Origin: Gilvimarinus gilvus | GTDB taxonomy: Bacteria > Pseudomonadota > Gammaproteobacteria > Pseudomonadales > Cellvibrionaceae | Direction: 5' to 3' | Assembly: GCF_030518155.1 (NCBI RefSeq) | Contig: NZ_JAULRU010000731.1 | Location: 1-64,000, forward strand | DNA length: 64,000 nt | Shown here: piece by piece, positions 1-64,000 of the stretch | Layout of the letters: each line of letters opens with the position of its first letter | Numbering within the stretch: position 1 is the first letter of the stretch | Made by a program: the position numbers and the translations under genes | The notes under the pieces: generated by a model | Databases searched by the model: none | Seen by the model: the letters and a program-made list of their open reading frames with translations, nothing else | Told to the model about the DNA's origin: nothing

Positions 1-188
1 ACTCACTGCCCTCAATTTTAGAGAGACTCAACATTCCCTCAACCGACTGGCTGGAAAGCTGCTGCCATATTGAAAGCCAATTCAGTCAAGCGATTGGCTC
101 TGTAACCAAAATCACGGAGCTTTGTGAATCTCTAAACCAAAAATGGATGCGCGGTATTCAAAGCTGCCGACGACTATTTCCCGCTTAA
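1..188 (+). pseudogene. C-terminal fragment of an unidentified ORF, probably element-borne
   Basis: An open frame enters from the left edge (frame starting at base 3) and stops at TAA 186-188, giving about 61 codons rich in charged and aromatic residues and ending CRRLFPA. I do not recognise the family. The last ~20 codons and stop recur in diverged form at 1350-1405, next to other duplicated pieces, so this is probably the 3' end of a mobile-element gene whose downstream DNA was copied repeatedly. Transposase is a guess from context only. Confidence 0.4.
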
Positions 189-517
189 AGTTAAACGTGG
201 ACCAATAACCAAAGATTATACCGAAAGGTAGGGATTTTTATTTCTGGAAATCACCGAATTGATTGAAATTCTCTTTACATACATTGAACTTTAACCTTTC
301 CCCAATTTAACAAGACCTTGAAAACAACGCATGAAGAAAATCAAAGATTCCCTTTAATTTGTGGCTGTCCTAGTGTTTGCATTTAATTTGTGGCTGTCCT
401 AGTGTTTGCCCAATTTAACAAGACCTTGAAAACAACGCATGAAGAAAATCAAAGATTCCCTTTAATTTGTGGCTGTCCTAGTGTTTGCATTTAATTTGTG
501 GCTGTCCTAGTGTTTGG

Positions 518-1117
518 AGCAAGGATTACCAGATCACCCGTCTTGGCTGCTGGGCCCACGCCCGGCGCAAACTGATGGATGCGAAGGCCGCTCAGAAAAA
601 AGGCAAAGCGGGCAAAGCCGATCAGGGCCTGGCGTTTATCCAAAAACTGTACGCCTTAGAAAAGTCCATAAAGGATCAACCGCCGGATGAGCGCTACCGA
701 AGGCGACAGCAAGAGGCCAAACCGATCATCGATAAACTCAGAGCTTGGCTTGAAAAAAGCTTGCCTCACGTGCCGCCGCAAAGTGCGATTGGCAAGGCAC
801 TGTTATACCTGCACAACCAGTGGGACAGGCTCGTGCGCTACTTGGACGATGGCCATTACCCCATCGACAACAACCGGGCAGAGAACGCCATCCGACCGTT
901 CACTGTGGGCCGTAAAAACTGGCTGTTCGTCAACAGCCAGGCTGGTGCCAAAGCCAGCGCTAATCTATATAGCCTGATCGATACGGCCAAGGCCAACGGA
1001 CTCAACCCGTACGCTTACTTGAAGGTGGTTTTTAAAGAGCTGCCCAACGCGCAGAGCCTTGAAGCCATTGAGGCCTTACTGCCGTGGAACGCTAGCAAAA
1101 ATTTAGACCAAGTGTAA
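518..1117 (+). pseudogene. IS66-family transposase, C-terminal fragment
   Basis: About 200 codons of IS66 transposase remain, against roughly 500 in intact members. The fragment carries the CWAHARRKL segment at the start, a central charged region, and DNNRAENAIRPFTVGRKNW near the end, which holds the last acidic residue of the DDE triad. The 5' portion (zinc-finger-like and first catalytic part) and the accessory orfs are missing. The coding frame begins abruptly at a TGTCCTAGTGTTT junction and has no credible start, so it is a dead remnant formed by deletion. Confidence 0.9.
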
Positions 1118-1141
1118 CTGGGTGGTTGGTTTGGCGCTTAC
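1118..1141 (+). mobile_element. Right terminal inverted repeat of IS66-type element
   Basis: The sequence just after the transposase stop reads, on the reverse strand, GTAAGCGCCAAACCAACCAC. This matches the GTAAGC start typical of IS66-family ends. It is followed at once by TAGTGTTT, part of the local repeat motif. That suggests IS66 inserted into a TGTCCTAGTGTTT copy and later lost its left end. Confidence 0.7.
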
Positions 1142-1344
1142 TAGTGTTTCATCAAACCTGCACCACTAACCAAAGATTATACTGAAAGGTAGGGATTTTT
1201 ATTTCTGGAAATCACCGAATTGATTGAAATTCTCTTTACATACATTGAACTTTAACCTTTCCCCAATTTAACAACACCTTGAAAACAACGCATGAAGAAA
1301 ATCAAAGATTCCCTTTAATTTGTGGCTGTCCTAGTGTTTATATT

Positions 1345-1650
1345 CTCTGAACCAAAAATGGATGCGCGGCATTCAAAGCTGCCGACGACTGTTTCCCGCT
1401 TAAGCTAAAACCTGTTCCGAAAATTCAACGATTATGCCGAAAGGTAGAGCGCCGGGTGTCTGAAATTCATCGATTTGATTGAAACACTATTTATAGGTGT
1501 TGCGCTTTAACCATCTTAAAAATTTTTCAGCCTATTGAAAAATGATTTGGCGCAATCAAAATTTTCTTTCAGTTTATGGATGTCCTAGTGTTTTGTTTAT
1601 GGATGTCCTAGTGTTTTTTAAGTTTATGGATGTCCTAGTGTTTTTTACGA
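1345..1650 (+). repeat. Diverged second version of the element right end
   Basis: This begins with a near-copy of the ORF end seen at 133-190 and continues with a diverged version of the downstream DNA (CGAAAGGTAGAG in place of CGAAAGGTAGGG). It ends in three copies of TTTATGGATGTCCTAGTGTTTT. It appears to be a related but distinct element's 3' end. No gene is visible. Confidence 0.6.
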
Positions 1651-1719
1651 CACATTGAAAACAACGCATGAAGAAAATCAAAGATTCCCTTTAATTTGTG
1701 GCTGTCCTAGTGTTTGCCG

Positions 1720-2121
1720 TTAGGATTGTTTTTCAAATTTAGCACCAACAGAAGTTAGGTATGCAATGGCAATTATCGCTCCATCTGCCAACCCCATTAA
1801 ATTCAATATTGTTACTTCATATGCAGTATGAATCCGGAGACCGTAGCATAGCCCAAGAACAACAGAGAAAAAATAGAATGCAACAAACCCAATTCTTGCG
1901 AAACGGTTAAAAAAGAATAGGCCTATTAATAATACCAGCCAAACAACCAACGTGCCCCAATATGTTAAGTGGCTGGTCGGAATTACCGCCCCAAAGCCAT
2001 CTTGATCAAGTAGGTACAGCTGTTCATTTGAGAGCCACATGTAGTCGAAATATGGCATTGACCAAAATATGAGACTCAAAACGGCCGCAAAAACTACAAG
2101 ACCCCTGAAAATTGATTCCAT
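1720..2121 (-). CDS. Cassette-borne four-helix membrane protein, unknown function
   Basis: A 133-residue protein with four hydrophobic segments (about 5-22, 56-74, 78-95 and 105-122). I recognise no catalytic motif. It is the last gene of the minus-strand cassette array. Its stop TAA lies inside TCCTAAC, the R'' half of its own attC, and the rest of that attC is cut off by the TGTCCTAGTGTTT repeats. The ATG at 2121 lies 8 bp downstream of the preceding attC core. Small membrane proteins of unknown function are common integron cargo. Confidence 0.7.
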   Translation of the reverse strand: MESIFRGLVVFAAVLSLIFWSMPYFDYMWLSNEQLYLLDQDGFGAVIPTSHLTYWGTLVVWLVLLIGLFFFNRFARIGFVAFYFFSVVLGLCYGLRIHTAYEVTILNLMGLADGAIIAIAYLTSVGAKFEKQS

Positions 2122-2128
2122 GTAAAAA

Positions 2129-2209
2129 TCCTAACGCCCAAATATGTGGCGCCCGACGCAGGAGGGCGTCCGGCGCGTGAAACGCGCGTACATGATTTGA
2201 TTGTTATGG
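2129..2209 (-). repeat. attC recombination site A
   Basis: On the minus strand it runs from CCATAAC (R'') through an imperfect GC-rich palindrome around ACGCGCG to GGGCGTTAGGA (R' GTTAGGA), about 81 bp. The TTAGGA belongs to the next cassette, whose own distal R'' at 1719-1725 reads TCCTAAC, its exact complement. That cassette-end pairing is what integron recombination produces. Confidence 0.85.
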
Positions 2210-2225
2210 CTAAACTTCGGTCTAT

Positions 2226-2510
2226 CTAATTGAGCCATTCGCCCGATACCCTTCGCGATGCCTTTAATTCCAATATGCCCCTATAGACCAGAAACACTGA
2301 CAGCAAAAGATACACGCCCATCCAAGCCCAGAAAACCCGCGGGGTCGCCGCGAGAGCGACTGTAGGGGCAGCCGAGGATGTCGCCAGATATGCTGGGCTT
2401 GCAAGAGTATAAAGCTCTCCGGTGTACAGGCCATAGACAGCCATTCCTGTGCAAGCCAAGGCGAGAAATATTGCCCCTATTCCGTCTGCTATAAGCCGTC
2501 GCTTACTCAT
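2226..2510 (-). CDS. Small cassette-borne membrane protein
   Basis: A 94-residue protein beginning MSKRRLIADG, with hydrophobic segments near residues 9-29 and 55-75. I chose the start at 2510 because the longer open frame to 2570 simply translates the upstream attC site. The family is not recognised. It is a single-gene cassette bounded by attC sites A and B. Confidence 0.65.
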   Translation of the reverse strand: MSKRRLIADGIGAIFLALACTGMAVYGLYTGELYTLASPAYLATSSAAPTVALAATPRVFWAWMGVYLLLSVFLVYRGILELKASRRVSGEWLN

Positions 2511-2519
2511 TCGTTCCGT

Positions 2520-2620
2520 CCATAACGCCTCAAACACCGGCTTGGTGAAGTTGGCGGCTTTTTTGCGCAAGCGAAAAAGGTGACAGCTTTACCAATTCCG
2601 CGTGCTTTGACTTGTTAAGG
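2520..2620 (-). repeat. attC recombination site B
   Basis: On the minus strand it runs from CCTTAAC (R'') to GTTATGG (R'), about 101 bp, with partly self-complementary arms. R' GTTATGG is the complement of the R'' (CCATAAC) at the far end of the same cassette in site A. The stop codon of the SUKH-like gene falls inside R''. Confidence 0.85.
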
Positions 2621-3052
2621 TTGTCGTTGATCATTGCCATCTCGATCCATAAGCATCATTTCTCTAAAGAACGATTTGATACTGCCCTTATGTAAAAATT
2701 CATCCATACATTCATGATCAAGTAAAACCGGAAGAAAGCCCGAATCAATATTGAAGGCATACAAATTCCCCGCAAAGTCATCGCCAATAACTAGATAGTT
2801 GATGCCCTTCGTTTCGTACCAAGAGAAGTCTTCATCTTCATGACACAGAGCCGGCCTATTGTAGATCATGTACTGATCCTCTCGCGCAGAACCTGCGCCA
2901 ATTTCCATTAGGTAAGAAGTGTATTCATTCGGCAATCCTGGGAACTCGAATTCTAGAGCTTTGCATTCATCTTCTGAGAGAATATCCCGCTCATTGTTTT
3001 CATCAGACGGATCTTCAACTCTTTTTAGAAACTGGATTTCGTCTTCGTACAA
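2615..3052 (-). CDS. SMI1/KNR4 (SUKH)-like protein in an integron cassette
   Basis: A 145-residue acidic protein. FPGLPNEYTSYLMEIGAGSA at about residues 53-72 and a later IGDDFAGNLYAFN segment fit the SUKH superfamily (SMI1/KNR4), many of whose members are immunity proteins to polymorphic toxins or contact-dependent inhibition. The only available start is TTG at 3052, just after the attC boundary, which is weak. No cognate toxin is adjacent, so it may be an orphan immunity gene carried by the cassette. Confidence 0.7.
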   Translation of the reverse strand: MYEDEIQFLKRVEDPSDENNERDILSEDECKALEFEFPGLPNEYTSYLMEIGAGSAREDQYMIYNRPALCHEDEDFSWYETKGINYLVIGDDFAGNLYAFNIDSGFLPVLLDHECMDEFLHKGSIKSFFREMMLMDRDGNDQRQP

Positions 3053-3059
3053 GATAAAA

Positions 3060-3131
3060 CCTTAACGCCTTGCTCACCGGAAAATTAGGAGCACAGCGAG
3101 TAATTTTTCCGAGTGCAGCAACTTGTTAGCC
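3060..3131 (-). repeat. attC recombination site C
   Basis: On the minus strand it starts with GGCTAAC (R''), then AAGTTGCTGCACTCGG, then a matching right arm with GTGAGCAAGGC and R' GTTAAGG, about 72 bp. R' pairs with the R'' of site B (CCTTAAC), as expected for the two ends of the SUKH cassette. Confidence 0.9.
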
Positions 3132-3575
3132 ATTTTGATGCTGCAGCGGTTTCCAATTCCCGAGTATTTGAGCATTTTTTTCTAATCTTTCTGATACTGT
3201 TTTTCGAAAAGCAAGAAACCTATCAGCCTCGGTAGCCTCTCCATTTTTTACTACCTCAGCTAAAGTGGCCCACGCTTCTTCAGCTTCTACATCCTCTAAA
3301 TTAGAAAATGGCCCCTGCAAGGCAACGTAAATATCATTACCAAGCTCCTTTGCAAAATTAGATGATATTGGACTTGGCTCCCTAATAACCAAATAAAACA
3401 CAAGGATTGTGTACACAGCTAAAAATGCAATTATCGCTGGTATTAAAATGTCTCTGTAAGGCTCAAAAGAGTAAGCCATACCACCCAGAACTGCTTCTAC
3501 CATTAGAAGGATAAGCACTAAAAAAGTAAATGGATCTTTGACTTTATCCAGTAGTCCAGTATCGATGCCAGCCAT
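3126..3575 (-). CDS. Two-helix membrane protein paired with EVE protein
   Basis: A 149-residue protein with two adjacent transmembrane helices (about 15-35 and 42-63) followed by a soluble acidic C-terminal half. The family is not recognised. It lies 1 bp downstream of the EVE-domain gene within the same attC-bounded cassette, so the two are probably co-expressed and may work together. The stop codon overlaps the R'' half of attC site C. Confidence 0.7.
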   Translation of the reverse strand: MAGIDTGLLDKVKDPFTFLVLILLMVEAVLGGMAYSFEPYRDILIPAIIAFLAVYTILVFYLVIREPSPISSNFAKELGNDIYVALQGPFSNLEDVEAEEAWATLAEVVKNGEATEADRFLAFRKTVSERLEKNAQILGNWKPLQHQNG

Positions 3576-3576
3576 C

Positions 3577-3996
3577 TTACGCTCCTATTACAGGAGGATT
3601 CTCACCTCTCGATTTCGTTAAATTGATCAGGGCTTTAGCTTCTTCTTCTGAGAGAAGGAAGTTGGTTGCCTGAGGAGCTCTAAACAAGAGAATATTCTTT
3701 AAGATAGCATCACCTTGAAGCATGGATTTTGATAGCCTTTCTCCAAATTTCTCCTTGTAAGTGACATCTACGCCATAACTGTTCCAGTCATCCTTTATAT
3801 AAGGGTCTGAGTCGATTACTCCCCAACCATAAACTCCTTTGCGTTCATCAGGTCCGGCCATCCAGAAAAAAACATAGTCCCCCACCTTCATTTTTTTCCG
3901 GTAGCGCGTGGCATACCACGTATCTTTCTTATTTTTAACTAGCTCAGTTTCTAGATCAAAACGATCTGGAACTGATTGAAAAATATAAACGTTCAT
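3577..3996 (-). CDS. EVE-domain (PUA-like fold) protein
   Basis: A 139-residue single-domain protein. The pattern MNVYIFQSVPDRFD, then GDYVFFWMAGP, then GVYGWGVI matches EVE domains, PUA-like folds that bind modified nucleotides and often act as sensor or specificity domains in modification-dependent restriction and RNA-modification proteins. There is no nuclease domain in the same chain. It is the first gene of a two-gene integron cassette with the membrane protein at 3126-3575. A stand-alone RNA or DNA modification reader is the conservative call, and a defence role is inference. Confidence 0.8.
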   Translation of the reverse strand: MNVYIFQSVPDRFDLETELVKNKKDTWYATRYRKKMKVGDYVFFWMAGPDERKGVYGWGVIDSDPYIKDDWNSYGVDVTYKEKFGERLSKSMLQGDAILKNILLFRAPQATNFLLSEEEAKALINLTKSRGENPPVIGA

Positions 3997-4028
3997 AAAA
4001 GATCCTGATTTCTTGATAATTCCTGGAT

Positions 4029-4035
4029 GGCTAAC
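4029..4035 (-). repeat. Cassette boundary (R' of a lost attC or attI)
   Basis: On the minus strand this reads GTTAGCC, the exact complement of GGCTAAC at the far end of the EVE cassette (site C). It therefore marks the upstream end of that cassette. No complete attC or attI could be recognised to its right, and no integrase gene follows. Confidence 0.7.
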
Positions 4036-4379
4036 AGTTAATTCAAAAGACTAAGTAAAATCCCCCGCGGCAATATAACACCCCGAGAAGTTAGACGAAA
4101 AAGTGTTGCTAAGCAATTGATATTACTGAAATAAGGAGCTATTTTTGACAGTTCCTTGTCCGAGAAAAGAAAGACTCTTTCTTTATAATTCTGACTTTAT
4201 TCGTTTTCTTTGTTCTGAACAACCCCTATGCAACCTAATGATTGTATTGCGGTTTTTACAACCCTCCCTCGAATTGGCGTCAAACTTTACTTAAAGCTAC
4301 GTGAAAAAGTGTTTTGACAAATTTTGCGGGGCAAATTAACCAGTTTGTCCATACAAACCGGCAATGACGATTTATGCGT
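4036..4379. other. Gene-free stretch upstream of the repeat modules
   Basis: AT-rich intergenic DNA of about 340 bp. I see no coding frame, no integrase remnant and no tRNA. If the cassette array had an attI and integrase on this side they have been lost or lie elsewhere. Confidence 0.6.
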
Positions 4380-4709
4380 CACGGAGCCACCTTTCCCCAT
4401 CTCATCCAGCCGAATTCGAGCTGGTTTTGTGGGTTAATTGCACATAGGAAAAGTGAATGCCGGAAGTCCGACGTCTGATGAGCATAGAAAGTCTGACGTC
4501 CGACGTCTGATGTCGGACGTGAAAAAACAATCATACTACGAAGTTCCCGACCCCTCCCGTCGCATCCAGCCGAAGGCGAGATAATTTTGTGGGTTTATTG
4601 CACATGGAGGTGCAATTAAGGAAAAGCGCTGGGAAGCGATCTTTTCCGACCCTCAAAATTAGCTCGAATTCGGGAACCCGAAGGGCTGAGATGCGGGGCG
4701 CGTCTTTTG

Positions 4710-4739
4710 GTTACTTTTCGTCGCGTCACGAAAAGTAAC
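4710..4739. repeat. Perfect 12-bp hairpin in repeat module
   Basis: GTTACTTTTCGT and ACGAAAAGTAAC form a perfect inverted repeat with a 6-nt loop. It sits in a GC-rich context (GGGGCGCG to the left, CTCGCCTGCCGGGCG to the right) similar to that of the hairpin at 5300-5328. There is no T-run on either side, so it is not a standard terminator. Confidence 0.8.
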
Positions 4740-5299
4740 TCGCCTGCCGGGCGAAATCCGGCAAATGACTAGAAAAGAAAAGTCTGATGTCCGACGTCAG
4801 AAGTCTGAAACAACCCACGATCAGCAAAATGCGCTACGGAGCACGCTTCACCCATCTCATCCAGCCGAATTCGAGCTGATTTTGTGGGTTAATTGCACAT
4901 AGGAAATGTGAATACCTGAAGTCCGACAGGAATAGAAAGTCTGACGCCCGACGTCTGATGTCTGACCGAAAACAAGGCCATACTACGAAGTGCCCTACTC
5001 CTCCCATCGTATCCAGCTGATACGTAGGCCAATTTGGGTGGTTAATCGCGCATGGAAGAAGCGAATGTCAGACGTCCGACGTCTGATGTCTGATGTCTGA
5101 TGTCTGACGCAAAACAAAACTATGCTACGAAGCCCCCTCCCCCATGCCACTGAGCCGAGTGGAAATTGATTTTAGTGGGTAAGCACGCATGGAAGCGTGC
5201 GCAAGTATCGTTAGGCCAGGGAGGGCCTATCGAGACGGCCCACTAAAATTAATTGGAGCGAGGGGACCCGACGGGCCAGTTGCCGGGGTGAGTTTCTTG

Positions 5300-5328
5300 G
5301 CTACTTCTTTGCTCACCAAAGAAGTAGC
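5300..5328. repeat. Perfect 12-bp hairpin, second copy of the element
   Basis: GCTACTTCTTTG and CAAAGAAGTAGC pair perfectly around a 5-nt loop. The stem differs in sequence from that at 4710-4739, but position, stem length and flanks (CTCGCC...CCGGGCGAA) match. Compensatory change between copies suggests selection on the fold or gene-conversion-limited divergence of one repeat family. Confidence 0.75.
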
Positions 5329-5414
5329 TCGCCCCACCCGGGCGAATTCCGGGCAAAATTAAAAAGCTAAGCGTGACGTCGGATGTCTAACGACAGATGC
5401 AAAAGAAACACACA

Positions 5415-6179
5415 CTAAGACAACCAAACCATCAACGATTCCCCAACCAACTTAACCCCCGCAAACGCCAACAACACATAACACACCCCATAAAACCACT
5501 TATCCGATACGCGGTGGTGTAGCCACACCCCCAACCACACACCAATGGGCGCCAACGGCAACAGCACCAACGAGGTATACAGCGCGCTTAAATTGAGCTG
5601 GCCCATCCACACATAGGGTACAAGCTTGATGTAATTCACCACACTGAAAAATAACACCGTGGTGCCCACAAACAAAGTTTTCGGCAAGTGCTGAGGCAAC
5701 AGGTAAATGGAGATGGGCGGGCCGCCGGCATGGGCAATATAACTGACAAAACCGGCCACTGTACTCCAGAAACTGCCGCGCACCACACTGGCCTTTTGCA
5801 CCGCCACGCGCTGCAACACGTGTTTACCCCACACGTAATGGCCAACAAAGTACAGCGCCATTACCCCCACCATAAAACGGATTTTATCGGCGTCCATATA
5901 GGTGAACATCGCGGCGCCCAACGCCAGGCCAATCATGGCGGCGGGAAACATAATCAGCAGGTTGCGTTTATCCCACTTGCCGCGAAAGCTCCAAAGACTC
6001 ACTAAATCCATGCTGCACAGAATAGGCAAAAGCACGGCGGCGGCTAAGCGAGGGTCCACCGCCAGCGACAGAACCGGTACGGCGAGCGAACCCAAGCCGC
6101 CACCAAAACCACCTTTAGAAAGCCCAACCAGCAGTACCACGGGCACCGCCAACGCGTAAAAAATCCACTGATCTATCAT
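5415..6179 (-). CDS. TSUP-family (TauE/SafE) permease
   Basis: A 254-residue protein with about eight transmembrane helices. The N-terminal LVGLSKGGFGGGLGSLAVP motif and the repeated second half are typical of TauE/SafE/YfcA-type exporters or importers of sulfur-containing or organic anions. The substrate cannot be read from sequence. It starts 27 bp after the last ketosynthase of the aryl polyene operon on the same strand and may be read through from it, although TSUP genes are not a known part of APE sets. A paralogue lies at 61747-62541. Confidence 0.85.
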   Translation of the reverse strand: MIDQWIFYALAVPVVLLVGLSKGGFGGGLGSLAVPVLSLAVDPRLAAAVLLPILCSMDLVSLWSFRGKWDKRNLLIMFPAAMIGLALGAAMFTYMDADKIRFMVGVMALYFVGHYVWGKHVLQRVAVQKASVVRGSFWSTVAGFVSYIAHAGGPPISIYLLPQHLPKTLFVGTTVLFFSVVNYIKLVPYVWMGQLNLSALYTSLVLLPLAPIGVWLGVWLHHRVSDKWFYGVCYVLLAFAGVKLVGESLMVWLS

Positions 6180-6206
6180 GGCTGAATCCGTAAGAGATTG
6201 ACTCGC

Positions 6207-7436
6207 TTAAGCGTCAAACCGTTGAAAAATAAGCGACGTATTAATACCGCCAAAAGCAAAGTTGTTGGACATTACCCGCTGACACTCGATGGGTTGTACC
6301 GCACCAGTCAAATACTGCAAAGGGGCGCAATTGGGATCGATATTGTTCAGGTTTAAGGTGGGCATTAGCCAGCACTCGCGCATCATGTGCAAGCAGGCCC
6401 AGGCTTCGATTGCGCCACCGGCGCCAAGCGAGTGCCCCAGGTGGCCCTTGCAACTGCTTACCGGCACCCGGTCCTGAAACACTTGGTAAGTGGCGGCACT
6501 TTCCGCCACGTCGCCAAACTGGGTGGCGGTACCGTGTGCATTAATATAATCAACATCGCCGGCGCTTAAGCCGGCATCGTCCAGTGCCAACTGCATGGTG
6601 ATTTGCATGCTGGCACTGTCGGGTTGGGTGACATGGCCGCCGTCGGAGTTGGTACCAAAACCAATCACCTCACCGTAAATCTCAGCGCCGCGCGCCAGCG
6701 CGTGATCGAGTGATTCTAAAATTAACGTGCCGGCGCCCTCGCCGATAACCAGGCCGTCGCGGTCCGCATCGAAGGGGCTCGGGGTTTGGGTTGGCATATC
6801 ATTTTTGGTACTGGCCGAGCGAAAGGTATCGAACACCGCCGCCTCGGTGGGGCACAACTCTTCGGCGCCGCCGGCAATCATAATGTCCTGTCGGCCGCTG
6901 GCGATGGCCTCATAGGCGTAACCAATGGCTTGGCTGCCGGAGGTACAGGCCGAGGAAGTCGGGTATACACGCCCTTTCACTTCGAAAAATACCCCCAGGT
7001 TAACCGCCGTGGTGTGGCTCATCATTTTGATGTAGGTGGTGGCGGTAATGCGGGACAGGTCGCGGTCGGTAAGCATTTGCGCAAATTCGCGAGCGGCGTC
7101 GGTGCTGCCGGTCGAGGAGCCATAGGCAATACCAACCCGGCCACCTTGCAGGATTGGATCATTGAGTAAGCCGGCCATACTCAGCGCATCACGACTGGCC
7201 ACGGTCGCCATTTGCGACACCCGGCCCATGCTGCGAATTTTTTTGCGCGGATAGTTCCCGGTTAAGGCAAAGCCGTCCACCGGACCACCGAGCTGAGTAT
7301 TTAAACCTTTAATATCAGCCCACTCGTGCATCACACGAATACCGCTGCGGTTATTTTTTACCGCGTCGCTAAAGCCGGGCCAATCTGAGCCCAGTGCGGT
7401 TACCGCACTCAGGCCCGTGATCACCACACGGGTCAT
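6207..7436 (-). CDS. Beta-ketoacyl-ACP synthase, second ApeR-like copy
   Basis: A 409-residue KAS I/II-type enzyme. The nucleophile lies in TSSACTSGSQ and the two histidines in NAHGTATQFGD and KGHLGHSLGA, so it should be a catalytically competent condensing enzyme. It is closely similar to the gene immediately upstream (7433-8659) along its full length, and the two overlap by 4 bp (ATGA), so they are a tandem duplication. In E. coli the APE locus ends with a single ApeR ketosynthase, whereas here there are two. Proposed role: polyene chain elongation or initiation from the aryl starter. Confidence 0.9.
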   Translation of the reverse strand: MTRVVITGLSAVTALGSDWPGFSDAVKNNRSGIRVMHEWADIKGLNTQLGGPVDGFALTGNYPRKKIRSMGRVSQMATVASRDALSMAGLLNDPILQGGRVGIAYGSSTGSTDAAREFAQMLTDRDLSRITATTYIKMMSHTTAVNLGVFFEVKGRVYPTSSACTSGSQAIGYAYEAIASGRQDIMIAGGAEELCPTEAAVFDTFRSASTKNDMPTQTPSPFDADRDGLVIGEGAGTLILESLDHALARGAEIYGEVIGFGTNSDGGHVTQPDSASMQITMQLALDDAGLSAGDVDYINAHGTATQFGDVAESAATYQVFQDRVPVSSCKGHLGHSLGAGGAIEAWACLHMMRECWLMPTLNLNNIDPNCAPLQYLTGAVQPIECQRVMSNNFAFGGINTSLIFQRFDA

Positions 7437-8659
7437 GAATCGCCGCGCTTAATAATCAGCGATGTGTTCACACCGCCAAAGGCAAAGTTATTACTCATGG
7501 CGTATTGGCAGTCCAACTCCAGACCATTGCCGGTAATGTAATCGAGCGGAGCGCACTCGGGGTCGATATTGTCTAAGTTAATGGTGGGCGCAAACCAGCC
7601 GCTGTGCATCATCTCTAAAGTCATCCACGCCTCCAGCGCGCCGCAAGCGCCGAGGGTGTGGCCGATGTAACTTTTCAGCGAGCTAATCGGTTTGCCTTCA
7701 CCGAGCACGGCGCAAGTGGCCTGTGACTCGGCCACATCACCTTTAGAGGTGGCGGTGCCGTGAGCGTTGACGTAGCCAATATCGTCCGCGCTCAGTTGAG
7801 CATCGTCCAACGCCATGCGCATGGCATCGGCCATGGTAACGGCGCGCGGCTCGGTGACGTGAGCGCCGTCGGAGTTGGTGCCATAGCCCACAATTTCGCC
7901 GAGAATGTTTGCTCCGCGCGCCTTGGCGTGCTCGTAATCTTCCAAAATCAGGGAACAGGCACCCTCACCCAACACCAAACCGTCGCGGTCTTTGTCGAAG
8001 GGGCGCGGGGTTAATTCGGGTGTGTCGTTACTGGTACTGGTGGCAAACAGAGTATCGAATACCGCCACCGGAGTAACGTGAAATTCTTCCGCGCCACCGG
8101 CCACCATGACATCCTGCATGCCGTACTTAATCGCTTCATAGGCGTAACCAATGCCCTGGCTGCCAGAGGTACAGGCCGAAGCGGTGGGAATAATACGCCC
8201 GGTCATGCCAAAGAAAAGGCCGATATTAACGGTGGCGGTGTGGGTCATGGTACGCAGGTAGGTGGACGCGGTTAAATCCACGGTGGTGTTGTCGGTCACC
8301 ACCTTGGTCAGCGCCGGCACATCGCCCGGGGTGCCAATACACGAGCCGTAAGACACACCGACGCGGCCACTTTTAAGCAGTGGGTCGTCGATTAAGCCGG
8401 CCATGGCCAGTGCGCGCTCGCTGGCATCCACGGCCATAACCGACACGCGGCCCATAGAGCGCAATTTTTTGCGCGGGTAATGTTTCGGTGTGGTGAATTC
8501 GAGCGGTGCGCCCAAGCGGGTGTTAAGCCCTTCAATAGCGTCCCACTCGGCAAAGGCTTGCACTTTATTTTTGCCCGCGCGCAGGCCGGCCTCGACGCTG
8601 TTCCAATCGTTACCCAGCGCGCTGACCGCACCCACACCGGTAATCGCCACTCTACGCAT
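7433..8659 (-). CDS. apeR: Beta-ketoacyl-ACP synthase, first ApeR-like copy
   Basis: A 408-residue ketosynthase with TASACTSGSQ (nucleophilic Cys), NAHGTATSKGD and KSYIGHTLGA (His pair). Its start codon overlaps the stop of the ketoreductase gene by 1 bp, so translation is coupled. It corresponds in position to ApeR of the E. coli aryl polyene cluster, a ketosynthase in the type II polyene machinery. Start as given: MRRVAITGVGAVSALG is the normal KS N-terminus. Confidence 0.9.
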   Translation of the reverse strand: MRRVAITGVGAVSALGNDWNSVEAGLRAGKNKVQAFAEWDAIEGLNTRLGAPLEFTTPKHYPRKKLRSMGRVSVMAVDASERALAMAGLIDDPLLKSGRVGVSYGSCIGTPGDVPALTKVVTDNTTVDLTASTYLRTMTHTATVNIGLFFGMTGRIIPTASACTSGSQGIGYAYEAIKYGMQDVMVAGGAEEFHVTPVAVFDTLFATSTSNDTPELTPRPFDKDRDGLVLGEGACSLILEDYEHAKARGANILGEIVGYGTNSDGAHVTEPRAVTMADAMRMALDDAQLSADDIGYVNAHGTATSKGDVAESQATCAVLGEGKPISSLKSYIGHTLGACGALEAWMTLEMMHSGWFAPTINLDNIDPECAPLDYITGNGLELDCQYAMSNNFAFGGVNTSLIIKRGDS

Positions 8660-9384
8660 TACAACATACCACCGTTAACAGAAATAACCTGACGGGTAAT
8701 ATAGGAGGCTGAGTCACTCATTAGGTAACCCACCAGGCTTGCCACTTCGTCGACCTGACCAAAGCGGCGCAAGGGAATCATTTTTTTCGCCTCGTCGGCA
8801 AACACTTCGTCGATCATATCGGTTTCGATAATGCCCGGGGCTACGCAATTCACGGTAATTTTACGCTTACCTAATTCCAACGCCAATGATTTGGTGGCGC
8901 CAATTAAACCGGCTTTGGTTGCGCTGTAATTTACCTGGCCGCGGTTGCCGGCCAAGCCCGCCACCGACGATAGAGTAACAATGCGCCCGCCCTTGCGCGC
9001 CTGCACCATGGGCATAACCAAAGGTTGCAAAATGTTGTAGAAACCGTCGAGGTTGGTGTGTATCACACTGTCCCAATCGTCTTCGCTCATGGCGGGGAAG
9101 GCGTTGTCGCGGGTAATACCGGCGTTACACACCACACCGTAAAACGCGCCTTTGCGCTCGACAAAATCCGTGAGTACATTGCGGGTAGTGGCGCGGTCGG
9201 CTACATCAAAGCACAACAATTCACTTTCGCGCCCCAAAGCTTGCACTTCAGCGACGACGGCCTGCCCCAACTCTACGCTGCCACGGCAGTGCACAATGAC
9301 ATCAAACCCATCGCGAGCCAGTTGCAGTGCGATAGCGCGGCCAATGCCGCGACTTGAGCCGGTCACTAATACTTGACGAGCCAT
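8659..9384 (-). CDS. apeQ: 3-ketoacyl-ACP reductase (ApeQ/FabG type)
   Basis: A 241-residue short-chain dehydrogenase. TGSSRGIGRA (cofactor loop) is at residues 8-17, NAG at about 89, the catalytic Ser in LSSVAG, and YSATK in the Y-x3-K motif. It reduces the beta-keto group after each condensation with NADPH. It lies between the dehydratase and the ketosynthases, in the order ApeP-ApeQ-ApeR known from aryl polyene operons. A 14-bp gap to the dehydratase contains an AGGAGTATT-type ribosome site. Confidence 0.93.
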   Translation of the reverse strand: MARQVLVTGSSRGIGRAIALQLARDGFDVIVHCRGSVELGQAVVAEVQALGRESELLCFDVADRATTRNVLTDFVERKGAFYGVVCNAGITRDNAFPAMSEDDWDSVIHTNLDGFYNILQPLVMPMVQARKGGRIVTLSSVAGLAGNRGQVNYSATKAGLIGATKSLALELGKRKITVNCVAPGIIETDMIDEVFADEAKKMIPLRRFGQVDEVASLVGYLMSDSASYITRQVISVNGGML

Positions 9385-9398
9385 AGATAATACTCCTG

Positions 9399-9929
9399 TT
9401 AGGCGAGTTGCCCTGCTTGTGCAATGCGCTGCGGGTCACTGGCCTGCAGATACTCTTCGAGGCTATCGGGGCGAAACGCCGAAAACTCCCCCTCGCACAC
9501 CCGTTGCTCAACACCGTCAACGCACTGCATGATTGTTCCGTGGAAGGCCACAATAGGACCATCGATAAAATTTACGTCTACGTGAATGCGCAGCGTAGCA
9601 CCGAGCGCAAAACTCGGCTGCTGTACTTGCAACTGACGGGCACTGATAAGAAAGGCGGGGCGAATCTGCTCACCACCCTCGCCGGACGGATCAATGTCAG
9701 CACTCTCCCCGCCGGGCTTTTCGGCATCGTGCAGCCCTACCCACACGGCCGCCGTCTGCGCCATATATTCAATGGCCGTCCAGCTCGGCACGGCATTTAA
9801 GCTCGCATCAAAAAAAACATTGTTGCTGTCTACAACCGCTTGCGCCACCACCGACTCCGGTGCCTGCTCGAGCACAGTATCGATTAAACGAAACGGTGGC
9901 CGGTGGGGAATTAAATGTTCAAGCGTCAT
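9399..9929 (-). CDS. apeP: ApeP-type 3-hydroxyacyl-ACP dehydratase
   Basis: About 176 residues, single hotdog fold. MTLEHLIPHRPPFRLIDTV is the characteristic N-terminus of this family, so the start is placed at 9929 and not at the upstream ATG. The AIEYMAQTAAVWVG helix follows. It dehydrates 3-hydroxyacyl-ACP to the trans-enoyl form retained as polyene. It overlaps the end of the upstream ketosynthase gene by 11 bp. In the E. coli system two hotdog dehydratases (ApeI and ApeP) cooperate, and both types are present here. Confidence 0.88.
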   Translation of the reverse strand: MTLEHLIPHRPPFRLIDTVLEQAPESVVAQAVVDSNNVFFDASLNAVPSWTAIEYMAQTAAVWVGLHDAEKPGGESADIDPSGEGGEQIRPAFLISARQLQVQQPSFALGATLRIHVDVNFIDGPIVAFHGTIMQCVDGVEQRVCEGEFSAFRPDSLEEYLQASDPQRIAQAGQLA

Positions 9930-11112
9930 CAGCCAGCCCAATAATCAGTGCGGCGTTATTACCACCAAATGCAAACGAATTGCTTAAAAACACAGGTTGG
10001 CCGCTGGCCGCCAAACAATCGCCTGTGTTAACAAGGTTCAGCTGGGGCAGTGCCGGATCGTAATGTCCGTCGTAGCAATGAGGCGGTAGTTTACCACTGC
10101 CCCCGGTTAGGGCCAGCCACATCAAACCCGCTTCAGTGGCACCGGCTGCACCCAGAGTATGGCCAATTTGCCCCTTACTGCTACTTACCTGCGGTTGATG
10201 TGGGAACAAACGCGAGATGACCGCCGACTCCATCGCATCGTTAAGCGGCGTGCCGGTGCCGTGCAAGTTCACATAACCGATGTCCTCGCGACGCAAACCG
10301 GCCTCGGCCAGCGCCATGCTAATGGCGGCCTCGGCGCCGGCGCCCTCGGGATCAGGCGCGGATATATGATGAGCATCGGAGGAGGCGCCGGCCCCCAGTA
10401 ATTGAATTCGGTGGCGCAGCGGCTCTTTGCTCACCACAAAAAAGGCGGCGGCTTCGCCAATATTAATACCGCGGCGGTTGGTACTAAAGGGGGAGCACAT
10501 GGTGTCGCTGACCGAATCCAGCGCGGCGAAGCCATTGACCGTCAGCCGACATAAACTATCGGCACCACCGGCAATAACGGCATCCGCCATGCCGGTGTCC
10601 AACAGACGTTTGGCGGAAGCGAGGGCATGCGCACTTGAGGAACAGGCGGTAGATAACGTATAGGCAAGGCCGTCAAGCTCACAATAGGCGGCCACTAACT
10701 CGGCCAGATTGCCAATTTCTTGCGCGCGGTAGGCGTAATCCGGCGGGGTAACGCCCGACTGGCTATAGCTTGCCACGGCCCGCTCGCCCTCGGCAATACC
10801 CGAGGTACTGCTACCGGCCACCACCGCAATACGAGATGATTGATAGCGCGTTTTTAGCTCGCCAATAGTATCGGATAACTGATCGACGGCGGTTAACGCA
10901 AGTCCGGCATTGCGACTGCCATACGCCGCCAGACGTTCAGGTACCGGTGCTAAATGTGCGGCAACCGGCGCGACATAGGTCGCCTTGCCCGGCACCCAGT
11001 CACACGAAACTAATCCGCGATGACCGGAAAACAAAGCACGGCTAACGCCGGTACCATCACCGCCCAAGGCGTTCACTAAGCCTAAATCTGTCAGATAGCA
11101 CGCCTGACTCAT
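9919..11112 (-). CDS. apeO: Beta-ketoacyl synthase, ApeO-like
   Basis: About 397 residues from MSQACYLTDLG. The catalytic Cys is in LSTACSSSAHA and the His in NLHGTGTPLND and KGQIGHTLGA. The start at 11112 gives the ATGA overlap with the lipoprotein gene, and the longer frame to 11193 would translate that gene's end. In E. coli ApeO forms a heterodimer with the chain-length factor ApeC, whose counterpart here is at 23170-23901. Confidence 0.88.
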   Translation of the reverse strand: MSQACYLTDLGLVNALGGDGTGVSRALFSGHRGLVSCDWVPGKATYVAPVAAHLAPVPERLAAYGSRNAGLALTAVDQLSDTIGELKTRYQSSRIAVVAGSSTSGIAEGERAVASYSQSGVTPPDYAYRAQEIGNLAELVAAYCELDGLAYTLSTACSSSAHALASAKRLLDTGMADAVIAGGADSLCRLTVNGFAALDSVSDTMCSPFSTNRRGINIGEAAAFFVVSKEPLRHRIQLLGAGASSDAHHISAPDPEGAGAEAAISMALAEAGLRREDIGYVNLHGTGTPLNDAMESAVISRLFPHQPQVSSSKGQIGHTLGAAGATEAGLMWLALTGGSGKLPPHCYDGHYDPALPQLNLVNTGDCLAASGQPVFLSNSFAFGGNNAALIIGLADDA

Positions 11113-11633
11113 GGTGAGGATGTCCGTAACGTTAAGGTTATTTTTGTGGGCGCTAGGATAACAGAATCCGGCTGGGCTTTGCGCCATTGCCATACCGGTT
11201 TAGTGTTGGCAAATAAGGTAATTTCCGCATTATTCTCAATTCGCGAAAGACCCGCCTGGCTCATACAAGCGGCGCTCAATTGTTCGCGTACTTGCCACCA
11301 GTACACAGCGCTGATTAAGTTCTCGGGCGACATTCCGCGGTACAACGGTTGCCGATTCACCGCCACCGATTGCTCCGCTATTAGGCCATTGAATTGTGGG
11401 TTGCCCAGCGTATCCATAGCGATATAACGCACGCCACCGGCCTCGGGCTGAACGCGCAAAATCAGTGGTATCGGCGCCTGTTCAGGCTCGCGAACGGAGA
11501 CCAGCAAGGTGCCCTGGGCAGGCGTGGGACACACGGCCAGTTGCGGCGTGGGCAAAGGGCTGCTACAGCCCGCTGTAAACAACAGCGCTGCCAGCGCAAA
11601 GCCCGGAATAATAAAAACCCGTGTGACTCGCAT
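11109..11633 (-). CDS. apeN: DUF3261 lipoprotein (ApeN-like)
   Basis: A 174-residue protein with a lipoprotein signal (LLFTAGC, lipidated Cys at about 23). The DUF3261 family accompanies LolA-like and MMPL proteins in aryl polyene loci and is thought to help transfer the finished pigment to the outer membrane. The start overlaps the flavoprotein stop as TAATG and its own stop overlaps the next start as ATGA. The family assignment rests mainly on length, signal and position between MMPL/oxidoreductase and ApeO. Confidence 0.8.
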   Translation of the reverse strand: MRVTRVFIIPGFALAALLFTAGCSSPLPTPQLAVCPTPAQGTLLVSVREPEQAPIPLILRVQPEAGGVRYIAMDTLGNPQFNGLIAEQSVAVNRQPLYRGMSPENLISAVYWWQVREQLSAACMSQAGLSRIENNAEITLFANTKPVWQWRKAQPDSVILAPTKITLTLRTSSP

Positions 11634-12880
11634 TAGGCCGCAGAGGAGCAGAACTCGGCTAAGGCACGCATTCTGCGACGAGGCTCGGCGACAAATGGAT
11701 TTTTTTCATCCCAGGCGTAACCGGCCAATATAGATGAAATCATTTCCCGCACGTTGACTGATTGCTCAGGGTAAAAAATAATGTCCTGGAACAGACCGTC
11801 GTACCAGGCATCGACAAATACACGGAACGTGTCTACCCCTTTGCGCAGCGGTATTTCGTAGTCGTTTTGCCAATCGACGGCCTCACCGTCGAGTTGTTTG
11901 GCCAGCACCTCTACCGCCATACTGGCCGAGCGCATGGCGATGGTAACGCCCGAAGAAAATACCGGATCGAGAAACTCTCCGGCGTTGCCCAAAAGCGCGT
12001 AATTGTTATTGGCCAACGACTTAACATTGCAGGAGTAACCGGTAATTTGATTGGCGGGGTACTTAAACTGCGCGCGTTGCAGTAGATTTGCCAGCACCGG
12101 CGACTCGGCCAACATGGTTTGCACCAACTGCAGAGGTGTAGCGGCACCGCGTTTACGCAATTTCTCTTCGCTCGCCACTACGCCTACGGAACACTTACCG
12201 CCACTAAAGGGAATAAGCCAGTACCAAATGTCGCGCTCTTCAGGGTGTACAGTGACCAATATTTTATTGCGGTCAAAATCGGTGGACTCAATACCGTCGT
12301 CAATATGCGTAAAGGCAGCCTGACGCACAGGAAAGTCCGAGGGAGTTTCTAAATCCAGCAAGCGCGGCAGCACACGGCCAAAACCGCTGGCATCCAATAC
12401 AAAACGACAGTCGATTGTACGCGACTCGCCTTCCGGCGTTGCATAAGTCACGGTGTTGCCGCCACCATCATGCAACTGGCAATCGCTAATGGAGTGACAG
12501 TAACGAATGTCGACGCCTTGCTTTTGTGCTTCATCCGCCAGCAACTTATCAAAGCGGGCGCGCTCTACCTGAAAAGTGGTACCGTGGCCGGGAGAAAACT
12601 TTTCTTCGAAATTGAAGTAGGTACTGCGCTCACCCCAACCAAAGGCCGCACCGTTTTTAAACTGAAATCCGGCATCGCGCACCGCCGGCAAAAAACCGGC
12701 CTGTTCAACGTATTGCATACACTGGGGCAGCAAGCTTTCACCAATAGAAAAGCGCGGAAATTGTTCTTTTTCAAAAACGATCACACTAAATCCACGCTGT
12801 TTAAGCAGCGCAGAGGCAATGGCACCGGATGGACCAGCACCAATAATTACAACGTCCACCTGATCAGGTACAGCTGCCAT
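11633..12880 (-). CDS. FAD-dependent oxidoreductase, flavin halogenase-like
   Basis: About 415 residues. A Rossmann GAGPSG is at 14-19 and GESLLP at 47-52. FKNGAAFGWG contains Lys75 at the place of the conserved lysine of flavin-dependent halogenases, and WYWLIP at 219-224 fits the halogenase WxWxIP signature. The start at 12880 follows a GAGTGGAG ribosome site and is preferred over the long extension into the MMPL gene. Related 'tryptophan halogenase family' flavoproteins occur in aryl polyene and xanthomonadin loci. Brominating or chlorinating the aryl head is the attractive role, but hydroxylase or other oxidase activity is not excluded. Confidence 0.8.
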   Translation of the reverse strand: MAAVPDQVDVVIIGAGPSGAIASALLKQRGFSVIVFEKEQFPRFSIGESLLPQCMQYVEQAGFLPAVRDAGFQFKNGAAFGWGERSTYFNFEEKFSPGHGTTFQVERARFDKLLADEAQKQGVDIRYCHSISDCQLHDGGGNTVTYATPEGESRTIDCRFVLDASGFGRVLPRLLDLETPSDFPVRQAAFTHIDDGIESTDFDRNKILVTVHPEERDIWYWLIPFSGGKCSVGVVASEEKLRKRGAATPLQLVQTMLAESPVLANLLQRAQFKYPANQITGYSCNVKSLANNNYALLGNAGEFLDPVFSSGVTIAMRSASMAVEVLAKQLDGEAVDWQNDYEIPLRKGVDTFRVFVDAWYDGLFQDIIFYPEQSVNVREMISSILAGYAWDEKNPFVAEPRRRMRALAEFCSSAA

Positions 12881-12899
12881 ACCGAAACTCCACTCTCTA

Positions 12900-15233
12900 T
12901 TACGGTCGTTGCGCCAAGGGCGCCAAGAAAAATGCCAATACAATTCCCACAAACACCGCCATACCAAACTGGGCAATAGCTAGCGTACCGCTCAGGGCGA
13001 GTAGGCCAAACGATAGCACGGTCGTCACGGTCGATAAACCAATGGCCAGCAATGTAGAACGCACTAAACCTGCCGACTCGCGTATAAATAGGGTGTAATC
13101 GATTCCGATTCCCAATACCAACATCAGTGCCATGATATGAAACACACTAATAGCGTGTCCCATCACCAGCAGTAAGGCTAAGGTCACCACGCTGGCCGCC
13201 GCCGGCGGCGTCACCACAGCCAACGCCCCAAACGCACCGTAGCGCCAACACAGCAACAGCCAAATAAGCGCGTAAGCGAGCAACAAAAGGCCGCTGGCAT
13301 TGTGGCGATAATGTTCAAGCAATTGGTTGGTGCGCCCGACCGGATCTACCCAACTGACATGCGGCCGGGTACTCGCCAATTGTATAAGCGCCTCAGAGCT
13401 AAAGGGCGAATACAGGTTCACAACGCTATAGACGCTGCCCGCATGAGAAAACAGCAATGGCACCGCCGCATTGGCGCCCGCGCTATTGAGCAGCTGCCCG
13501 GGAGCGATAATAGGCGCGGTAGTCAGGGAGTCGACAATGGTCGCCCGCCCGGATTCGCCGACGCCCAGACGCGTTAATAACTGCTCCAAAGCGCCGGAAT
13601 CAATTACCCTCTGCTGCCACAACTCCAGGTTTTTGCGCTGCTGACCAGGGCTTGGCAACCAACGATTAAGTGTATCGTAGTCAGTCAGTTGTTGCGCGTC
13701 GCGCAATGCAGCCAACGCCTGGTCGGTTTGTTCCAGCCTTGCCAACAACGTCGCAGCATCCGGTGCCTGCACTAACAAGTACTGAAGCGCCTGCCGCGCC
13801 CCCAAAGAGTCGCGGAACGTCTCTTCCATTTGCTTGAGCTCAGCGGGCGGACTTTGCATTTGTCGAATATCGTCATTGCTTTGCCACAATGGCCAAATCG
13901 TCAGCGCTACTATGCCAAGCGCTAACCCCCCCAATGGACGATATAGGCCGACAAAGATCGCGCGCTGCATACCTTGTATAGCGTACAGCAGAGCCAATAG
14001 CGTTGGCGATGAGCCTGTGGCGTTGGGGCGGGCCAACAGCAGTGGGAATAAACCCATTACCGTAACAAAAGCGGCAATCAGTCCCGCGCTCGACATAACC
14101 GCCACCTGGGTAAAACCCGGAAAGCCGGTAGCGGAAAAACTCAAATAACCGGCGACACTGGTGAGTAATCCCAGACTCAGTGGCGCCAGTAAACGGCGGT
14201 AACCATCACTTAGTTGCCAGTGCGCGGCGGCATCAAAGCGCTTCGCGTAAAAATGCAAAGTGTAATCAATAGCGACGCCCACCAGGGCCGAGCCAAACAC
14301 CAGTGCGATTACATGAACATGACCAAACCACCACTGCACCACGCTAAGCCCGGCTAACACTCCAACCCCAATGGGTACAAAAGCCAACACTAGCAACGAC
14401 GGGCTTCGAAACACCCATAGGAACAGGCACACAATACCGAGCAGTGAGCCCAGGCCCACAGTAGATATTTCGCGCTTGGCCTGTTCGGTGCCAGCGTGGG
14501 TATAAAAAAGCGCGCCGGTGGTTAATATATCGGCACCGGGCAAGGTACGCACCTCAGCCAGTGCACTATCGAGCGCTTGAATCGCCGCCTGTTGCACTTG
14601 CAGACTAAACGGCGAGGCTGCCAGCGTTAACCGCACTAGTAGATACGATTTCCCATCGACATCTACTTGTGCAAAGCCTGCATCGTTAATGTGGAGCTTG
14701 TCTCCGGTTGGTTGCCAGTTGGCTTTAAAAGCCGCCAGCGTTCCCAGCGGGTCGGTTGCAAGCTCTCGCGAAGAAAATCCGCCGGGGCGCGTCATTAACC
14801 TGCGCCAAGCACTTTGACTTAATTGCTCCGCGCTCAGTTGGTTAAGTTGCGTGCGCGATGCCGGCGTTAATAACAATGCCGGATGCTCTGAGGCAAGACG
14901 AAACGGCTCATCCGCCATATCAATGGCTTTTATAGCCACTTTACTAAAGCACTGGCATTGCACTAGCTGTGCCTGGGCTTTTTCTAACGGTTGTTGCAGC
15001 TGTTCTACTTTGGTCGTGTGGACAAGAAGCAGTATTTCTCGCTCGACTTTTTGCGCACGGTGCTGATCCGCAATACTCTGTGCCGAACGCGCATCCTGCC
15101 CCGGAAACAACGCCAGAATGTCATTGTTAAACGTCAGCCTAGGCAAGGTCGCAACACCCAAGGCTACCGCGGCCAGCATAAGCACTAAACAGAGTATTTG
15201 AATGCGCCGCAGTGATCGCTTCATGTGCGCCAC
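12900..15233 (-). CDS. apeM: MMPL/RND-family exporter (ApeM-like)
   Basis: A 777-residue inner-membrane protein with two repeats, each a single helix, a periplasmic domain and a five-helix bundle. VFGSALVGVAIDYTLHFYAKR and VLGIGIDYTLFIRES carry the GxxxDYT/D motifs on the fourth helix of each bundle that are characteristic of MMPL/HpnN-type lipid exporters. In aryl polyene loci this protein is thought to move the lipid-linked polyene across or out of the inner membrane with the LolA-like partner encoded 4 bp upstream. Confidence 0.9.
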   Translation of the reverse strand: MAHMKRSLRRIQILCLVLMLAAVALGVATLPRLTFNNDILALFPGQDARSAQSIADQHRAQKVEREILLLVHTTKVEQLQQPLEKAQAQLVQCQCFSKVAIKAIDMADEPFRLASEHPALLLTPASRTQLNQLSAEQLSQSAWRRLMTRPGGFSSRELATDPLGTLAAFKANWQPTGDKLHINDAGFAQVDVDGKSYLLVRLTLAASPFSLQVQQAAIQALDSALAEVRTLPGADILTTGALFYTHAGTEQAKREISTVGLGSLLGIVCLFLWVFRSPSLLVLAFVPIGVGVLAGLSVVQWWFGHVHVIALVFGSALVGVAIDYTLHFYAKRFDAAAHWQLSDGYRRLLAPLSLGLLTSVAGYLSFSATGFPGFTQVAVMSSAGLIAAFVTVMGLFPLLLARPNATGSSPTLLALLYAIQGMQRAIFVGLYRPLGGLALGIVALTIWPLWQSNDDIRQMQSPPAELKQMEETFRDSLGARQALQYLLVQAPDAATLLARLEQTDQALAALRDAQQLTDYDTLNRWLPSPGQQRKNLELWQQRVIDSGALEQLLTRLGVGESGRATIVDSLTTAPIIAPGQLLNSAGANAAVPLLFSHAGSVYSVVNLYSPFSSEALIQLASTRPHVSWVDPVGRTNQLLEHYRHNASGLLLLAYALIWLLLCWRYGAFGALAVVTPPAAASVVTLALLLVMGHAISVFHIMALMLVLGIGIDYTLFIRESAGLVRSTLLAIGLSTVTTVLSFGLLALSGTLAIAQFGMAVFVGIVLAFFLAPLAQRP

Positions 15234-15236
15234 CGG

Positions 15237-15872
15237 TTACGGCTTTTTGCTACGGTAAATAAATTCGATTTGGCTGAAGTCGCCGTTTGGCTCCCGTACG
15301 GTGACCCTACTCATCTGTCCTTGCTGACCACTCACCACAATCGCAGCAATGGCCGAAGCTAAGCGATCGTTGTTCGGTTGCAATCGCAATTGCCAAGGTT
15401 CGCCTAACCCCTCAGCCGGCACCTGCAGAGTAAAAAAGCGATGCAATCCATCGAGTTTGAGCTCAAACAGTTTGCTGACAATTTGAAAAAAACCATACAC
15501 GGATGGTTCGGTGCGTGCAGAAATTTCTAATTGCTCGCCATCGAGTGTTCGCAGTATCCGATCATCGCGCACCTGATAGAGTACCGGGAAGGGCTCTGTT
15601 ACCGACCAGTCGATATCGCCATTTTCCTCCAATAAAAACTCGCCTTTCGACTGCAGAGGTTGCTCCAGTATGGCCATGTGCTTTTGTTGCACCATTGTGC
15701 CGCTTACCGGCAATGAGGCCGATAATTGTTCGGCAATTTGCTGCAGGCGCTGCTGGTCGGCTTCCAGGGTAGCCCGCCATACAACAGAGTCGGCATCAAC
15801 CCGAGCGGGAGAGTCTGCCGCTGCGGTTAGCGCAGTCGCGAGCAATAATAACAAGGCAGGCAGTTTGGACAT
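15237..15872 (-). CDS. apeL: LolA-like periplasmic carrier (ApeL-like)
   Basis: A 211-residue protein with a cleavable signal (about 1-19). Its pattern of short beta strands with PLQSKGEFLLEENGDIDWSV and later YGFFQIVSKLF fits the outer-membrane lipoprotein carrier LolA fold. It is placed between the thioesterase and the MMPL exporter, the usual APE order. It probably ferries the hydrophobic product through the periplasm. Function is inferred from family and context. Confidence 0.82.
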   Translation of the reverse strand: MSKLPALLLLLATALTAAADSPARVDADSVVWRATLEADQQRLQQIAEQLSASLPVSGTMVQQKHMAILEQPLQSKGEFLLEENGDIDWSVTEPFPVLYQVRDDRILRTLDGEQLEISARTEPSVYGFFQIVSKLFELKLDGLHRFFTLQVPAEGLGEPWQLRLQPNNDRLASAIAAIVVSGQQGQMSRVTVREPNGDFSQIEFIYRSKKP

Positions 15873-15875
15873 CGC

Positions 15876-16331
15876 TTAATTTACCTGCTCGGGCGTTTGG
15901 CTCTGTGTGTCCCAAAACGCTTGTAACTTTTGCGCAAATAGGTCGGGCATGGCATAACACATTTCGCCGCTGGCGAGATCCACGGCAACCTGCACGCTGT
16001 AGCCTTTGGTAAGAACATCGCCACTTTCAACATCGACAATGCGGTAGGCAATTTTTAAGCGGACTTCCCACTCTTGCAGCGTAGCTTCGATACGGATGGC
16101 ACGATTAAAGCGCGCCGGGCGCACATACTTGATGCGAATATCCACCACCGGAAAGCCATAGCCGGAATCGCGCATGGCCTGATAATTGTACGCAAGCGCA
16201 TCCAGTAATTCGCAACGCGCGTCCTCAAAATATTTGACGTAGTGACCGTGCCAGACGATGTCCATACTGTCGACATCGTAAAACGGTACTTTGCGATCTA
16301 GCGTAACCGACATGGCGTTGGCGTTAGTCAT
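15876..16331 (-). CDS. apeK: Acyl-ACP/CoA thioesterase, 4HBT type (ApeK-like)
   Basis: About 151 residues from MTNANAMSVTL. The YDVDSMDIVWHGHYVKYFEDA segment is the catalytic region of YbgC-like hotdog thioesterases (Asp then GHYVKYFE). The start at 16331 overlaps the ammonia-lyase stop by 8 bp and replaces a long extension that would lie inside that gene. In aryl polyene pathways this enzyme may release off-path or finished acyl chains. Confidence 0.85.
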   Translation of the reverse strand: MTNANAMSVTLDRKVPFYDVDSMDIVWHGHYVKYFEDARCELLDALAYNYQAMRDSGYGFPVVDIRIKYVRPARFNRAIRIEATLQEWEVRLKIAYRIVDVESGDVLTKGYSVQVAVDLASGEMCYAMPDLFAQKLQAFWDTQSQTPEQVN

Positions 16332-17880
16332 TTGGGTAAAGCTCCCAGCGTTGATCCCGGATAAGTTGAATCGTCTGACGCAAGACGCCTTCGAGCGCCC
16401 GATCTTCATCGACAATGTCAAAGTACTCGCGCACTTCGGCATACATGCTTTCCAGTGTCGGTGTTATGGCGCTGTGGTCAAAATCGCTCTGTTGTTTGCG
16501 CAAATAAAAGGCCTGAGTAGCCGTCAATAACCCTGCCGCCACCACTTGCTCGGTCAGCTCCAGTACCCGCTCACAATCGCGCGCAGCAATGGTGCCCATA
16601 CTGACCTTGTCCTGATTGTGGCACTCGGTTGAGCGAGAAAACACGCTGGCCGGCATGGTGTGCTTGAGTGCCTCTGCGGTCCAGGCCGATGTTCCTATTT
16701 GTACGGCCTTAAAGCCGTGATTGATCATTGCCCGGTCCGGAGTCGCCCCGGAAAGGTTCGATGGCAGGCCATTATTGAACTTTACGTCCATAAGTAACGC
16801 CATTTGGCGATCCACCAAGTCAGCAATATTGGCAACCGCCACTTTCAGCGAATCCATTGCAAACGCAATGTGACCACCGTAGAAGTGGCCACCGTGTAAA
16901 ACGTGCTCACCTTCGCCATCGATAATCGGGTTGTCGTTGGCACTGTTGAGCTCGGTTTCAATAAACTGGCGAAACCAGGGCAGCGAGTCTTGCAACACGC
17001 CGATAATATGTGGCGCGCAGCGCACCGAGTAGCGGTCTTGCAAACGATCGGAGTTGCGGGCCACTTCGGCCGCCTGTAGGTCGTCGTGAATCCAACGGGC
17101 GATTTGCCCCTGGCCCGGATGCGGCTTTACCGAAAACAATTTGCCATCGAAATGGTTGGTGTTGCCTTTGAGCGCAACACTGACCATAGCGGTGAGGCGG
17201 GTTGCCAACTTGGCCAGGTACTGCGCACGGTCAAACGTCAAACAGGCGATGGCTGTCATAACCGCCGTGCCATTCATAATCGCCAAGCCCTCTTTCGGGC
17301 GCAACTGCAGTGGTGCTAAACCTTGCGCCTGTAAAACCTCGGCGGCGCTTTTGCGCTCACCTTTAAAGTACACATCGCGCTCACCCACCAATGAGGCCGC
17401 CACGTATGAGAGCGGCGTTAAATCACCGCTGGCGCCAACGGAGCCTTCCTCCGGCACCACCGGTACGATGTCGCGTTCAATGTAACTTGCCAGGCGATCG
17501 AGTAATTCCATGCGCACGCCAGAGTACCCGCGCGACAATGACGCCAGACGCGAGGCGAGAATGGCGCGACCATGGGCGCGGTCAAACTCCCGGCCCAATC
17601 CGCAGCCGTGAAAACGCGTGAGGTGCAGGGGCAACTCCTCGACCAGATGCGGCGGAATCGATACGGTACAAGAGTCGCCGTAACCGGTGGTGACTCCGTA
17701 AATAACCCCCTCTTCTTGCCACAGGTCTTTGACAAATTGAGCGCTGGCCTCAATGCGCTGGCGCGATGCCGCATCGTCGGTAACGCGAGCGCTTGCGCCT
17801 CGCGAAATGGCAACAATATCTTCAATTGTGACCGGCTTACAGCCGAACTCAATGGTGTTTCGCGATGTGTTAACGGTCAT
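16324..17880 (-). CDS. Aromatic amino acid ammonia-lyase (HAL/PAL/TAL family)
   Basis: A 518-residue MIO-dependent lyase. Catalytic Tyr61 is in YGVTTGYG, and Ala150-Ser151-Gly152 form the MIO cofactor in GSVGASGDLTP. NDNPI and the later Gln/Glu-containing motifs are also present. At the substrate-selectivity pair it has Phe90-His91 (FHGCGLG), not SH (typical HAL) or HL (typical TAL), so substrate is not settled. In aryl polyene and flexirubin loci such lyases are thought to supply the cinnamate/coumarate-type aryl starter from Phe or Tyr. Confidence 0.9.
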   Translation of the reverse strand: MTVNTSRNTIEFGCKPVTIEDIVAISRGASARVTDDAASRQRIEASAQFVKDLWQEEGVIYGVTTGYGDSCTVSIPPHLVEELPLHLTRFHGCGLGREFDRAHGRAILASRLASLSRGYSGVRMELLDRLASYIERDIVPVVPEEGSVGASGDLTPLSYVAASLVGERDVYFKGERKSAAEVLQAQGLAPLQLRPKEGLAIMNGTAVMTAIACLTFDRAQYLAKLATRLTAMVSVALKGNTNHFDGKLFSVKPHPGQGQIARWIHDDLQAAEVARNSDRLQDRYSVRCAPHIIGVLQDSLPWFRQFIETELNSANDNPIIDGEGEHVLHGGHFYGGHIAFAMDSLKVAVANIADLVDRQMALLMDVKFNNGLPSNLSGATPDRAMINHGFKAVQIGTSAWTAEALKHTMPASVFSRSTECHNQDKVSMGTIAARDCERVLELTEQVVAAGLLTATQAFYLRKQQSDFDHSAITPTLESMYAEVREYFDIVDEDRALEGVLRQTIQLIRDQRWELYPND

Positions 17881-18835
17881 TGTGGCCAGTTACTCCTGCA
17901 TCTCGCTTATTAGTGTTTTGGTCATCGTTCCAGTAGTCAAAAAAATTGAACCACTGCAGCGGGTACTTACGGCACAACGCCTCTAAGTGTTGCAAATAAG
18001 CCCCTAAAATTTCCTGGCAAACGGCGTCGCGGTGACTGCGCGGCACCCGCCCGCCATCGTACAACAGTTCGAGGCTCGCTTCGTAGCCTGCGGGCGTTGT
18101 GTAACCCGCCATAAAGAACACCGGTACATCCAGCATTAAGGCCAACCAAAAAGGCCCGGTGGGAAATTGTGCCTGCGCACCGAGAAAATCCGCGCTGAAA
18201 AAGCGCTCACTGTTACCCGGGGGTAAACGATCCGCCAGCAAAATTAAAAACTCGCCCTGATCCAGCTTTTCTTTCAGCATCATAGCGGTCGCCGGGGTCA
18301 CTTCTGTGACCTGAATCAAACGCACCTCTGCTTTATCGCTGGCGCTGCGCAACAGTTCGTTAAAATTTTCGGTATTGGCGGTGTGCAATATTACGTTTAG
18401 CTTGAGTGAGCCGTCGTTTTCCACCACGGCCCGGCACATTTCCAGGTTGCCAAAGTGCGCCCCCAGCAGTACCCCGCCCTGCTTCTTTTTTTGCAATTCC
18501 AGCATGGTGGCGTGGCCGGGGAAGCTTACATTCGTGCGCTCAATGCGTCCCATCCAGGCGCCGAGCCGGTCCATTAAGGCGCGGGCAAATGCCATATGAT
18601 GGCGCCACACTTGCCAACGCGTAACGGGCTTATTGGTGGCTCGCTGTAAATACAACGCCGAGTGACGGCGCGTGGCGCTGCGCGTCAGGTAAAAATAGAA
18701 CACCACAACGCACACCACCGGGTACACCAAAAAACGACCGCCGTGGCGATAAAACCAAAACAGCAAACGCATTGCCTGCAAATTGCCGCGCTCGCGAATA
18801 TCCGTCCATTCGGGACGGCCGTGACCGTCACTCAT
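17870..18835 (-). CDS. LpxL/HtrB-family acyltransferase
   Basis: A 321-residue inner-membrane protein with an N-terminal helix (about 24-50) and the HFGNLE catalytic motif (H-x4-E) of lysophospholipid/lipid A late acyltransferases. It overlaps both neighbours. In E. coli the APE locus encodes a glycosyltransferase joined to this kind of acyltransferase, and here they are adjacent separate genes. It probably attaches the polyene or a fatty acyl chain to the lipid anchor. It is not the housekeeping lipid A enzyme, judging by context. Confidence 0.85.
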   Translation of the reverse strand: MSDGHGRPEWTDIRERGNLQAMRLLFWFYRHGGRFLVYPVVCVVVFYFYLTRSATRRHSALYLQRATNKPVTRWQVWRHHMAFARALMDRLGAWMGRIERTNVSFPGHATMLELQKKKQGGVLLGAHFGNLEMCRAVVENDGSLKLNVILHTANTENFNELLRSASDKAEVRLIQVTEVTPATAMMLKEKLDQGEFLILLADRLPPGNSERFFSADFLGAQAQFPTGPFWLALMLDVPVFFMAGYTTPAGYEASLELLYDGGRVPRSHRDAVCQEILGAYLQHLEALCRKYPLQWFNFFDYWNDDQNTNKRDAGVTGHNDR

Positions 18836-19584
18836 GACAACACCTTGCGCAGTTTACGCGCCAACAATACCGGGGAGCGCAACAACATACCGGCCACCAG
18901 TTTTGTGTGCATCCAGCTGATGGCGATGTTGTCCCCCCAAATGCGAAAATTAGAAACACCTTGCTCAGGGTAAATGACTTTTGTCGGTACCGAAATGACG
19001 TCCAGCCCGCGCCAATATAAGCGCACCAATATTTCGGTATCAAAGTCCATTCGCTCGCCTATTTTGACATCGCGCGCCAATGCAATAACCGGCGCCAATG
19101 GGTAAACCCGAAAACCACACATGGAATCTTTTATATCCAGCGACAAGGTTTCTACCCACACCCAAAAATGCGTAATGTAACGGCTGTATAAGCGATGCTT
19201 AGGGACCGAGGCATCATACTGGGGAATACCCGCGACAACCGCCTCAGGTTGTGTCTGCGCGCGCGCAATAAAAACGGCGACATCTTCAACGCAATGCTGC
19301 CCGTCGGCGTCTATTTGCACCGCGTGGCTATAGCCTAAATTATAAGCATGGTGCATACCGAGCAGCACCGCCGAGCCTTTGCCACCGTTGGGGTATTGCT
19401 CTATCAGCTCACTGGCAGTCTCCACACTGAGGGCTTTTAACTGATCACTGGCCGCATCATCCCCACCATCGTTAACCAAGATACAGGCAATGCCCTGAGC
19501 GCGAAGATGGCGCAAGGCAGGCCCAACCAAGTGCGCGTGGTTGTACACGGGAATAACAACACAAGCGCTGAACGTGGGGCTCAC
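18832..19584 (-). CDS. Family 2 glycosyltransferase
   Basis: About 250 residues. CVVIPVYNHAHLV is at the N-terminus, and QIDADGQH carries the metal-binding DxD-like motif. I place the start at GTG 19584, which overlaps the dehydratase stop as GTGA and follows GAGGAG. The longer TTG-started frame lies inside the dehydratase. It probably adds a sugar to the polyene lipid anchor, working with the adjacent LpxL-like acyltransferase. Confidence 0.87.
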   Translation of the reverse strand: MSPTFSACVVIPVYNHAHLVGPALRHLRAQGIACILVNDGGDDAASDQLKALSVETASELIEQYPNGGKGSAVLLGMHHAYNLGYSHAVQIDADGQHCVEDVAVFIARAQTQPEAVVAGIPQYDASVPKHRLYSRYITHFWVWVETLSLDIKDSMCGFRVYPLAPVIALARDVKIGERMDFDTEILVRLYWRGLDVISVPTKVIYPEQGVSNFRIWGDNIAISWMHTKLVAGMLLRSPVLLARKLRKVLS

Positions 19585-19934
19585 GCCGGCAACTCCTCGA
19601 CGCGCAGCGCGCCGCGCGAGCAATCACCCAAGCCATTGCGGTAGTGAAACTTTACCATCTGCTTTTGCGGCAGGTATTGTAAGGTCAGGTGCAGGGTTAT
19701 GGGCGGCCGCACCAACTGCTGAAATTTATTGGACTGTAAGGCCTGAAATTGAAACTTGCGTGCAAAGTAGTGTTCTGCCAAGTGCAGCGCCCAACCTATT
19801 TGCACCACGCCGGCGAGCACCGGCAGGCCGTCGAAGTGGCCGACAAAGCAGGGAAAATCGTCAGTCAGTGGCAGTGACAACTCAACTTTGTTGTCACTGC
19901 GCTCAAGCACGCGCGCGGCGGGAGGCTGCAACAT
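19581..19934 (-). CDS. apeI: ApeI-type 3-hydroxyacyl-ACP dehydratase
   Basis: A 117-residue hotdog protein. CFVGHFDGLPVLAGVVQIGW contains the catalytic His in the GHF-x-G-x-P-V-x-x-G pattern of FabA/FabZ/ApeI dehydratases. It lies 2 bp after the ligase gene and overlaps the glycosyltransferase start. In E. coli ApeI performs the dehydration during polyene extension. Confidence 0.88.
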   Translation of the reverse strand: MLQPPAARVLERSDNKVELSLPLTDDFPCFVGHFDGLPVLAGVVQIGWALHLAEHYFARKFQFQALQSNKFQQLVRPPITLHLTLQYLPQKQMVKFHYRNGLGDCSRGALRVEELPA

Positions 19935-19936
19935 AT

Positions 19937-21322
19937 TTATACTCGCGCCTCCAATAGGTTTTGAATATCCACAGCCAGTATCTTGCCCTGCGTATTGCGC
20001 GGCATAGCGTCGAGGTAGCGCCAGCGCCTGGGCAGCAAAGGCAATTCAAAATAATCCTGCAAATGTCGTTTCAGAATAATGTTCACGGGCCGTTTACCAC
20101 GTACGGCAATAGCATCGAGCCCCGCTTGGGTCAGCGCCGCCACCACGCCGACTTCGTCGCGCCGACCGCGAACTATCGCTACCCGGCTCTCCAGCACCCA
20201 CTCGTGCTCATTAAGGCGGGTTTGCATTTCATTGAGCGATAACCGCTTGCCTTCAACTTTAACCACGGTATCCGCGCGGCCCAGCAGCAAGAAGCGACCG
20301 TCGGGCTGAAGCTCTACACGGTCGCCCATCACAAATTCCGGCAATCCACCCAAATGATTGCCGCGTACGCGCAAACAGCCGTTTGGCGATTGATCGACGC
20401 TGACATTGGGCAGAGCAGTCCAGCACTCGGACTCATTTTGACGACGGTAGGCAACCCCCCCAGTTTCAGTACTGCCGAGAACCTCTATGGGCGCACGGCC
20501 TAACACTTCAGTTATGGCCAAGGCATCTGTCTTGGCCAATAGGCCACCGGAAGAAAAAACGCTGGAAAATGCTCCAGCCTGCGCACAGAAGGGTTCAGAC
20601 TGCGGCAATCGGGAAAGGTGCGTCGGGCTTGACACCAACACAACCGGCGCCAGCTTTTCAGCTTGCTCGGCCAAGACCTCCGGGTAGTGACAGGCTGTTA
20701 TCGCGAAAGGTGCCCGTCGCACCAACGGCCACAAGAGCACATGCAACAAGCCGTAAATATGCTGATGCGACACGGTCGCCAGTACCGGATGCTGTTGCAC
20801 CTCGCCGGCAAAAGCCTGTTCCAGCTCGACCAGTTCGCCGTGCAAATCCGCCAACGTTTTGCGTACAGGCGTCGGTTCAGACGTGGTGCCAGAGGTAAAC
20901 AAAATCATCTCCACCGAACCCACCCCGGCGGACTCGCTAAGCGCTTGTAAGGCTTCAGGTTTAGCTGTTGTTGCCAACAACCCGGCCGGGTGCCACTGCG
21001 GGCAATCCAAGGCCGGTAGCGGCTGATCGGTTATCAGTGCGGAGAAATAATCATTCATTTGACCTGCGGCCCCGGCCTGCAGGTTATGTGGCATAACGAT
21101 GCGCTTACCGGCCAGTGCCAGTGCGGCGAAAATGCAGAGGAAGTCCCAGGGGGAGCTCAGCCACAGTCCAACGCTGTGTTCGGCTTGTTGTGCAATACTT
21201 GCGTAAAAGCGCTCTACCCGCTGTTTAAAGTCGTCGGCACTGAAGACGGTGTCGCCATCGACGGCAACGATATGGTCGCCACCTTGCAGCGCAAGATACC
21301 CTATGTCCAAAGGTTCAGTCAT
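19937..21322 (-). CDS. apeH: AMP-forming aryl/acyl ligase (ApeH-like)
   Basis: A 461-residue ANL-superfamily enzyme. The P-loop LFTSGTTSEPTPVRKT is at about 141-156, GSTETGG at about 285, and a C-terminal lobe carries GKRPVNIILK and a terminal QGK lysine. It activates the aromatic starter acid as an acyl-AMP and loads it on the ACP. It lies in the ACP-membrane protein-ligase-dehydratase order known from APE clusters. The start overlaps the upstream membrane protein gene. Confidence 0.9.
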   Translation of the reverse strand: MTEPLDIGYLALQGGDHIVAVDGDTVFSADDFKQRVERFYASIAQQAEHSVGLWLSSPWDFLCIFAALALAGKRIVMPHNLQAGAAGQMNDYFSALITDQPLPALDCPQWHPAGLLATTAKPEALQALSESAGVGSVEMILFTSGTTSEPTPVRKTLADLHGELVELEQAFAGEVQQHPVLATVSHQHIYGLLHVLLWPLVRRAPFAITACHYPEVLAEQAEKLAPVVLVSSPTHLSRLPQSEPFCAQAGAFSSVFSSGGLLAKTDALAITEVLGRAPIEVLGSTETGGVAYRRQNESECWTALPNVSVDQSPNGCLRVRGNHLGGLPEFVMGDRVELQPDGRFLLLGRADTVVKVEGKRLSLNEMQTRLNEHEWVLESRVAIVRGRRDEVGVVAALTQAGLDAIAVRGKRPVNIILKRHLQDYFELPLLPRRWRYLDAMPRNTQGKILAVDIQNLLEARV

Positions 21323-21876
21323 AACGCGTGTTTTTTATGAAATATTAAATGCCGGTAGGCGAACTCACCGCCAAACAGCAGTCCCATCAGTAGATAGGCA
21401 ATAACCCCGTTGTACAGTGCCCAGACCTCTCGGCTGGCGAACAAGGCCGTCACCGCGGCCAGTGCGGCATTGACAAGAAAAAAACCCACCCAAATACGCG
21501 TCACCCAAGTGGTGTAGGTCAATACAATATCGGGTAGACCTTCGGGATAATCCAGTGCGGCAACTCGGGCAGGCAATGTCGGCGGGTGTACAAGGCTGTA
21601 CATAAAGAAGCCCGCCATGGCCACATTAATGGCTGTCGGTAACAACTTTAGTAAGGTTTCATCGTTGCTCCACCACAAGACGGCGGCGGCGCTAGTCAGA
21701 GCGGTCACAATCAACAGCCGCTGCCACCAATGCTTTACCTTGCAAGCAAACCGCAGCAAGTAAACCGTAGCAATCGCCAAACCGAGGACTCTCGGTTCTA
21801 GCCATTGCATACCTACGTACACCAGCAATGGATACAGCAATAGCACGATCATGGCTACCACTGTGAGAACGCGCAT
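21319..21876 (-). CDS. COG4648-type membrane protein of APE loci
   Basis: A 185-residue protein with five to six hydrophobic segments spread over its full length. It has the length, topology and position (between the second ACP and the ligase) of the conserved membrane protein found in aryl polyene clusters. No enzymatic motif is visible and its role is unknown. It shares 1 bp with the ACP gene and 4 bp with the ligase gene, so it is firmly in the operon. Confidence 0.75.
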   Translation of the reverse strand: MRVLTVVAMIVLLLYPLLVYVGMQWLEPRVLGLAIATVYLLRFACKVKHWWQRLLIVTALTSAAAVLWWSNDETLLKLLPTAINVAMAGFFMYSLVHPPTLPARVAALDYPEGLPDIVLTYTTWVTRIWVGFFLVNAALAAVTALFASREVWALYNGVIAYLLMGLLFGGEFAYRHLIFHKKHAL

Positions 21877-22124
21877 CAGCCTTTACTCAGTAACTCGTCA
21901 ACCACATCGACGGCGTCGCCGATCGTGCGCACGCCTTTAAACTGTTCCGGCTTGAGTTGCTTGCCCGTTACACTGTGAATTTTGGCGGCCAAATCAATAG
22001 CGTCGATGCTATCAAAATCCAAATCTTGATAGAGATCGGCGTCCAGCGAAATATCGTCCTCATCAATCATAAAGGATTGAATTAGGACCGATTTGAGTTG
22101 GTTGTAAATTTCTTCTTTAGTCAT
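21876..22124 (-). CDS. apeF: Acyl carrier protein (ApeF-like)
   Basis: An 82-residue ACP. Ser in DLDFDSIDAIDLA is the 4'-phosphopantetheine site. The acidic four-helix composition and length are standard. It is the second of two adjacent ACPs, 23 bp after the first. In the E. coli system the two ACPs have different roles, ApeE carrying the growing chain and ApeF the starter or other intermediates, but which is which here is uncertain. Confidence 0.92.
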   Translation of the reverse strand: MTKEEIYNQLKSVLIQSFMIDEDDISLDADLYQDLDFDSIDAIDLAAKIHSVTGKQLKPEQFKGVRTIGDAVDVVDELLSKG

Positions 22125-22147
22125 GGAACTGTCTATTGCCCGGTGCG

Positions 22148-22408
22148 TTACTGTGCCTGTTGTGCCAATACAAAATCTCGCAAACTGGCAACGCTGCGAA
22201 AGTGATCTTTATTTTGCTCGGAGTTCGCGTCAATTTTAACATTAAAGCGTTTTTGTAATGCCAGACCAATCTCCAGGGCATCGATAGAATCCAAGCCCAA
22301 TCCGTCGCCAAACAACGGCGCTTCGGTTTCAATATCCTCGACACTCAGGTCTTCGAGCTCCAACTCCTCGATTATCATTGTTTTAATATCGTTATCAATA
22401 TCGGTCAT
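22148..22408 (-). CDS. apeE: Acyl carrier protein (ApeE-like)
   Basis: About 86 residues from MTDIDNDIKT. The attachment Ser lies in GLGLDSIDALEIG. The start at 22408 overlaps the acyltransferase stop by 14 bp, and an earlier in-frame ATG at 22429 is less likely. It is the carrier for polyene intermediates and would need the Sfp-type transferase at 36699-37397 or a host enzyme for activation. Confidence 0.92.
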   Translation of the reverse strand: MTDIDNDIKTMIIEELELEDLSVEDIETEAPLFGDGLGLDSIDALEIGLALQKRFNVKIDANSEQNKDHFRSVASLRDFVLAQQAQ

Positions 22409-23246
22409 AGCGTTGTAAGCCTTCCTCAAAATACTGTTCCAGATAGCCGGTCAACAGCCGGGCCGCCCTGGGCTTATCATCAAAATCATCCACAATGTCA
22501 CGTGGCTCTAGTACCTCGTGCAAATACACATCGATATAGGCTCTGCTGGGCGGAACCTGGTACCATTTTTCGCCTTTGACCAAAGTCAGCGGCTTGCAAG
22601 TAATAAACGCTGTCAGCAGTGGTGCCCCGGTGCGAACGGCAACGTTGGCAAACCCGCGCTTGAACGCCAATGACTGCCCCGCCGTGGTACGCGACCCCTC
22701 GGGAAAGATCAATACCGCCTGCCCGTCCGCCAGAGAGCTGCGACAACCTTGCAGCAATTTGTCCGCATTCTCATTGCTGATAAAACCCGCCGAACGCATC
22801 ACCCCGCGGGTGAAACGACTGCGCCACAGTTCGCCTTTCACCACACAGTTTGCACCGGGCAGAGCGGCAAATAGAATTACCACATCGATCAGTGTTGGGT
22901 GATTGGCAATAACTATGCACCCAGGGGCTTTCTGTAAAAGGGCGCTATTATGCAACGTCACACGGATTAGTCCCAGCACTTCCATCATCTTGACGAAGCC
23001 TGCAAAGCTTTTTTGCTGCAGGCGGCGAATTTTACGGGTTTTTTCCGGCGAATTGGCGCAAAAAAGATGGTAAAGCGGAAACACAAACAAGGTTTGCGCG
23101 AGCGCCGCACCAGAAAAGCTAGCAAAACAAAAGCCGGTGGCGCAAATTCGCCAGGATCGATCCAGCCACTTAACCATGAGCGGCCACGCGCGCCCAACAC
23201 CATTGATGACTAGCGCTGGCATGGGTAAATCGCGCCTTGTGGCCAA
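22395..23246 (-). CDS. PlsC-like 1-acylglycerol-3-phosphate acyltransferase family
   Basis: A 283-residue protein. NHPTLIDV (H-x4-D) at about 134 and FPEGSRT at about 201 are the catalytic and glycerol-phosphate-binding motifs of lysophospholipid acyltransferases. A hydrophobic N-terminal segment suggests membrane attachment. It overlaps the chain-length-factor gene by 77 bp. The start may be later, as MPALVING and MVKWLDRSW are alternatives. It probably transfers an acyl or polyenoyl chain to the lipid anchor. Confidence 0.85.
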   Translation of the reverse strand: MATRRDLPMPALVINGVGRAWPLMVKWLDRSWRICATGFCFASFSGAALAQTLFVFPLYHLFCANSPEKTRKIRRLQQKSFAGFVKMMEVLGLIRVTLHNSALLQKAPGCIVIANHPTLIDVVILFAALPGANCVVKGELWRSRFTRGVMRSAGFISNENADKLLQGCRSSLADGQAVLIFPEGSRTTAGQSLAFKRGFANVAVRTGAPLLTAFITCKPLTLVKGEKWYQVPPSRAYIDVYLHEVLEPRDIVDDFDDKPRAARLLTGYLEQYFEEGLQRYDRY

Positions 23247-23901
23247 ACCAGCCGGCGAGAAAGTTAATCATCATACTGTGGCGGGAGCGCGGCCCCTGTG
23301 CCTGTGCCATAGTCAGCTCTACCGCGTCGGCGCCCGCAGTTGGCGCCCGGTGCAGCAATATCCCAACCGCGGCGGGCATATCCAGTTCATCGCGATAAGG
23401 CTGGTAAAAATCGGCCAATGGCTCATCAGTATGCACCAGTAAAACCTGCTCGCGGCCTGTCGCCAGCCAGGAACAGGCCTCCTGCCAGGCAGCGGCCAAG
23501 GTATCCGAGCCCGCCGCCAAAGCCAGCGATGGCGTATGGATGTCTTTTAGAATGGTAAATAAACCCAGCGCTGAATTGTGTACCGACAAGCTAAACGCGT
23601 TGGGGCTTAAGGGCTCACCACTGGCAAGGTCCCGCAACAATTTAAATGTGCGTGCCGTATCGCCGTGGCGGGACGAAAAGATAACGGGCGTTTGCTCGGT
23701 CAGAGCGGGCGCCAGCGGCTCGGCGACTTCCATTGCTTGCCGGCCCCAACGCGTTAAGCGTCGACGCGTCATAGCCGGCACACCGCCTGCCGCCGGTTTG
23801 TCGTCACCCAGCGGTAGCTCATCTGCGCAAAAACCCTGCCAGTCAGCGCCGGTGCTCAGCCCTGGGGCCCAGGCGTGAAGTTGTGATACCCACACTTGCA
23901 T
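23170..23901 (-). CDS. apeC: Chain-length factor / KS-like protein (ApeC-like)
   Basis: A 243-residue protein shorter than a full ketosynthase. It has the KS-like segment LSVHNSALGLFTILKDI where an active enzyme would carry the nucleophilic Cys, so it lacks that residue and matches the beta-ketoacyl synthase-like chain-length factors of APE loci. It likely pairs with the ApeO-like KS at 9919-11112. It is the first gene of the minus-strand operon. The promoter should lie in 23902-24129. Confidence 0.82.
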   Translation of the reverse strand: MQVWVSQLHAWAPGLSTGADWQGFCADELPLGDDKPAAGGVPAMTRRRLTRWGRQAMEVAEPLAPALTEQTPVIFSSRHGDTARTFKLLRDLASGEPLSPNAFSLSVHNSALGLFTILKDIHTPSLALAAGSDTLAAAWQEACSWLATGREQVLLVHTDEPLADFYQPYRDELDMPAAVGILLHRAPTAGADAVELTMAQAQGPRSRHSMMINFLAGWFGHKARFTHASASHQWCWARVAAHG

Positions 23902-24129
23902 AGAATCTTGTGCCCTTAAGTTGAATGCTTCACGCGCTCACAGCTGCAATACCAGCCAGTCCCGGCCGCTTTTTACAGCGAGGCAGGCATTTTACACCAG
24001 AGCGGTTGCCCCTCGCACCTTAATGGCGTATTTGCCACCCCGGCAAGCTCGTCGCGATTGCTGGTTAACAGGATCGCGCCAAAAAAGGTATAGTTGCGGC
24101 TTTCACGTGACACCCACTGAGGTCATCCA
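23902..24129. promoter_or_regulatory. Divergent intergenic region between the two pigment operons
   Basis: 228 bp separate the minus-strand APE operon from the plus-strand ABC/ACP/KS operon. Both must be started from here or within the genes. I cannot point to convincing -35/-10 boxes or an operator. A shared regulator site is plausible but not shown. Confidence 0.45.
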
Positions 24130-25032
24130 TTGCTGAGCTTAGAGCGCGTTAGTTTTGCATATCGCAAACGGCAAGCCTGTATTGACGGGCTCTCACTGTC
24201 GCTGGGCGCGGGCCAAACCTTGGGCTTGCTCGGGCCCAATGGAGCGGGCAAAACCACGCTAGCGTCACTGGTTACAGGCCAACTTACCCCAACCTCGGGG
24301 CAAATTCTGTTTGCGGGGAAACCCGTCTGCTTGGGGCAGCAGGGTATTGCGCTGGTACCGCAAGAGTACGCGTTTTACGCGCGCCTCAGCGGCCGGGAAA
24401 ACCTTATGTTTTTCGCCGGCTTATTGAATTTGCCCAAAAACGAGCAGCAACTGAGAGTCAATCGAGCACTGGCCAGCACCGAGTTGGCAGCCTATGCCGA
24501 CCAAAAAGCGGGGACATTTTCGGGGGGATTGAAACGTCGGCTCAATTTTGCCATTGCCTTGCTGCAACAACCTCAGCTGATGATTCTCGATGAGCCCACA
24601 GCCAACGTCGACCCGCAATCACGAGCTTTTTTGTTAGGCACCATTGCCAAACTCAAGCAAGAGGGCGTGGCTATTATTTACACCTCACACTTGTTGTCGG
24701 AAGTAGAAGCTATCGCCGATAAGGTCGCGCTGCTGCATCGGGGCAAGATTTTACTGGCAGGCGAGCTCTCTGAGCTACTGGCCGAAGATCACCGCTACCT
24801 TTATATACAGCTCGCGCAAACAGCACCGGCCACTTGGCTGGACGCGTTAAGTATGCAGCGAGAGGCCGACAACTGGTATCGCTGCTCTATGCAAGAGCGC
24901 CGTCACAGTCCCGGTGAGATCATTAGCACTTTAGAACAAAAGGGCGCCGACATTCGGCAGATACGTCACGGTCAGCATCGCCTGGAAGAGGTGTACTTGC
25001 GCGCACTGGCCGATGCCGAGGCAAGCTTATGA
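24130..25032 (+). CDS. ABC transporter ATP-binding protein
   Basis: A 300-residue ATPase. Walker A is GPNGAGKTT, the signature FSGGLKRRLN, and Walker B LMILDEPTANVDP, followed by a C-terminal extension. The start is TTG at 24130 (MLSLERVSF), with GAGG about 9 bp upstream and an in-frame stop just before, so no ATG start is available. It couples to the ABC-2 permease that overlaps its 3' end. Location at the head of the second pigment operon suggests export of the pigment or a lipid precursor. Confidence 0.9.
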   Translation: MLSLERVSFAYRKRQACIDGLSLSLGAGQTLGLLGPNGAGKTTLASLVTGQLTPTSGQILFAGKPVCLGQQGIALVPQEYAFYARLSGRENLMFFAGLLNLPKNEQQLRVNRALASTELAAYADQKAGTFSGGLKRRLNFAIALLQQPQLMILDEPTANVDPQSRAFLLGTIAKLKQEGVAIIYTSHLLSEVEAIADKVALLHRGKILLAGELSELLAEDHRYLYIQLAQTAPATWLDALSMQREADNWYRCSMQERRHSPGEIISTLEQKGADIRQIRHGQHRLEEVYLRALADAEASL

Positions 25033-26198
25033 ATGCCTTGCTCGCAGCGCTAAAAAAAGAAACGTTGCTGTTTCTACGCGACTGGCACGCACTCGCGCTA
25101 CTGTTCATTATGCCGATGGTTTTTATCGTCATTATGTCGCTGGCATTACAGGAGCGCTTTGGCGGTAGCGATGGCCTTCAACTTAATGGACAGCTACACG
25201 ACCTGGCCCAGTCACCCAACAGCGTTCGGTTTACCCGCGAATTGGCATTGAGCTCGCACCTTAAACTTAACAGCGACCATGGCGAGCTAAACCAACAACG
25301 CGACTTGTTTGCATTGACACTTGAGCCAGGTTTCGAGGAGTCGTTAGCTGGCGAGAACCGTCAAGCGGGCGCCACCCTGGAGTTTGCCGCTGAGCTGGGC
25401 AAACGCGAGCGAACCTTGATTAGCGCGGCGGTACGTGAAGCTTTTGCAGTGTTAAACAGCACTCTATTGGCTGAAGAGATGGGCTATGACCGGCAATACG
25501 CTGAGCAAGAATTTCTGCGACGAGGATTTGTTGCCACACGCGAACACTCAGCGTTGGCAAACATAGACCCTACGCCTAACGCCGTGCAGCAAAGTGTACC
25601 TGCCTGGCTTATTTTCGCGATGTTTTTTGTCGCTGTACCGCTATCCACCGCGGTGATTAGTGAGCGCCATAACAGAACACTGACACGGGTAAAAACCTTT
25701 GGCGCCACCACCACGTTAATCTATGCGGCCAAATTGACGCCCTACTTCGTCATCAACATGCTGCAGTTGGCCTTAATGCTATTACTTGGCAACCAGCTTT
25801 TACCCGCGCTTGGTGCCGAAGGGCTGGCATTGAACGTAGCTCTTACTCCCCTGTTTATAATGGGTATATGTACCAGCTTTACCGCGTTAGCGCTCGCCAG
25901 TTTGATCGCGGCTCTGGCTTCAAGTACCGAGCAAGCAACGGTCACCAGCGCTACAGTCAATATACTATTGGCCGCGATTGGCGGCGTTATGATTCCGGTT
26001 TTTGTGATGCCACCGGTTATGCAGGCGGTGGCCGTCTGGTCACCCATGGCCTGGGCCCTTGAGGGGTTTCTCGCGGTATTGGTGCGCGGTGGCAGCTGGA
26101 CTGCAATCGCACTGCCTGCAACAAAACTTTTACTGTTCGCCAGTACCTTGATGCTGCTGGCCATCGCACTATTAAAGAGAGGAACACAGGATGGTTGA
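25029..26198 (+). CDS. ABC-2 type permease
   Basis: A 389-residue inner-membrane protein with one N-terminal helix (about 20-40), a long soluble loop with the PAWLIFAMFFVAVPLS segment, and five or six C-terminal helices, as in ABC-2 drug/lipid exporters. It overlaps the ATPase by 4 bp and the following ACP gene by 8 bp, so transporter and biosynthesis are one operon. ABC genes of this kind occur in Bacteroidetes flexirubin loci. Confidence 0.88.
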   Translation: MNALLAALKKETLLFLRDWHALALLFIMPMVFIVIMSLALQERFGGSDGLQLNGQLHDLAQSPNSVRFTRELALSSHLKLNSDHGELNQQRDLFALTLEPGFEESLAGENRQAGATLEFAAELGKRERTLISAAVREAFAVLNSTLLAEEMGYDRQYAEQEFLRRGFVATREHSALANIDPTPNAVQQSVPAWLIFAMFFVAVPLSTAVISERHNRTLTRVKTFGATTTLIYAAKLTPYFVINMLQLALMLLLGNQLLPALGAEGLALNVALTPLFIMGICTSFTALALASLIAALASSTEQATVTSATVNILLAAIGGVMIPVFVMPPVMQAVAVWSPMAWALEGFLAVLVRGGSWTAIALPATKLLLFASTLMLLAIALLKRGTQDG

Positions 26199-26460
26199 TA
26201 GCGTCACTGACGAGCTAAAACTGCGCCTTAAACAAATTATTATCGAGGAGTGTGACAAAGACGAATTAACCCCCGCAGATATTGCCGATGACGCTCCACT
26301 GCTCGGAGAGGAACTTGACCTTGATTCTCTTGATGTACTGCAAATATGTATGGCGGTAAAAAAAGAGTATGGCGTGCGTATTGAAGGCAACACCGCAGCG
26401 AGGCGGGCCTTAAAAAGTATAAACACTCTGGCTCAAACCATTGCGGATGACGCCCGCTAA
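26191..26460 (+). CDS. Third acyl carrier protein
   Basis: An 89-residue ACP. The attachment Ser lies in EELDLDSLDVLQIC. It is separated from the two APE-type ACPs by the divergent promoter and is directly coupled (TAATG) to a ketosynthase, so it is the probable carrier for a second, distinct acyl chain, perhaps a DarB substrate. Confidence 0.9.
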   Translation: MVDSVTDELKLRLKQIIIEECDKDELTPADIADDAPLLGEELDLDSLDVLQICMAVKKEYGVRIEGNTAARRALKSINTLAQTIADDAR

Positions 26461-27629
26461 TGACTGTCTACCTACGTCACTTTGCAGCAAGCTGCAGTTT
26501 GGGCGCAAAACTATCGTCATGTATCGACAATTTAGAAAGTTGCCGACAACCTAATCCCGTGCCGCGAATATTTCACTGCGATGAGGAACAGGTTGTCATG
26601 CCTTACTTTCGCACGGCCCAAAGAACACCCACCAACTTTTATCAATGGCTAATCGAAGAACTTGATCAGCTACTTAGGGACGCCAAACTGGATGCCGATG
26701 CACGCCGCCAAACCGCACTGTTAATTGGCTCATCGTCGTTTGATGTGCACGTTTCAGAGCAACAGTACCGAACGGAAATCGCGAACCTTGGTAGTGAGCA
26801 AGCCGTGGCCATGCCTATAGTGGGTTATGGCAAATTGGCCGAGCGCTGTGGCGACGAACTTGGACTTTCACCACACCGCCACACCTACTCCACCGCTTGC
26901 ACCTCAAGCGCCAACGCGATGATTTATGGCAAGCAGCTGATCGAACAAAGTCTGGTTAAACATGTATTGGTACTCGGTCTCGAACCTGAAAACAACACAA
27001 GCGCTTTGGGATTTTACGGGCTGGGGCTGATCTCTCCCAGTGAACAAATGCACCCGTTCGACAATGATCGCGATGGTTTAGTATTAGGTGAAGGGTTGGG
27101 GGCGGTGCTTTTAAGTGATAAAAGCCAAACACCTGAGCACGAGCAACGTTTTCGCCTTATGGGGGGGGCAATCGGCACAGACAACCACAGCCTTACCGCC
27201 GCACATGTGGACGGCGCCGAAATAGCGCGTGTTATTGAGCAAGCTTTAGCACAAGCCAATATTAAGGCACAAGATATTGCCGCCATTAAAGTTCATGGTA
27301 CGGCGTCATTGAAAAATGACGAAGCCGAAGCCGCGGCTTTACACCGCGTTTTCGGCCCGGCCTTGCCCACCGCCTTTGCCTTCAAACCCTATATTGGCCA
27401 CACTCTGGGCGCCTGTGGTGCATTGGAAGTGGCACTGACATTGGGCTGCCTGCAGGTAGGAAAACTTCCCTGCACCCCCAACGCCAAGGGTGACGGTGAT
27501 CTGGGCATCACCATAACCAACAAGCCATTGCCAAGCCCAACCGGCTATTACTTGTTTAACTGCTTTGCCTTTGGTGGCAATAACAATGCGTTACTTGTGC
27601 ACGATCAGGGGGCTGAGGCTAGACACTGA
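26460..27629 (+). CDS. Beta-ketoacyl synthase of second KS/CLF pair
   Basis: A 389-residue ketosynthase. Cys lies in YSTACTSSANA, with the His pair in VHGTASLKND and KPYIGHTLGA. The next gene, overlapping as TGATG, is a Cys-less KS-like partner, so this is a KS/CLF heterodimer. It may make the saturated or unsaturated chain needed for the dialkylresorcinol half, or extend the polyene further. Confidence 0.88.
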   Translation: MTVYLRHFAASCSLGAKLSSCIDNLESCRQPNPVPRIFHCDEEQVVMPYFRTAQRTPTNFYQWLIEELDQLLRDAKLDADARRQTALLIGSSSFDVHVSEQQYRTEIANLGSEQAVAMPIVGYGKLAERCGDELGLSPHRHTYSTACTSSANAMIYGKQLIEQSLVKHVLVLGLEPENNTSALGFYGLGLISPSEQMHPFDNDRDGLVLGEGLGAVLLSDKSQTPEHEQRFRLMGGAIGTDNHSLTAAHVDGAEIARVIEQALAQANIKAQDIAAIKVHGTASLKNDEAEAAALHRVFGPALPTAFAFKPYIGHTLGACGALEVALTLGCLQVGKLPCTPNAKGDGDLGITITNKPLPSPTGYYLFNCFAFGGNNNALLVHDQGAEARH

Positions 27630-28486
27630 TGTACATTGAAAATAGCTACTCACTACTTCACAAGGTGGATGCCAAAGCACCAGAGCTTGCCGATGCGCAA
27701 AGTGTTATTCAACACTGGCATGGCAAACGTATACGCCGTATTGATCGCTATATTCAACTGTGTGTGGCCGGCGGCCTGGCCTGCACAGAGAAGCGCGAAC
27801 TGCCCGGCAATACCGGGGTTTATCTCGCCACACGGTGCGGCGCCGTATCCACCTCAGCGCTGGTGATGAAAACCATTGAGGCCGAAAACGAACTGCCCAA
27901 ACCGCTGCATTTTATTAACACTCTGGGCAACTCGGCGGGTTTTTATTTAACCCAACTGCTGCAAGTAACCGGTACCGCTCTGGTACTGTCGAAAGAAGCC
28001 CATTCTTTCGAGGCGGCTTTGCTCCACGCACTCATGGATCTGTCTTTAGGCAAATCAGAGTACGCCTTAGTGGGTGCTTTTGATGAGGTAGCGCTGCCCG
28101 TAGAGCACCAACTAAAACGATTGAACTTCGCACCCGATGCGCCGGCACTTTTTGAAGGTAGCCATTGGTTGTTGCTAAGCAATCAACACAAGGCCCTCAA
28201 TGTTTCTCTGCCCATTTTTGCCAACTCTCTGGTAGAAATTGTGAGCGTAACCCAACCTGCGGCAACCAATGTGCAATTGAGCTTCGCACCAACCGATGCC
28301 GAGCGAGAGCAGCTCAGCGAATATCAGGTCAATGTATTTTGCCAGCGCGAGCTCGATCAGGGGGTAGCGCCCCATGGCGCATTCAGTGCGGCATCACTGA
28401 TCGACGCAGTATCCAAAACCGTTCCCATGTTACATATTAGTCGCAGCGACAACGGTTATTACTGCGCCGTGGCCCTTAATGACTAA
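27629..28486 (+). CDS. KS-like chain-length factor of second pair
   Basis: A 285-residue KS-like protein. NTLGNSAGFYLTQLL lies where a KS would carry TACSS, so the nucleophile is absent. It is otherwise thiolase-fold-like but shortened. It is coupled to the preceding KS and resembles the ApeC-type protein at 23170-23901 in this missing-Cys feature. It ends 11 bp inside the convergent GlcG-like gene. Confidence 0.72.
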   Translation: MYIENSYSLLHKVDAKAPELADAQSVIQHWHGKRIRRIDRYIQLCVAGGLACTEKRELPGNTGVYLATRCGAVSTSALVMKTIEAENELPKPLHFINTLGNSAGFYLTQLLQVTGTALVLSKEAHSFEAALLHALMDLSLGKSEYALVGAFDEVALPVEHQLKRLNFAPDAPALFEGSHWLLLSNQHKALNVSLPIFANSLVEIVSVTQPAATNVQLSFAPTDAEREQLSEYQVNVFCQRELDQGVAPHGAFSAASLIDAVSKTVPMLHISRSDNGYYCAVALND

Positions 28487-28892
28487 GCAGTGCACGCAGC
28501 AGGGCCTCGTCGTCAGCAGCGGCAGCGCCCGAGGCTCCCACCGCACCAATGACGCCACCTTCATTTTGCAAAAGTACTCCGCCGGGATTAGGGTTAAATT
28601 GCCCGTAACTGGCACAGCTCAAAGCGCTACTAAAAGCATCTGAGAGCACACCGGCTTGGCGCAACCTTTCGAATTCCCGGGTATCGAACCCCATCCCCAA
28701 GGCTGCGTTCGCCTTGCCTTGAGCAATGGCCGGGCGCAAAGTGCCCACCCCATCCTCACTAAACGCAGCTTTGATAACCCCTCTGGCATCCAGAATGACC
28801 AGCGCCATTGGCGGCAATTGTCGTTGACGCGCAAGCGCAATGCCCTCGCTTAGCAGCTGCCATGTGTATTCCTGAGTGAGTGATCTCATCAA
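28476..28892 (-). CDS. GlcG/HbpS-family heme-binding-like protein
   Basis: A 138-residue single-domain protein. LTQEYTWQLLSEGIALARQ at the N-terminus, then MALVILDARGVIKAAFSEDG and GGVLLQNEGGVIGAVGASGA, are characteristic of the GlcG/HbpS (DUF336) family. Members bind heme or act as accessory proteins in redox sensing and aromatic or glycolate metabolism. It is divergent from the LysR gene across a region with a palindromic operator, so it is a likely LysR target. Confidence 0.88.
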   Translation of the reverse strand: MMRSLTQEYTWQLLSEGIALARQRQLPPMALVILDARGVIKAAFSEDGVGTLRPAIAQGKANAALGMGFDTREFERLRQAGVLSDAFSSALSCASYGQFNPNPGGVLLQNEGGVIGAVGASGAAAADDEALLRALLSH

Positions 28893-28969
28893 CTTTTTCT
28901 CCTACGTGATCGGTAGGTGAAGATTATTGGCTAACAGAGGTGTAATAAACCCAAAATTGGTACATTCAC

Positions 28970-28988
28970 TGTATACTTAATATATACA
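28970..28988. promoter_or_regulatory. Palindromic operator between GlcG-like and LysR genes
   Basis: TGTATA-7 bp-TATACA is a perfect 6-bp inverted repeat of the T-N11-A kind bound by LysR regulators. It lies about 21 bp upstream of the LysR start and 80 bp upstream of the GlcG-like gene, the normal position for autoregulation plus divergent activation. Confidence 0.6.
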
Positions 28989-29009
28989 ATAAGCCGTCAT
29001 GGGGGGCAC

Positions 29010-29897
29010 ATGGATAAGTTGGCGTGTATGCGGGCATTTTGCGCCGTGGTTCAGCAGGGAAATTTCACCAAAGCCGCTGCACGGCTCAACACTTCCAAGG
29101 TATTGGTCAGTCGCAATGTCTCCCAGCTTGAAAGCCACCTCGGTGTTCGCCTGCTACAGCGCACCACTCGCCAGGTCACACTGACCAATGACGGCAGAGC
29201 TTATTACGAGCGCTGTCTGCCGCTACTGGAAGAACTTGATGATTTAAATCTATCGGTCAGCGAGCACAACGGCACTATTTCTGGGCGGCTGCGATTGTCC
29301 CTGCCCAGCGCGGATTTCAGTGAGTCCTATGTGCTACCGGCGCTGGTAGAATTAGCTAAGCGCTACCCTAATATATCGCTGGATATGGAGATGAGTGACC
29401 GGCAAGTCGATTTGGTGGCGGAAGGCTTTGATGCGGCCGTGCGTATTGGCCAACTGGAAGACAGCTCACTGGTAGCGCGCAAACTCTCCAGTATGAACAT
29501 TATTGTTTGCGCCACCCCAAAGTCACTTAGCCAATGGCCACCTATAACCACCCCTCAAGACTTGGCCAACCTCCCCTGGGTTATCGACGCCAACTACCGG
29601 CGAGGCAGAAACGTAGAGTTTCAACGCGCCGAACAAAAAGTGCAAATTTCCGCCGAAGGTCAATTTCGTATTAACAGCGCCCGTGCGGTTAAAACAATGC
29701 TGTTACAAACGCCCGGTATTGGCTTGATGCCAGACTTTGTCGCGCGCGACTCACTTGCCAGCGGTGAACTGGTGCAAGTACTCAGCGACTGGCAACTTGG
29801 CAGCGCGGGCATTTATTTGGTTTACAGCCACCGTCGCCATCTAAGCCCCAAGTTACAGAAGTTGTACGATGCACTTTATGAGCATCTAAACGCTTAG
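29010..29897 (+). CDS. LysR-family transcriptional regulator
   Basis: A 295-residue regulator. The winged HTH covers residues 1-60 (FTKAAARLNTSKVLVSRNVSQLE), with a periplasmic-binding-like effector domain after residue 90. It probably controls the divergent GlcG-like gene and the downstream GST and dioxygenase genes. The effector is unknown, and an aromatic or quinone compound would fit the neighbours. An ATG in a different frame at 28999 is not used. Confidence 0.92.
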   Translation: MDKLACMRAFCAVVQQGNFTKAAARLNTSKVLVSRNVSQLESHLGVRLLQRTTRQVTLTNDGRAYYERCLPLLEELDDLNLSVSEHNGTISGRLRLSLPSADFSESYVLPALVELAKRYPNISLDMEMSDRQVDLVAEGFDAAVRIGQLEDSSLVARKLSSMNIIVCATPKSLSQWPPITTPQDLANLPWVIDANYRRGRNVEFQRAEQKVQISAEGQFRINSARAVKTMLLQTPGIGLMPDFVARDSLASGELVQVLSDWQLGSAGIYLVYSHRRHLSPKLQKLYDALYEHLNA

Positions 29898-30005
29898 CTC
29901 AAACTGTTTACTTATTGTTAACAGTTTATAACATTCATACCAGATTGTTATATTTTCTGCTCGGTGAGATAGTCAGTGCCACAGCAATTTGTGGAGGACT
30001 ACACC

Positions 30006-30950
30006 ATGCTTTATCAAGGAAAATGGCAACAAAACTGGAACCCCTATCAAAAAACCGGCGACAACGGCGATTTTGTACGTCAGACCTCGCAGTTTCGCTC
30101 GCAGGTCACACACGATGGCCGCGACTACGGTTTTAAGGCTGAGCCTGGGCGCTACCATTTGTATCTGGCCAAGATATGCCCCTGGGCCAGTCGCACTTTG
30201 ATGGCTCGCGCGCTGCTGGGGCTAGAAGATGTTATTAGCGTATCGTTTGTCGAGCCTTTTCTGACCGACAAGGGCTGGCGCTTTGGCAATTACCCCGGTG
30301 CCGGGCCAGACCCACTGCATAACTTTCAACACGTCCATGAACTTTACACCCATGCCGATGCTCAGGTTACCGGCCGTGCCACGGTACCCATATTATGGGA
30401 CAAACAGCGCGACACTCTGGTGAACAATGAGTCGGCAGACATTCTAAAAATGCTTAACAGTGTTTTTGCGCCTCTCGGCACTCGCCCCATTAACTTGCGT
30501 CCCGAGCCGCAATTGAACGAGCTAGACGCGCTCAATGACGACCTCTACCACCGTCTCAATAATGGTGTATACCGAGCAGGCTTTGCTAAATCACAAACCG
30601 CTTATGACGCTGCGGTAGACGATGTATTTAGTGCGTTGGATGATATGGAAGTAAGACTGAATCAGCGCCGTTTTCTGCTCGGCGAAAACCTGACCGAAGC
30701 GGATATTCGCCTATTTGTCACCTTGGTAAGATTCGATGCTGCCTACCACGGTCTATTTAAATGCAACCGCCGCACGTTGGCCAGTTACGCAAATTTGTCC
30801 CACTACCTGGAACGGATATACCAACTGCCCGGCATTGCCGAAACAGTCGATTTAGACCATATAAAAGCAGGGTATTACTCGGTGAAAGCGCTCAACCCTA
30901 CCGGAATCATTCCAACCGGACCGGAACTGAACTGGAGGGCGGCGTCATGA
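30006..30950 (+). CDS. Glutathionyl-hydroquinone reductase-like glutathione transferase
   Basis: 314 residues from MLYQGKWQQ, chosen because GGAGG precedes it by about 9 bp. Cys58 in KICPWASRTL is the active-site CPWA of Xi-class GSTs (YqjG, PcpF type), which reduce glutathionyl-hydroquinones. The C-terminal helical domain has LTEADIRLFVTLVRFD. It overlaps the dioxygenase gene (ATGA). It suggests handling of quinones or hydroquinones, perhaps oxidised resorcinol or polyene by-products. Confidence 0.9.
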   Translation: MLYQGKWQQNWNPYQKTGDNGDFVRQTSQFRSQVTHDGRDYGFKAEPGRYHLYLAKICPWASRTLMARALLGLEDVISVSFVEPFLTDKGWRFGNYPGAGPDPLHNFQHVHELYTHADAQVTGRATVPILWDKQRDTLVNNESADILKMLNSVFAPLGTRPINLRPEPQLNELDALNDDLYHRLNNGVYRAGFAKSQTAYDAAVDDVFSALDDMEVRLNQRRFLLGENLTEADIRLFVTLVRFDAAYHGLFKCNRRTLASYANLSHYLERIYQLPGIAETVDLDHIKAGYYSVKALNPTGIIPTGPELNWRAAS

Positions 30951-31714
30951 TGCCCAGTTTATTTTTATCACACGGTGCGCCGGACAGAATCTTGTCCAAT
31001 CACCCCGCGCGGCAGTTTCTAAAACAACTGCCCGCCTACCTACCGCAAGCGCCAAAGGCGGTAGTGGTGGTGTCTGCGCACTGGCAAAGCCCGCGCCTTG
31101 CCATGACAGAAACCGGTACACACAACATCCAATATGATTTTGGTGGTTTTACCGAGGCGATGTACCAATTGCAGTATCCTGCGGTACAACCTGCATGGCT
31201 TACAGATCAGTTAGAGCAATTGCTAAACGCGGCCGGGCAAGAGGTACAAAAGAGCGACCGGCCTCTGGATCACGGTGCCTGGACCGTACTAAAAAACAGT
31301 TTTGCCAACGCCGATATTCCAGTGGCGGCTGTCAGTTTGACACTATGGCGTGACATGGACGCCTTTATCAACCTCGGCAAAACTTTGGCACCACTGGGGG
31401 AAGATAATATTTTGCTGATTGGCTCTGGCAGCGCAAGCCATAATTTGAGTCAACTCAACCGGTTCAATGAACAACCGCCATGGGTGCGTGAGTTTATAAG
31501 TTGGCTTCAGGAAAAGGTTGAGCAGCGGGATATTGGTTCGCTTACCCAAATGTATCAACGTGCTCCGCACGGGCCCATGGCACACCCAACGGCCGAGCAT
31601 TATTTGCCCTTGTTGGTCGCTCTAGGTGCAGCAAGTGGCGACCGGGTCCAACGGCTACACGACAGCTATGAACTGGGCACGCTCAATAATTCAAGCTGGG
31701 CGTTTGGTGGTTAA
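30947..31714 (+). CDS. ygiD: Class III extradiol dioxygenase family protein (DODA/YgiD-like)
   Basis: About 255 residues from MMPSLFLSHGAP. SHGAP, VSAHWQSPR, LDHGAWTVL and GSGSASHNL supply the metal-binding His and acid residues of the LigB/DODA fold. E. coli YgiD opens catechol rings such as L-DOPA. It is translationally coupled to the GST. The natural substrate here is unknown, and a catechol derived from the aryl starter or a plant phenolic is possible. Confidence 0.9.
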   Translation: MMPSLFLSHGAPDRILSNHPARQFLKQLPAYLPQAPKAVVVVSAHWQSPRLAMTETGTHNIQYDFGGFTEAMYQLQYPAVQPAWLTDQLEQLLNAAGQEVQKSDRPLDHGAWTVLKNSFANADIPVAAVSLTLWRDMDAFINLGKTLAPLGEDNILLIGSGSASHNLSQLNRFNEQPPWVREFISWLQEKVEQRDIGSLTQMYQRAPHGPMAHPTAEHYLPLLVALGAASGDRVQRLHDSYELGTLNNSSWAFGG

Positions 31715-31733
31715 GATTTTTCTACTTGAGAAC

Positions 31734-31750
31734 GGCTAGCACCGCTAGCC
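31734..31750. terminator. Hairpin between convergent genes
   Basis: GGCTAGC and GCTAGCC pair around a 3-nt loop between the dioxygenase and the convergent BtrH-like gene. There is no T-run, so factor-independent termination is doubtful, but it is the only structure in the gap. Confidence 0.35.
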
Positions 31751-31797
31751 ATACCATGTTAGCAAACGGTACCGAGTAGATATAATATACTCGAAAC

Positions 31798-32790
31798 TTA
31801 AGTCGACTGTTTACACCAGCTCTTCAACTGCAGCCAAACCTGTTTCTCTTGTTCTGCGCACGCGCGCAATTTATCAGAGATCCTCTTAAGGTTTATAGGC
31901 TCTTTTGATTTACATTCTTTCACCACAATAAGTGCGAACTCTCGCCAGGTATCGCCCACGTTGGTCATCGCTTTGGATGCGTCCGTCAGGGATTCGTCTC
32001 CGAGTAGCTTGGCCGATTCCTGCAAAAACGAGGCATAAACAAAACGAAAACCTGCACCACCGGTGCCGATCTCTTCTTGCATACGCACAATATGGCCGAG
32101 ATACAGTCGCTTATCTTTTTCGCTACCGTTGAGTTTGTCGATTTTTTTAGCCAGGTAATGAATCCCGCGAATGCCAATAACAGGTAAAGGAGCACCTGTC
32201 ATCACCTTAACGTTCTTGGCAATGGCTGCGCTGATCACTTTGGGGTAATCAATCCTCTCCGGTACGGAATCAATGGTATACATTAACCCCTTCGGCGCCA
32301 GTGGACCGCGCACAAACCGCGCCTTATTCAAATCTCGCGGCGCTATTTCCATCGGTTCTTCAAACACCGGATCACTGATTTGATAAACCGTTTCGCGCTT
32401 GCCGTAAACCAGAAGGTTATGTGCATTAAAATGAAAGCGCATTTCTTCGGGAAAATACGGCAAGTAATACACCGAAGTTTGCAGCCCCACCAAAACGTTT
32501 TTTTCGACCAGGTCGTCCAATGCGTTGGCCGCCGTCATGGGGTCTTTAAACTTGTGAAACTTCACCTCGACCCCCAAGCGCTTACACAAGCCCTTAATGA
32601 TGGCACGGGGTGGTAGGCGATAGGCGATCAACGGCTGTCCACCCAGCTTTACAATCGGGATGTAAGCAAATGCCAATGCGTTCGCCAAACCAAATGCCAT
32701 AGGCTCGCTAATGGGCAGGCCGTGATGGGTTAACAACGACGAGATAACACCGCTTTCGCAGTGTGCCGATTGGCTGTGGCTAAAAGTCAT
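31798..32790 (-). CDS. BtrH-like acyltransferase / cysteine-protease-fold protein
   Basis: A 330-residue protein. The N-terminal half resembles the BtrH N-terminal domain, a papain-like fold. Cys11 (SAHCESGVIS), His124 (FNAHNLLVYG) and Asp140 (QISDPVF) are placed as a catalytic triad. The second half is an alpha-helical DUF4872-like region. BtrH in butirosin synthesis moves an acyl group from an ACP to an amine acceptor. In flexirubin-type loci with DarA and DarB, the same chemistry could move the polyenoyl group from ACP to a resorcinol hydroxyl. That role is inference. It overlaps the next upstream gene by 4 bp. Confidence 0.75.
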   Translation of the reverse strand: MTFSHSQSAHCESGVISSLLTHHGLPISEPMAFGLANALAFAYIPIVKLGGQPLIAYRLPPRAIIKGLCKRLGVEVKFHKFKDPMTAANALDDLVEKNVLVGLQTSVYYLPYFPEEMRFHFNAHNLLVYGKRETVYQISDPVFEEPMEIAPRDLNKARFVRGPLAPKGLMYTIDSVPERIDYPKVISAAIAKNVKVMTGAPLPVIGIRGIHYLAKKIDKLNGSEKDKRLYLGHIVRMQEEIGTGGAGFRFVYASFLQESAKLLGDESLTDASKAMTNVGDTWREFALIVVKECKSKEPINLKRISDKLRACAEQEKQVWLQLKSWCKQST

Positions 32791-33194
32791 TCAGGTTTTT
32801 CCGGCAGAGATTGTATATAGGTGACGGGTCGATCCATGGCCTCGGCGTAGCGCTGCAAAACAGATTCATTTAAACGTACGAAGTGGCGGGGGTTAAAATG
32901 GCGCTTGACGCGCCAGCGCCATATACCCGTTAGCTGGCACAATAAAGGCAGGTCCATGCGACAGTCATACATATGAAAATACAGCGGTGATTTCGCGCCG
33001 GCAATGACCTCACTCCGGGCCTGCTCGGCCCACAGCTCAAACTGCGCCACCGCATCAAGAGTGGCGGTGGCTTCCACGTCCCAGCCGGTACTTTGCACCC
33101 CCTGATACTGACCGTCCTGACCCTGGGCGTAGAGTAGCTTCTTATGCCCGGCGTAGGTACTGCTTTTGTCCTGAGGAACGTCATCGGCGCGCAC
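32787..33194 (-). CDS. Conserved small protein of unknown function in DAR module
   Basis: A 135-residue soluble protein with aromatic-rich C-terminal half (RMDLPLLCQLTGIWRWRVKR, then HFNPRHFVRLN). No motif I recognise. It lies between darB and the BtrH-like gene with 4-bp overlap to the latter. A dedicated partner of one of them is likely. The longer frame to 33268 in another frame is not supported. Confidence 0.6.
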   Translation of the reverse strand: MRADDVPQDKSSTYAGHKKLLYAQGQDGQYQGVQSTGWDVEATATLDAVAQFELWAEQARSEVIAGAKSPLYFHMYDCRMDLPLLCQLTGIWRWRVKRHFNPRHFVRLNESVLQRYAEAMDRPVTYIQSLPEKPE

Positions 33195-33207
33195 AAGGGC
33201 CTCCTTG

Positions 33208-34359
33208 TTAAACCACTTCTAATAGCATATAAGAAACAGAAAAACGCCCACTCTCCGGTATATAGCACAAGAGCTTTTCACCGCGTTTTAGTTGCCCACT
33301 TTTAAACAAGTCATCAATCATTATATAAATGGATGCCGCCCCGGTATTGCCCTTTTCTGGCAAGTTAGTGAACCAGCGCGACTGATCAATAGCAAAATCG
33401 GCGTTTTGCATACACTGATCCAAACGCTCACGAAAATAATGTGAAGAGTAATGCGGCAAGAAGTAGTCGACCTGCTCGGGTGTCATACCGTATTTGTCAC
33501 GCAGCTTTGGCAAAGTTTTTTCCGCCGTATAGGGCATAATGTGTTCATTGAGCTGTTTAACATCTTGCTTAACCGACATAAAACTATCGGCGGCCGCCTC
33601 AGTGCGTTCCACCGCCTGCCAGCCGGTTAGCTCGCCGCTGTGTTCCTTGCGTGCTCCTGCGTACATACAGGCGGTCATTTCATTCGCGTACGACAGCACA
33701 TCAATCCACTCAATTTTTAGCGCCAGCTGGTCCGCAGGCTTTTCGCGTTGAAGCACCATTGCACCGGCGCCATCGGACAACATCCAGCGCAAAAAGTCTT
33801 TTTCAAAGGCAATTTCCGGATTGGCTTCCAACTCAGCAATACGTTGCTCTAACTCGGGCGAGAAGTTGTCCGCTTTCATGGTATAGGATGCAGCCTCTGA
33901 TGCCGCCGCCACCGCCGAACAATGAACACCGGCGGCAACGCTTAAGTAAGCGTATTTGAGGGCAGTCATGCCACTGACGCACACACCTGAGGTGGTCGCT
34001 ACTTCACAGGGAGGATTACCTAGCTCGCCATGCACCATAGCAGCATGCCCAGGCATCAACTGATCGGCAATACTGGTGGCCGCGGCCAAACAGGTTATCG
34101 CCCCTAAGGGCACCTCATCACCCAGCGCTTGCTTAACCGCTTCGGCGCATAGCTGTGCATTGGTGTAATTGTGTTTGCCCGTCACAGGATCAATAGCGTA
34201 GTAACGGGTTTTGATCTGATTGCTACGCAAAATAATTTTGCGCGAACGCGAGGCACGGGCGCCCACTTGCCCCAACAAGGCTTCCATATCGTCATTCGCG
34301 ACAGGCTCGTTGGGCAAAAAACTACCAGTATGTGTAATGTAAACCGAATTTTCAGACAT
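33208..34359 (-). CDS. darB: KAS III-like ketosynthase DarB
   Basis: A 383-residue thiolase-fold enzyme. Cys127 in TTSGVCVSGMTAL, His in YFLPHYSSHYF and Asn in LPEKGNTGAASI form the KAS III triad. DarB enzymes join a beta-ketoacyl thioester to a second (enoyl) acyl chain and cyclise them to a cyclohexanedione, the resorcinol precursor. It is next to darA, as in Bacteroidetes flexirubin loci and in Azoarcus arcuflavin. Confidence 0.85.
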   Translation of the reverse strand: MSENSVYITHTGSFLPNEPVANDDMEALLGQVGARASRSRKIILRSNQIKTRYYAIDPVTGKHNYTNAQLCAEAVKQALGDEVPLGAITCLAAATSIADQLMPGHAAMVHGELGNPPCEVATTSGVCVSGMTALKYAYLSVAAGVHCSAVAAASEAASYTMKADNFSPELEQRIAELEANPEIAFEKDFLRWMLSDGAGAMVLQREKPADQLALKIEWIDVLSYANEMTACMYAGARKEHSGELTGWQAVERTEAAADSFMSVKQDVKQLNEHIMPYTAEKTLPKLRDKYGMTPEQVDYFLPHYSSHYFRERLDQCMQNADFAIDQSRWFTNLPEKGNTGAASIYIMIDDLFKSGQLKRGEKLLCYIPESGRFSVSYMLLEVV

Positions 34360-34384
34360 CTTGCGTATATATTTCCAAAACTAT

Positions 34385-35326
34385 CTAATCTTCGCCTGAA
34401 GGCCAGGCATAATATTGTTTCTGCTGGGCTATGCGTTGTTTCATTAACGGCCCGAACACGAACTTAAGCAAGGCTGTAATCGGCACAACTGTCAGCAGCA
34501 TTAACACCAAAAAAGCGATATAAAATGCGGCTAAGAGTCGACGCGGTGTTGATGTAGGATCACCGCAGGCCAGAAACAACTTACCCCACAAATAAAAACT
34601 GCGAGTAACAAGTTTTTCGCTGGCAATCAGTTTGTCATTTACCTTAACTGCACCCAGCCCATTGAGTACCGTCTCGTCCAGATCCTGATTTTGCTCAAGG
34701 CGTTGCAACAGCGCCGTCCCGAATCTGGGCGCCTCTTTTATGTCTTTCTCGCTAACGCCTGCCGGCGGCACCAGACCAAACCAGTGCGGGCCTTTGCGGC
34801 CTGTTAGCACCCACAGTGGAGTTGCGAAAAAGCTAGCAACCGAACCTGCCGCATCGACCAATACAACATTACCCACCAGCTTTGCGTTTAAGCGCTGCAG
34901 ATGTTGCTTTACTTTTTCCTGCGCTTGCAGCCACATATTGCGACAGGCTATGACGGTAACAACGGGTGTATTAGCCATTAACTTGCTCGCCAATTCACTT
35001 TGCAAAAACGACGATACCGGAATTGACGGAGCTAAATACCATACCTGATAGGCCAGGACTACGAGGTCGTACTCTTGGGCTAAGTGTGCAGTGCCTAAAT
35101 TCAGCGCACAGGGAACCTGGTGAGCCGACTCTGGAAACGCGTTGATAAAGCGCAGCATCGGCCAGGGAAACGGGTAGTCCTGCTCAGGCCGTATATTGAG
35201 AAAATCAACATCCACGGTCGTGGCCTCAACCAAGGGTTCCACAACCGCTTGTGCGACACGATCTAATTGGCCGGTTTGCGAGTAGTGAACCACCAAAACA
35301 CGCTTGTTTGCTTTTCGTTGGGTCAA
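34385..35326 (-). CDS. darA: Dialkylresorcinol-forming enzyme DarA
   Basis: A 313-residue protein. N-terminal VLVVHYSQTGQLDRVAQ is a flavodoxin-like FMN loop. A C-terminal transmembrane segment at about 268-297 anchors it. DarA proteins aromatise the cyclohexanedione made by DarB to a 2,5-dialkylresorcinol. The flavodoxin-like loop fits an oxidative aromatase. The first gene of the minus-strand dar group has about 100 bp of promoter region upstream. Confidence 0.85.
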   Translation of the reverse strand: MTQRKANKRVLVVHYSQTGQLDRVAQAVVEPLVEATTVDVDFLNIRPEQDYPFPWPMLRFINAFPESAHQVPCALNLGTAHLAQEYDLVVLAYQVWYLAPSIPVSSFLQSELASKLMANTPVVTVIACRNMWLQAQEKVKQHLQRLNAKLVGNVVLVDAAGSVASFFATPLWVLTGRKGPHWFGLVPPAGVSEKDIKEAPRFGTALLQRLEQNQDLDETVLNGLGAVKVNDKLIASEKLVTRSFYLWGKLFLACGDPTSTPRRLLAAFYIAFLVLMLLTVVPITALLKFVFGPLMKQRIAQQKQYYAWPSGED

Positions 35327-35427
35327 ACCGCTGCCTCCACTTCGATGGTCAGTTATCCAATCTCATTATCAAAGGGATCAGGCCCTGCTAAACTGCCCGC
35401 CAGTTTACCATATCTGAGGCAAGGTTA

Positions 35428-35898
35428 ATGGCCAGATTCCGCCATCTGATGGCGCTCTTTATAACTTACCTCCCCTGCAGCGTCGGGGCACAAGACTATG
35501 CCCTTACCGTGACTGAAAACGCACTGCCAGAGAAAAACCTCTACATTGCGTTTTACCCAGAGTCAGCGGGGGGGTGGGAGGCCGAGCCGAGCCTAGAACT
35601 GAAGTTTGAACTGCCGCCCGAATCAAAAATCACCTTTCCCTTCAGCATTGCGAGCGGACGCTACGCCGTGCGCGCCTTTGTTGATTTGGATGCCAACGGA
35701 ATCCTAAATACTCAAGCGTCAGGCCGCCCCCTTGAGCCGTTTGCCATCGGGATTGGCAATGACCGCAGGCGCCCATCGCCAAGTTTTCGCAAAAGCTTGA
35801 GGGAAATATCCAACCATCACCCCACAGTAGAACTCGAGCTGCGATACCCCAAGGGCTGGCAGGAAGTAAAGAGAGACTCTGCCGCCCCGCCAAACTAG
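35428..35898 (+). CDS. DUF2141-family secreted protein
   Basis: A 156-residue protein with a signal peptide (about 1-21). GRYAVRAFVDLDANGILNT and the FAIGIGNDR segment match DUF2141 proteins, small periplasmic or outer-membrane-associated beta domains often found near carotenoid or pigment genes. Function is unknown. It sits between darA and the dehydratase pair and is convergent with the 98-residue hotdog gene. Confidence 0.78.
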   Translation: MARFRHLMALFITYLPCSVGAQDYALTVTENALPEKNLYIAFYPESAGGWEAEPSLELKFELPPESKITFPFSIASGRYAVRAFVDLDANGILNTQASGRPLEPFAIGIGNDRRRPSPSFRKSLREISNHHPTVELELRYPKGWQEVKRDSAAPPN

Positions 35899-35918
35899 CT
35901 CACCGGGCCCAAAAGCAA

Positions 35919-36215
35919 CTAAGCGTTGGGCTGCGCAGTGAAGCTCGCGGTTAAGCGGCATTCACCGGCCACAAGCAACTGCACCTTGCCTTTGGGCCAG
36001 CGCGACTCATCCCACACAATGCGCACCTCATCGCCTGGCAACACGGCGCCCTGAAATTTTACCTTACCAAATTGAGTTAAAACGGACTCAGGGAAGCGCT
36101 CGATGAAGGTCTTGTGGATCATTCCTAATAAGTAGGCCCCCGGGGCAATAGGAGCTCCCGGGAAGTGCCCTTGCACACAGGGAGATTGGGACGTTACGGT
36201 AAACACTTCTGACAT
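35919..36215 (-). CDS. Small FabZ-like hotdog dehydratase
   Basis: A 98-residue hotdog protein. VQGHFPGAPIAPGAYLLG is the catalytic loop with His, as in FabZ/ApeI. It is shorter than FabZ (about 140). It is divergent from the ApeP-type dehydratase at 36256-36690, only 40 bp apart. It may introduce the double bond in the second acyl chain used by DarB. Confidence 0.75.
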   Translation of the reverse strand: MSEVFTVTSQSPCVQGHFPGAPIAPGAYLLGMIHKTFIERFPESVLTQFGKVKFQGAVLPGDEVRIVWDESRWPKGKVQLLVAGECRLTASFTAQPNA

Positions 36216-36255
36216 GGTTTATCATACCCGGTAACAAATCTATAAATGAGTAACC

Positions 36256-36690
36256 ATGGAATATACCACCCGTATCGAACAGTTGCTGCCGCACGCGCCA
36301 CCCATGGTGCTGATCGATTCTATCATTGAGCACAGCGATGCACATATTGTGTGCCAGACAAATTCACACCTCGACGGCGACAACCCCCTGCGTAGCGACG
36401 GTGTAATGTCGGTATTTGTGGGCATTGAGTACGCCGCTCAAGCCATGGCCATACACACGCGGCTGTGCTCACAGGGCGCGAGCCCTAACACCCCGCGCAA
36501 AGGGGTTATCGCCGTTGCCTCAAAGCTGACGGCGCACACCCAACAACTTGATGATTTCCCGCAGCCCCTACAAGTTCGCACCGACATTATCGCTCAAACA
36601 GCCGACAGCTCGCTGTGCAGCTTTGCGATCAGCGCCGGCGCGCAGACTGTGCTCGAAGGCCAACTAACCGCCCTTGTAATGGATGACTGA
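36256..36690 (+). CDS. ApeP-like dehydratase, second copy
   Basis: A 144-residue hotdog protein. YTTRIEQLLPHAPPMVLID is the ApeP-type N-terminus, and GIEYAAQAMAIHTRL is the hotdog helix. It is a paralogue of the enzyme at 9399-9929. It lies 8 bp upstream of the phosphopantetheinyl transferase gene. With the 98-residue partner it may form a second dehydratase set for the dar side. Confidence 0.82.
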   Translation: MEYTTRIEQLLPHAPPMVLIDSIIEHSDAHIVCQTNSHLDGDNPLRSDGVMSVFVGIEYAAQAMAIHTRLCSQGASPNTPRKGVIAVASKLTAHTQQLDDFPQPLQVRTDIIAQTADSSLCSFAISAGAQTVLEGQLTALVMDD

Positions 36691-36698
36691 AGCAACAG

Positions 36699-37397
36699 AT
36701 GGCAAATACCCACCTACATGTTGTGAATTTAAACGCCTCCTGGCTGTGCGAAAACGCTGAGGAAAGGGCCCGTCATTGGCTAACCCATGAAGAATGGCAG
36801 CGCCTGCAAGCGCTGCAAAACGTTAAAGTGCGTCAACAACGAATGCGCCAAAAGGTGGTCTTTTACGAACTGCTTAATTTTTACTTGCAGCTACAGGGTC
36901 AGCGGCCAGAAATCTCTATCGGAAAATCCGGCAAACCCTTTTTGCCACACCAAACAAACCAACACTTTAACCTCAGTCACAGTGGTGACTGGCTGGCCAT
37001 AATATTGTCACAGGCGGGTCCGGTCGGCATTGATATTGAGTCTCCTCGAAAGTCGCGAGACCTAATGGCAATCGCCCGCCACTATTTTCACCCCCGCGAG
37101 ATTGAACATATGGCTACTTTAAATGGTGCCGAACAACACAAAGAGTTTTATCGCCTGTGGACATTGAAGGAGGCCTTCTTCAAAGCCCGTGGTACTGGTA
37201 TTTCCGAAGGGCTAGCAAAAATTGACTTTACCGTTAGCAGTGCCCCCGAATCGGACCAGAACTGGCCAGTTACGGCTTGGCAATACCAACACCAACAGCT
37301 TGTTACCACACCACAGCCTGTTTACCTGTCATACGTTCTACCCAACACAGACGCACTGCCCGGGCTGAGAAGAGACTTCCCCCTTAACCTGAGCTAA
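36699..37397 (+). CDS. Sfp-type 4'-phosphopantetheinyl transferase
   Basis: A 232-residue enzyme. VGIDIE at 109-114 and LWTLKEAFFKARG at 153-165 are the Mg-binding and CoA-binding motifs (Asp112, Glu114, Glu158). It transfers 4'-phosphopantetheine to carrier proteins, here probably the three ACPs of the locus. Its presence at the end supports the locus being self-sufficient. Confidence 0.93.
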   Translation: MANTHLHVVNLNASWLCENAEERARHWLTHEEWQRLQALQNVKVRQQRMRQKVVFYELLNFYLQLQGQRPEISIGKSGKPFLPHQTNQHFNLSHSGDWLAIILSQAGPVGIDIESPRKSRDLMAIARHYFHPREIEHMATLNGAEQHKEFYRLWTLKEAFFKARGTGISEGLAKIDFTVSSAPESDQNWPVTAWQYQHQQLVTTPQPVYLSYVLPNTDALPGLRRDFPLNLS

Positions 37398-37429
37398 ACT
37401 TATACAAAGCGCACAATTTGGTCAGGCAA

Positions 37430-38365
37430 ATGCTCCCAGCCTACAAACTCAGCTCTGCCCAAGTACGGACACTGATCACTGTGTTGGCGGTCAGCACGCT
37501 AGCGCTTTGCGTAAACCATGCAATCGCAAACGAAACCTCTACTCAGGTTGACGCCTATGCTTACCGCACACCCGGCTCCAGTGCCGACCACAGACTGTCC
37601 TATGAAGTAGAGTTGCTGCGCCTGGCACTCGACAAAACTGTTGCAACCTTCGGCCCCTATACATTGCAACCAGCCAAAGCGATGAATTTACCGCGCACCA
37701 TGGTAACGGCGCGCAGCAGTAAAGAGGCGCTAATTTTTAAAACCAGTTACTCCCAAACCCTTACTCAAGAATTTCGTTATCCGACTTACCCAATTGATCG
37801 CGGAATATTCAGCTACCGTATCTGTTTTGTTAACAATCAAATTAAGGACAAAGTTAGCCAGGTGGATAATCTGGACGATTTACGTCGCTTCATCATTGGC
37901 CAGGGGGTGGGCTGGCTGGATGTCGATATCTTAGAACACAATGGGTTTTCGGTCAGGGAGTCTTCGGGCTACGAACAACTGTTCCCAATGCTGGCCGCGG
38001 GAAGGCTGGATTTGGTGTGCCGGGCGCAAAATGAAGTTCCTGCCGAGTGGGAAATTTTTAGTCACTTGGGTGGATTTTCTATCGATCAGAGCTTCGCACT
38101 GTTCTATCCATTGCCCCGTTTTTTTTGGGTACATAAAAGCCAGCCGCGCGCCTTCGAGCGTTTGAATCTGGGTTTAAAGATATCCTATCAGGATGGCTCA
38201 GCACTTAATCTCTGGAAACAGCACTACCAGGCTAACCTCCGCAAAGCGTCCCTTAAAAACCGCCGCCTGTATATTCTGAGAAACCCGTACCTCGATGGAA
38301 TATCTCCTGAATACAAACAGTATTTTCTGGATCAGCGCACAAAAATGTGCGAGTCAAATTGTTAA
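37430..38365 (+). CDS. Periplasmic solute-binding-like protein
   Basis: About 311 residues from MLPAYKLSS, with a signal peptide ending near NHAIANET. Later segments (FPMLAAGRLDLVCRAQNE, then FALFYPLPRFFW) resemble the extracellular solute-binding protein family 3 fold. No permease or ATPase is adjacent, so it may be an orphan sensor or have another role. It follows the pigment genes by 32 bp, but co-function is not shown. Confidence 0.7.
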   Translation: MLPAYKLSSAQVRTLITVLAVSTLALCVNHAIANETSTQVDAYAYRTPGSSADHRLSYEVELLRLALDKTVATFGPYTLQPAKAMNLPRTMVTARSSKEALIFKTSYSQTLTQEFRYPTYPIDRGIFSYRICFVNNQIKDKVSQVDNLDDLRRFIIGQGVGWLDVDILEHNGFSVRESSGYEQLFPMLAAGRLDLVCRAQNEVPAEWEIFSHLGGFSIDQSFALFYPLPRFFWVHKSQPRAFERLNLGLKISYQDGSALNLWKQHYQANLRKASLKNRRLYILRNPYLDGISPEYKQYFLDQRTKMCESNC

Positions 38366-38447
38366 ACCTGTATTATGCACCGCTTTGAACAAACGCCAAC
38401 TCAATCGTACAATAGATCTCAACTTGGCAATTTAACAACAGAGACTT

Positions 38448-38719
38448 AAGAAACCTGTAATTAAGTCTCCAGCGGCCTCTGGCTTACAAAGTTTGTTGAG
38501 CCCAAGGCTGCGAGATGAAAGCGTTCTGGCCGCGCGGTGAAGTGAGCCAACACAGAGATCGGAAAACTCTGCAAGCCCCGAAGGGCGCGGCCAAAACACT
38601 CCCTACGCAACGTTGTTTTTCTTGCCATGGGCTACGGCCATTACCTGCGAAAAACGCCTTAGGTACTGAGCGTTTTGGACTCGCGCAGAGACGACTGCAG
38701 ACTTAGCCAGAGGTTCCTT
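38448..38719. mobile_element. MITE-like element, copy 1 (272 bp)
   Basis: Terminal inverted repeats: left AAGAAACCTGTAATTAAGTC, right (reverse strand) AAGGAACCTCTGGCTAAGTC. The interior shares AGCCAACACAGAGATCGGAA, the segment CCCCGAAGGGCGCGGCCAAA and GACTCGCGCAGAGAC with copy 2 at 44742-45012. No convincing gene. It ends 4 bp before the SRAP start codon. Confidence 0.8.
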
Positions 38720-38723
38720 GAAT

Positions 38724-39299
38724 ATGTGTGGGCGTATGAACATCAGTGATGATCCATTTTCTCAGTGGGTTTGCGACTTACTCGATATTTCCTTTGCCAC
38801 AACTGCCAATGCCGATTTACGTCCAACCCAAAAGGTGGCTACAATTGCCGCAAACAACACACAGCTGCAGCAAGTCAACGCGGCCTGGGGCATCAAACCT
38901 CACTGGGCAAAGAAAACTCTGATTAATGCACAAGCCGAATCGGTGGCAGAGAAACCCACCTTTCGTCATGCCTTTTCAACCTACCGCTGCATCGTTCCCT
39001 GCAGCGGCTTTTACGAGTGGCAAACGCTGGCCGGAGGCAAACAAAAATGGCTGTTTGCGCGAGAAGATGGCCAACCTCTTTTTATGGCCGGAATACTGTA
39101 TCCAACCCAGACAAACACACCTCAATTGGTTACATTGACCACCAAGCCGAACCAGAGATTCGCAGGCTATCACCACCGATTCCCGCAGTTTGTTCACAGC
39201 CAAGACATCCATAGTTTTTTGACGGGTGACGCCGACCTCGCGCTAAAAATCATGATGGATAACGACGACCGCGAAATTCAGGCCAATACAGCCAGATAG
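38724..39299 (+). CDS. SOS response-associated peptidase (SRAP/YedK/HMCES)
   Basis: 191 residues from MCGRMNIS. The start at 38724 puts Cys2 where the family needs it, since the new N-terminal Cys cross-links abasic sites. Glu in CSGFYEW and His in GYHHRFPQF provide the other active residues. It protects abasic sites in single-stranded DNA. It is slightly shorter than E. coli YedK. Its ribosome-binding region (CAGAGG) lies in the end of the upstream MITE-like repeat. Confidence 0.9.
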   Translation: MCGRMNISDDPFSQWVCDLLDISFATTANADLRPTQKVATIAANNTQLQQVNAAWGIKPHWAKKTLINAQAESVAEKPTFRHAFSTYRCIVPCSGFYEWQTLAGGKQKWLFAREDGQPLFMAGILYPTQTNTPQLVTLTTKPNQRFAGYHHRFPQFVHSQDIHSFLTGDADLALKIMMDNDDREIQANTAR

Positions 39300-39321
39300 C
39301 GGGGACACATTCAACAGACAC

Positions 39322-39358
39322 AAAAAAGGCCGAACCTGTCATCAGGCCCAGCCTTTTT
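39322..39358. terminator. Bidirectional rho-independent terminator
   Basis: AAAAAAGGC and GCCTTTTT pair across an inner CCTG-TCAT-CAGG stem, with A- and T-runs at both sides. It lies between the convergent SRAP and outer-membrane protein genes. Confidence 0.75.
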
Positions 39359-39377
39359 GCCTCAGACATTCAGCGAA

Positions 39378-40043
39378 TTAGTACATCCAACCTAACTCAA
39401 ATAATGCCGTACTCAAAGACGGGTTGCTATCAGCTCGGTCAATATCCAGCCAACGCTCTTGATAACCGGCCCGAATAAACATAGTCGGACTGATATCAAA
39501 CCGCACACCCGCACCCACACCGTATGAGAAAGTGTCTTCTGTATAAGTAGGCTGGTAGTCGTTACAAATATAACCCCACCAGGGGTCCCACCAACAAACA
39601 CTGCTTGGAGGCCCGCTGGCAATATTGGAGTCGACGGCCGCCCAACCAACCTGACCACTGATATAAGGCGTAAAATCTCCCTTTAAGAAATAATAGTCGG
39701 CCATAAGGCTGGCGGTGAAACCATCGAGCACACCGCGCACAGGCTCTTCCGTCCCCTCACCATCATCAAGAACCCGAACCGAATCGTAACTGGTGGAATT
39801 CCATAAAAACTGCCCGCTCACATTTAAGTGGTCGGAATGGTTAAATCCGGCCCTAAATCCGAAGCCCGGATCAGCATTCAAGGTTGCGCTCGCGCCGCCA
39901 TCAAATTCAAATGTTTCGCCCGTAAGATAAGGAATAGTAAAAGCGAATTCGTACTTCTGCCCCCTATCGGCCGCACTCGGCAAGGCAAGCATCAGAATGC
40001 CCCCCACTGTGATTACTTTAACGATTGACCGCCATGTATCCAT
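39378..40043 (-). CDS. Outer-membrane beta-barrel protein
   Basis: A 221-residue protein with a signal peptide (about 1-25). Alternating strands such as DYYFLKGDFTPYISGQVGWA and the C-terminal LFELGWMY with terminal aromatic fit the OmpA-like/OmpW-like eight-strand barrel. A Cys pair in a loop (SVCWWDPWWGYIC) may form a disulfide. No porin specificity can be read. Confidence 0.8.
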   Translation of the reverse strand: MDTWRSIVKVITVGGILMLALPSAADRGQKYEFAFTIPYLTGETFEFDGGASATLNADPGFGFRAGFNHSDHLNVSGQFLWNSTSYDSVRVLDDGEGTEEPVRGVLDGFTASLMADYYFLKGDFTPYISGQVGWAAVDSNIASGPPSSVCWWDPWWGYICNDYQPTYTEDTFSYGVGAGVRFDISPTMFIRAGYQERWLDIDRADSNPSLSTALFELGWMY

Positions 40044-40665
40044 TGTTGCTACCTCCTAGTGATGTTTGACGCAAGTTTATACTAATGCCAAAGTGCAATA
40101 CAGATAAAAAGTAACACACCGCGAAGCAAAGAATACTGAATCGTATTCACATTAGGCCGCCATATCCCAGCGCTGTGGGTTGGCCCGCGCCCTATGCTCA
40201 CTAATAATATTCGAGCTGACCGCAAAAGCTGAAGCAACAACCGCCCCCCCTCTACACCGCACACCCGTTTATGCCATTAGTTTATTGCGGCTTCATGAAT
40301 GCTTATTTTCGCGCCAAGAAATACCACTACTGTATTACTATCTACACATTAGCCAAACGTGTAATATAGTATTTTGACCACAATTAAAGATAGAAAAAAT
40401 TTAGCCAAGACCACATAACCAGTTTGCTTTTGTTGTAGCAAGTTTGTTGTTAGATGCGATATATTTACTGTTGAGTGCTACTTGATTGGGCAATGTAGCA
40501 ATATGTTCTGTGAGTGGCGCCAGTTCAGGTCACCCTGTACACCCATTATGCAATACAGGGAAAGCTCATAAAAGTAACACCTTCACAGGTGCATTAATTG
40601 GCGAGATTAACCCCGGCGCTGCCGGTTTTTTGAGCTCCCATCAACCACAGATACGGTTACGCAGA
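40044..40665. other. Gene-free intergenic region of about 620 bp
   Basis: It separates the divergent barrel and lipase genes. The lipase frame extends upstream to 40486 but lacks a signal there, so it is not coding. No repeat or RNA gene was recognised, and promoters of both neighbours must be here. Confidence 0.6.
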
Positions 40666-41880
40666 ATGAAAAAAGCACTATGGATAGCCACTATTTTCTG
40701 TTCCGCTTGCTCGCTCCAGGAAATAAAGCAGGAAGCCGACGCGACCAACTCGGCAGCCACCATTCAGGGCACACTGACTACCACTGAACCCGCATACCAA
40801 AGTTACGCTGGCGCCTTCTCCGTTAACGATGGACATTATTTGCTTAGAGCCACAGCTAAGGTTGACGGCGGTTCGTATAGCATAACACTCCCCCCGGGAG
40901 ACTACGCTGTAGGTGCCTACACAGACATTAATGGCAACGGAGCGTTTGACGCAGATGTAGATTTATCCGCCTACTGGAGCAACCAAGACGGCTCACCCGT
41001 CGTTGAGCGGCTCAATGCGAATTCTGTGAACAATGTTCCTCCGTTGGCACTGACCAGTCTTTCAAGCAATAAATTTAACCCGGACTTACACAGTCGCAAT
41101 TACAAAGCTTTGGAAAATATGGGGCGCGTTGTCGCCCTGAGTGATCCGATGTTTTCCGATGAGTCAGCCAAACTGGGTGTCTGGCAGCCCCTCACATATC
41201 TCGAAACTTACGGCGGCGGACTGATGTTCTTGCAGGAGTTTGAGGAAAATAAAATACCGGTTATCTTTGTTCACGGTATTTTCGGCAGCACGACGAGCTT
41301 TTCCGACGTGATTGACGGCCTGGATACCTCTGTATACCAGCCATGGGTACTGCAATACCCCAGCGGATTAAGCCTTGGCCTAATCAGTGACTACTGGGTA
41401 AAAGCCATCGATGAGCTTAGCAATACTTATAAATTTGATCACTTTCAAGTGGTCGCACACAGCATGGGCGGCGTCGTTACCAGAGATTTTGTCAGAAAAT
41501 TCAGCGCTCAAAACCACAGTGCCAGCATAAGCAAAGTTATTACCGTTAACAGCCCACTTATGGGAATGCCAAGCGCTCAGAAAGGGGTTAAATACTCCCC
41601 TATTGTGGTTCCATCCTGGCAAGATGTCGCCACAGACAGTGATTTTATAACGACTCTACACCAGTGGTCATGGCCAGACGACTTAGATTATACGCTGGTG
41701 GCATCTTACCTGCCGGGTGAGCCCGGCGATGGCATTGTAGATCTCACAAGTTCGACATCAGACCGACTACAGAACGAGGCAAGTCAATTTTATTTAATGC
41801 AGGGTGAACACACTCAATCTCTGTCGAAGCCTGTATTAGTTAACTTTCTACTGGACGAGATACATTCAGCCTCACCGTAG
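40666..41880 (+). CDS. Lipase-like alpha/beta hydrolase lipoprotein
   Basis: 404 residues from MKKALWIATIF, with a lipobox near FCSAC giving a lipidated Cys. LPPGDYAVGAYTDINGNG at about 80 is a small calcium-loop-like beta domain. The hydrolase domain has IPVIFVHGIFGS and the nucleophile elbow AHSMGG with Ser. A GDGIVDL segment supplies the Asp. It is probably a surface esterase or lipase. Confidence 0.82.
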   Translation: MKKALWIATIFCSACSLQEIKQEADATNSAATIQGTLTTTEPAYQSYAGAFSVNDGHYLLRATAKVDGGSYSITLPPGDYAVGAYTDINGNGAFDADVDLSAYWSNQDGSPVVERLNANSVNNVPPLALTSLSSNKFNPDLHSRNYKALENMGRVVALSDPMFSDESAKLGVWQPLTYLETYGGGLMFLQEFEENKIPVIFVHGIFGSTTSFSDVIDGLDTSVYQPWVLQYPSGLSLGLISDYWVKAIDELSNTYKFDHFQVVAHSMGGVVTRDFVRKFSAQNHSASISKVITVNSPLMGMPSAQKGVKYSPIVVPSWQDVATDSDFITTLHQWSWPDDLDYTLVASYLPGEPGDGIVDLTSSTSDRLQNEASQFYLMQGEHTQSLSKPVLVNFLLDEIHSASP

Positions 41881-41899
41881 CGGAATTACAATAAACAGC

Positions 41900-42331
41900 A
41901 TGCAAGAATATGAACTTGTTTACCTAACCAGCGAGACAATCAATCGCGGTTGGAGCATATTGCAGTTTTGGGTGAGCGTGACGTTTGGGTTGCTCGCCAT
42001 GTCTCAACTAGCGGTACGACATCTAAATGCTGGTTTACTTTTTGTCATCACGTTTCTATATATTGATTTCTCGCTGCTTACCTCGAGGCTTATAAAGTTC
42101 AACGGCACGGTGGTCAGGGGGTACATTAACGAACTACAAGCCTTACCGTCGACAAGCGCAGGCACCCATGCTTTTATTAATAATGCACCCAGCTCTATGG
42201 AAATCGCGCTAAGCCTATCTAGCGTATTTTACGGATTATTTTTTGGCACGGTTATTTTCTGTTGGTATAGCTATGTTCGGGTAAAGCAGAAAACCAAGAA
42301 AAGACTTGCCAGAGAGTCTAGCAGGTTGTAG
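41900..42331 (+). CDS. Small membrane protein, unknown function
   Basis: A 143-residue protein with hydrophobic segments near 19-35, 42-62 and 103-125. Basic C-terminal tail KTKKRLARE. No family recognised. It follows the lipase gene by 19 bp on the same strand and may be co-transcribed. Confidence 0.6.
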   Translation: MQEYELVYLTSETINRGWSILQFWVSVTFGLLAMSQLAVRHLNAGLLFVITFLYIDFSLLTSRLIKFNGTVVRGYINELQALPSTSAGTHAFINNAPSSMEIALSLSSVFYGLFFGTVIFCWYSYVRVKQKTKKRLARESSRL

Positions 42332-42377
42332 CACGGAAAGTTGGCATAATTGCTATCCCCTTCAGCCTAAATAATTG

Positions 42378-42402
42378 GGCCAAGCTCCCCCGCTGGGCCT
42401 TT
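42378..42402 (+). terminator. Probable terminator after the small membrane gene
   Basis: GGCCAAGC and GCTGGGCC form an 8-bp stem with one mismatch, followed by TTTC. Moderate support. Confidence 0.45.
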
Positions 42403-42432
42403 CATACCCATTAGTGAACCAGGAACATAAAT

Positions 42433-43944
42433 ATGGACATACCTAAATTATTGGCAGTGTTTTCCTGCCTTACGTTCTCAGTGCAGGCGCTAGCACAATC
42501 AGCGCCGACCATGAAAATGACCACCGATATTCCCCCTGCTATTGTGACTCCAGCGGCTGTGGATACGCGACTTGGCAAGCTTAAGTTTGAAGACGGCATT
42601 CCCACCGAAGAAACCGCAACGCTACTTTATGACAACCTCGATTTTATGCGCGGGGTAGAAGTCTTTATGAGCGCCATGCCCGGCGCTTCAGCAGAAGCTT
42701 TGCGTGCAGGGTTTGTGAGTAAAGGGGCTGACAACAATACGGTATTAATTTTTGAATCCCTGATGGACTCCAAGTCATTGTTCCTGACGCCGAACACGGA
42801 AAGCATTTACAACTTAATGTGGCTTGACACGTCAGACGGGCCCTTGGTGATCGAGACACCGCCGAACATCCTCGGCATCATTGACGACCACTGGTTTGAG
42901 TATGTAGGCGACCTAGGTAACGCCGGCCCCGATAAAGGTAAAGGCGGTAAGTATCTGCTGTTACCTCCGGGTTACAATGGGGATATACCTAAGGGCTATC
43001 ATGTTATGCAGTCTCGCACCTACGGTAATCTTTTTTTCTGGCGTGGGTTTATCGACGCAAAAGGCAGCACTAAGACAGCGGTAAATAACTCTAAAAAATA
43101 TGCAAAGGTATATCAGCTATCTCAGGCAAAAAATCCGCCTAAGATGAAGTTTATTAACGTGTCTGGTAAACACTTTAATACCATACACGCTAATGATTTT
43201 GACTTTTATAATGAAGTCAACGAAATTGTTCAAAATGAGCCAAGTGACTCTTATCACCCCGAAGTGCTGGGTGCTCTGGCCTCCATTGGCATAGAAAAAG
43301 GCAAGCCTTTTGCGCCGGATGCGCGCATGCGCAAAATCCTCACCGAAGCAGTTGCCGTGGGTAATGCGACAGCCCGAGCAATCTTGTTCCGCACCAGAAT
43401 GGAAGAAGCTTACTACTATCCAGACAGCGCCTGGTTTACGGGCTTTGTGGGAGGCGACCATCAGTTTTTCTCACAGCCCGGGGTACGCAACCTTGATGCG
43501 CGCACATTATTCCATTATTACGCCACCGGCATAACACCGGCTATGGCAATTCAGCGCGTAGGGATTGGATCACAGTATGCTATTGCGGCAACCGACACCA
43601 ACGGAGATATACTTGACGGCAGCAAAACCTACAAGGTTCATCTCCCCCCCAATATCCCGGCACAAAACTTTTGGTCTTTCGTGGCTTATGACAACCAAAC
43701 GCGCTCCATGCTGCAAACCGACCAGCAGTTCCCGAGCATTGGCAGCCAAAATAAATCATTAGTAGTTAATGACGATTCGTCTGTCGACATTTGGTTTGGC
43801 CCCAAGCCAGTACAAGGTCATGAGAACAACTGGGTACAAACAGTACCGGGTAAGGGCTGGAACCTAGTGCTTCGCCTATACGGCCCCGATGAAGCTTGGT
43901 TCGATAAAACCTGGCGCCCTGGTGAGTTAGAGCCAGTAAATTAG
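42433..43944 (+). CDS. DUF1254/DUF1214 secreted protein
   Basis: A 503-residue protein with a signal peptide (about 1-22). The N-terminal part has DVMRGVEVF-like NLDFMRGVEVFMSAM and TPNTESIYNLMWLD, typical of DUF1254. The C-terminal part has PAQNFWSFVAYDNQTRSML and GKGWNLVLRLYGPDEAWFD, typical of DUF1214. These paired domains are widespread in Proteobacteria, and the function is not established. Confidence 0.9.
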   Translation: MDIPKLLAVFSCLTFSVQALAQSAPTMKMTTDIPPAIVTPAAVDTRLGKLKFEDGIPTEETATLLYDNLDFMRGVEVFMSAMPGASAEALRAGFVSKGADNNTVLIFESLMDSKSLFLTPNTESIYNLMWLDTSDGPLVIETPPNILGIIDDHWFEYVGDLGNAGPDKGKGGKYLLLPPGYNGDIPKGYHVMQSRTYGNLFFWRGFIDAKGSTKTAVNNSKKYAKVYQLSQAKNPPKMKFINVSGKHFNTIHANDFDFYNEVNEIVQNEPSDSYHPEVLGALASIGIEKGKPFAPDARMRKILTEAVAVGNATARAILFRTRMEEAYYYPDSAWFTGFVGGDHQFFSQPGVRNLDARTLFHYYATGITPAMAIQRVGIGSQYAIAATDTNGDILDGSKTYKVHLPPNIPAQNFWSFVAYDNQTRSMLQTDQQFPSIGSQNKSLVVNDDSSVDIWFGPKPVQGHENNWVQTVPGKGWNLVLRLYGPDEAWFDKTWRPGELEPVN

Positions 43945-43955
43945 TATGATCTAAG

Positions 43956-43993
43956 GTTGTCAGCCGGTCAGGAAAATCTGGCTGACAACTTTT
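43956..43993 (+). terminator. Rho-independent terminator
   Basis: GTTGTCAGCC and GGCTGACAAC form a perfect 10-bp stem followed by TTTT, 12 bp after the DUF1254 stop codon. Confidence 0.85.
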
Positions 43994-44092
43994 GTTAGCA
44001 TGTGCCTATCAGTTTCACATTGTATGTAATAATTTTGCGCTGAACCTTCCCATTGTCGATAAACGGCATAGGAAGGAGCTGGCGGCTGTAAA

Positions 44093-44539
44093 TTAAAGCA
44101 AGCCGGCAACGACTACAGCCTGTGTGCCAACCGATATTGTCCGGCCACCATGCTTTTTTGAATAGGCGTTCGCTTCAGATAATGTTGAAAACCATAAGTT
44201 AGTATATCCGGCATCTGGTAACGTTAAAGAATAATGCGCCAACACTTGTTGTGGGTGCAATTCAATGCTGCGTCGGTAAAGTGCCCAGCTGTTGTAACCT
44301 GCCTCTACCGCAATGAGCTGCAATAGGTGTTTACGTTGAATCAAACTATTGCGGCGATAGAGTTCAATCAGTGACATGTCTCGCAAAACTTTACTTGCAA
44401 GCAGCCGTCTTAATATTGGCAAAGCTCTTTGTTTTGACTCTGAACTGGCCGCACGATGCAGCCGTTTAGCTTCGCGCAATAGTCGGCTAATCAGCAATGA
44501 GTGGTTGTTCTTATCGGGGGAGTGGTTACAAGTGCGCAT
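44093..44539 (-). CDS. Hypothetical protein
   Basis: A 148-residue basic protein. The N-terminal half is helical with LLREAKRLHRAASSES and LPILRRLLASKVL, and a later segment ALYRRSIELHPQQVLAHYSL follows. I do not recognise a family beyond a loose resemblance to proteins that pair such a helical region with nuclease or glyoxalase domains. GGAGG precedes the ATG at a good distance. Confidence 0.6.
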   Translation of the reverse strand: MRTCNHSPDKNNHSLLISRLLREAKRLHRAASSESKQRALPILRRLLASKVLRDMSLIELYRRNSLIQRKHLLQLIAVEAGYNSWALYRRSIELHPQQVLAHYSLTLPDAGYTNLWFSTLSEANAYSKKHGGRTISVGTQAVVVAGLL

Positions 44540-44741
44540 ATCGCCTCCTTTTATTGGCCCACTCGCTATCGGCCAGAGATGATATGCAAGCTAAGCTTGC
44601 CATGTGAACAGTTGGTGAAGATACTTTTGCGAGGCGGGCGCCCAATAAGCCCAGCGCAATTATGGTACTTCCCGACCTAAGTTGTCAATTTCATAGGACT
44701 TAGACCAAGGAAACCATCACTGCGCGGGCCGGCACTTTTCT
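44540..44741. other. Intergenic region beside MITE copy 2
   Basis: About 200 bp without a gene. It holds the promoter for the hypothetical gene at 44093-44539 and leads into the MITE-like element. Confidence 0.5.
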
Positions 44742-45012
44742 AAGGAGCCTCTGATTAAGTCCTCAGTGGCCTCTGGCTTACAAGAGCTTTTCGAGGTCAA
44801 GGCGGCGATCCGATGGCGTGCCGATGGCCCGGTGAGGGGAGCCAACACAGAGATCGGAAAGCTCTGAAAGCCCCGAAGGGCGCGGCCAAAACGTCCATCC
44901 GATGTGTTGCACCTCTTGCCAAGGACTATGGCCATTGCCTGCGAAGCGCGCCTTGCCGAGTGAACGTTTTGACTCGCGCAGAGACCACTGGAGACTTGAT
45001 CAGAGGCTCCCT
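44742..45012. mobile_element. MITE-like element, copy 2 (271 bp)
   Basis: Left end AAGGAGCCTCTGATTAAGTC and right end (reverse strand) AGGGAGCCTCTGATCAAGTC match over 18 of 20 positions. The interior aligns with copy 1 over its full length. TA flanks the AGGAGCC/GGCTCCC ends on both sides, which would fit a TA target-site duplication of the Tc1/mariner/IS630 kind, but copy 1 lacks TA on its right. No transposase inside. Confidence 0.82.
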
Positions 45013-45123
45013 AGCAAAGGGAACCACCCTGTCCGTCGAGACAAGGCACGACATCTGCACGCTTCGGGCCTCGCTGAGCATGCAAGGGGTTTTTCAACAG
45101 CCTGCTAGCGGTGCGTTAGGTTC

Positions 45124-45696
45124 CTAAGGTCTTTTTTGGTGAACCAGCATATCCATAAATTTATCAAATCGTTTCTGTCTGGTTGCAGGCTTCTTTGCAG
45201 ACGTTAAGCCGTGAGCGATAACATAGCGGCTCGACTTGTTGAGCTTTGAGAAAAACTGTTTCGTTGCAGGGTTTTTGTCGAGCTCGGCCAGGAAGTCTTC
45301 AGGCACAGTCATTTCGCTTACGGCGTAGGCGCTATCCCAGCGACCATCGGCTTGTGCAGCCTGAACATGTACAAGCCCGGATTTCTGCATGCGCCCTTCA
45401 CTTATTAAGCGCGCTGCATGCGCCCTGTTTCTTTTGGACCAGTTGCTTCGGGTTTTTCTTGGGGTTATTCGTTGCAGGTAGGAGTGCTCATCCAGGGATT
45501 TTTTGACGCCGTCAATCCAGCCCCAGCACAGGGATTCAATCACAATGTCGTCCCACGTCACGCTGGCAATTCCACTGCCTTTTTTAAAGATTTTAACCCA
45601 CAGCTCGCTTTCGGTAGAATGATTCTTTAAAAGCCATCGGTTAAGGTCTTTGGGTTCTGCGAATGCCATAATCTTTGTTGGATCGGCTTCAGGCAT
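45124..45696 (-). CDS. YdeI/OmpD-associated family protein
   Basis: A 190-residue protein. WVKIFKKGSGIASVTWDD and ESLCWGWIDGVKKSLDE, then RKTRSNWSKRNRAHAARL, are the conserved segments of the YdeI ('bacteriocin-protection') family. Precise function is uncertain in this branch. No operon partner. Confidence 0.88.
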   Translation of the reverse strand: MPEADPTKIMAFAEPKDLNRWLLKNHSTESELWVKIFKKGSGIASVTWDDIVIESLCWGWIDGVKKSLDEHSYLQRITPRKTRSNWSKRNRAHAARLISEGRMQKSGLVHVQAAQADGRWDSAYAVSEMTVPEDFLAELDKNPATKQFFSKLNKSSRYVIAHGLTSAKKPATRQKRFDKFMDMLVHQKRP

Positions 45697-45756
45697 TAAC
45701 CCCCCCTTTTGTCGTTATCAACTTTGACGCGTGGAACACAAGAATGATGTGTACTC

Positions 45757-46128
45757 TCAATATACTTTGCTCAATATTGAGCCCGCAATACTCATATGGG
45801 ATTTTGCCGACATAATCAGCGCTAACTTCTCCCGTAAAATGGGCTTTTGCAGTCCTTTCTCCTCTCCCTGTTCTTGAGCACTTTTTTCTGCATCCATAAG
45901 GCTTTGCTTAAGTGCTGGATACTCATCACGGGTAAACTCGTACAATGTGCCACAGGAGTCCACCTCCGCCAGTGGTTTACTCTCTAGCTTTACATCGATC
46001 ACACACGCAATCGCCAGTATGCGGTAATCGGACGCCTGACTCTCAAGAGATTTCAGGTAAGCTGTATCGTTTGTCGCTAAGCAGATCGATGGGATAGTCA
46101 GTATTAAAGCAAATATAAATGATTTCAT
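45757..46128 (-). CDS. Secreted hypothetical protein
   Basis: A 123-residue protein with a clear signal peptide (about 1-18), then two Cys (IACVIDVK and DSCGTLYEF) likely in a disulfide. Helical remainder. No family recognised. It lies 63 bp downstream of the DUF1287 gene on the same strand. Confidence 0.6.
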   Translation of the reverse strand: MKSFIFALILTIPSICLATNDTAYLKSLESQASDYRILAIACVIDVKLESKPLAEVDSCGTLYEFTRDEYPALKQSLMDAEKSAQEQGEEKGLQKPILREKLALIMSAKSHMSIAGSILSKVY

Positions 46129-46191
46129 GTTTTTCTCTTATAAGCTGGCGCGAGGGGCTGAGGTCCGCAGTGTAGCAATGCATTTATGGGG

Positions 46192-46791
46192 TTAAATTTC
46201 ACTATTTGCTTCCGGTTTGAAGCGGTAGTGTCCGGTTATTTCGTAGTGAAACAGCATGTCATCAAGCTTGGGTCCAGCCCCAATATTGTGAACTATGAGT
46301 GGATTCCCGGTGACCTCAGATAGTGTCTCAGTCACTATGCCAATATGTGGCAGGTTGCCAGGAAGCATCCAGGTGACAATGTCACCGGCTTGGTAGTCTT
46401 GCGCCTTCTGGGTGACGGGAAGAGTATCTCCATGTCGGGAGAAGAATGCTTGTAGATTAGGTACGCGACGATGATCTATATTTTTATCGGGTTTGTTCAA
46501 GCCCCAAATACGTTTCGACGGGTAAGCATCGAAATTATTTTTCATATCTTTGTGTACTAAAACCTGCAAGTCGGTTCCGATGCTACGATAACTGCGAATT
46601 ACAACGTCTGTGCATACGCCAATATTGGCGGGAACATCTCCATTGGGGTACGCAATTGAATAGTATGCGCCATTGTAAGTGATTTCATGCTTGGTGCGCT
46701 CAACCGCAGCGGCCACCAGCTCTTGTTCAAATGCATCCGCCAGACCGTATTGTGATAGCAGCAATACAGCAACGACCGTCATTTTTCTCAT
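46192..46791 (-). CDS. DUF1287 protein (NlpC/P60-like fold)
   Basis: A 199-residue protein with a signal peptide (about 1-20). GVCTDVVIRSYRSIGTDLQ, then YQAGDIVTWMLPGNLPHIGI and later VHNIGAGPK, fit DUF1287, a periplasmic Cys-His family related to NlpC/P60 peptidases. Catalytic Cys in GVCTDV and His in PHIGIV. Substrate unknown. Confidence 0.88.
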   Translation of the reverse strand: MRKMTVVAVLLLSQYGLADAFEQELVAAAVERTKHEITYNGAYYSIAYPNGDVPANIGVCTDVVIRSYRSIGTDLQVLVHKDMKNNFDAYPSKRIWGLNKPDKNIDHRRVPNLQAFFSRHGDTLPVTQKAQDYQAGDIVTWMLPGNLPHIGIVTETLSEVTGNPLIVHNIGAGPKLDDMLFHYEITGHYRFKPEANSEI

Positions 46792-47193
46792 ATATTCTAC
46801 CCGGAATTTAATGCGCTACCTGCAAGGTACCAAAAAGTCTACATGATAATGTTCATCATGACGTACCCACGAACGCTTTTTAGAAAATTGAATGTTGTCC
46901 TTCAGGCACTGGCCGTCACTTGTACTGTATAAGTGTGGCTGAAGTGTGGGGTCAAATATTACCCGCCAAATTCCGAAGCCTAAAGCTTTTGCTGCCTAGT
47001 TCCGTCGTTTGGTTGTTTAGACGGGCGGCATCTGTAGAAAAGGGTACGTACACGGTCTGACATCTCCTTGTCTTAGCGAAGTGCGACATACTATAGCTAA
47101 TCATTTTTTACTGTTGCGCAATCGATAGTGGCTCATTGGCAAAACATTCCATTCTATCGGTTGCTTTATGGGTCTAAGGACATTCGTGTCCAT
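46792..47193. other. Gene-free intergenic region
   Basis: About 400 bp with no supported gene, RNA or element. It carries the upstream region of the DUF1287 gene and leads into the heptamer array. Confidence 0.6.
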
Positions 47194-47256
47194 CATCAGA
47201 CATCAGACATCAGACATCAGACATCAGACATCAGACATCAGACATCAGACATCAGG
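47194..47256. repeat. Heptamer tandem repeat (CATCAGA)9
   Basis: Eight perfect CATCAGA units and a ninth ending CATCAGG. On the other strand it reads (GTCTGAT)n, the same heptamer family as the arrays at 4.4-5.4 kb. The last unit runs into the TGA stop codon (47254-47252) of the MFS gene. Unit length 7 bp, not a multiple of 3, but it lies outside the coding frame. Confidence 0.92.
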
Positions 47257-48475
47257 CGTTTCCTCTTTTCCAAGCCAAACCAAAAAACATCAACCCCAGT
47301 ATAGCGGTGGCCGCACCCACGTAACCGGTAGAACTCCAGCCCATTCCTGCGGATATCGCAAAACCGCCCAGCATAGGGCCGATGGCGTTGGCCGTGTTAA
47401 AGGCGGCGTGGTGGGAGGCGGCTCCTAGGGTACGGGCACCTACAGCGACATCCATTAGGTGAGTTTGTAGGGGCGGCGATATGGCCGCAATTGTTCCGAC
47501 AAAAAATACCGCGGGCAGTAGCGTCCAAAGGCTGTCGGTTGTAGACGGGTACACCAGCAGTACCAAAATACTCCATATCAGTAAGCCGCCCACGGCTTTA
47601 AACTGAAATTTATCGAACAGCCAACCGCCAAGAAAGTTCGCACAAAAACATCCAACACCGAATACCGCCATGGCCACCGGTATCCAATTTTGATCCACTT
47701 GAGTTACGTTCAGGAGGGTTGGGGCAAGGTAGCTAAACACGCAAAATACACCGGCAAAGCCCGTGGCACCAATCATTAAGGCCAGCCAAACTTCGGGTCG
47801 GTTAAACGCTTTAAGTTCCGCCAAGGGGTTATTGCGAAGTTGGTTCTGATTAAGTGGCACGTAAATATAAATCAACCCCACCGTCAGTACCGATATGCCA
47901 CCTACCAACGCAAACGCATAGCGCCAACTAATGGACTGGCCCAGCCAGGTCGCCATGGGGTTGCCAATTAATATAGCAACGGTTAGCCCTACCATCACGC
48001 GGCTAACCGCTTTGCCCCGTTGGCTGGGCGGAACCAGGCTGGCCACTACCAGTGCCGCCACGCCAAAGTAAGTACCGTGCGGCAACCCGGCAATAAACCG
48101 AAAACCCAGCAGTGTTTGGTAGTTGGGGGCGAGAGCGCTGGCAATATTGGCGATGGCGTAAAAGCTCATTAACAGCAACAACAAGTTGCGATGAAACAGT
48201 TTGGCGCCAAATACAGCGAGTAGCGGAGCCCCCACAACCACACCCAATGCGTAGGCACTGATAACGTGGCCCACCTGTGGCTCGGAAACTCCAAGGCCTG
48301 CGGCGATTGGCGGCATTAGGCCCATGGTGGCAAACTCGCCGGTGCCAATACCAAAACCGCCAATGGTCAGGGCGATCTCAATCATCCAGATAGCGCCTTT
48401 GCTGAGTTTCGGCTGCTCTAGTGAATCGGTTACTGGCGTTTGCACGTCTTGCGGCTTGTTAATGGTTGGTTCCAC
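47252..48475 (-). CDS. MFS transporter, DHA1-like
   Basis: A 407-residue protein with 12 transmembrane helices. GIGTGEFATMGLMPPIAAGL in helix 1, then LAVFGAKLFHRNLLLL at loop 2-3, are typical of the AraJ/PbuE-like DHA1 group of drug or sugar efflux proteins. The stop codon lies inside the heptamer repeat. Substrate unknown. Confidence 0.9.
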   Translation of the reverse strand: MEPTINKPQDVQTPVTDSLEQPKLSKGAIWMIEIALTIGGFGIGTGEFATMGLMPPIAAGLGVSEPQVGHVISAYALGVVVGAPLLAVFGAKLFHRNLLLLLMSFYAIANIASALAPNYQTLLGFRFIAGLPHGTYFGVAALVVASLVPPSQRGKAVSRVMVGLTVAILIGNPMATWLGQSISWRYAFALVGGISVLTVGLIYIYVPLNQNQLRNNPLAELKAFNRPEVWLALMIGATGFAGVFCVFSYLAPTLLNVTQVDQNWIPVAMAVFGVGCFCANFLGGWLFDKFQFKAVGGLLIWSILVLLVYPSTTDSLWTLLPAVFFVGTIAAISPPLQTHLMDVAVGARTLGAASHHAAFNTANAIGPMLGGFAISAGMGWSSTGYVGAATAILGLMFFGLAWKRGNA

Positions 48476-48625
48476 GTTGTCATTGACTCATAAAGTGTCG
48501 CTACCCGGTATCACGCGAGGCGTGACCGGTCTGGACTCTGCTCAATTGGGATTATGGGATTATCAGGAGGCGGTATTGTAGCGCACCGTATTCGCTTTGA
48601 GTGTTAAGTAGAGTTTAACTCTCTG

Positions 48626-49657
48626 TTAAGGCGCGGCTACACTCTCCCTGAAGGCACTGGGTGTGGTCGCCGTGACCCGGCTAAATTCGCGGTGGAACTG
48701 CGATTTGGTGCTGAAGCCCGCTTCCAGATAGATGTCGGTCATGTTCATGTTGGGGTGGCCAAGCAAGAGTTGTTTGGCTTTTTCAACCCGTACATTGTTT
48801 AGGTGCTGAGAAAAGCTCGCCCCGTACACGCCGTTCACCGCCTGCGATAATTGACGCGCAGGCACGCCCAACATTCGGGCGGCGCGACTCAGGGTGATGG
48901 TCGGCTCGGCTCGGTACAGGCTCTGCTCCTCTACCAATGTTTGCCAGCGATTAAAAAGGCTCTGTTTCTCTTCGTCGCTTATCGCCTGCGTGCTCGAGGG
49001 CAACTTGAGTTCATGCATCCATTCTATCAGTGGCACCCTTGCGACCATCAGCAGTAGCGTGGTGGCGTGAAACAGCGTGAACACTGCGCACCCGAGGTAC
49101 AACATAATACTTTGCGCAGGTGGCTTGCCTAGTCGTATTTCAATATTCAAGGCAACTTCCAACAAGATATTGATGGCCATAATTGCAACCAGTACCCACA
49201 ACCAGCGAAACGCCACACTGGGCACGGCGCTGGTTGAATGTTGCGTACGCTTAAGTTGCCACAGTGTTGCCAGCCAGTAGCCGATAAAGCTTGCGGTAAT
49301 TGCGAAATCAACAATGGCCCACCATTTCGCCAACAGTGTGACAGCCATAGCGAGGGCTGGCGCTAAGTGCCATGGGGATAAGCGTTTACCTGGGCGAAGC
49401 ACACTGACGAAATAGGCGTATAGAGCGGGGCCAAGAAACATCGCCAGTTCTGCTCTGACTAAGGCCCCATTGGGCCAAAGGCCGCTAAAAACTAACCCTC
49501 CCAGGCTCGCTTGCAGTGTGAATAACGCGTAGTTTAGACCCAGCATGCGAGCACAGCTTGGATTTATGGCCCGGCTCGTTAAGAGCCCAATGGCCAGCAT
49601 TGCGCACATCAATGCGGATAAGCCAAAGCAGATGATTAATACAATGGGATAATTCAT
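48626..49657 (-). CDS. AraC-family regulator with membrane N-terminus
   Basis: 343 residues from MNYPIVLIICFG. The N-terminal ~200 residues have about six to seven hydrophobic helices. The C-terminal HTH has LSRAARMLGVPARQLSQAVN and MTDIYLEAGFSTKSQFHREF. The start at 49723 is an alternative. It is divergent from the amidohydrolase gene, its likely target. Confidence 0.82.
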   Translation of the reverse strand: MNYPIVLIICFGLSALMCAMLAIGLLTSRAINPSCARMLGLNYALFTLQASLGGLVFSGLWPNGALVRAELAMFLGPALYAYFVSVLRPGKRLSPWHLAPALAMAVTLLAKWWAIVDFAITASFIGYWLATLWQLKRTQHSTSAVPSVAFRWLWVLVAIMAINILLEVALNIEIRLGKPPAQSIMLYLGCAVFTLFHATTLLLMVARVPLIEWMHELKLPSSTQAISDEEKQSLFNRWQTLVEEQSLYRAEPTITLSRAARMLGVPARQLSQAVNGVYGASFSQHLNNVRVEKAKQLLLGHPNMNMTDIYLEAGFSTKSQFHREFSRVTATTPSAFRESVAAP

Positions 49658-49784
49658 ATTTAAGGCGAGTGTTACCGTCCCAGATTGCGTTTTCTGTGTC
49701 CTAAATAGCGTTTTAGGACGCATGATACAGGCTTTGGCGGCATTCTGGGGGCATTGTTATTTACTCTGTTAAAGGAACCGACCC

Positions 49785-51278
49785 ATGCCACTATCACGAA
49801 GCTTTACCCCTCGACTGCTGCTTGTTGCAGTACTTACCTATGCCCTTGCCTGCGCGCAGTACGCCTTTGCCGATACAGCGGCATTGCTGATTGAAAATGC
49901 ACGGATTGTGTCGACCACGGGTGTTTCCGAGCCCCGTGATGTGCTCATCGAAGCGGGCACCATCACCGAGATTGGCCCGGGGTTACGTCCATCGGTGGCC
50001 GAGAAGGGCGTACGCATTATAGACGCCGAGGGCCGCTTTTTGAGCCCGGGGCTTATCGACAGTCACGTACATTTGATGGGAGTGCCCGGAGAGTCGGACG
50101 CCTTACCTGCCGAGGTGCGCGACCAGGCGTTGGCGCAAATACCCAAAAGTTACCTGTATTTTGGGTTTACCACCGTATTGGATTTGATTAGCGCTGACGA
50201 ACCTATGGTGCAGTGGAACAACCAGGCATTGGCACCTACGGCGTTTCACTGTGTTGGTGTTCCCATACCGGGGGGCTATCCAATGGCGTGGCTGCCGCAA
50301 GAAGAACAGCTCGCATCGCCCATTGCCGACTACTACCTGTACGATGAAAATCAGCCGGCACTAATGGCGGCGACGCCAGGTAGCGAGCAACATAAGCCCA
50401 AGGCGTTGGTTGAGCGTATTGCTAGCACTGGCGCTCGCTGTATCAAAACGTTTTACGAGACGGGCTTTGGCCGTTTGCGCAATTTACCCGTGCCCTCGCT
50501 TGAGTCCATGAAGGCGCTGATTCGCGAAGCACACAAGCATCATCTGCCGGTGTTTTTGCATGGCAACAGTCGCAAGTCCTATGAGTTTGCACTTGAGGCT
50601 GGGGTCGATTTACTGGTACACGGGCCGTGGCATGGTGTTAGCGCCAGTGATGCGGAGGCTCTAGAAGCGTTGGCTGAAAAGGTCGTGCAGGCGGGTATCG
50701 GTGTGCAGCCAACGATGCAGGTGATCGTTGGGGAACGTGAATTATTTAGCCCAGATTTCTTTGCCCGCCCAGAGGTAAAAGCGGCCGTGCCAAGTGCGCT
50801 TCGCCAGTGGTATCAATCCGAAGCCGGACAGTGGTTTGTTCAGAATATGAGCCATGGTTTTGGTGGGCCAGATGAACCCCACTTGCACGACAAAGTACAC
50901 GCTGCAATGGCCAAACCGATAGGGGGGGTGCAAGCATTCACTCGCGCTCTGGCTGTCGCCAATGGAGACCTGGTGTTTGGCAGCGACACGCCCAGTGGCC
51001 CGGTGTACACCCAGTTTCCCGGTTTAAACGGTCACCAGGAAATACAGCATTGGGCCAGTCAGGGGGTAACGCCCCCGCAAATATTTGCCGCACTGACAGT
51101 GCGCAATGCTGAGCTCTTAGGTTTGGCGGAGACGTTGGGATCTGTGGCTGAAGGTAAGCGCGCAGACCTCTTACTACTAACGGATAATCCGTTGGAATCT
51201 GTTGATGCTTATGATTCGATTGCTTGGGTTATTGTGAAGGGAGTGCCGGTTGAGCGATCCAAACTTGCCGCCAACTAA
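49785..51278 (+). CDS. Secreted amidohydrolase-family protein
   Basis: A 497-residue protein with a signal peptide (about 1-29). DSHVHLMG carries the first metal-binding His pair. HGNSRKS and DLLVHGPWHG give the later His, and FGSDTPSG the catalytic Asp. TIM barrel of the imidazolonepropionase/Xaa-Pro-type branch. Substrate is not known. RBS AAAGGA precedes. Confidence 0.88.
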   Translation: MPLSRSFTPRLLLVAVLTYALACAQYAFADTAALLIENARIVSTTGVSEPRDVLIEAGTITEIGPGLRPSVAEKGVRIIDAEGRFLSPGLIDSHVHLMGVPGESDALPAEVRDQALAQIPKSYLYFGFTTVLDLISADEPMVQWNNQALAPTAFHCVGVPIPGGYPMAWLPQEEQLASPIADYYLYDENQPALMAATPGSEQHKPKALVERIASTGARCIKTFYETGFGRLRNLPVPSLESMKALIREAHKHHLPVFLHGNSRKSYEFALEAGVDLLVHGPWHGVSASDAEALEALAEKVVQAGIGVQPTMQVIVGERELFSPDFFARPEVKAAVPSALRQWYQSEAGQWFVQNMSHGFGGPDEPHLHDKVHAAMAKPIGGVQAFTRALAVANGDLVFGSDTPSGPVYTQFPGLNGHQEIQHWASQGVTPPQIFAALTVRNAELLGLAETLGSVAEGKRADLLLLTDNPLESVDAYDSIAWVIVKGVPVERSKLAAN

Positions 51279-51340
51279 ACATCAGCGGCGCCCCAATGTA
51301 TGCAAGAGCGAGTGGGCGGCACGACACCGCCCGGTGATTT

Positions 51341-51595
51341 TTATCGGTCGGGCAAGGTTACATTAAGCTCCAGCACCGAGCAGTCGTCGTTGTCATCGAG
51401 CTGAACCGATACCTGGTCTTGATCGATTTCAATATACTTGCGAATCACCTCGATGATCTCTTGTTGCATCAACGGTAAGTAGTCCGGTTGATTGCGGTGG
51501 TTGCGTTCGTGCGCCACCACAATCTGCAAGCGCTCTTTAGCCACGGAGGCCGAAGAGGGCTGCTTTTTCTTAATAAAGTAATCAATAATGCCCAT
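51341..51595 (-). CDS. minE: MinE, cell division topological specificity factor
   Basis: An 84-residue protein. GIIDYFIKK is the membrane-targeting helix, [19 protein letters not shown] the MinD-binding part. It stimulates MinD ATPase. It overlaps minD by 1 bp. Confidence 0.96.
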
Positions 51596-52404
51596 TACTT
51601 TCCTCCCAGGAGGCGCTTCAAAAAGCCCTTCTTTTGCATTTCCAGGAATCGATGTTCTACGTCTTCGCCGACTAAACGTGCTACCGCGTCGGAGTATGCC
51701 TGGCCCGCTTCCGAGTTCTCATCGAGAATAACCGGGGAGCCCTGGTTCGAGGCTTTTAGTACGGCCTCGGATTCAGGAATGACGCCCAGTAGTGGAATGG
51801 CGAGAATTTCTTCGACATCGGCCACACTCAGCATTTCGGCGCTGGCGACGCGCTCTGGGTTGTAGCGGGTTAACAGAAGGTGTTCTTTAACTTGTTTGCC
51901 CTGTTCGGCCAGGCGAGATTTGCTTTGCAAAATTCCCAGAATGCGATCGGAGTCCCGCACAGAGGACACTTCCGGGTTGGTTACGACAATGGCTTCTTCG
52001 GCAAAGTACAGGGCCATTTGCGCGCCCTGCTCAATACCGGCTGGTGAGTCGCAAATAATATAATCAAAGTCTTCGGCCAATTCATTTAATACCGCCTCGA
52101 CACCGTCGTGGGTGAGGGCGTCTTTATCGCGGGTTTGCGAAGCCGGTAAAACGTAGAGACCTTCGGTGCGCTTGTCTTTAATCAGCGCTTGCTTCAGGTT
52201 CGCTTCTTTGTTGATGACATTGACAAAGTCGTACACCACGCGTCGCTCACAGCCCATAATTAAGTCTAGGTTGCGCAGACCTACGTCGAAGTCGATCACG
52301 ACGGTTTTGTGACCGCGCAATGCTAAGCCTGTTGAAATGGCGGCGCTTGAAGTGGTTTTACCAACGCCACCTTTACCGGAAGTTACAACAATAATTTTAG
52401 CCAC
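51595..52404 (-). CDS. minD: MinD, septum-site ATPase
   Basis: A 269-residue ParA-like ATPase. The deviant Walker A is GKGGVGKTT (10-18). The C-terminal FLKRLLGGK is the membrane amphipathic helix. It follows minC by 26 bp. Confidence 0.97.
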
Positions 52405-52430
52405 GGTGTTTCCTCAAAGTGTTGGCACTG

Positions 52431-53141
52431 TCACAGTGCTGCAATTTCAATAGAATCGTCTTGTAAAAATACTTGCGCAGGTTTTTTCCAAACCGCTTCA
52501 CTAAAGCTGTCGTTCAAAATAAAGTGACCGGCGATAGATACCAACTCAGCTTCCAATTTTTGACAAAAAATTCGGGCGTTGGAGTTGTCGCGAACACCCG
52601 CCAGTGCGCGGCCACGTAAAGCGCTATACACGTGAATGTTTCCATCCGCGATGACCTCTGCCCCTTCGCTAACCGGTGCGAGCAGTATTAAGTCAGCCCC
52701 TTCGGCGTATACCTGTTGGCCCGAGCGCACCGGCTTACTGATCACCTTGGTCGGAGTTGGGTTGCTATTGGCAGCGGGTTGTGGGGTGGGTTCCGATGCT
52801 GGCGCCTCCGGTGCTTGTTCCGTGCGCGGGCGCGGCGTCGGTAAATGTACCAAGCCGGCATCTTTTGCCATTTGCGCCACATGCTCTTCGGCGCCGCGAA
52901 AGCCATAGAGCTGAAAGCCTGCACTGCGGCACTCGCTCACTATGCTCTGCATCTGAGTTTTGTCCATACCACCTGTGAATGAGGCAAGGTTTAAAAAAAG
53001 TGGCGAACCGGTAAAAAATAGCGGGGCAGTTTCGATTTTCTGGCGCAGTGTTTCGGCAAACTCATCGCGTTGATAGCGGTAGAGGTCAAGCACCATTGAG
53101 GTGACGCTGGTGCCTTTAATATGAAAGCAGGGGTCTGCCAT
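52431..53141 (-). CDS. minC: MinC, septum formation inhibitor
   Basis: A 236-residue protein. An N-terminal FtsZ-inhibitory domain (to about 105), a Pro/Ala-rich linker (about 115-140), then the beta-helix domain with GAEVIADGNIHVYSALRGRA that binds MinD. First gene of minCDE. Confidence 0.96.
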   Translation of the reverse strand: MADPCFHIKGTSVTSMVLDLYRYQRDEFAETLRQKIETAPLFFTGSPLFLNLASFTGGMDKTQMQSIVSECRSAGFQLYGFRGAEEHVAQMAKDAGLVHLPTPRPRTEQAPEAPASEPTPQPAANSNPTPTKVISKPVRSGQQVYAEGADLILLAPVSEGAEVIADGNIHVYSALRGRALAGVRDNSNARIFCQKLEAELVSIAGHFILNDSFSEAVWKKPAQVFLQDDSIEIAAL

Positions 53142-53251
53142 CGAATAATCCTGATTCGTGCGTTGAGCAGCACTGAGTGCTACTTGATCAAATTGAGTAG
53201 AATAGCAACGGTTTTTTCCACTTAAGAGTACTGTGAGTTGCTAAACGTAAT

Positions 53252-53282
53252 GGCCCCGCAATATACCAAATATTGCGGGGCC
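53252..53282. terminator. Strong GC-rich hairpin between xylanase and minC
   Basis: GGCCCCGCAATA and TATTGCGGGGCC form a perfect 12-bp stem with a 7-nt loop. T-run on the reverse-strand side is poor (AAAA on the plus side). It lies downstream of the GH10 gene and upstream of minC. Confidence 0.65.
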
Positions 53283-53310
53283 AAAATATGGGCAGAGCCT
53301 TACTCGGCGA

Positions 53311-54450
53311 TTATTTTTTCAGCGATGTGACCGCATCGTAGGCGGGCTTACGTTGATAGTCGCGGTCAAACAGCAAGGGGTAGTTGGTGCGCCCGCGCAC
53401 GGGGAAGCCGTTTTTCCACGATTCACCGTCGCCGGTACCCCAAAATGTGACTCGGGCGATTTTATTGCGGTGCTTTAAAAACAGTTTAAACCACTCCACG
53501 TAACGTTCGGTGAGTTGTTGTTGAACATCGTCGGGCAAACCTTCTGCGTAGGGGTTAAGTTCATCAGAGTAGGCAAAATTATCTGAAATTTCGGCGCCCA
53601 TATGCTCCCAGGCAACCGGCAGCACGTCTAAATCCAGCTCGGTAATATGCACCGCGCAACCGGTGGCTGCGTAGGCTTCTATACTTTTTTCAAACTCTTG
53701 AATGTCCGGATAGCCGAGGCCGATATGGCCCTGCATGCCAATACCGTCAATCGGAGTACCATTTTTCTTAAAGCGTTCGACCATTTCGACGACGAATTGG
53801 CGTTTCCCCGGGTTATGCATGTTGTAGTCGTTGTAAAGCAGGTGGGCTTCCGGGGCGGCAGCTCGGGCGTATTGAAAGGCGTGGTCGACAAAGTCGGCCC
53901 CTATTTGATTGAACCAAGGGCTTTTGCGCCAGCCCTTGTCTTCGTCGATGGCTTCGTTGACCACATCCCAGGCTTGAATACGGCCCTTGTAGCGTCCCGC
54001 GACAGTATCAATATGATTTTTCATGCGCGCCAGAAGGTCGCTGCGCGATAGGGGAGTGCCGTCGGGGTGATTGAACACCCAGCGTGGCGTTTGCGAATGC
54101 CACACTAAAACGTGACCCACAGCAAACATGCCATGCTGCTCGCAGAAGTCTACAAAGGTGTCGGCAATATCCCAATGATACGTATCCGGCTCGGGGTGAA
54201 GGCGCTCCCACTTCATGTCGTTTTCCATGGTCATGGCGTTAAATTCGCGCGCGACCAAATCATGAAAGCCATCCGGCGGGGTCATCATTCTGGTTTTGCT
54301 GATGGCCGTGCCAACAAAAAAGTCGTCTTTGAATGCATTGGCAATTCCGGTGACGTCAGCGGCGGCGGCCATGGCTTGCTGTTTGGCTAAAGCAATTGCA
54401 CCGGAGGCGCAGAGCGAGCTTAGTAAGAACTTTCTTCGGTTAACAATCAT
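53311..54450 (-). CDS. Endo-1,4-beta-xylanase, GH10
   Basis: A 379-residue protein. NRRKFLL is a Tat signal. The GH10 barrel has TMENDMKWE, then the acid/base Glu166 in WDVVNEA and the nucleophile Glu271 in HITELDLD. Exported folded, probably to the periplasm or outside, to cut xylan. Start as given. Confidence 0.95.
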   Translation of the reverse strand: MIVNRRKFLLSSLCASGAIALAKQQAMAAAADVTGIANAFKDDFFVGTAISKTRMMTPPDGFHDLVAREFNAMTMENDMKWERLHPEPDTYHWDIADTFVDFCEQHGMFAVGHVLVWHSQTPRWVFNHPDGTPLSRSDLLARMKNHIDTVAGRYKGRIQAWDVVNEAIDEDKGWRKSPWFNQIGADFVDHAFQYARAAAPEAHLLYNDYNMHNPGKRQFVVEMVERFKKNGTPIDGIGMQGHIGLGYPDIQEFEKSIEAYAATGCAVHITELDLDVLPVAWEHMGAEISDNFAYSDELNPYAEGLPDDVQQQLTERYVEWFKLFLKHRNKIARVTFWGTGDGESWKNGFPVRGRTNYPLLFDRDYQRKPAYDAVTSLKK

Positions 54451-54585
54451 AGTATTACCTGGCGCAGGCTCAGGGCGAGAACCGTACCCGAGTCGCTGCG
54501 TTATTTCGTTATTATTGAGAGAGCCCGCGACAGTGCTGTGAGTAACGGCCTCTTTTGGTCAATAATACTATAAGGGCTGTGTGGA

Positions 54586-55299
54586 TTACTCGCAAGTATT
54601 GATGATTGCGGCGGCGGCTAGTTTGCTGGCCTCCAGTATCTTGCTTTCTTCATTGCTCATTTCTGCGCGAATACTGAACATCGCATTATCCACCAGTACA
54701 TTTAACGTTTTAAACCGGCCTACACCGCCCCAGGCTGCGTGGTCTCCGAGGCCCGGTATGCTATCCCACTGCATTTTATTAATAAGGCTTTTGGCGAAGT
54801 TTTTGCCCTCTTGCTCATATCGCTTGTCGATTACGCCATCGTCTGCTTTGGCTTGAACCGCCTTTTCCGCGCGCTGTGCTGCTTGCGCCTTTTCTTCGCG
54901 GCTAATGGTTCGGTGTTGGTGTAAAAAGGTGTCGGCGTCCACCTTGCGAATATTGCTGAGAGAGATGCTGTCGTTGATATCGACCTCCATCGCGTAGTTA
55001 CCCGTGCCTACCGTAGATGTGCGACCGGCGGACCAGCTAACGGTGCAACTTGAACTGTAGGTTGAAACATCTTGGTCGATAGCAGCGTCGCTGGGGGTCA
55101 TGGGAAAGGTGGTGCGTGTTAATTCAATACTGAGTAAATCGCATGGTGATTGTGCGGCCTGTAACAAACACGCCGCGGTGCCAACCGATGCGTTCGCGGT
55201 TTTGCCTGAGCCCGGTGGGTTGTCTGAGTCACTGCAAGCGAAGAGCGTAATACTTGCGCCGATTACCAAAGTGGTTGCGCATCTTTCCCATGGTTTCAT
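54586..55299 (-). CDS. Lipoprotein of unknown function
   Basis: A 237-residue protein with lipobox ITLFAC (Cys22). Remainder is soluble and acidic with several Cys. No family recognised. It lies between the xylanase and GH97 genes in the same orientation. Confidence 0.65.
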   Translation of the reverse strand: MKPWERCATTLVIGASITLFACSDSDNPPGSGKTANASVGTAACLLQAAQSPCDLLSIELTRTTFPMTPSDAAIDQDVSTYSSSCTVSWSAGRTSTVGTGNYAMEVDINDSISLSNIRKVDADTFLHQHRTISREEKAQAAQRAEKAVQAKADDGVIDKRYEQEGKNFAKSLINKMQWDSIPGLGDHAAWGGVGRFKTLNVLVDNAMFSIRAEMSNEESKILEASKLAAAAIINTCE

Positions 55300-55454
55300 T
55301 GATCATTCCTTCGATACTAAATTGTAGATTTACTAATAACCTGAGAAGAATAACCAGCGACGGTGATTCGTTCAACTTAAATTGAGCGGCCTTTACAATA
55401 ATTGAATAACGCCGCTCATTTGCCATCGCCTGAGTCGTAAAATGACTCTGAGCT

Positions 55455-57437
55455 TTAGCGCTTGCTTACAACACCTGCCCAGCCTCCGCCACTGGCCAAA
55501 CGTACTTGCAGCGTCTCGCCCGCGGTAATACTGCGTTGCTCACGCTTATAGTCTTCGGCGTAATGCTGTGTGTTGAGGCCATCGCGCACTAAATCAAGGG
55601 TGTATTCGCCCGCGCCGAGAAAGTCGAAGTTGACGTTCAGGGTGCGTGCAGTGTCGTCCGTCATGGCACCTAAATACCATTTGTCGCCGTGGCGACGGGC
55701 CACCAGAATATAGTCAGCAACCGAGGCATCCAGGACCCGGGTTTCATCCCAGACGGAGGGGAACTGGGCGATAAATTCGGTAATTTGCGGCTCCTTTTGG
55801 TAGGTGGTGGGAGATTCACACAGCATTTGCAGAGCGCTTTCGTAGACCGCGTACATGGCAACCTGGTGCGCACGTGTTCCCAAAGCTACCGGTCGGAAAT
55901 GGCTGACATGGTGCTGTGGTAGGTGAGCGTTGCGCAGAGCGCCCGGCGTGAAATCCATAGGGCCTGCCAGCATGCGGGTAAACGGCAGCGTGACGGTATG
56001 CTCAGGGGTAATGTCCTGGCTCCACTTGTTGTTTTCGTTACCTTTTACCCCCTCATAAGTCATAACGTTGGGGAAGGTGCGACGCAGGCCGGTGGGTTTA
56101 AAGCCACCGTGATAGTCCACCAGTAAGTGATGCCTGGCCGCTTCGCGAGCGATTTTTTCGTAGTAATTAACCATGTACTGATCGGCGCGCTGCATAAAGT
56201 CAATTTTGATTCCGGCAGCACCCCATTCGCCATAGGTTTTCAGAATATTTTTGTAGTCTTGATCTAGTGGTCCCCACAGGGCCCACAGAATAATGCCGAC
56301 ACCTTTCTCCTTGCCGTACCGGATGAGTTCTTTCACGTCCATGTCAGGGTTGTTATCGATAATGTTGGTGGTGGATTTGGTCCAACCCTCATCGAGAATG
56401 ACGTACTCCAGACCGTGCTCGGCGGCAAAGTCGATATAGTATTTGTAGGTTTGCGTGTTCAGGCCGGCTTCAAAGTCGACACCGAATAAGTTGTTGGCGT
56501 TGTACCAATCCCAGGCTATACGACCGGGTTTAATCCAGTCGGTATCCGCCAGCTGATTTTCGCGTGACAATAACCACACCAGTTCACTTTCAACGAGCTT
56601 TGCGTCCGACTTATTAATCATGGCTACACGCCAGGGAAATTTGCGTTGACCGGTAGTCTCGGCAATATGATCGGCAAACGTCAGTTGCTGATTGCGGTCC
56701 TCAGAGCCCGGAGTGGGCGTGGCCTTAGTGACAACGCCCGGGTGCTTGGCTTTAACGCTGTCAGTGCCAGTGGCGTCGATAAATAAGCCGGGATAATCAA
56801 ATACGTCGGCTTCGGTAAACAGTACATTCACATCATTGGCTTCAAAATACACGGGCAGTGAGGCAAAGCGACCGGCTTCGATCTGGGCCAGTGCATCGGC
56901 CACATACAGACGTTCGTAATGTGAGATAAGGGTTTCCTCTTCCGGGAAGAGGGTCGTCGTCATCGCCGGGAAATTGAGTGACATTTGCTCACTGAGCACT
57001 TTAATGTCGTGCGGGTAATTGCCCCAAAAGCGGTAGGCCATGCCATCGTTGAAAGCCCGGAACTCGATACCGAATTGATTAGCAAAGGATAGCGTAAGTG
57101 CCTGATAGTGCTCGGCAATGGTTGAGTTTTTGTGTGCGACGATGGGGGTGTGTTGCGTTTGCACTCGTGTTGAAGCTTGCGTTGTGACGGTAATTTTATC
57201 GGCAATATCCCCCATACCCGCGATGTCGAGGCCAATTGTGCTTGGCGCTATTACGTCGATGTCACCGAGCGTTACCGAGAATGACAACTCCCGTTCGGTA
57301 TCGATGTTGACGCTGAGTTGGCCGTCCGGGGAGTTAAGGGTGTAGGTGTCAGCGTATGCGTTGAACGATAAAGCTGCGAATGCGGTGGCAACCAGCGCCA
57401 ACGCGGCCAAACGAGTGGGGAAGAAAAGCCAATTCAT
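55455..57437 (-). CDS. GH97 alpha-glycosidase
   Basis: 660 residues from MNWLFFPT, with a signal peptide ending near NAYA. An N-terminal beta-sandwich precedes the barrel, which has YVILDEGW and GIKIDFMQRADQ. Asp413 in the latter aligns with the nucleophile of retaining GH97 members (as in BtGH97b), and inverting members of the SusB type lack it. VMTYEGVKGNE follows. So a retaining alpha-galactosidase-type activity is likely, but not proven. The earlier ATG at 57506 would extend into unsupported sequence. Confidence 0.9.
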   Translation of the reverse strand: MNWLFFPTRLAALALVATAFAALSFNAYADTYTLNSPDGQLSVNIDTERELSFSVTLGDIDVIAPSTIGLDIAGMGDIADKITVTTQASTRVQTQHTPIVAHKNSTIAEHYQALTLSFANQFGIEFRAFNDGMAYRFWGNYPHDIKVLSEQMSLNFPAMTTTLFPEEETLISHYERLYVADALAQIEAGRFASLPVYFEANDVNVLFTEADVFDYPGLFIDATGTDSVKAKHPGVVTKATPTPGSEDRNQQLTFADHIAETTGQRKFPWRVAMINKSDAKLVESELVWLLSRENQLADTDWIKPGRIAWDWYNANNLFGVDFEAGLNTQTYKYYIDFAAEHGLEYVILDEGWTKSTTNIIDNNPDMDVKELIRYGKEKGVGIILWALWGPLDQDYKNILKTYGEWGAAGIKIDFMQRADQYMVNYYEKIAREAARHHLLVDYHGGFKPTGLRRTFPNVMTYEGVKGNENNKWSQDITPEHTVTLPFTRMLAGPMDFTPGALRNAHLPQHHVSHFRPVALGTRAHQVAMYAVYESALQMLCESPTTYQKEPQITEFIAQFPSVWDETRVLDASVADYILVARRHGDKWYLGAMTDDTARTLNVNFDFLGAGEYTLDLVRDGLNTQHYAEDYKREQRSITAGETLQVRLASGGGWAGVVSKR

Positions 57438-57579
57438 GGGGATACCTTTGTTCTTATATGAAACCGGTTTAGCGCTTAGTTTGCCTATCCCCGACGAGTA
57501 GAGCAAGGCTTGACGCTGCAGCCAGCGCCCGCTCTAATGCAGAAACCGGCCCGGGCGGCCAAATAGATAAGGATGAATC

Positions 57580-58644
57580 GTGATCAATGCTGCCAGCGCG
57601 CAAGCGCGCGCTAATCAAATTCGCGCGTTCAAAGCCGAAATGGCCGAGTTGGCCGAGAACAATGTTTGTCATCTGTCACCAGAGCAGGCTCAGGCCGTTG
57701 AGCAGTATCACGCCAGCGTATTGGCAAGTTCACGGGCCCGGTTCGATGTGGATACTGGCGCGCGTTCCCATCACCTCGGTATTGGTATTCAGGTGGTCAG
57801 TTTTCTGGGTGCCTGGGCGCTTGCCGCCAGTGTGTTTTTCTTCTTTATGCAATTCTGGGGGCGTATGCCTATGGGGCTGCAGGTGAGTGTCTTAATCGGC
57901 TCCTCCCTCGCTTCGCTGGTATTGACCGCGTGGATTGCCGGTCGTGATGGTCCCGGCCGCTACTTTGCAAAAATTGCCGCGTTAATCAGTTTTGCCTGTG
58001 TGGTTATTAACGTGTCGCTTTTAGGGACGCTGTATAACCTGCCTGCATCGCCGGCTGCGCTAATGGTGTTTGCTGTGTACGGCGCATTGCTCGCTTACGC
58101 ATTGCGAGTGAGATTGCTGCTGGGCGTTGCTATTCTCAGTTTGTTTTCGTTTATTGGCGCGCAAAGCGCTACCTACAGTGGCATGTATTGGCTGTCGGTA
58201 GGTGAAAGGCCTGAGCATTTTATTTTGCCAACGGCGCTGCTCTTTTGGTTGCCGAGTGTATGGTCTCAGGCCAACTTTAACGGGTTCGCCTGCATCTACC
58301 GCGTACTCTCTTTAATTGGTCTGAGTGTGGTGGTATTGGTGCTTTCCAATTGGGGGGCTGGCAGTTATATCCCCTGGGAGCGGGACTGGGTGGAAGGGTT
58401 TTATCAGGTAATGGGGTTTGCAATTAGTGCGGGTGCTATTTGGCTCGGGGTTCGCAATGGTTGGCCTGAAGTGCTGGCCACCGCCAATGTATTTTTCTTT
58501 TTGTACATGTACACCAAGTTCTTTGATTGGTGGTGGGATTGGCTGCCGAAGTCGGTATTTTTCTTGCTGTTGGGGCTGACTGCCTTGCTGGCTCTGTTTA
58601 TTTTTAACCGGCTGCGTCGCTACGCTCAGGGAGAGGGACTATGA
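57580..58644 (+). CDS. DUF2157 membrane protein
   Basis: A 354-residue protein with a soluble N-terminus and about nine transmembrane helices. The N-terminal CHLSPEQAQAVEQYHA and helix 1 LGAWALAASVFFFF match DUF2157. It overlaps the next gene (ATGA), its usual partner. Role unknown. Confidence 0.82.
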   Translation: MINAASAQARANQIRAFKAEMAELAENNVCHLSPEQAQAVEQYHASVLASSRARFDVDTGARSHHLGIGIQVVSFLGAWALAASVFFFFMQFWGRMPMGLQVSVLIGSSLASLVLTAWIAGRDGPGRYFAKIAALISFACVVINVSLLGTLYNLPASPAALMVFAVYGALLAYALRVRLLLGVAILSLFSFIGAQSATYSGMYWLSVGERPEHFILPTALLFWLPSVWSQANFNGFACIYRVLSLIGLSVVVLVLSNWGAGSYIPWERDWVEGFYQVMGFAISAGAIWLGVRNGWPEVLATANVFFFLYMYTKFFDWWWDWLPKSVFFLLLGLTALLALFIFNRLRRYAQGEGL

Positions 58645-59456
58645 AACCTCTAATGTTAGCCGCTGGTCTTTGTATCGCCTTAGTCAATGTTTGGGTGCTG
58701 GGTAAGCTTGCCATAAATCGATTTGTTGGCGAGGTGAAAACTCTGCGTTTGACCGAGCGCGAGTTGGTTATGCGCCAACAGGGTATAGACAATAGCGTCC
58801 GATCGCTGTCTTTGGTGTGGCAGGGTAATCAGGCGGCGGATTATATGGGGATTGGCTACAGTAGCGCCAGAGTTCGTTTGGATGCCGACTCTTACCAGCG
58901 TTTGAGGGGGAATGAAACTCTGTGTGAGGCCGCGTTTAAGCATCGACAAGCCTGGGTTCTGCTGCAGTATGGCGGGGATGCGTTCGCCGGATTGCTTGAG
59001 CAATACGAAGCGCGTGTTGCGACGCTTGAGGATAAGCTCGGAACTAACAATGTCGTTGATGAGAATGACCAAAACCGACTCAAGCGGGCGAGAAAAAACC
59101 TTCTGAGCCAGCAGCAAGGCGGCTCGCGTCTGGTCGCAGTCGATGTTGCCCGCGAGCGCGCTATGCTGAAGCGTCAGGCAGAGCAATTGAGTCGGCCTTA
59201 TCTCATTTTGCCGGTGACTTATTACCCGATTAATAAATGCGAGTCGACAGATGTAATGGTGGCTGCCAAAGGCAACCGAGAGTACTACCTCGCGCAGCCC
59301 TATGCGTCAGCGCTGGGGGCGAGTTATCAGTCGCGCGCTTATCGCGATGTTTGGCAAAAGCCGCGATACCAAGTCGACCTTGCCTTTGGCTCATTAAACT
59401 TGCCCTGGGTTCAATCTTTGTCGCACTGTCAGAATGGGTGTGAGTTGGCAGAATAA
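58641..59456 (+). CDS. GDYXXLXY-domain/DUF4824-like protein
   Basis: A 271-residue protein with an N-terminal helix (about 5-24). ADYMGIGYSSARV is a weak form of the GDYxxLxY motif that gives its name to the partners of DUF2157 proteins. Translation-coupled to the DUF2157 gene. Function unknown. Confidence 0.75.
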   Translation: MKPLMLAAGLCIALVNVWVLGKLAINRFVGEVKTLRLTERELVMRQQGIDNSVRSLSLVWQGNQAADYMGIGYSSARVRLDADSYQRLRGNETLCEAAFKHRQAWVLLQYGGDAFAGLLEQYEARVATLEDKLGTNNVVDENDQNRLKRARKNLLSQQQGGSRLVAVDVARERAMLKRQAEQLSRPYLILPVTYYPINKCESTDVMVAAKGNREYYLAQPYASALGASYQSRAYRDVWQKPRYQVDLAFGSLNLPWVQSLSHCQNGCELAE

Positions 59457-59527
59457 AGAGGGCTAGCTTGGGGCCTGCACACTGGCCGCTACATAAGCCA
59501 ATGTGCAGACTAACGAGAGCTTGCCGC

Positions 59528-59866
59528 TTAAAACCCGACGCGGAAAATAGTGCTGGGCTCTGGCTCGCGCACATTGCTGCGAACTTTGATGCGGTTGTCG
59601 GTATTGCGAATATCTTCCAGTACCGGGTCGTAGCCGAGCTGAATTCGACTGCTAAGCTTTTCTCGGGTGTCGTCGTCAATTTGCCAGCGAGCTTGCTTGG
59701 GCATCGGCAGTGGCTCTGGCGTTTTACGCCAGCCCTTTGCCGATACCACAACCTCTTCCACGACTCGTTCGTCGTACTTGGTGGTCTCGGCTGCCTTGGC
59801 CGCAAAAGTTGCACCCAAGGCAAGGCTGCCGAGTAAGCCGATCTGAATAAACGTTTTAAGCGCCAT
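59528..59866 (-). CDS. Small secreted hypothetical protein
   Basis: 112 residues from MALKTFIQIG, with a signal peptide (about 1-24). The start at 59866 overlaps the solute-binding gene's stop as TAATG and follows GGAGG. No family recognised. Probably co-expressed with the solute-binding protein. Confidence 0.65.
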   Translation of the reverse strand: MALKTFIQIGLLGSLALGATFAAKAAETTKYDERVVEEVVVSAKGWRKTPEPLPMPKQARWQIDDDTREKLSSRIQLGYDPVLEDIRNTDNRIKVRSNVREPEPSTIFRVGF

Positions 59867-60663
59867 TATTGCGCCTCCTGCCACTCCAGGCTATCGAACC
59901 AGAAACTTTCGGTCGCCGGAATCCAGCGATCCGCTGTGCGTGATACGATCCATGCATTCAAAAAGTTTAGCAGTGGCTGTTCGCCTTTGCTTACGGCAAA
60001 TGCAATTTTGTAGGTGAGCAAGCGCTCGGGCAGTGGTAAATCAACGGTATCTGCATGCGTCATGGCAAAAATCCGCGCCATGGCTTCGCTCGCCACATAG
60101 CCCTGTGCTTTACCTTCCAGAACGGCAGCCTCGGCCAGCTGCGGTGTTTCGAAGTAGGTGAGAGTTGCTTTATCAAATACAGAGGCGGCCAGATCACCAC
60201 CAATCGTATCTTGTACCGCAGCAATCACGACAGATTCCTTGTTGAGCTCAATCAGGGAGTTTATGTCTTTGGTATTGGCGGTGTGGGTTGCCAAAGTGAC
60301 CCCAGATTCCGAATAAGGCTGGGTGAAGTCAACACGCAGTGCGCGCTTGGGGGTGATAGCCATACCGGCGGCGATAAAATCAATCTCGCCCTTTTGCAGT
60401 GCGGGCATGATCTTTTCCCACGGGTAAACCTTAAATTCAACTTCCACGCCCATATCGGCGGCGATTTTTTTCGCAATATCGATTTCAAAGCCCGCCAACT
60501 TACCCTTGCTGCTTTGAATGGTCCAGGGGGTAAACAGAGAAACGCCTACCTTGATTTTTTCGTGTTTGATAATGTCGCTTAATGCATCGGCATGGGCCTG
60601 CGCACAGGCCAGGCTCGTCACTAAAGCCAGTAGAAAGCCGAGTCGTTGTAGCAAATTTACCAT
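59866..60663 (-). CDS. Family 3 extracellular solute-binding protein
   Basis: A 265-residue protein with a signal peptide (about 1-25). KIKVGVSLFTPWTIQ, then GEIDFIAAGMAITPKRAL and the AVQDTIGG segment are typical of amino-acid-type solute receptors. No permease nearby. It may be a stand-alone receptor. Confidence 0.88.
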   Translation of the reverse strand: MVNLLQRLGFLLALVTSLACAQAHADALSDIIKHEKIKVGVSLFTPWTIQSSKGKLAGFEIDIAKKIAADMGVEVEFKVYPWEKIMPALQKGEIDFIAAGMAITPKRALRVDFTQPYSESGVTLATHTANTKDINSLIELNKESVVIAAVQDTIGGDLAASVFDKATLTYFETPQLAEAAVLEGKAQGYVASEAMARIFAMTHADTVDLPLPERLLTYKIAFAVSKGEQPLLNFLNAWIVSRTADRWIPATESFWFDSLEWQEAQ

Positions 60664-60757
60664 TGGGATCGCTCCTGAGTATCATCCATTTAGGCTTGGA
60701 TACTATTACACGAGCGCAGTTATGGCTACCGATGTAGGAAAAGTGTTGCAGGCCAAG

Positions 60758-61438
60758 TCAGTCAAATGGTCGTCTATAGCGACTGTCTGCCGGTGGAATA
60801 ATATCGCCATCTTCGTCTATGTCAGGATAGGGTAGGTTGTGCGCTTTGCAGTATTTGACCATTTTCGGGTGCATCCACTCAAATAAGGTGGTGTGATAGA
60901 CCTCATCTTGGATAAAATCTCGTTCATAGAACCCGGCTTGTTGTCTTTGCTGCATCGCCTCTTGCAATATAATTGCTGCCGCTACGCTAACATTGTAACT
61001 CTCTACCAAGCCTACGATAGGAATCGTTACGTGCTGGTCTGCCTCGCGTGCCGCGTAATCGCTTAACCCGTGTTTTTCGGCGCCCATCACCAGCGCAAAA
61101 GGGCGGGTGTAATCTGCCTGGCGGTAGTCTATGGCCCGGTCTGACCAGTGTGCCGCGTAGAGTGCCATCCCCTGCTCTTTGATACTCGCCATACCTTTTT
61201 CGATACTGTCATGCACGATTTGATCGGTAAAGCGGCCAATGCCACCGGCGGTGTTGTGATACACCAGGTGGCCGCGCTCGGGTTTGACCATATGGATAGT
61301 GCCAATACCGGCCGCCTCTGCGGTCCGTAATATGGCTGAGATATTCTGTGCCTTGTGGACCTTGTCGGTGAGCACGGTCATATCTTGTTGGCGGGTCTTA
61401 AGCACCTGCTTAAATTTTTCGAATCGTTCTCGACTCAT
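60758..61438 (-). CDS. trmH: tRNA 2'-O-methyltransferase TrmH (Gm18)
   Basis: About 226 residues from MSRERFEKF. AQNISAILRTAEAAGI, LVMGAEKHGLSD and IPIVGLVESYNVSVAAAI are the three SPOUT motifs of TrmH, which methylates G18 of tRNA. The start at 61438 is chosen by alignment with E. coli TrmH, and 61474 is an alternative. Neither has a clear RBS. Confidence 0.9.
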   Translation of the reverse strand: MSRERFEKFKQVLKTRQQDMTVLTDKVHKAQNISAILRTAEAAGIGTIHMVKPERGHLVYHNTAGGIGRFTDQIVHDSIEKGMASIKEQGMALYAAHWSDRAIDYRQADYTRPFALVMGAEKHGLSDYAAREADQHVTIPIVGLVESYNVSVAAAIILQEAMQQRQQAGFYERDFIQDEVYHTTLFEWMHPKMVKYCKAHNLPYPDIDEDGDIIPPADSRYRRPFD

Positions 61439-61527
61439 GAATCGGCTATGGTAGTCAGTTGAGCGGTCGGCCATTATAGTGGAAGGCCACACACAGCGTA
61501 AGCCACGAGAAGTTGTGGAGGTAACAA

Positions 61528-61743
61528 ATGAAAGCGTCGGAGTTTTTAAAGAAATACGAAAAGGACAAACAAAAGCAAGAGCGGGAAGATCACTCATTGC
61601 AGCATCAGGCCCGGGAACGCGCCGAGCACCTGGAGCAAGGGCTACAAGTAGGCAGTCCCTATGATTGGGAAGATTTGGAGCGCTATAAAAAAGAGATGGC
61701 ACGTATGGAAAAAGAGGGACCGGGGTCTAAAAAACCTGATTAG
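61528..61743 (+). CDS. Small charged helical protein
   Basis: A 71-residue highly charged, probably helical protein. GTGGAGG lies 7 bp upstream of the ATG. No family recognised. It is 3 bp upstream of the TSUP gene and probably co-transcribed. Confidence 0.65.
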   Translation: MKASEFLKKYEKDKQKQEREDHSLQHQARERAEHLEQGLQVGSPYDWEDLERYKKEMARMEKEGPGSKKPD

Positions 61744-61746
61744 AAC

Positions 61747-62541
61747 ATGACACTGTGGTTATTGAGCTATTTGGTATTGGGGGCGGCAACCGGCTATATG
61801 GCCGGGCTGTTAGGTATTGGCGGTGGCGGCATTATGGTACCGATTCTGGTCATGTTGTTCAGCTGGCAGGGCGTAGCCGATGAGCATTTGGTGCACTTGG
61901 CGCTGGGAACGTCGATGGCGGCTATTGTGCCTACTGCGCTCGCCTCTGCATCGGCGCATCACCGCCGCCGCTCTGTAGATTGGCGGGTTGCCGTGACCAT
62001 GACGCCCGGGGTATTGGCTGGCGCCTTTTTAGCAACATTTATTGCCGCCTACATACCTTCTAAGCCTTTAGCCATTTTTTTTGCGGGATTTATGACGGTT
62101 ATTGCAGGCTACATGATCTGGGGGCGTACCCCGCGTCCCGATCGTATGTTGCCACACCCAGCCGGGTTGATCGGTGTGGGAGCCGGTATTGGTGGAGTGT
62201 CGTCTTTGGTGGCGATAGGTGGCGGTTCGCTGACAGTGCCATTTTTACTTTGGTGTAATCAAAGCGCGCAGCGCGCCATAGGCACCTCGGCGGCGCTCGG
62301 TATACCCATCGCGTTTGCGGGTGCTTTGGGTTACATTGTGAATGGCTGGCATGTCAGTACAGAGTTACCAACGCTGGGCTTTGTGGTATGGCCGGCGGTA
62401 CTTGTGATGGCCAGCGTAAGTTTCATGACTGCGCCATTAGGCGCAAAGTTGGCGCACACGCTGCCGGTAAGGCGGCTCAAGCGTATCTTCGCACTGATAA
62501 TGATCGCCCTCGCCCTTAAAATGCTTCACGGTGTTTGGTGA
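61747..62541 (+). CDS. TSUP-family (TauE/SafE) permease
   Basis: A 264-residue protein with about eight helices. GLLGIGGGGIMVPIL is near the N-terminus and VAIGGGSLTVPFLL in the second half, the two internally repeated glycine-rich motifs of the family. Substrate unknown. A second family member is at 5415-6179. Confidence 0.9.
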   Translation: MTLWLLSYLVLGAATGYMAGLLGIGGGGIMVPILVMLFSWQGVADEHLVHLALGTSMAAIVPTALASASAHHRRRSVDWRVAVTMTPGVLAGAFLATFIAAYIPSKPLAIFFAGFMTVIAGYMIWGRTPRPDRMLPHPAGLIGVGAGIGGVSSLVAIGGGSLTVPFLLWCNQSAQRAIGTSAALGIPIAFAGALGYIVNGWHVSTELPTLGFVVWPAVLVMASVSFMTAPLGAKLAHTLPVRRLKRIFALIMIALALKMLHGVW

Positions 62542-62556
62542 GCTTGCCCCCGGTTA

Positions 62557-63567
62557 TTAAAGTCGCTTTTCAATGATCGACACCAATGCATCGATATGGT
62601 CGTCCCGATCATTCAATGCTGCTATATAGCGGTAGCTCTCGCCACCTGCATGCTTGAAGATTTCACGGTTTTCAACCTCCAGCTCTTCTAACGTTTCCAG
62701 ACAGTCGGCGCTGAATGCAGGGCTGACGATAGCAATATTTTTAATGCCTTCTTTAGGCAATGCTTCCAGGGTTTTATCGGTATAAGGTTTAAGCCACTCG
62801 GCTTTGCCAAAGCGCGACTGAAAGGTAGTGATACAGTCGTCGGGGTTAAGCCCGGCCCTGAATGCGGCCTGGCGGGTAGATTTGATGCAAAAACAGTAAT
62901 AGGGGTCGCCTTTCTCAAGGCAGAATTTAGGCGTGCCGTGGTAGGAAAAAACCCACTTTTGCGGAGCACCATGCTCAGCCTGATGGTCTCCTAAAGATGC
63001 GGCTAAGGCATCGATGTAGCGCTCGTCTTCTGAGTAGCCGCTGATAAAGCTGATTTCTGGTACCCAACGCCAAGAGTTGAGCGATTTGGCGATAGCATCA
63101 AAGGTGGAGCCTACCGTAGCGGCGGCATACTGAGGGTAGAGAGGCAGAACAATGATTTTTCTAACCCCAGCTTGTTGCAGCTCGTTAAGAGCATTGGCTA
63201 TCGAAGGGTTGCCGTAGCGCATCCCAAGCGCGACCTGCGCGCGACCTTCGAGTTTAGCGGCAATTTTTTGTCTCTGTTTTTGCGCGATAGCCAACAGTGG
63301 CGAGCCGTCATCGGTCCAGACACTGGCGTAAAGTGCGGCTGATTTCTTCGGCCGAACCCTTAAAATAATGCCGTGTAAGATGATGAGCCATAGCACCTTG
63401 GGGATCTCGATGATTCGCGGGTCCGACAGGAACTCTGCGAGGTAGCGCCGCAGCGAGGGTGCATCGGGGGCGTCGGGGGTGCCCAGATTGGTCAGGAGCA
63501 CACCGACTTGAGGCGCCTGTTTGGCTGTCTCGTGCGCGTTCTCGGTTAAAGCGGTGTACTTGGCCAT
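62557..63567 (-). CDS. hemH: Ferrochelatase
   Basis: A 336-residue enzyme. LLTNLGTPDAPD at the N-terminus, VFSYHGTPKFCLEKGD with the active-site His, and LETLEELEVENREIF with the acidic cluster. It inserts iron into protoporphyrin IX. It is convergent with the TSUP gene. Confidence 0.96.
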   Translation of the reverse strand: MAKYTALTENAHETAKQAPQVGVLLTNLGTPDAPDAPSLRRYLAEFLSDPRIIEIPKVLWLIILHGIILRVRPKKSAALYASVWTDDGSPLLAIAQKQRQKIAAKLEGRAQVALGMRYGNPSIANALNELQQAGVRKIIVLPLYPQYAAATVGSTFDAIAKSLNSWRWVPEISFISGYSEDERYIDALAASLGDHQAEHGAPQKWVFSYHGTPKFCLEKGDPYYCFCIKSTRQAAFRAGLNPDDCITTFQSRFGKAEWLKPYTDKTLEALPKEGIKNIAIVSPAFSADCLETLEELEVENREIFKHAGGESYRYIAALNDRDDHIDALVSIIEKRL

Positions 63568-63674
63568 AGAGTTTTTCCACTGTGGTTTTCGCGTATTTTA
63601 ACAAGTTCGGTGCGAATCTGTGATCGCGCTCTTTTAATACGTCGTATTGCCAAAATAAATCACTGGTAATTGCG

Positions 63675-64000
63675 ATGAAAGCAACATTGTATTTTGATGG
63701 GAAATGTCCGTTGTGCCGGCGCGAAATTCGGTTGTTAAAGCGAGTTGTCTCTAGTCGGCTGCGTTTTGTCGATGTTCACGGCGCGAGCTTGGCGGAGGAT
63801 CAGCGCGCCGCTATGTTACAGCAACTGCACCTGCAAACCGCTGATGGCAAGTGGTTAGTTGGGCTGGCGGCAAATGTCGCGGCTTGGCGAATGACTCCGC
63901 TCGGATTTTTATTCGCACCCCTGCTTTGGCCTGGCATTAAGCCAGTAGCAGAGCACTGTTACCAGCGGTGGGCTGCGCGCCGTGCCCGGCGGTGCGAATG
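63675..64000 (+). CDS. DCC-family thiol-disulfide oxidoreductase (partial)
   Basis: An open frame of about 108 codons from ATG 63675 runs off the right edge. YFDGKCPLCRREIRLLKR carries the D-x-x-C-x-x-C motif of DUF393/DCC1-like thiol-disulfide oxidoreductases, and FVDVH follows. The 3' end is not in the window. Confidence 0.85.
   Translation, partial: MKATLYFDGKCPLCRREIRLLKRVVSSRLRFVDVHGASLAEDQRAAMLQQLHLQTADGKWLVGLAANVAAWRMTPLGFLFAPLLWPGIKPVAEHCYQRWAARRARRCE

What the first reader, a model, noticed from the sequence alone, without database searches (positions are those of the whole stretch)
31798..33194. BtrH-like protein with unknown partner as candidate ester-forming enzyme
The 330-residue protein has Cys11, His124 and Asp140 placed like a papain-type triad and resembles BtrH, which moves an acyl group from an ACP in butirosin synthesis. 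It overlaps by 4 bp a 135-residue protein of unknown family and sits next to darB. The ester bond joining polyene acid and resorcinol needs an ACP-dependent acyltransferase, and no other gene in the dar half obviously does this.
Basis: inference. Interest (0 to 1): 0.65.

Follow-up and report, generated by a model that had tools for sequence, protein, structure and literature searches.

The report
Likely pigment ester-forming enzyme pair DarG-DarH
Two overlapping bacterial genes, already catalogued in a public protein library, probably make the enzyme pair that joins the two halves of a coloured pigment by an ester bond, a step for which I found no proven enzyme.

Summary
Two open frames, 330 and 135 aa, overlap by 4 bp (ATGA) directly behind darB. 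They are not of unknown family: NCBIfam names them DarH ("BtrH-related acyltransferase", 483 bits, cut-off 300) and DarG family (164, cut-off 70), and the pair stands in the 2014 Azoarcus arcuflavin gene table as darE/darD. The ester idea gains support. DarG and DarH occur in exactly the same 18 of 369 class genomes, all 18 with darB and a polyene marker; 0 of 64 polyene-marker genomes without darB have DarH; a Photorhabdus darABC genome lacks both. Cys11, His124, Asp140 are invariant in 45 of 45 DarH. The model matches AziU3, CtaG and CcbD over about 300 residues (Z 20-25); CcbD is a reported carrier-protein-dependent amide-forming enzyme. Against it: six genomes have darA, darB and a polyene marker but no DarG/DarH, and no chemistry was tested. 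DarG's C-terminal half is predicted to be Cro/C1-like helix-turn-helix, and its divergence tracks DarH's more than darA's or darB's. Best reading: DarH, helped by DarG, is the carrier-protein-dependent O-acyltransferase that makes the ester (0.68 for DarH's role). Family known; reaction unproven.

The parts
31798..32790 (-). darH (Azoarcus name darE): BtrH-type acyltransferase, 330 aa; BtrH_N residues 10-141 with C11, H124, D140; DUF4872 residues 153-321 with invariant RMQEEIGTGG..FR
32787..33194 (-). darG (Azoarcus name darD): 135-aa partner; predicted beta-hairpin, long helix 39-64 and a Cro/C1-like helix-turn-helix at about residues 62-133
33208..34359 (-). darB, StlD/DarB-family ketosynthase/cyclase
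   Evidence: NF005293, 583.9 bits, cut-off 450; below the cut-off of NF053539, 483.8 of 550
34385..35326 (-). darA, aromatase; only a sub-cut-off flavodoxin-like match, so assigned by its position beside darB and by matching genes beside darB in relatives
24130..25032 (+). darF, ABC transporter ATPase, companion of darGH
25029..26198 (+). darI, ABC-2 permease, companion of darGH
26191..26460 (+). darC, acyl carrier protein, candidate carrier
26460..27629 (+). darJ, ketosynthase
27629..28486 (+). darK, no Pfam match; found near darH in 30 of 62 named loci and in 0 of 18 darB loci without darH
6207..23901 (-). aryl-polyene block: ketosynthases, reductase, dehydratase, MMPL exporter, LolA-like, thioesterase, aromatic amino-acid lyase, LpxL-like and PlsC-like acyltransferases, glycosyltransferase, AMP-ligase, chain-length-factor ketosynthase

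Best explanation
DarH with DarG is the enzyme that joins the aryl-polyene acid to the dialkylresorcinol. Proposed steps: (1) the finished polyenoyl chain sits as a thioester on an acyl carrier protein (DarC or a polyene-cluster ACP); (2) DarH Cys11, activated by His124 and Asp140, takes the acyl group in a ping-pong reaction as reported for CcbD; (3) a phenolic OH of the resorcinol made by DarB/DarA attacks the acyl-enzyme and gives the aryl ester; (4) the DarF/DarI ABC transporter may then move the product. DarG is a partner that binds DarH or the carrier, using a helix-turn-helix fold. Shown here: gene pair, triad conservation, family fold (by model), co-occurrence. Inferred: every chemical step, the carrier, the nucleophile and the role of DarG. 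The confidence given is for DarH's role; for DarG as a partner rather than a regulator I put 0.6.
For: Family: BtrH_N plus DUF4872, NF053550 at 482.6 bits. Triad C11/H124/D140 invariant in 45 of 45 and in 20 of 20 of a second set that includes two relatives at 24% identity. The model (pLDDT 94.1) matches AziU3 (Z 25.3, 309 residues), CtaG (Z 24.1, 294; deposited variants C11A, H128A, D144N) and CcbD (Z 21.4, 302), against about Z 12 over the N-terminal half for C39 peptidases. CcbD makes an amide from a carrier-bound acyl group by a Cys-His-Glu ping-pong (PMC12945683, passages). Distribution in 369 genomes: DarH 18, all within the 21 with darB over cut-off; 0 of 64 polyene-marker genomes without darB (Fisher within the 85 marker genomes 1e-15, not corrected for relatedness). 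Not needed for the resorcinol: darA+darB of C. pinensis give it in a heterologous host (PMC3992019, passages). A Photorhabdus darABC genome lacks DarG/DarH. Azoarcus, which has the pair as darD/darE, makes a hybrid whose ester link its authors predict from mass spectra, and the free resorcinol was not detectable in its extracts (PMC3949708, section 18 and passages). DarG in exactly the same 18 genomes as DarH; 32 of 62 loci share the 4-bp overlap and 49 of 62 overlap; partial distance correlation DarG-DarH 0.585, the highest of six pairs, 0 of 999 permutations as high.
Against: Six distinct genomes (G191; G212, seemingly the same genome as L080; G098; Pseudomonas L082, L103, L151) have darA/darB and the polyene marker but no DarG/DarH; G212 and G098 are only 82% and 85% complete. 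Four of the 38 DarH genomes given to one search lacked the PF13723 marker, and three more reach it only marginally (E 5e-13 to 7e-12). Of the four, two (L118, L146) also lacked the exporter, though L146 has other polyene-type genes beside DarH; L118 shows no polyene gene that I looked for. CcbD and CtaG are described as making amides, AziU3 acts in aziridine formation (recalled); I know of no ester-forming member. DarF, DarI, DarC and DarJ follow a like distribution, so distribution alone does not single out DarH. C. pinensis authors proposed another enzyme, FlxW, for this step. DarG's fold could equally mean a DNA-binding regulator.
Confidence: 0.68

Rival explanations
1. DarH is a carrier-dependent acyltransferase but acts on another acceptor: it puts the polyene, or the resorcinol's fatty chain, on a different carrier, a lipid or a sugar, and another enzyme (for example the FlxW-type ligase) forms the ester.
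For: CtaG is described as one that would pass an acyl group from one carrier to an amine chain on another carrier (PMC6772006, passage). DarC, DarJ and DarK accompany DarH, so a carrier and ketosynthases are at hand. FlxW was proposed for the ester (PMC3992019, passages).
Against: darA+darB suffice for the resorcinol in a heterologous host, and DarH is absent from 64 of 64 polyene-marker genomes without darB, so the acceptor should belong to the joint product.
Confidence: 0.17
2. DarH is a C39-like peptidase or hydrolase working with the DarF/DarI transporter (the 2014 table calls it 'BtrH-like peptidase').
For: The N-terminal half resembles peptidase domains of PCAT and ComA transporters (Z about 11-12), and DarF/DarI accompany DarH.
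Against: In the rows with low rmsd only residues 1-180 match those peptidases, whereas AziU3, CtaG and CcbD match over about 300. Pfam gives BtrH_N and DUF4872, no C39 family.
Confidence: 0.07
3. DarG is a DNA-binding regulator of the pigment genes and has no part in catalysis; DarH works alone. (This concerns DarG only and does not compete with the others for the same odds.)
For: Predicted Cro/C1-like helix-turn-helix; weak HTH_26 matches in 6 of 44 members, best E 0.0028. A Streptomyces BtrH-family gene also overlaps a MerR/GyrI-like gene by 4 bp.
Against: DarG overlaps darH in 49 of 62 loci; it was not found without DarH in 369 genomes nor in 12 darB genomes without DarH; its divergence tracks DarH. 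W94, R98 and H99 are at least 90% conserved in a set spanning Pseudomonadota, Campylobacterota and Desulfobacterota (phylum names recalled), which fits a protein partner better than varied operators (inference).
Confidence: 0.3
4. The ester is made by an acyltransferase of the polyene half (LpxL-like 17870-18835 or PlsC-like 22395-23246) and DarGH does something else.
For: Both are acyltransferase families.
Against: A phospholipid/glycerol acyltransferase is described as highly conserved across these polyene clusters, and xanthomonadins, which lack a resorcinol, come from a cluster that also encodes an acyltransferase (PMC3949708). I did not map the two window genes onto those.
Confidence: 0.08

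Closest known systems
NCBIfam NF053550 DarH_acyl and NF053536 DarG_fam
   Same: window proteins score 482.6 (cut-off 300) and 164.3 (cut-off 70)
   Different: nothing; they are members. The product name gives no reaction, and I could not see what the model rests on. The window DarG is below the flexirubin_DarG cut-off (125.9 of 170)
Azoarcus sp. BH72 darD/darE (PMC3949708)
   Same: same place beside darB and matching annotation (BtrH-like; conserved hypothetical) in a hybrid producer
   Different: I saw no role given in section 18 and the passages read; I did not hold the Azoarcus sequences. Azoarcus has a chorismatase-type aryl supply where the window has an aromatic amino-acid lyase. Azoarcus' own darG/darH are a Phd/PilT pair, a naming clash
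CcbD (celesticetin)
   Same: fold over 302 residues, Z 21.4; Cys-His-acid triad; carrier dependence reported
   Different: amide with an amino sugar, Glu as third residue, no small partner that I know of
CtaG (closthioamide)
   Same: fold Z 24.1, 294 residues; deposited variants at C11, H128, D144
   Different: described as predicted to form an amide on a second carrier
AziU3/AziU2 (azinomycin, recalled)
   Same: best fold match (Z 25.3) and solved as a complex with a second protein
   Different: aziridine formation (recalled); AziU2 did not appear among DarG's sequence matches or listed fold matches

Membership tests
BtrH family (PF14399 BtrH_N + PF16169 DUF4872) | both domains over gathering score | tested here: met
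   162 and 182.8 bits against 29.7 and 28
BtrH family | Cys-His-acid triad conserved | tested here: met
   C11, H124, D140 in 45 of 45 and 20 of 20
BtrH family | full-length fold of solved members | tested here: met
   predicted model, Z 19.7-25.3 over 292-309 residues to AziU3, CtaG, CcbD
BtrH family | acyl transfer from a carrier protein | not testable with these tools
   needs an assay
DarH (NF053550) | score over curated cut-off | tested here: met
   482.6, cut-off 300
DarG family (NF053536) | score over curated cut-off | tested here: met
   164.3, cut-off 70
flexirubin DarG (NF053545) | score over curated cut-off | tested here: not met
   125.9, cut-off 170
Peptidase C39 | Pfam C39 model match | tested here: not met
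   only BtrH_N and DUF4872 at E 0.01 or better
Cro/C1-type HTH (for DarG) | sequence model match | tested here: inconclusive
   none for the window protein; HTH_26 weakly in 6 of 44 members
Cro/C1-type HTH (for DarG) | fold | tested here: inconclusive
   the 50 listed VIA rows are HTH regulators or enzymes bearing such a domain (HppE, HEPD, MPnS), Z 6.8-9.6; best Foldseek E 0.016, none at 0.001

The most novel reading that the evidence does not exclude
DarG-DarH is a two-subunit aryl-ester synthase: an O-acylating member of the BtrH class (the first that I know of), taking a polyene from a carrier protein to a phenol, with an obligate subunit recruited from a Cro/C1-type helix-turn-helix protein. 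Its presence or absence would decide whether a bacterium with both gene sets makes the joined pigment or two separate products.
Probability: 0.4. Interest if true: 0.72.

Novelty: new member of a known kind. Interest (0 to 1): 0.52.

Why it matters
Flexirubins are marker pigments of the Bacteroidetes and related hybrids occur in Proteobacteria, yet in what I could search the enzyme that joins their halves has only been guessed at (FlxW in 2014). A two-gene candidate with a defined active site makes the question testable by one deletion or one assay. If true it extends a class known to me for amides to aryl esters, gives genome miners a marker for joined versus separate products, and offers a phenol-acylating catalyst that takes acyl groups from carrier proteins.

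Tried and rejected
Simple rule 'DarH wherever polyene and resorcinol genes coexist': rejected by six distinct genomes. Peptidase reading: disfavoured by length of match. Common origin of DarG and AziU2: no support; AziU2 did not appear in the DarG profile search nor in the listed fold matches, which does not exclude it. A solved relative of DarG by sequence: none at meaningful E. A solved relative of DarH by sequence: the first profile found AziU3 chains at E 3e-4, but the second, larger profile did not list them at E 1 or better, and in both the top rows were designed coiled coils, taken as chance; the tie to AziU3, CtaG and CcbD rests on the fold. A plasmid-borne DarH: only BtrH-family proteins, best about 30% identity in the rows shown. 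Direct evidence of DarH in flexirubin producers is therefore missing here. No coordinates of the models were in the Python box (listing), so active-site geometry was not measured. A positively charged stretch near the end of a C-terminal helix (R283 invariant; K/R at 291 in 37 of 45, at 294 in 45 of 45, at 296 in 35 of 45) lies roughly where CcbD is said to bind its carrier, but I matched it only by residue offset, so I make no claim of it. In print: I found no paper assigning the ester step to DarH/DarE in the listings of searches, nor in the passages I read of PMC3949708, PMC3992019 and PMC9606717; the library holds only open-licence PMC papers, and most listed papers were not opened.

Full report
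What is there. The window carries a polyene block (6.2-23.9 kb), a block darF-darI-darC-darJ-darK (24.1-28.5 kb) and, on the other strand, darA-darB-darG-darH (35.3-31.8 kb). darG and darH overlap by 4 bp as ATGA, and darG starts at GTG behind AAGGAGG. The search of the window's own genome found one place for darH.

Names. NCBIfam calls the 330-aa protein DarH (NF053550, equivalog, 482.6 bits, cut-off 300) and the 135-aa protein DarG family (NF053536, 164.3 bits, cut-off 70); the flexirubin-specific DarG model is not reached (125.9, cut-off 170). In Azoarcus BH72 the pair stands in the published gene table as darE (BtrH-like peptidase) and darD (conserved hypothetical) between darB and darF (PMC3949708, section 18 read in full, other parts as passages); the same order is seen here in Pseudothauera and other Rhodocyclales (L130, L094, L099). 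That table uses darG/darH for a Phd/PilT pair, so the names clash.

Distribution, unnamed class sample. The same 369 genomes (drawn evenly from the class, at least 80% complete, the window's own among them) were searched four times. darB over cut-off: 21; weaker matches in 348 genomes include other ketosynthases, so only the cut-off is used. DarH over cut-off: 18, all among the 21. DarG over cut-off: 18, the same 18 genomes. Polyene chain-length-factor proxy PF13723 at E 1e-10 or better: 85, including all 21; this proxy is mine and its weaker hits may include other ketosynthases. So DarH is in 18 of 21 genomes with both, 0 of 64 with the proxy alone, and 0 of 284 with neither. Left out of these counts: four longer but sub-cut-off darB-like matches (G074, G290, G017, G215; no DarH, no proxy) and two distant BtrH-family proteins (G132, G011; 126 and 103 bits; no darB over cut-off, no DarG, no proxy). 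The three exceptions (G191, G212, G098) have darA and darB without DarG or DarH in the 20-40 kb taken; their proxy lies on another contig, as it also does in some DarH genomes such as G156 and G258. Fisher tests are and ignore relatedness.

Distribution, named sample. 62 of 80 carry both DarG and DarH, 18 carry neither (tblastn with the window proteins). Of the 18 genomes, 6 have DarH elsewhere, each with DarG beside it (6 of 6); 12 have no DarH and no DarG (0 of 12; the control genomes of that call rang nowhere, but the same model rang in 18 genomes). Of the 12, four have the proxy (a gammaproteobacterial MAG that seems to be G212, and three Pseudomonas); eight do not, among them Photorhabdus tasmaniensis and two cyanobacteria. 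Three of those eight have a polyene-type exporter match (L127, L157, L085), so five have neither. Of the 68 genomes with DarH (62 plus 6), 38 were given to because of its limit: 34 have the proxy, three of them only marginally (L131, L144, L147). Of the four without, L117 has a clear exporter match and L148 a weak one; L146 has none but has ketosynthases, a reductase and a lyase-like gene beside DarH; L118 shows neither. The Photorhabdus locus is darA-darB-ACP, the plain resorcinol type; a review table lists isopropylstilbene/dialkylresorcinols/cyclohexanedione for Xenorhabdus and Photorhabdus and calls aryl-polyene clusters Xenorhabdus-specific (PMC11547657, passages). P. chlororaphis is described with darA, darB, darC, darS, darR and a liberated resorcinol (PMC6403133, passages); I did not hold its sequence, and the three Pseudomonas loci here have other neighbours (methyltransferase, alpha/beta hydrolase, DJ-1, AraC), so I do not equate them.

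Companions. The DarI permease was sought in 31 genomes, the DarH-positive ones chosen mostly because DarI was not seen nearby: 14 of 16 with DarH, 1 of 15 without (G212 and L080 counted apart though seemingly one genome). In the named loci DarF, DarI, DarC, DarJ and DarK matches stand near DarH in 56, 55, 54, 48 and 30 of 62, against 2, 4, 5, 0 and 0 of 18; ATPase and carrier matches may include unrelated genes, and three of the four DarI cases (L131, L146, L148) are in genomes with DarH elsewhere. The module tied to the joint pigment is thus about DarFI-DarC-DarJ-DarGH, and DarH is its only member of an acyltransferase family apart from the ketosynthases.

DarH as an enzyme. C11, H124 and D140 are invariant in 45 of 45 aligned proteins (the window and 44 of the 62 named loci; 18 dropped by hand, 17 as close relatives and one cut by a contig end), and in 20 of 20 of the class set including two relatives at 24% identity. 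The HC of the active Cys is seen in 62 of 62 named loci. Also invariant in the 45 are H5, H10, R58, Q104, R118, H120, R236, E239, GTGG 242-245, R249 and R283. The model has mean pLDDT 94.1. Foldseek and VIA-align put AziU3, CtaG and CcbD far above all else (Z 19.7-25.3 over 292-309 residues); C39 peptidases and phytochelatin synthase follow at about Z 12 over 130-160 residues. By sequence the tie is weak: one profile finds AziU3 at E 3e-4 over the stretch with the His and Asp, the other does not. CcbD is reviewed as a carrier-protein-dependent amide-forming enzyme with a Cys-His-Glu ping-pong (PMC12945683, passages). CtaG is described as one that would move hydroxybenzoate from one carrier to a tri-beta-alanine chain on another (PMC6772006, passage). 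BtrH is described as acyl carrier protein:aminoglycoside acyltransferase (PMC10318531, passages).

DarG. DarG lies before DarH on the same strand in 62 of 62 loci: 49 overlap, 32 by exactly 4 bp, 55 lie within 30 bp, 7 further (127-2344 bp), four of them Pasteurellaceae with other genes in between (starts chosen by script). Distances of DarG and DarH correlate beyond those of DarA and DarB (partial r 0.585; the other five pairs -0.02 to 0.44; 40 loci after dereplication of 53; 0 of 999 permutations). The model (pLDDT 86, blocks of the N-terminal 40 residues 60-77) shows a helix-turn-helix of Cro/C1 type, with scores that the tool warns can be common for helical proteins. AziU3 being solved as a complex with AziU2 is a working parallel, not a homology.

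Reading. The resorcinol can be made by darA+darB alone and DarH is missing from 64 of 64 proxy-only genomes, so DarGH belongs to the joint product. Its fold and triad are those of carrier-protein acyltransferases. In Azoarcus, which has the pair, the free resorcinol is not found in extracts though its DAR proteins make it in E. coli, and its authors predict the ester link from mass spectra. Ester formation is the simplest fit. It remains an inference: no assay, no mutant, no flexirubin producer examined here, and the six coexisting but DarGH-less genomes must be explained as non-coupling. The published alternative that I saw is FlxW.

Noticed in passing
L134, L135, L137, L143: between DarG and DarH: In four Pasteurellaceae loci 0.9-2.3 kb of other genes sit between darG and darH; an ORF in L134 and L135 looks like a RhuM-type protein by eye (recalled, no search). 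It may be an insertion hotspot.
   Followed up: partly
window 28476-31714: HbpS-like, LysR-type, glutathione-transferase-like and dioxygenase-like ORFs stand between the two halves of the dar locus (Pfam only for the HbpS-like; the others by eye). Among the dar loci mapped, two (L130, L156) listed a LysR match and none the other three.
   Followed up: no
L172 2257-4073 (Streptomyces plasmid NZ_CP108735.1): Another BtrH-family gene overlaps by 4 bp a gene with MerR HTH and GyrI-like domains: pairing of BtrH enzymes with HTH-bearing partners may recur.
   Followed up: partly
L058 (G132) 9531-10457 and L059 (G011) 9539-10471: Two distant BtrH-family proteins (24% identity) without darA/darB/darG matches in their 20 kb, the first near two ABC ATPase matches.
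   Followed up: no
window 27629-28486: darK has no Pfam match, yet its matches stand near DarH in 30 of 62 named loci and in 0 of 18 darB loci without DarH.
   Followed up: no
plasmids collection: 45 Acinetobacter plasmid records hold a match to DarH; the rows shown are about 28% identical and annotated as BtrH or DUF4872 domain proteins.
   Followed up: no
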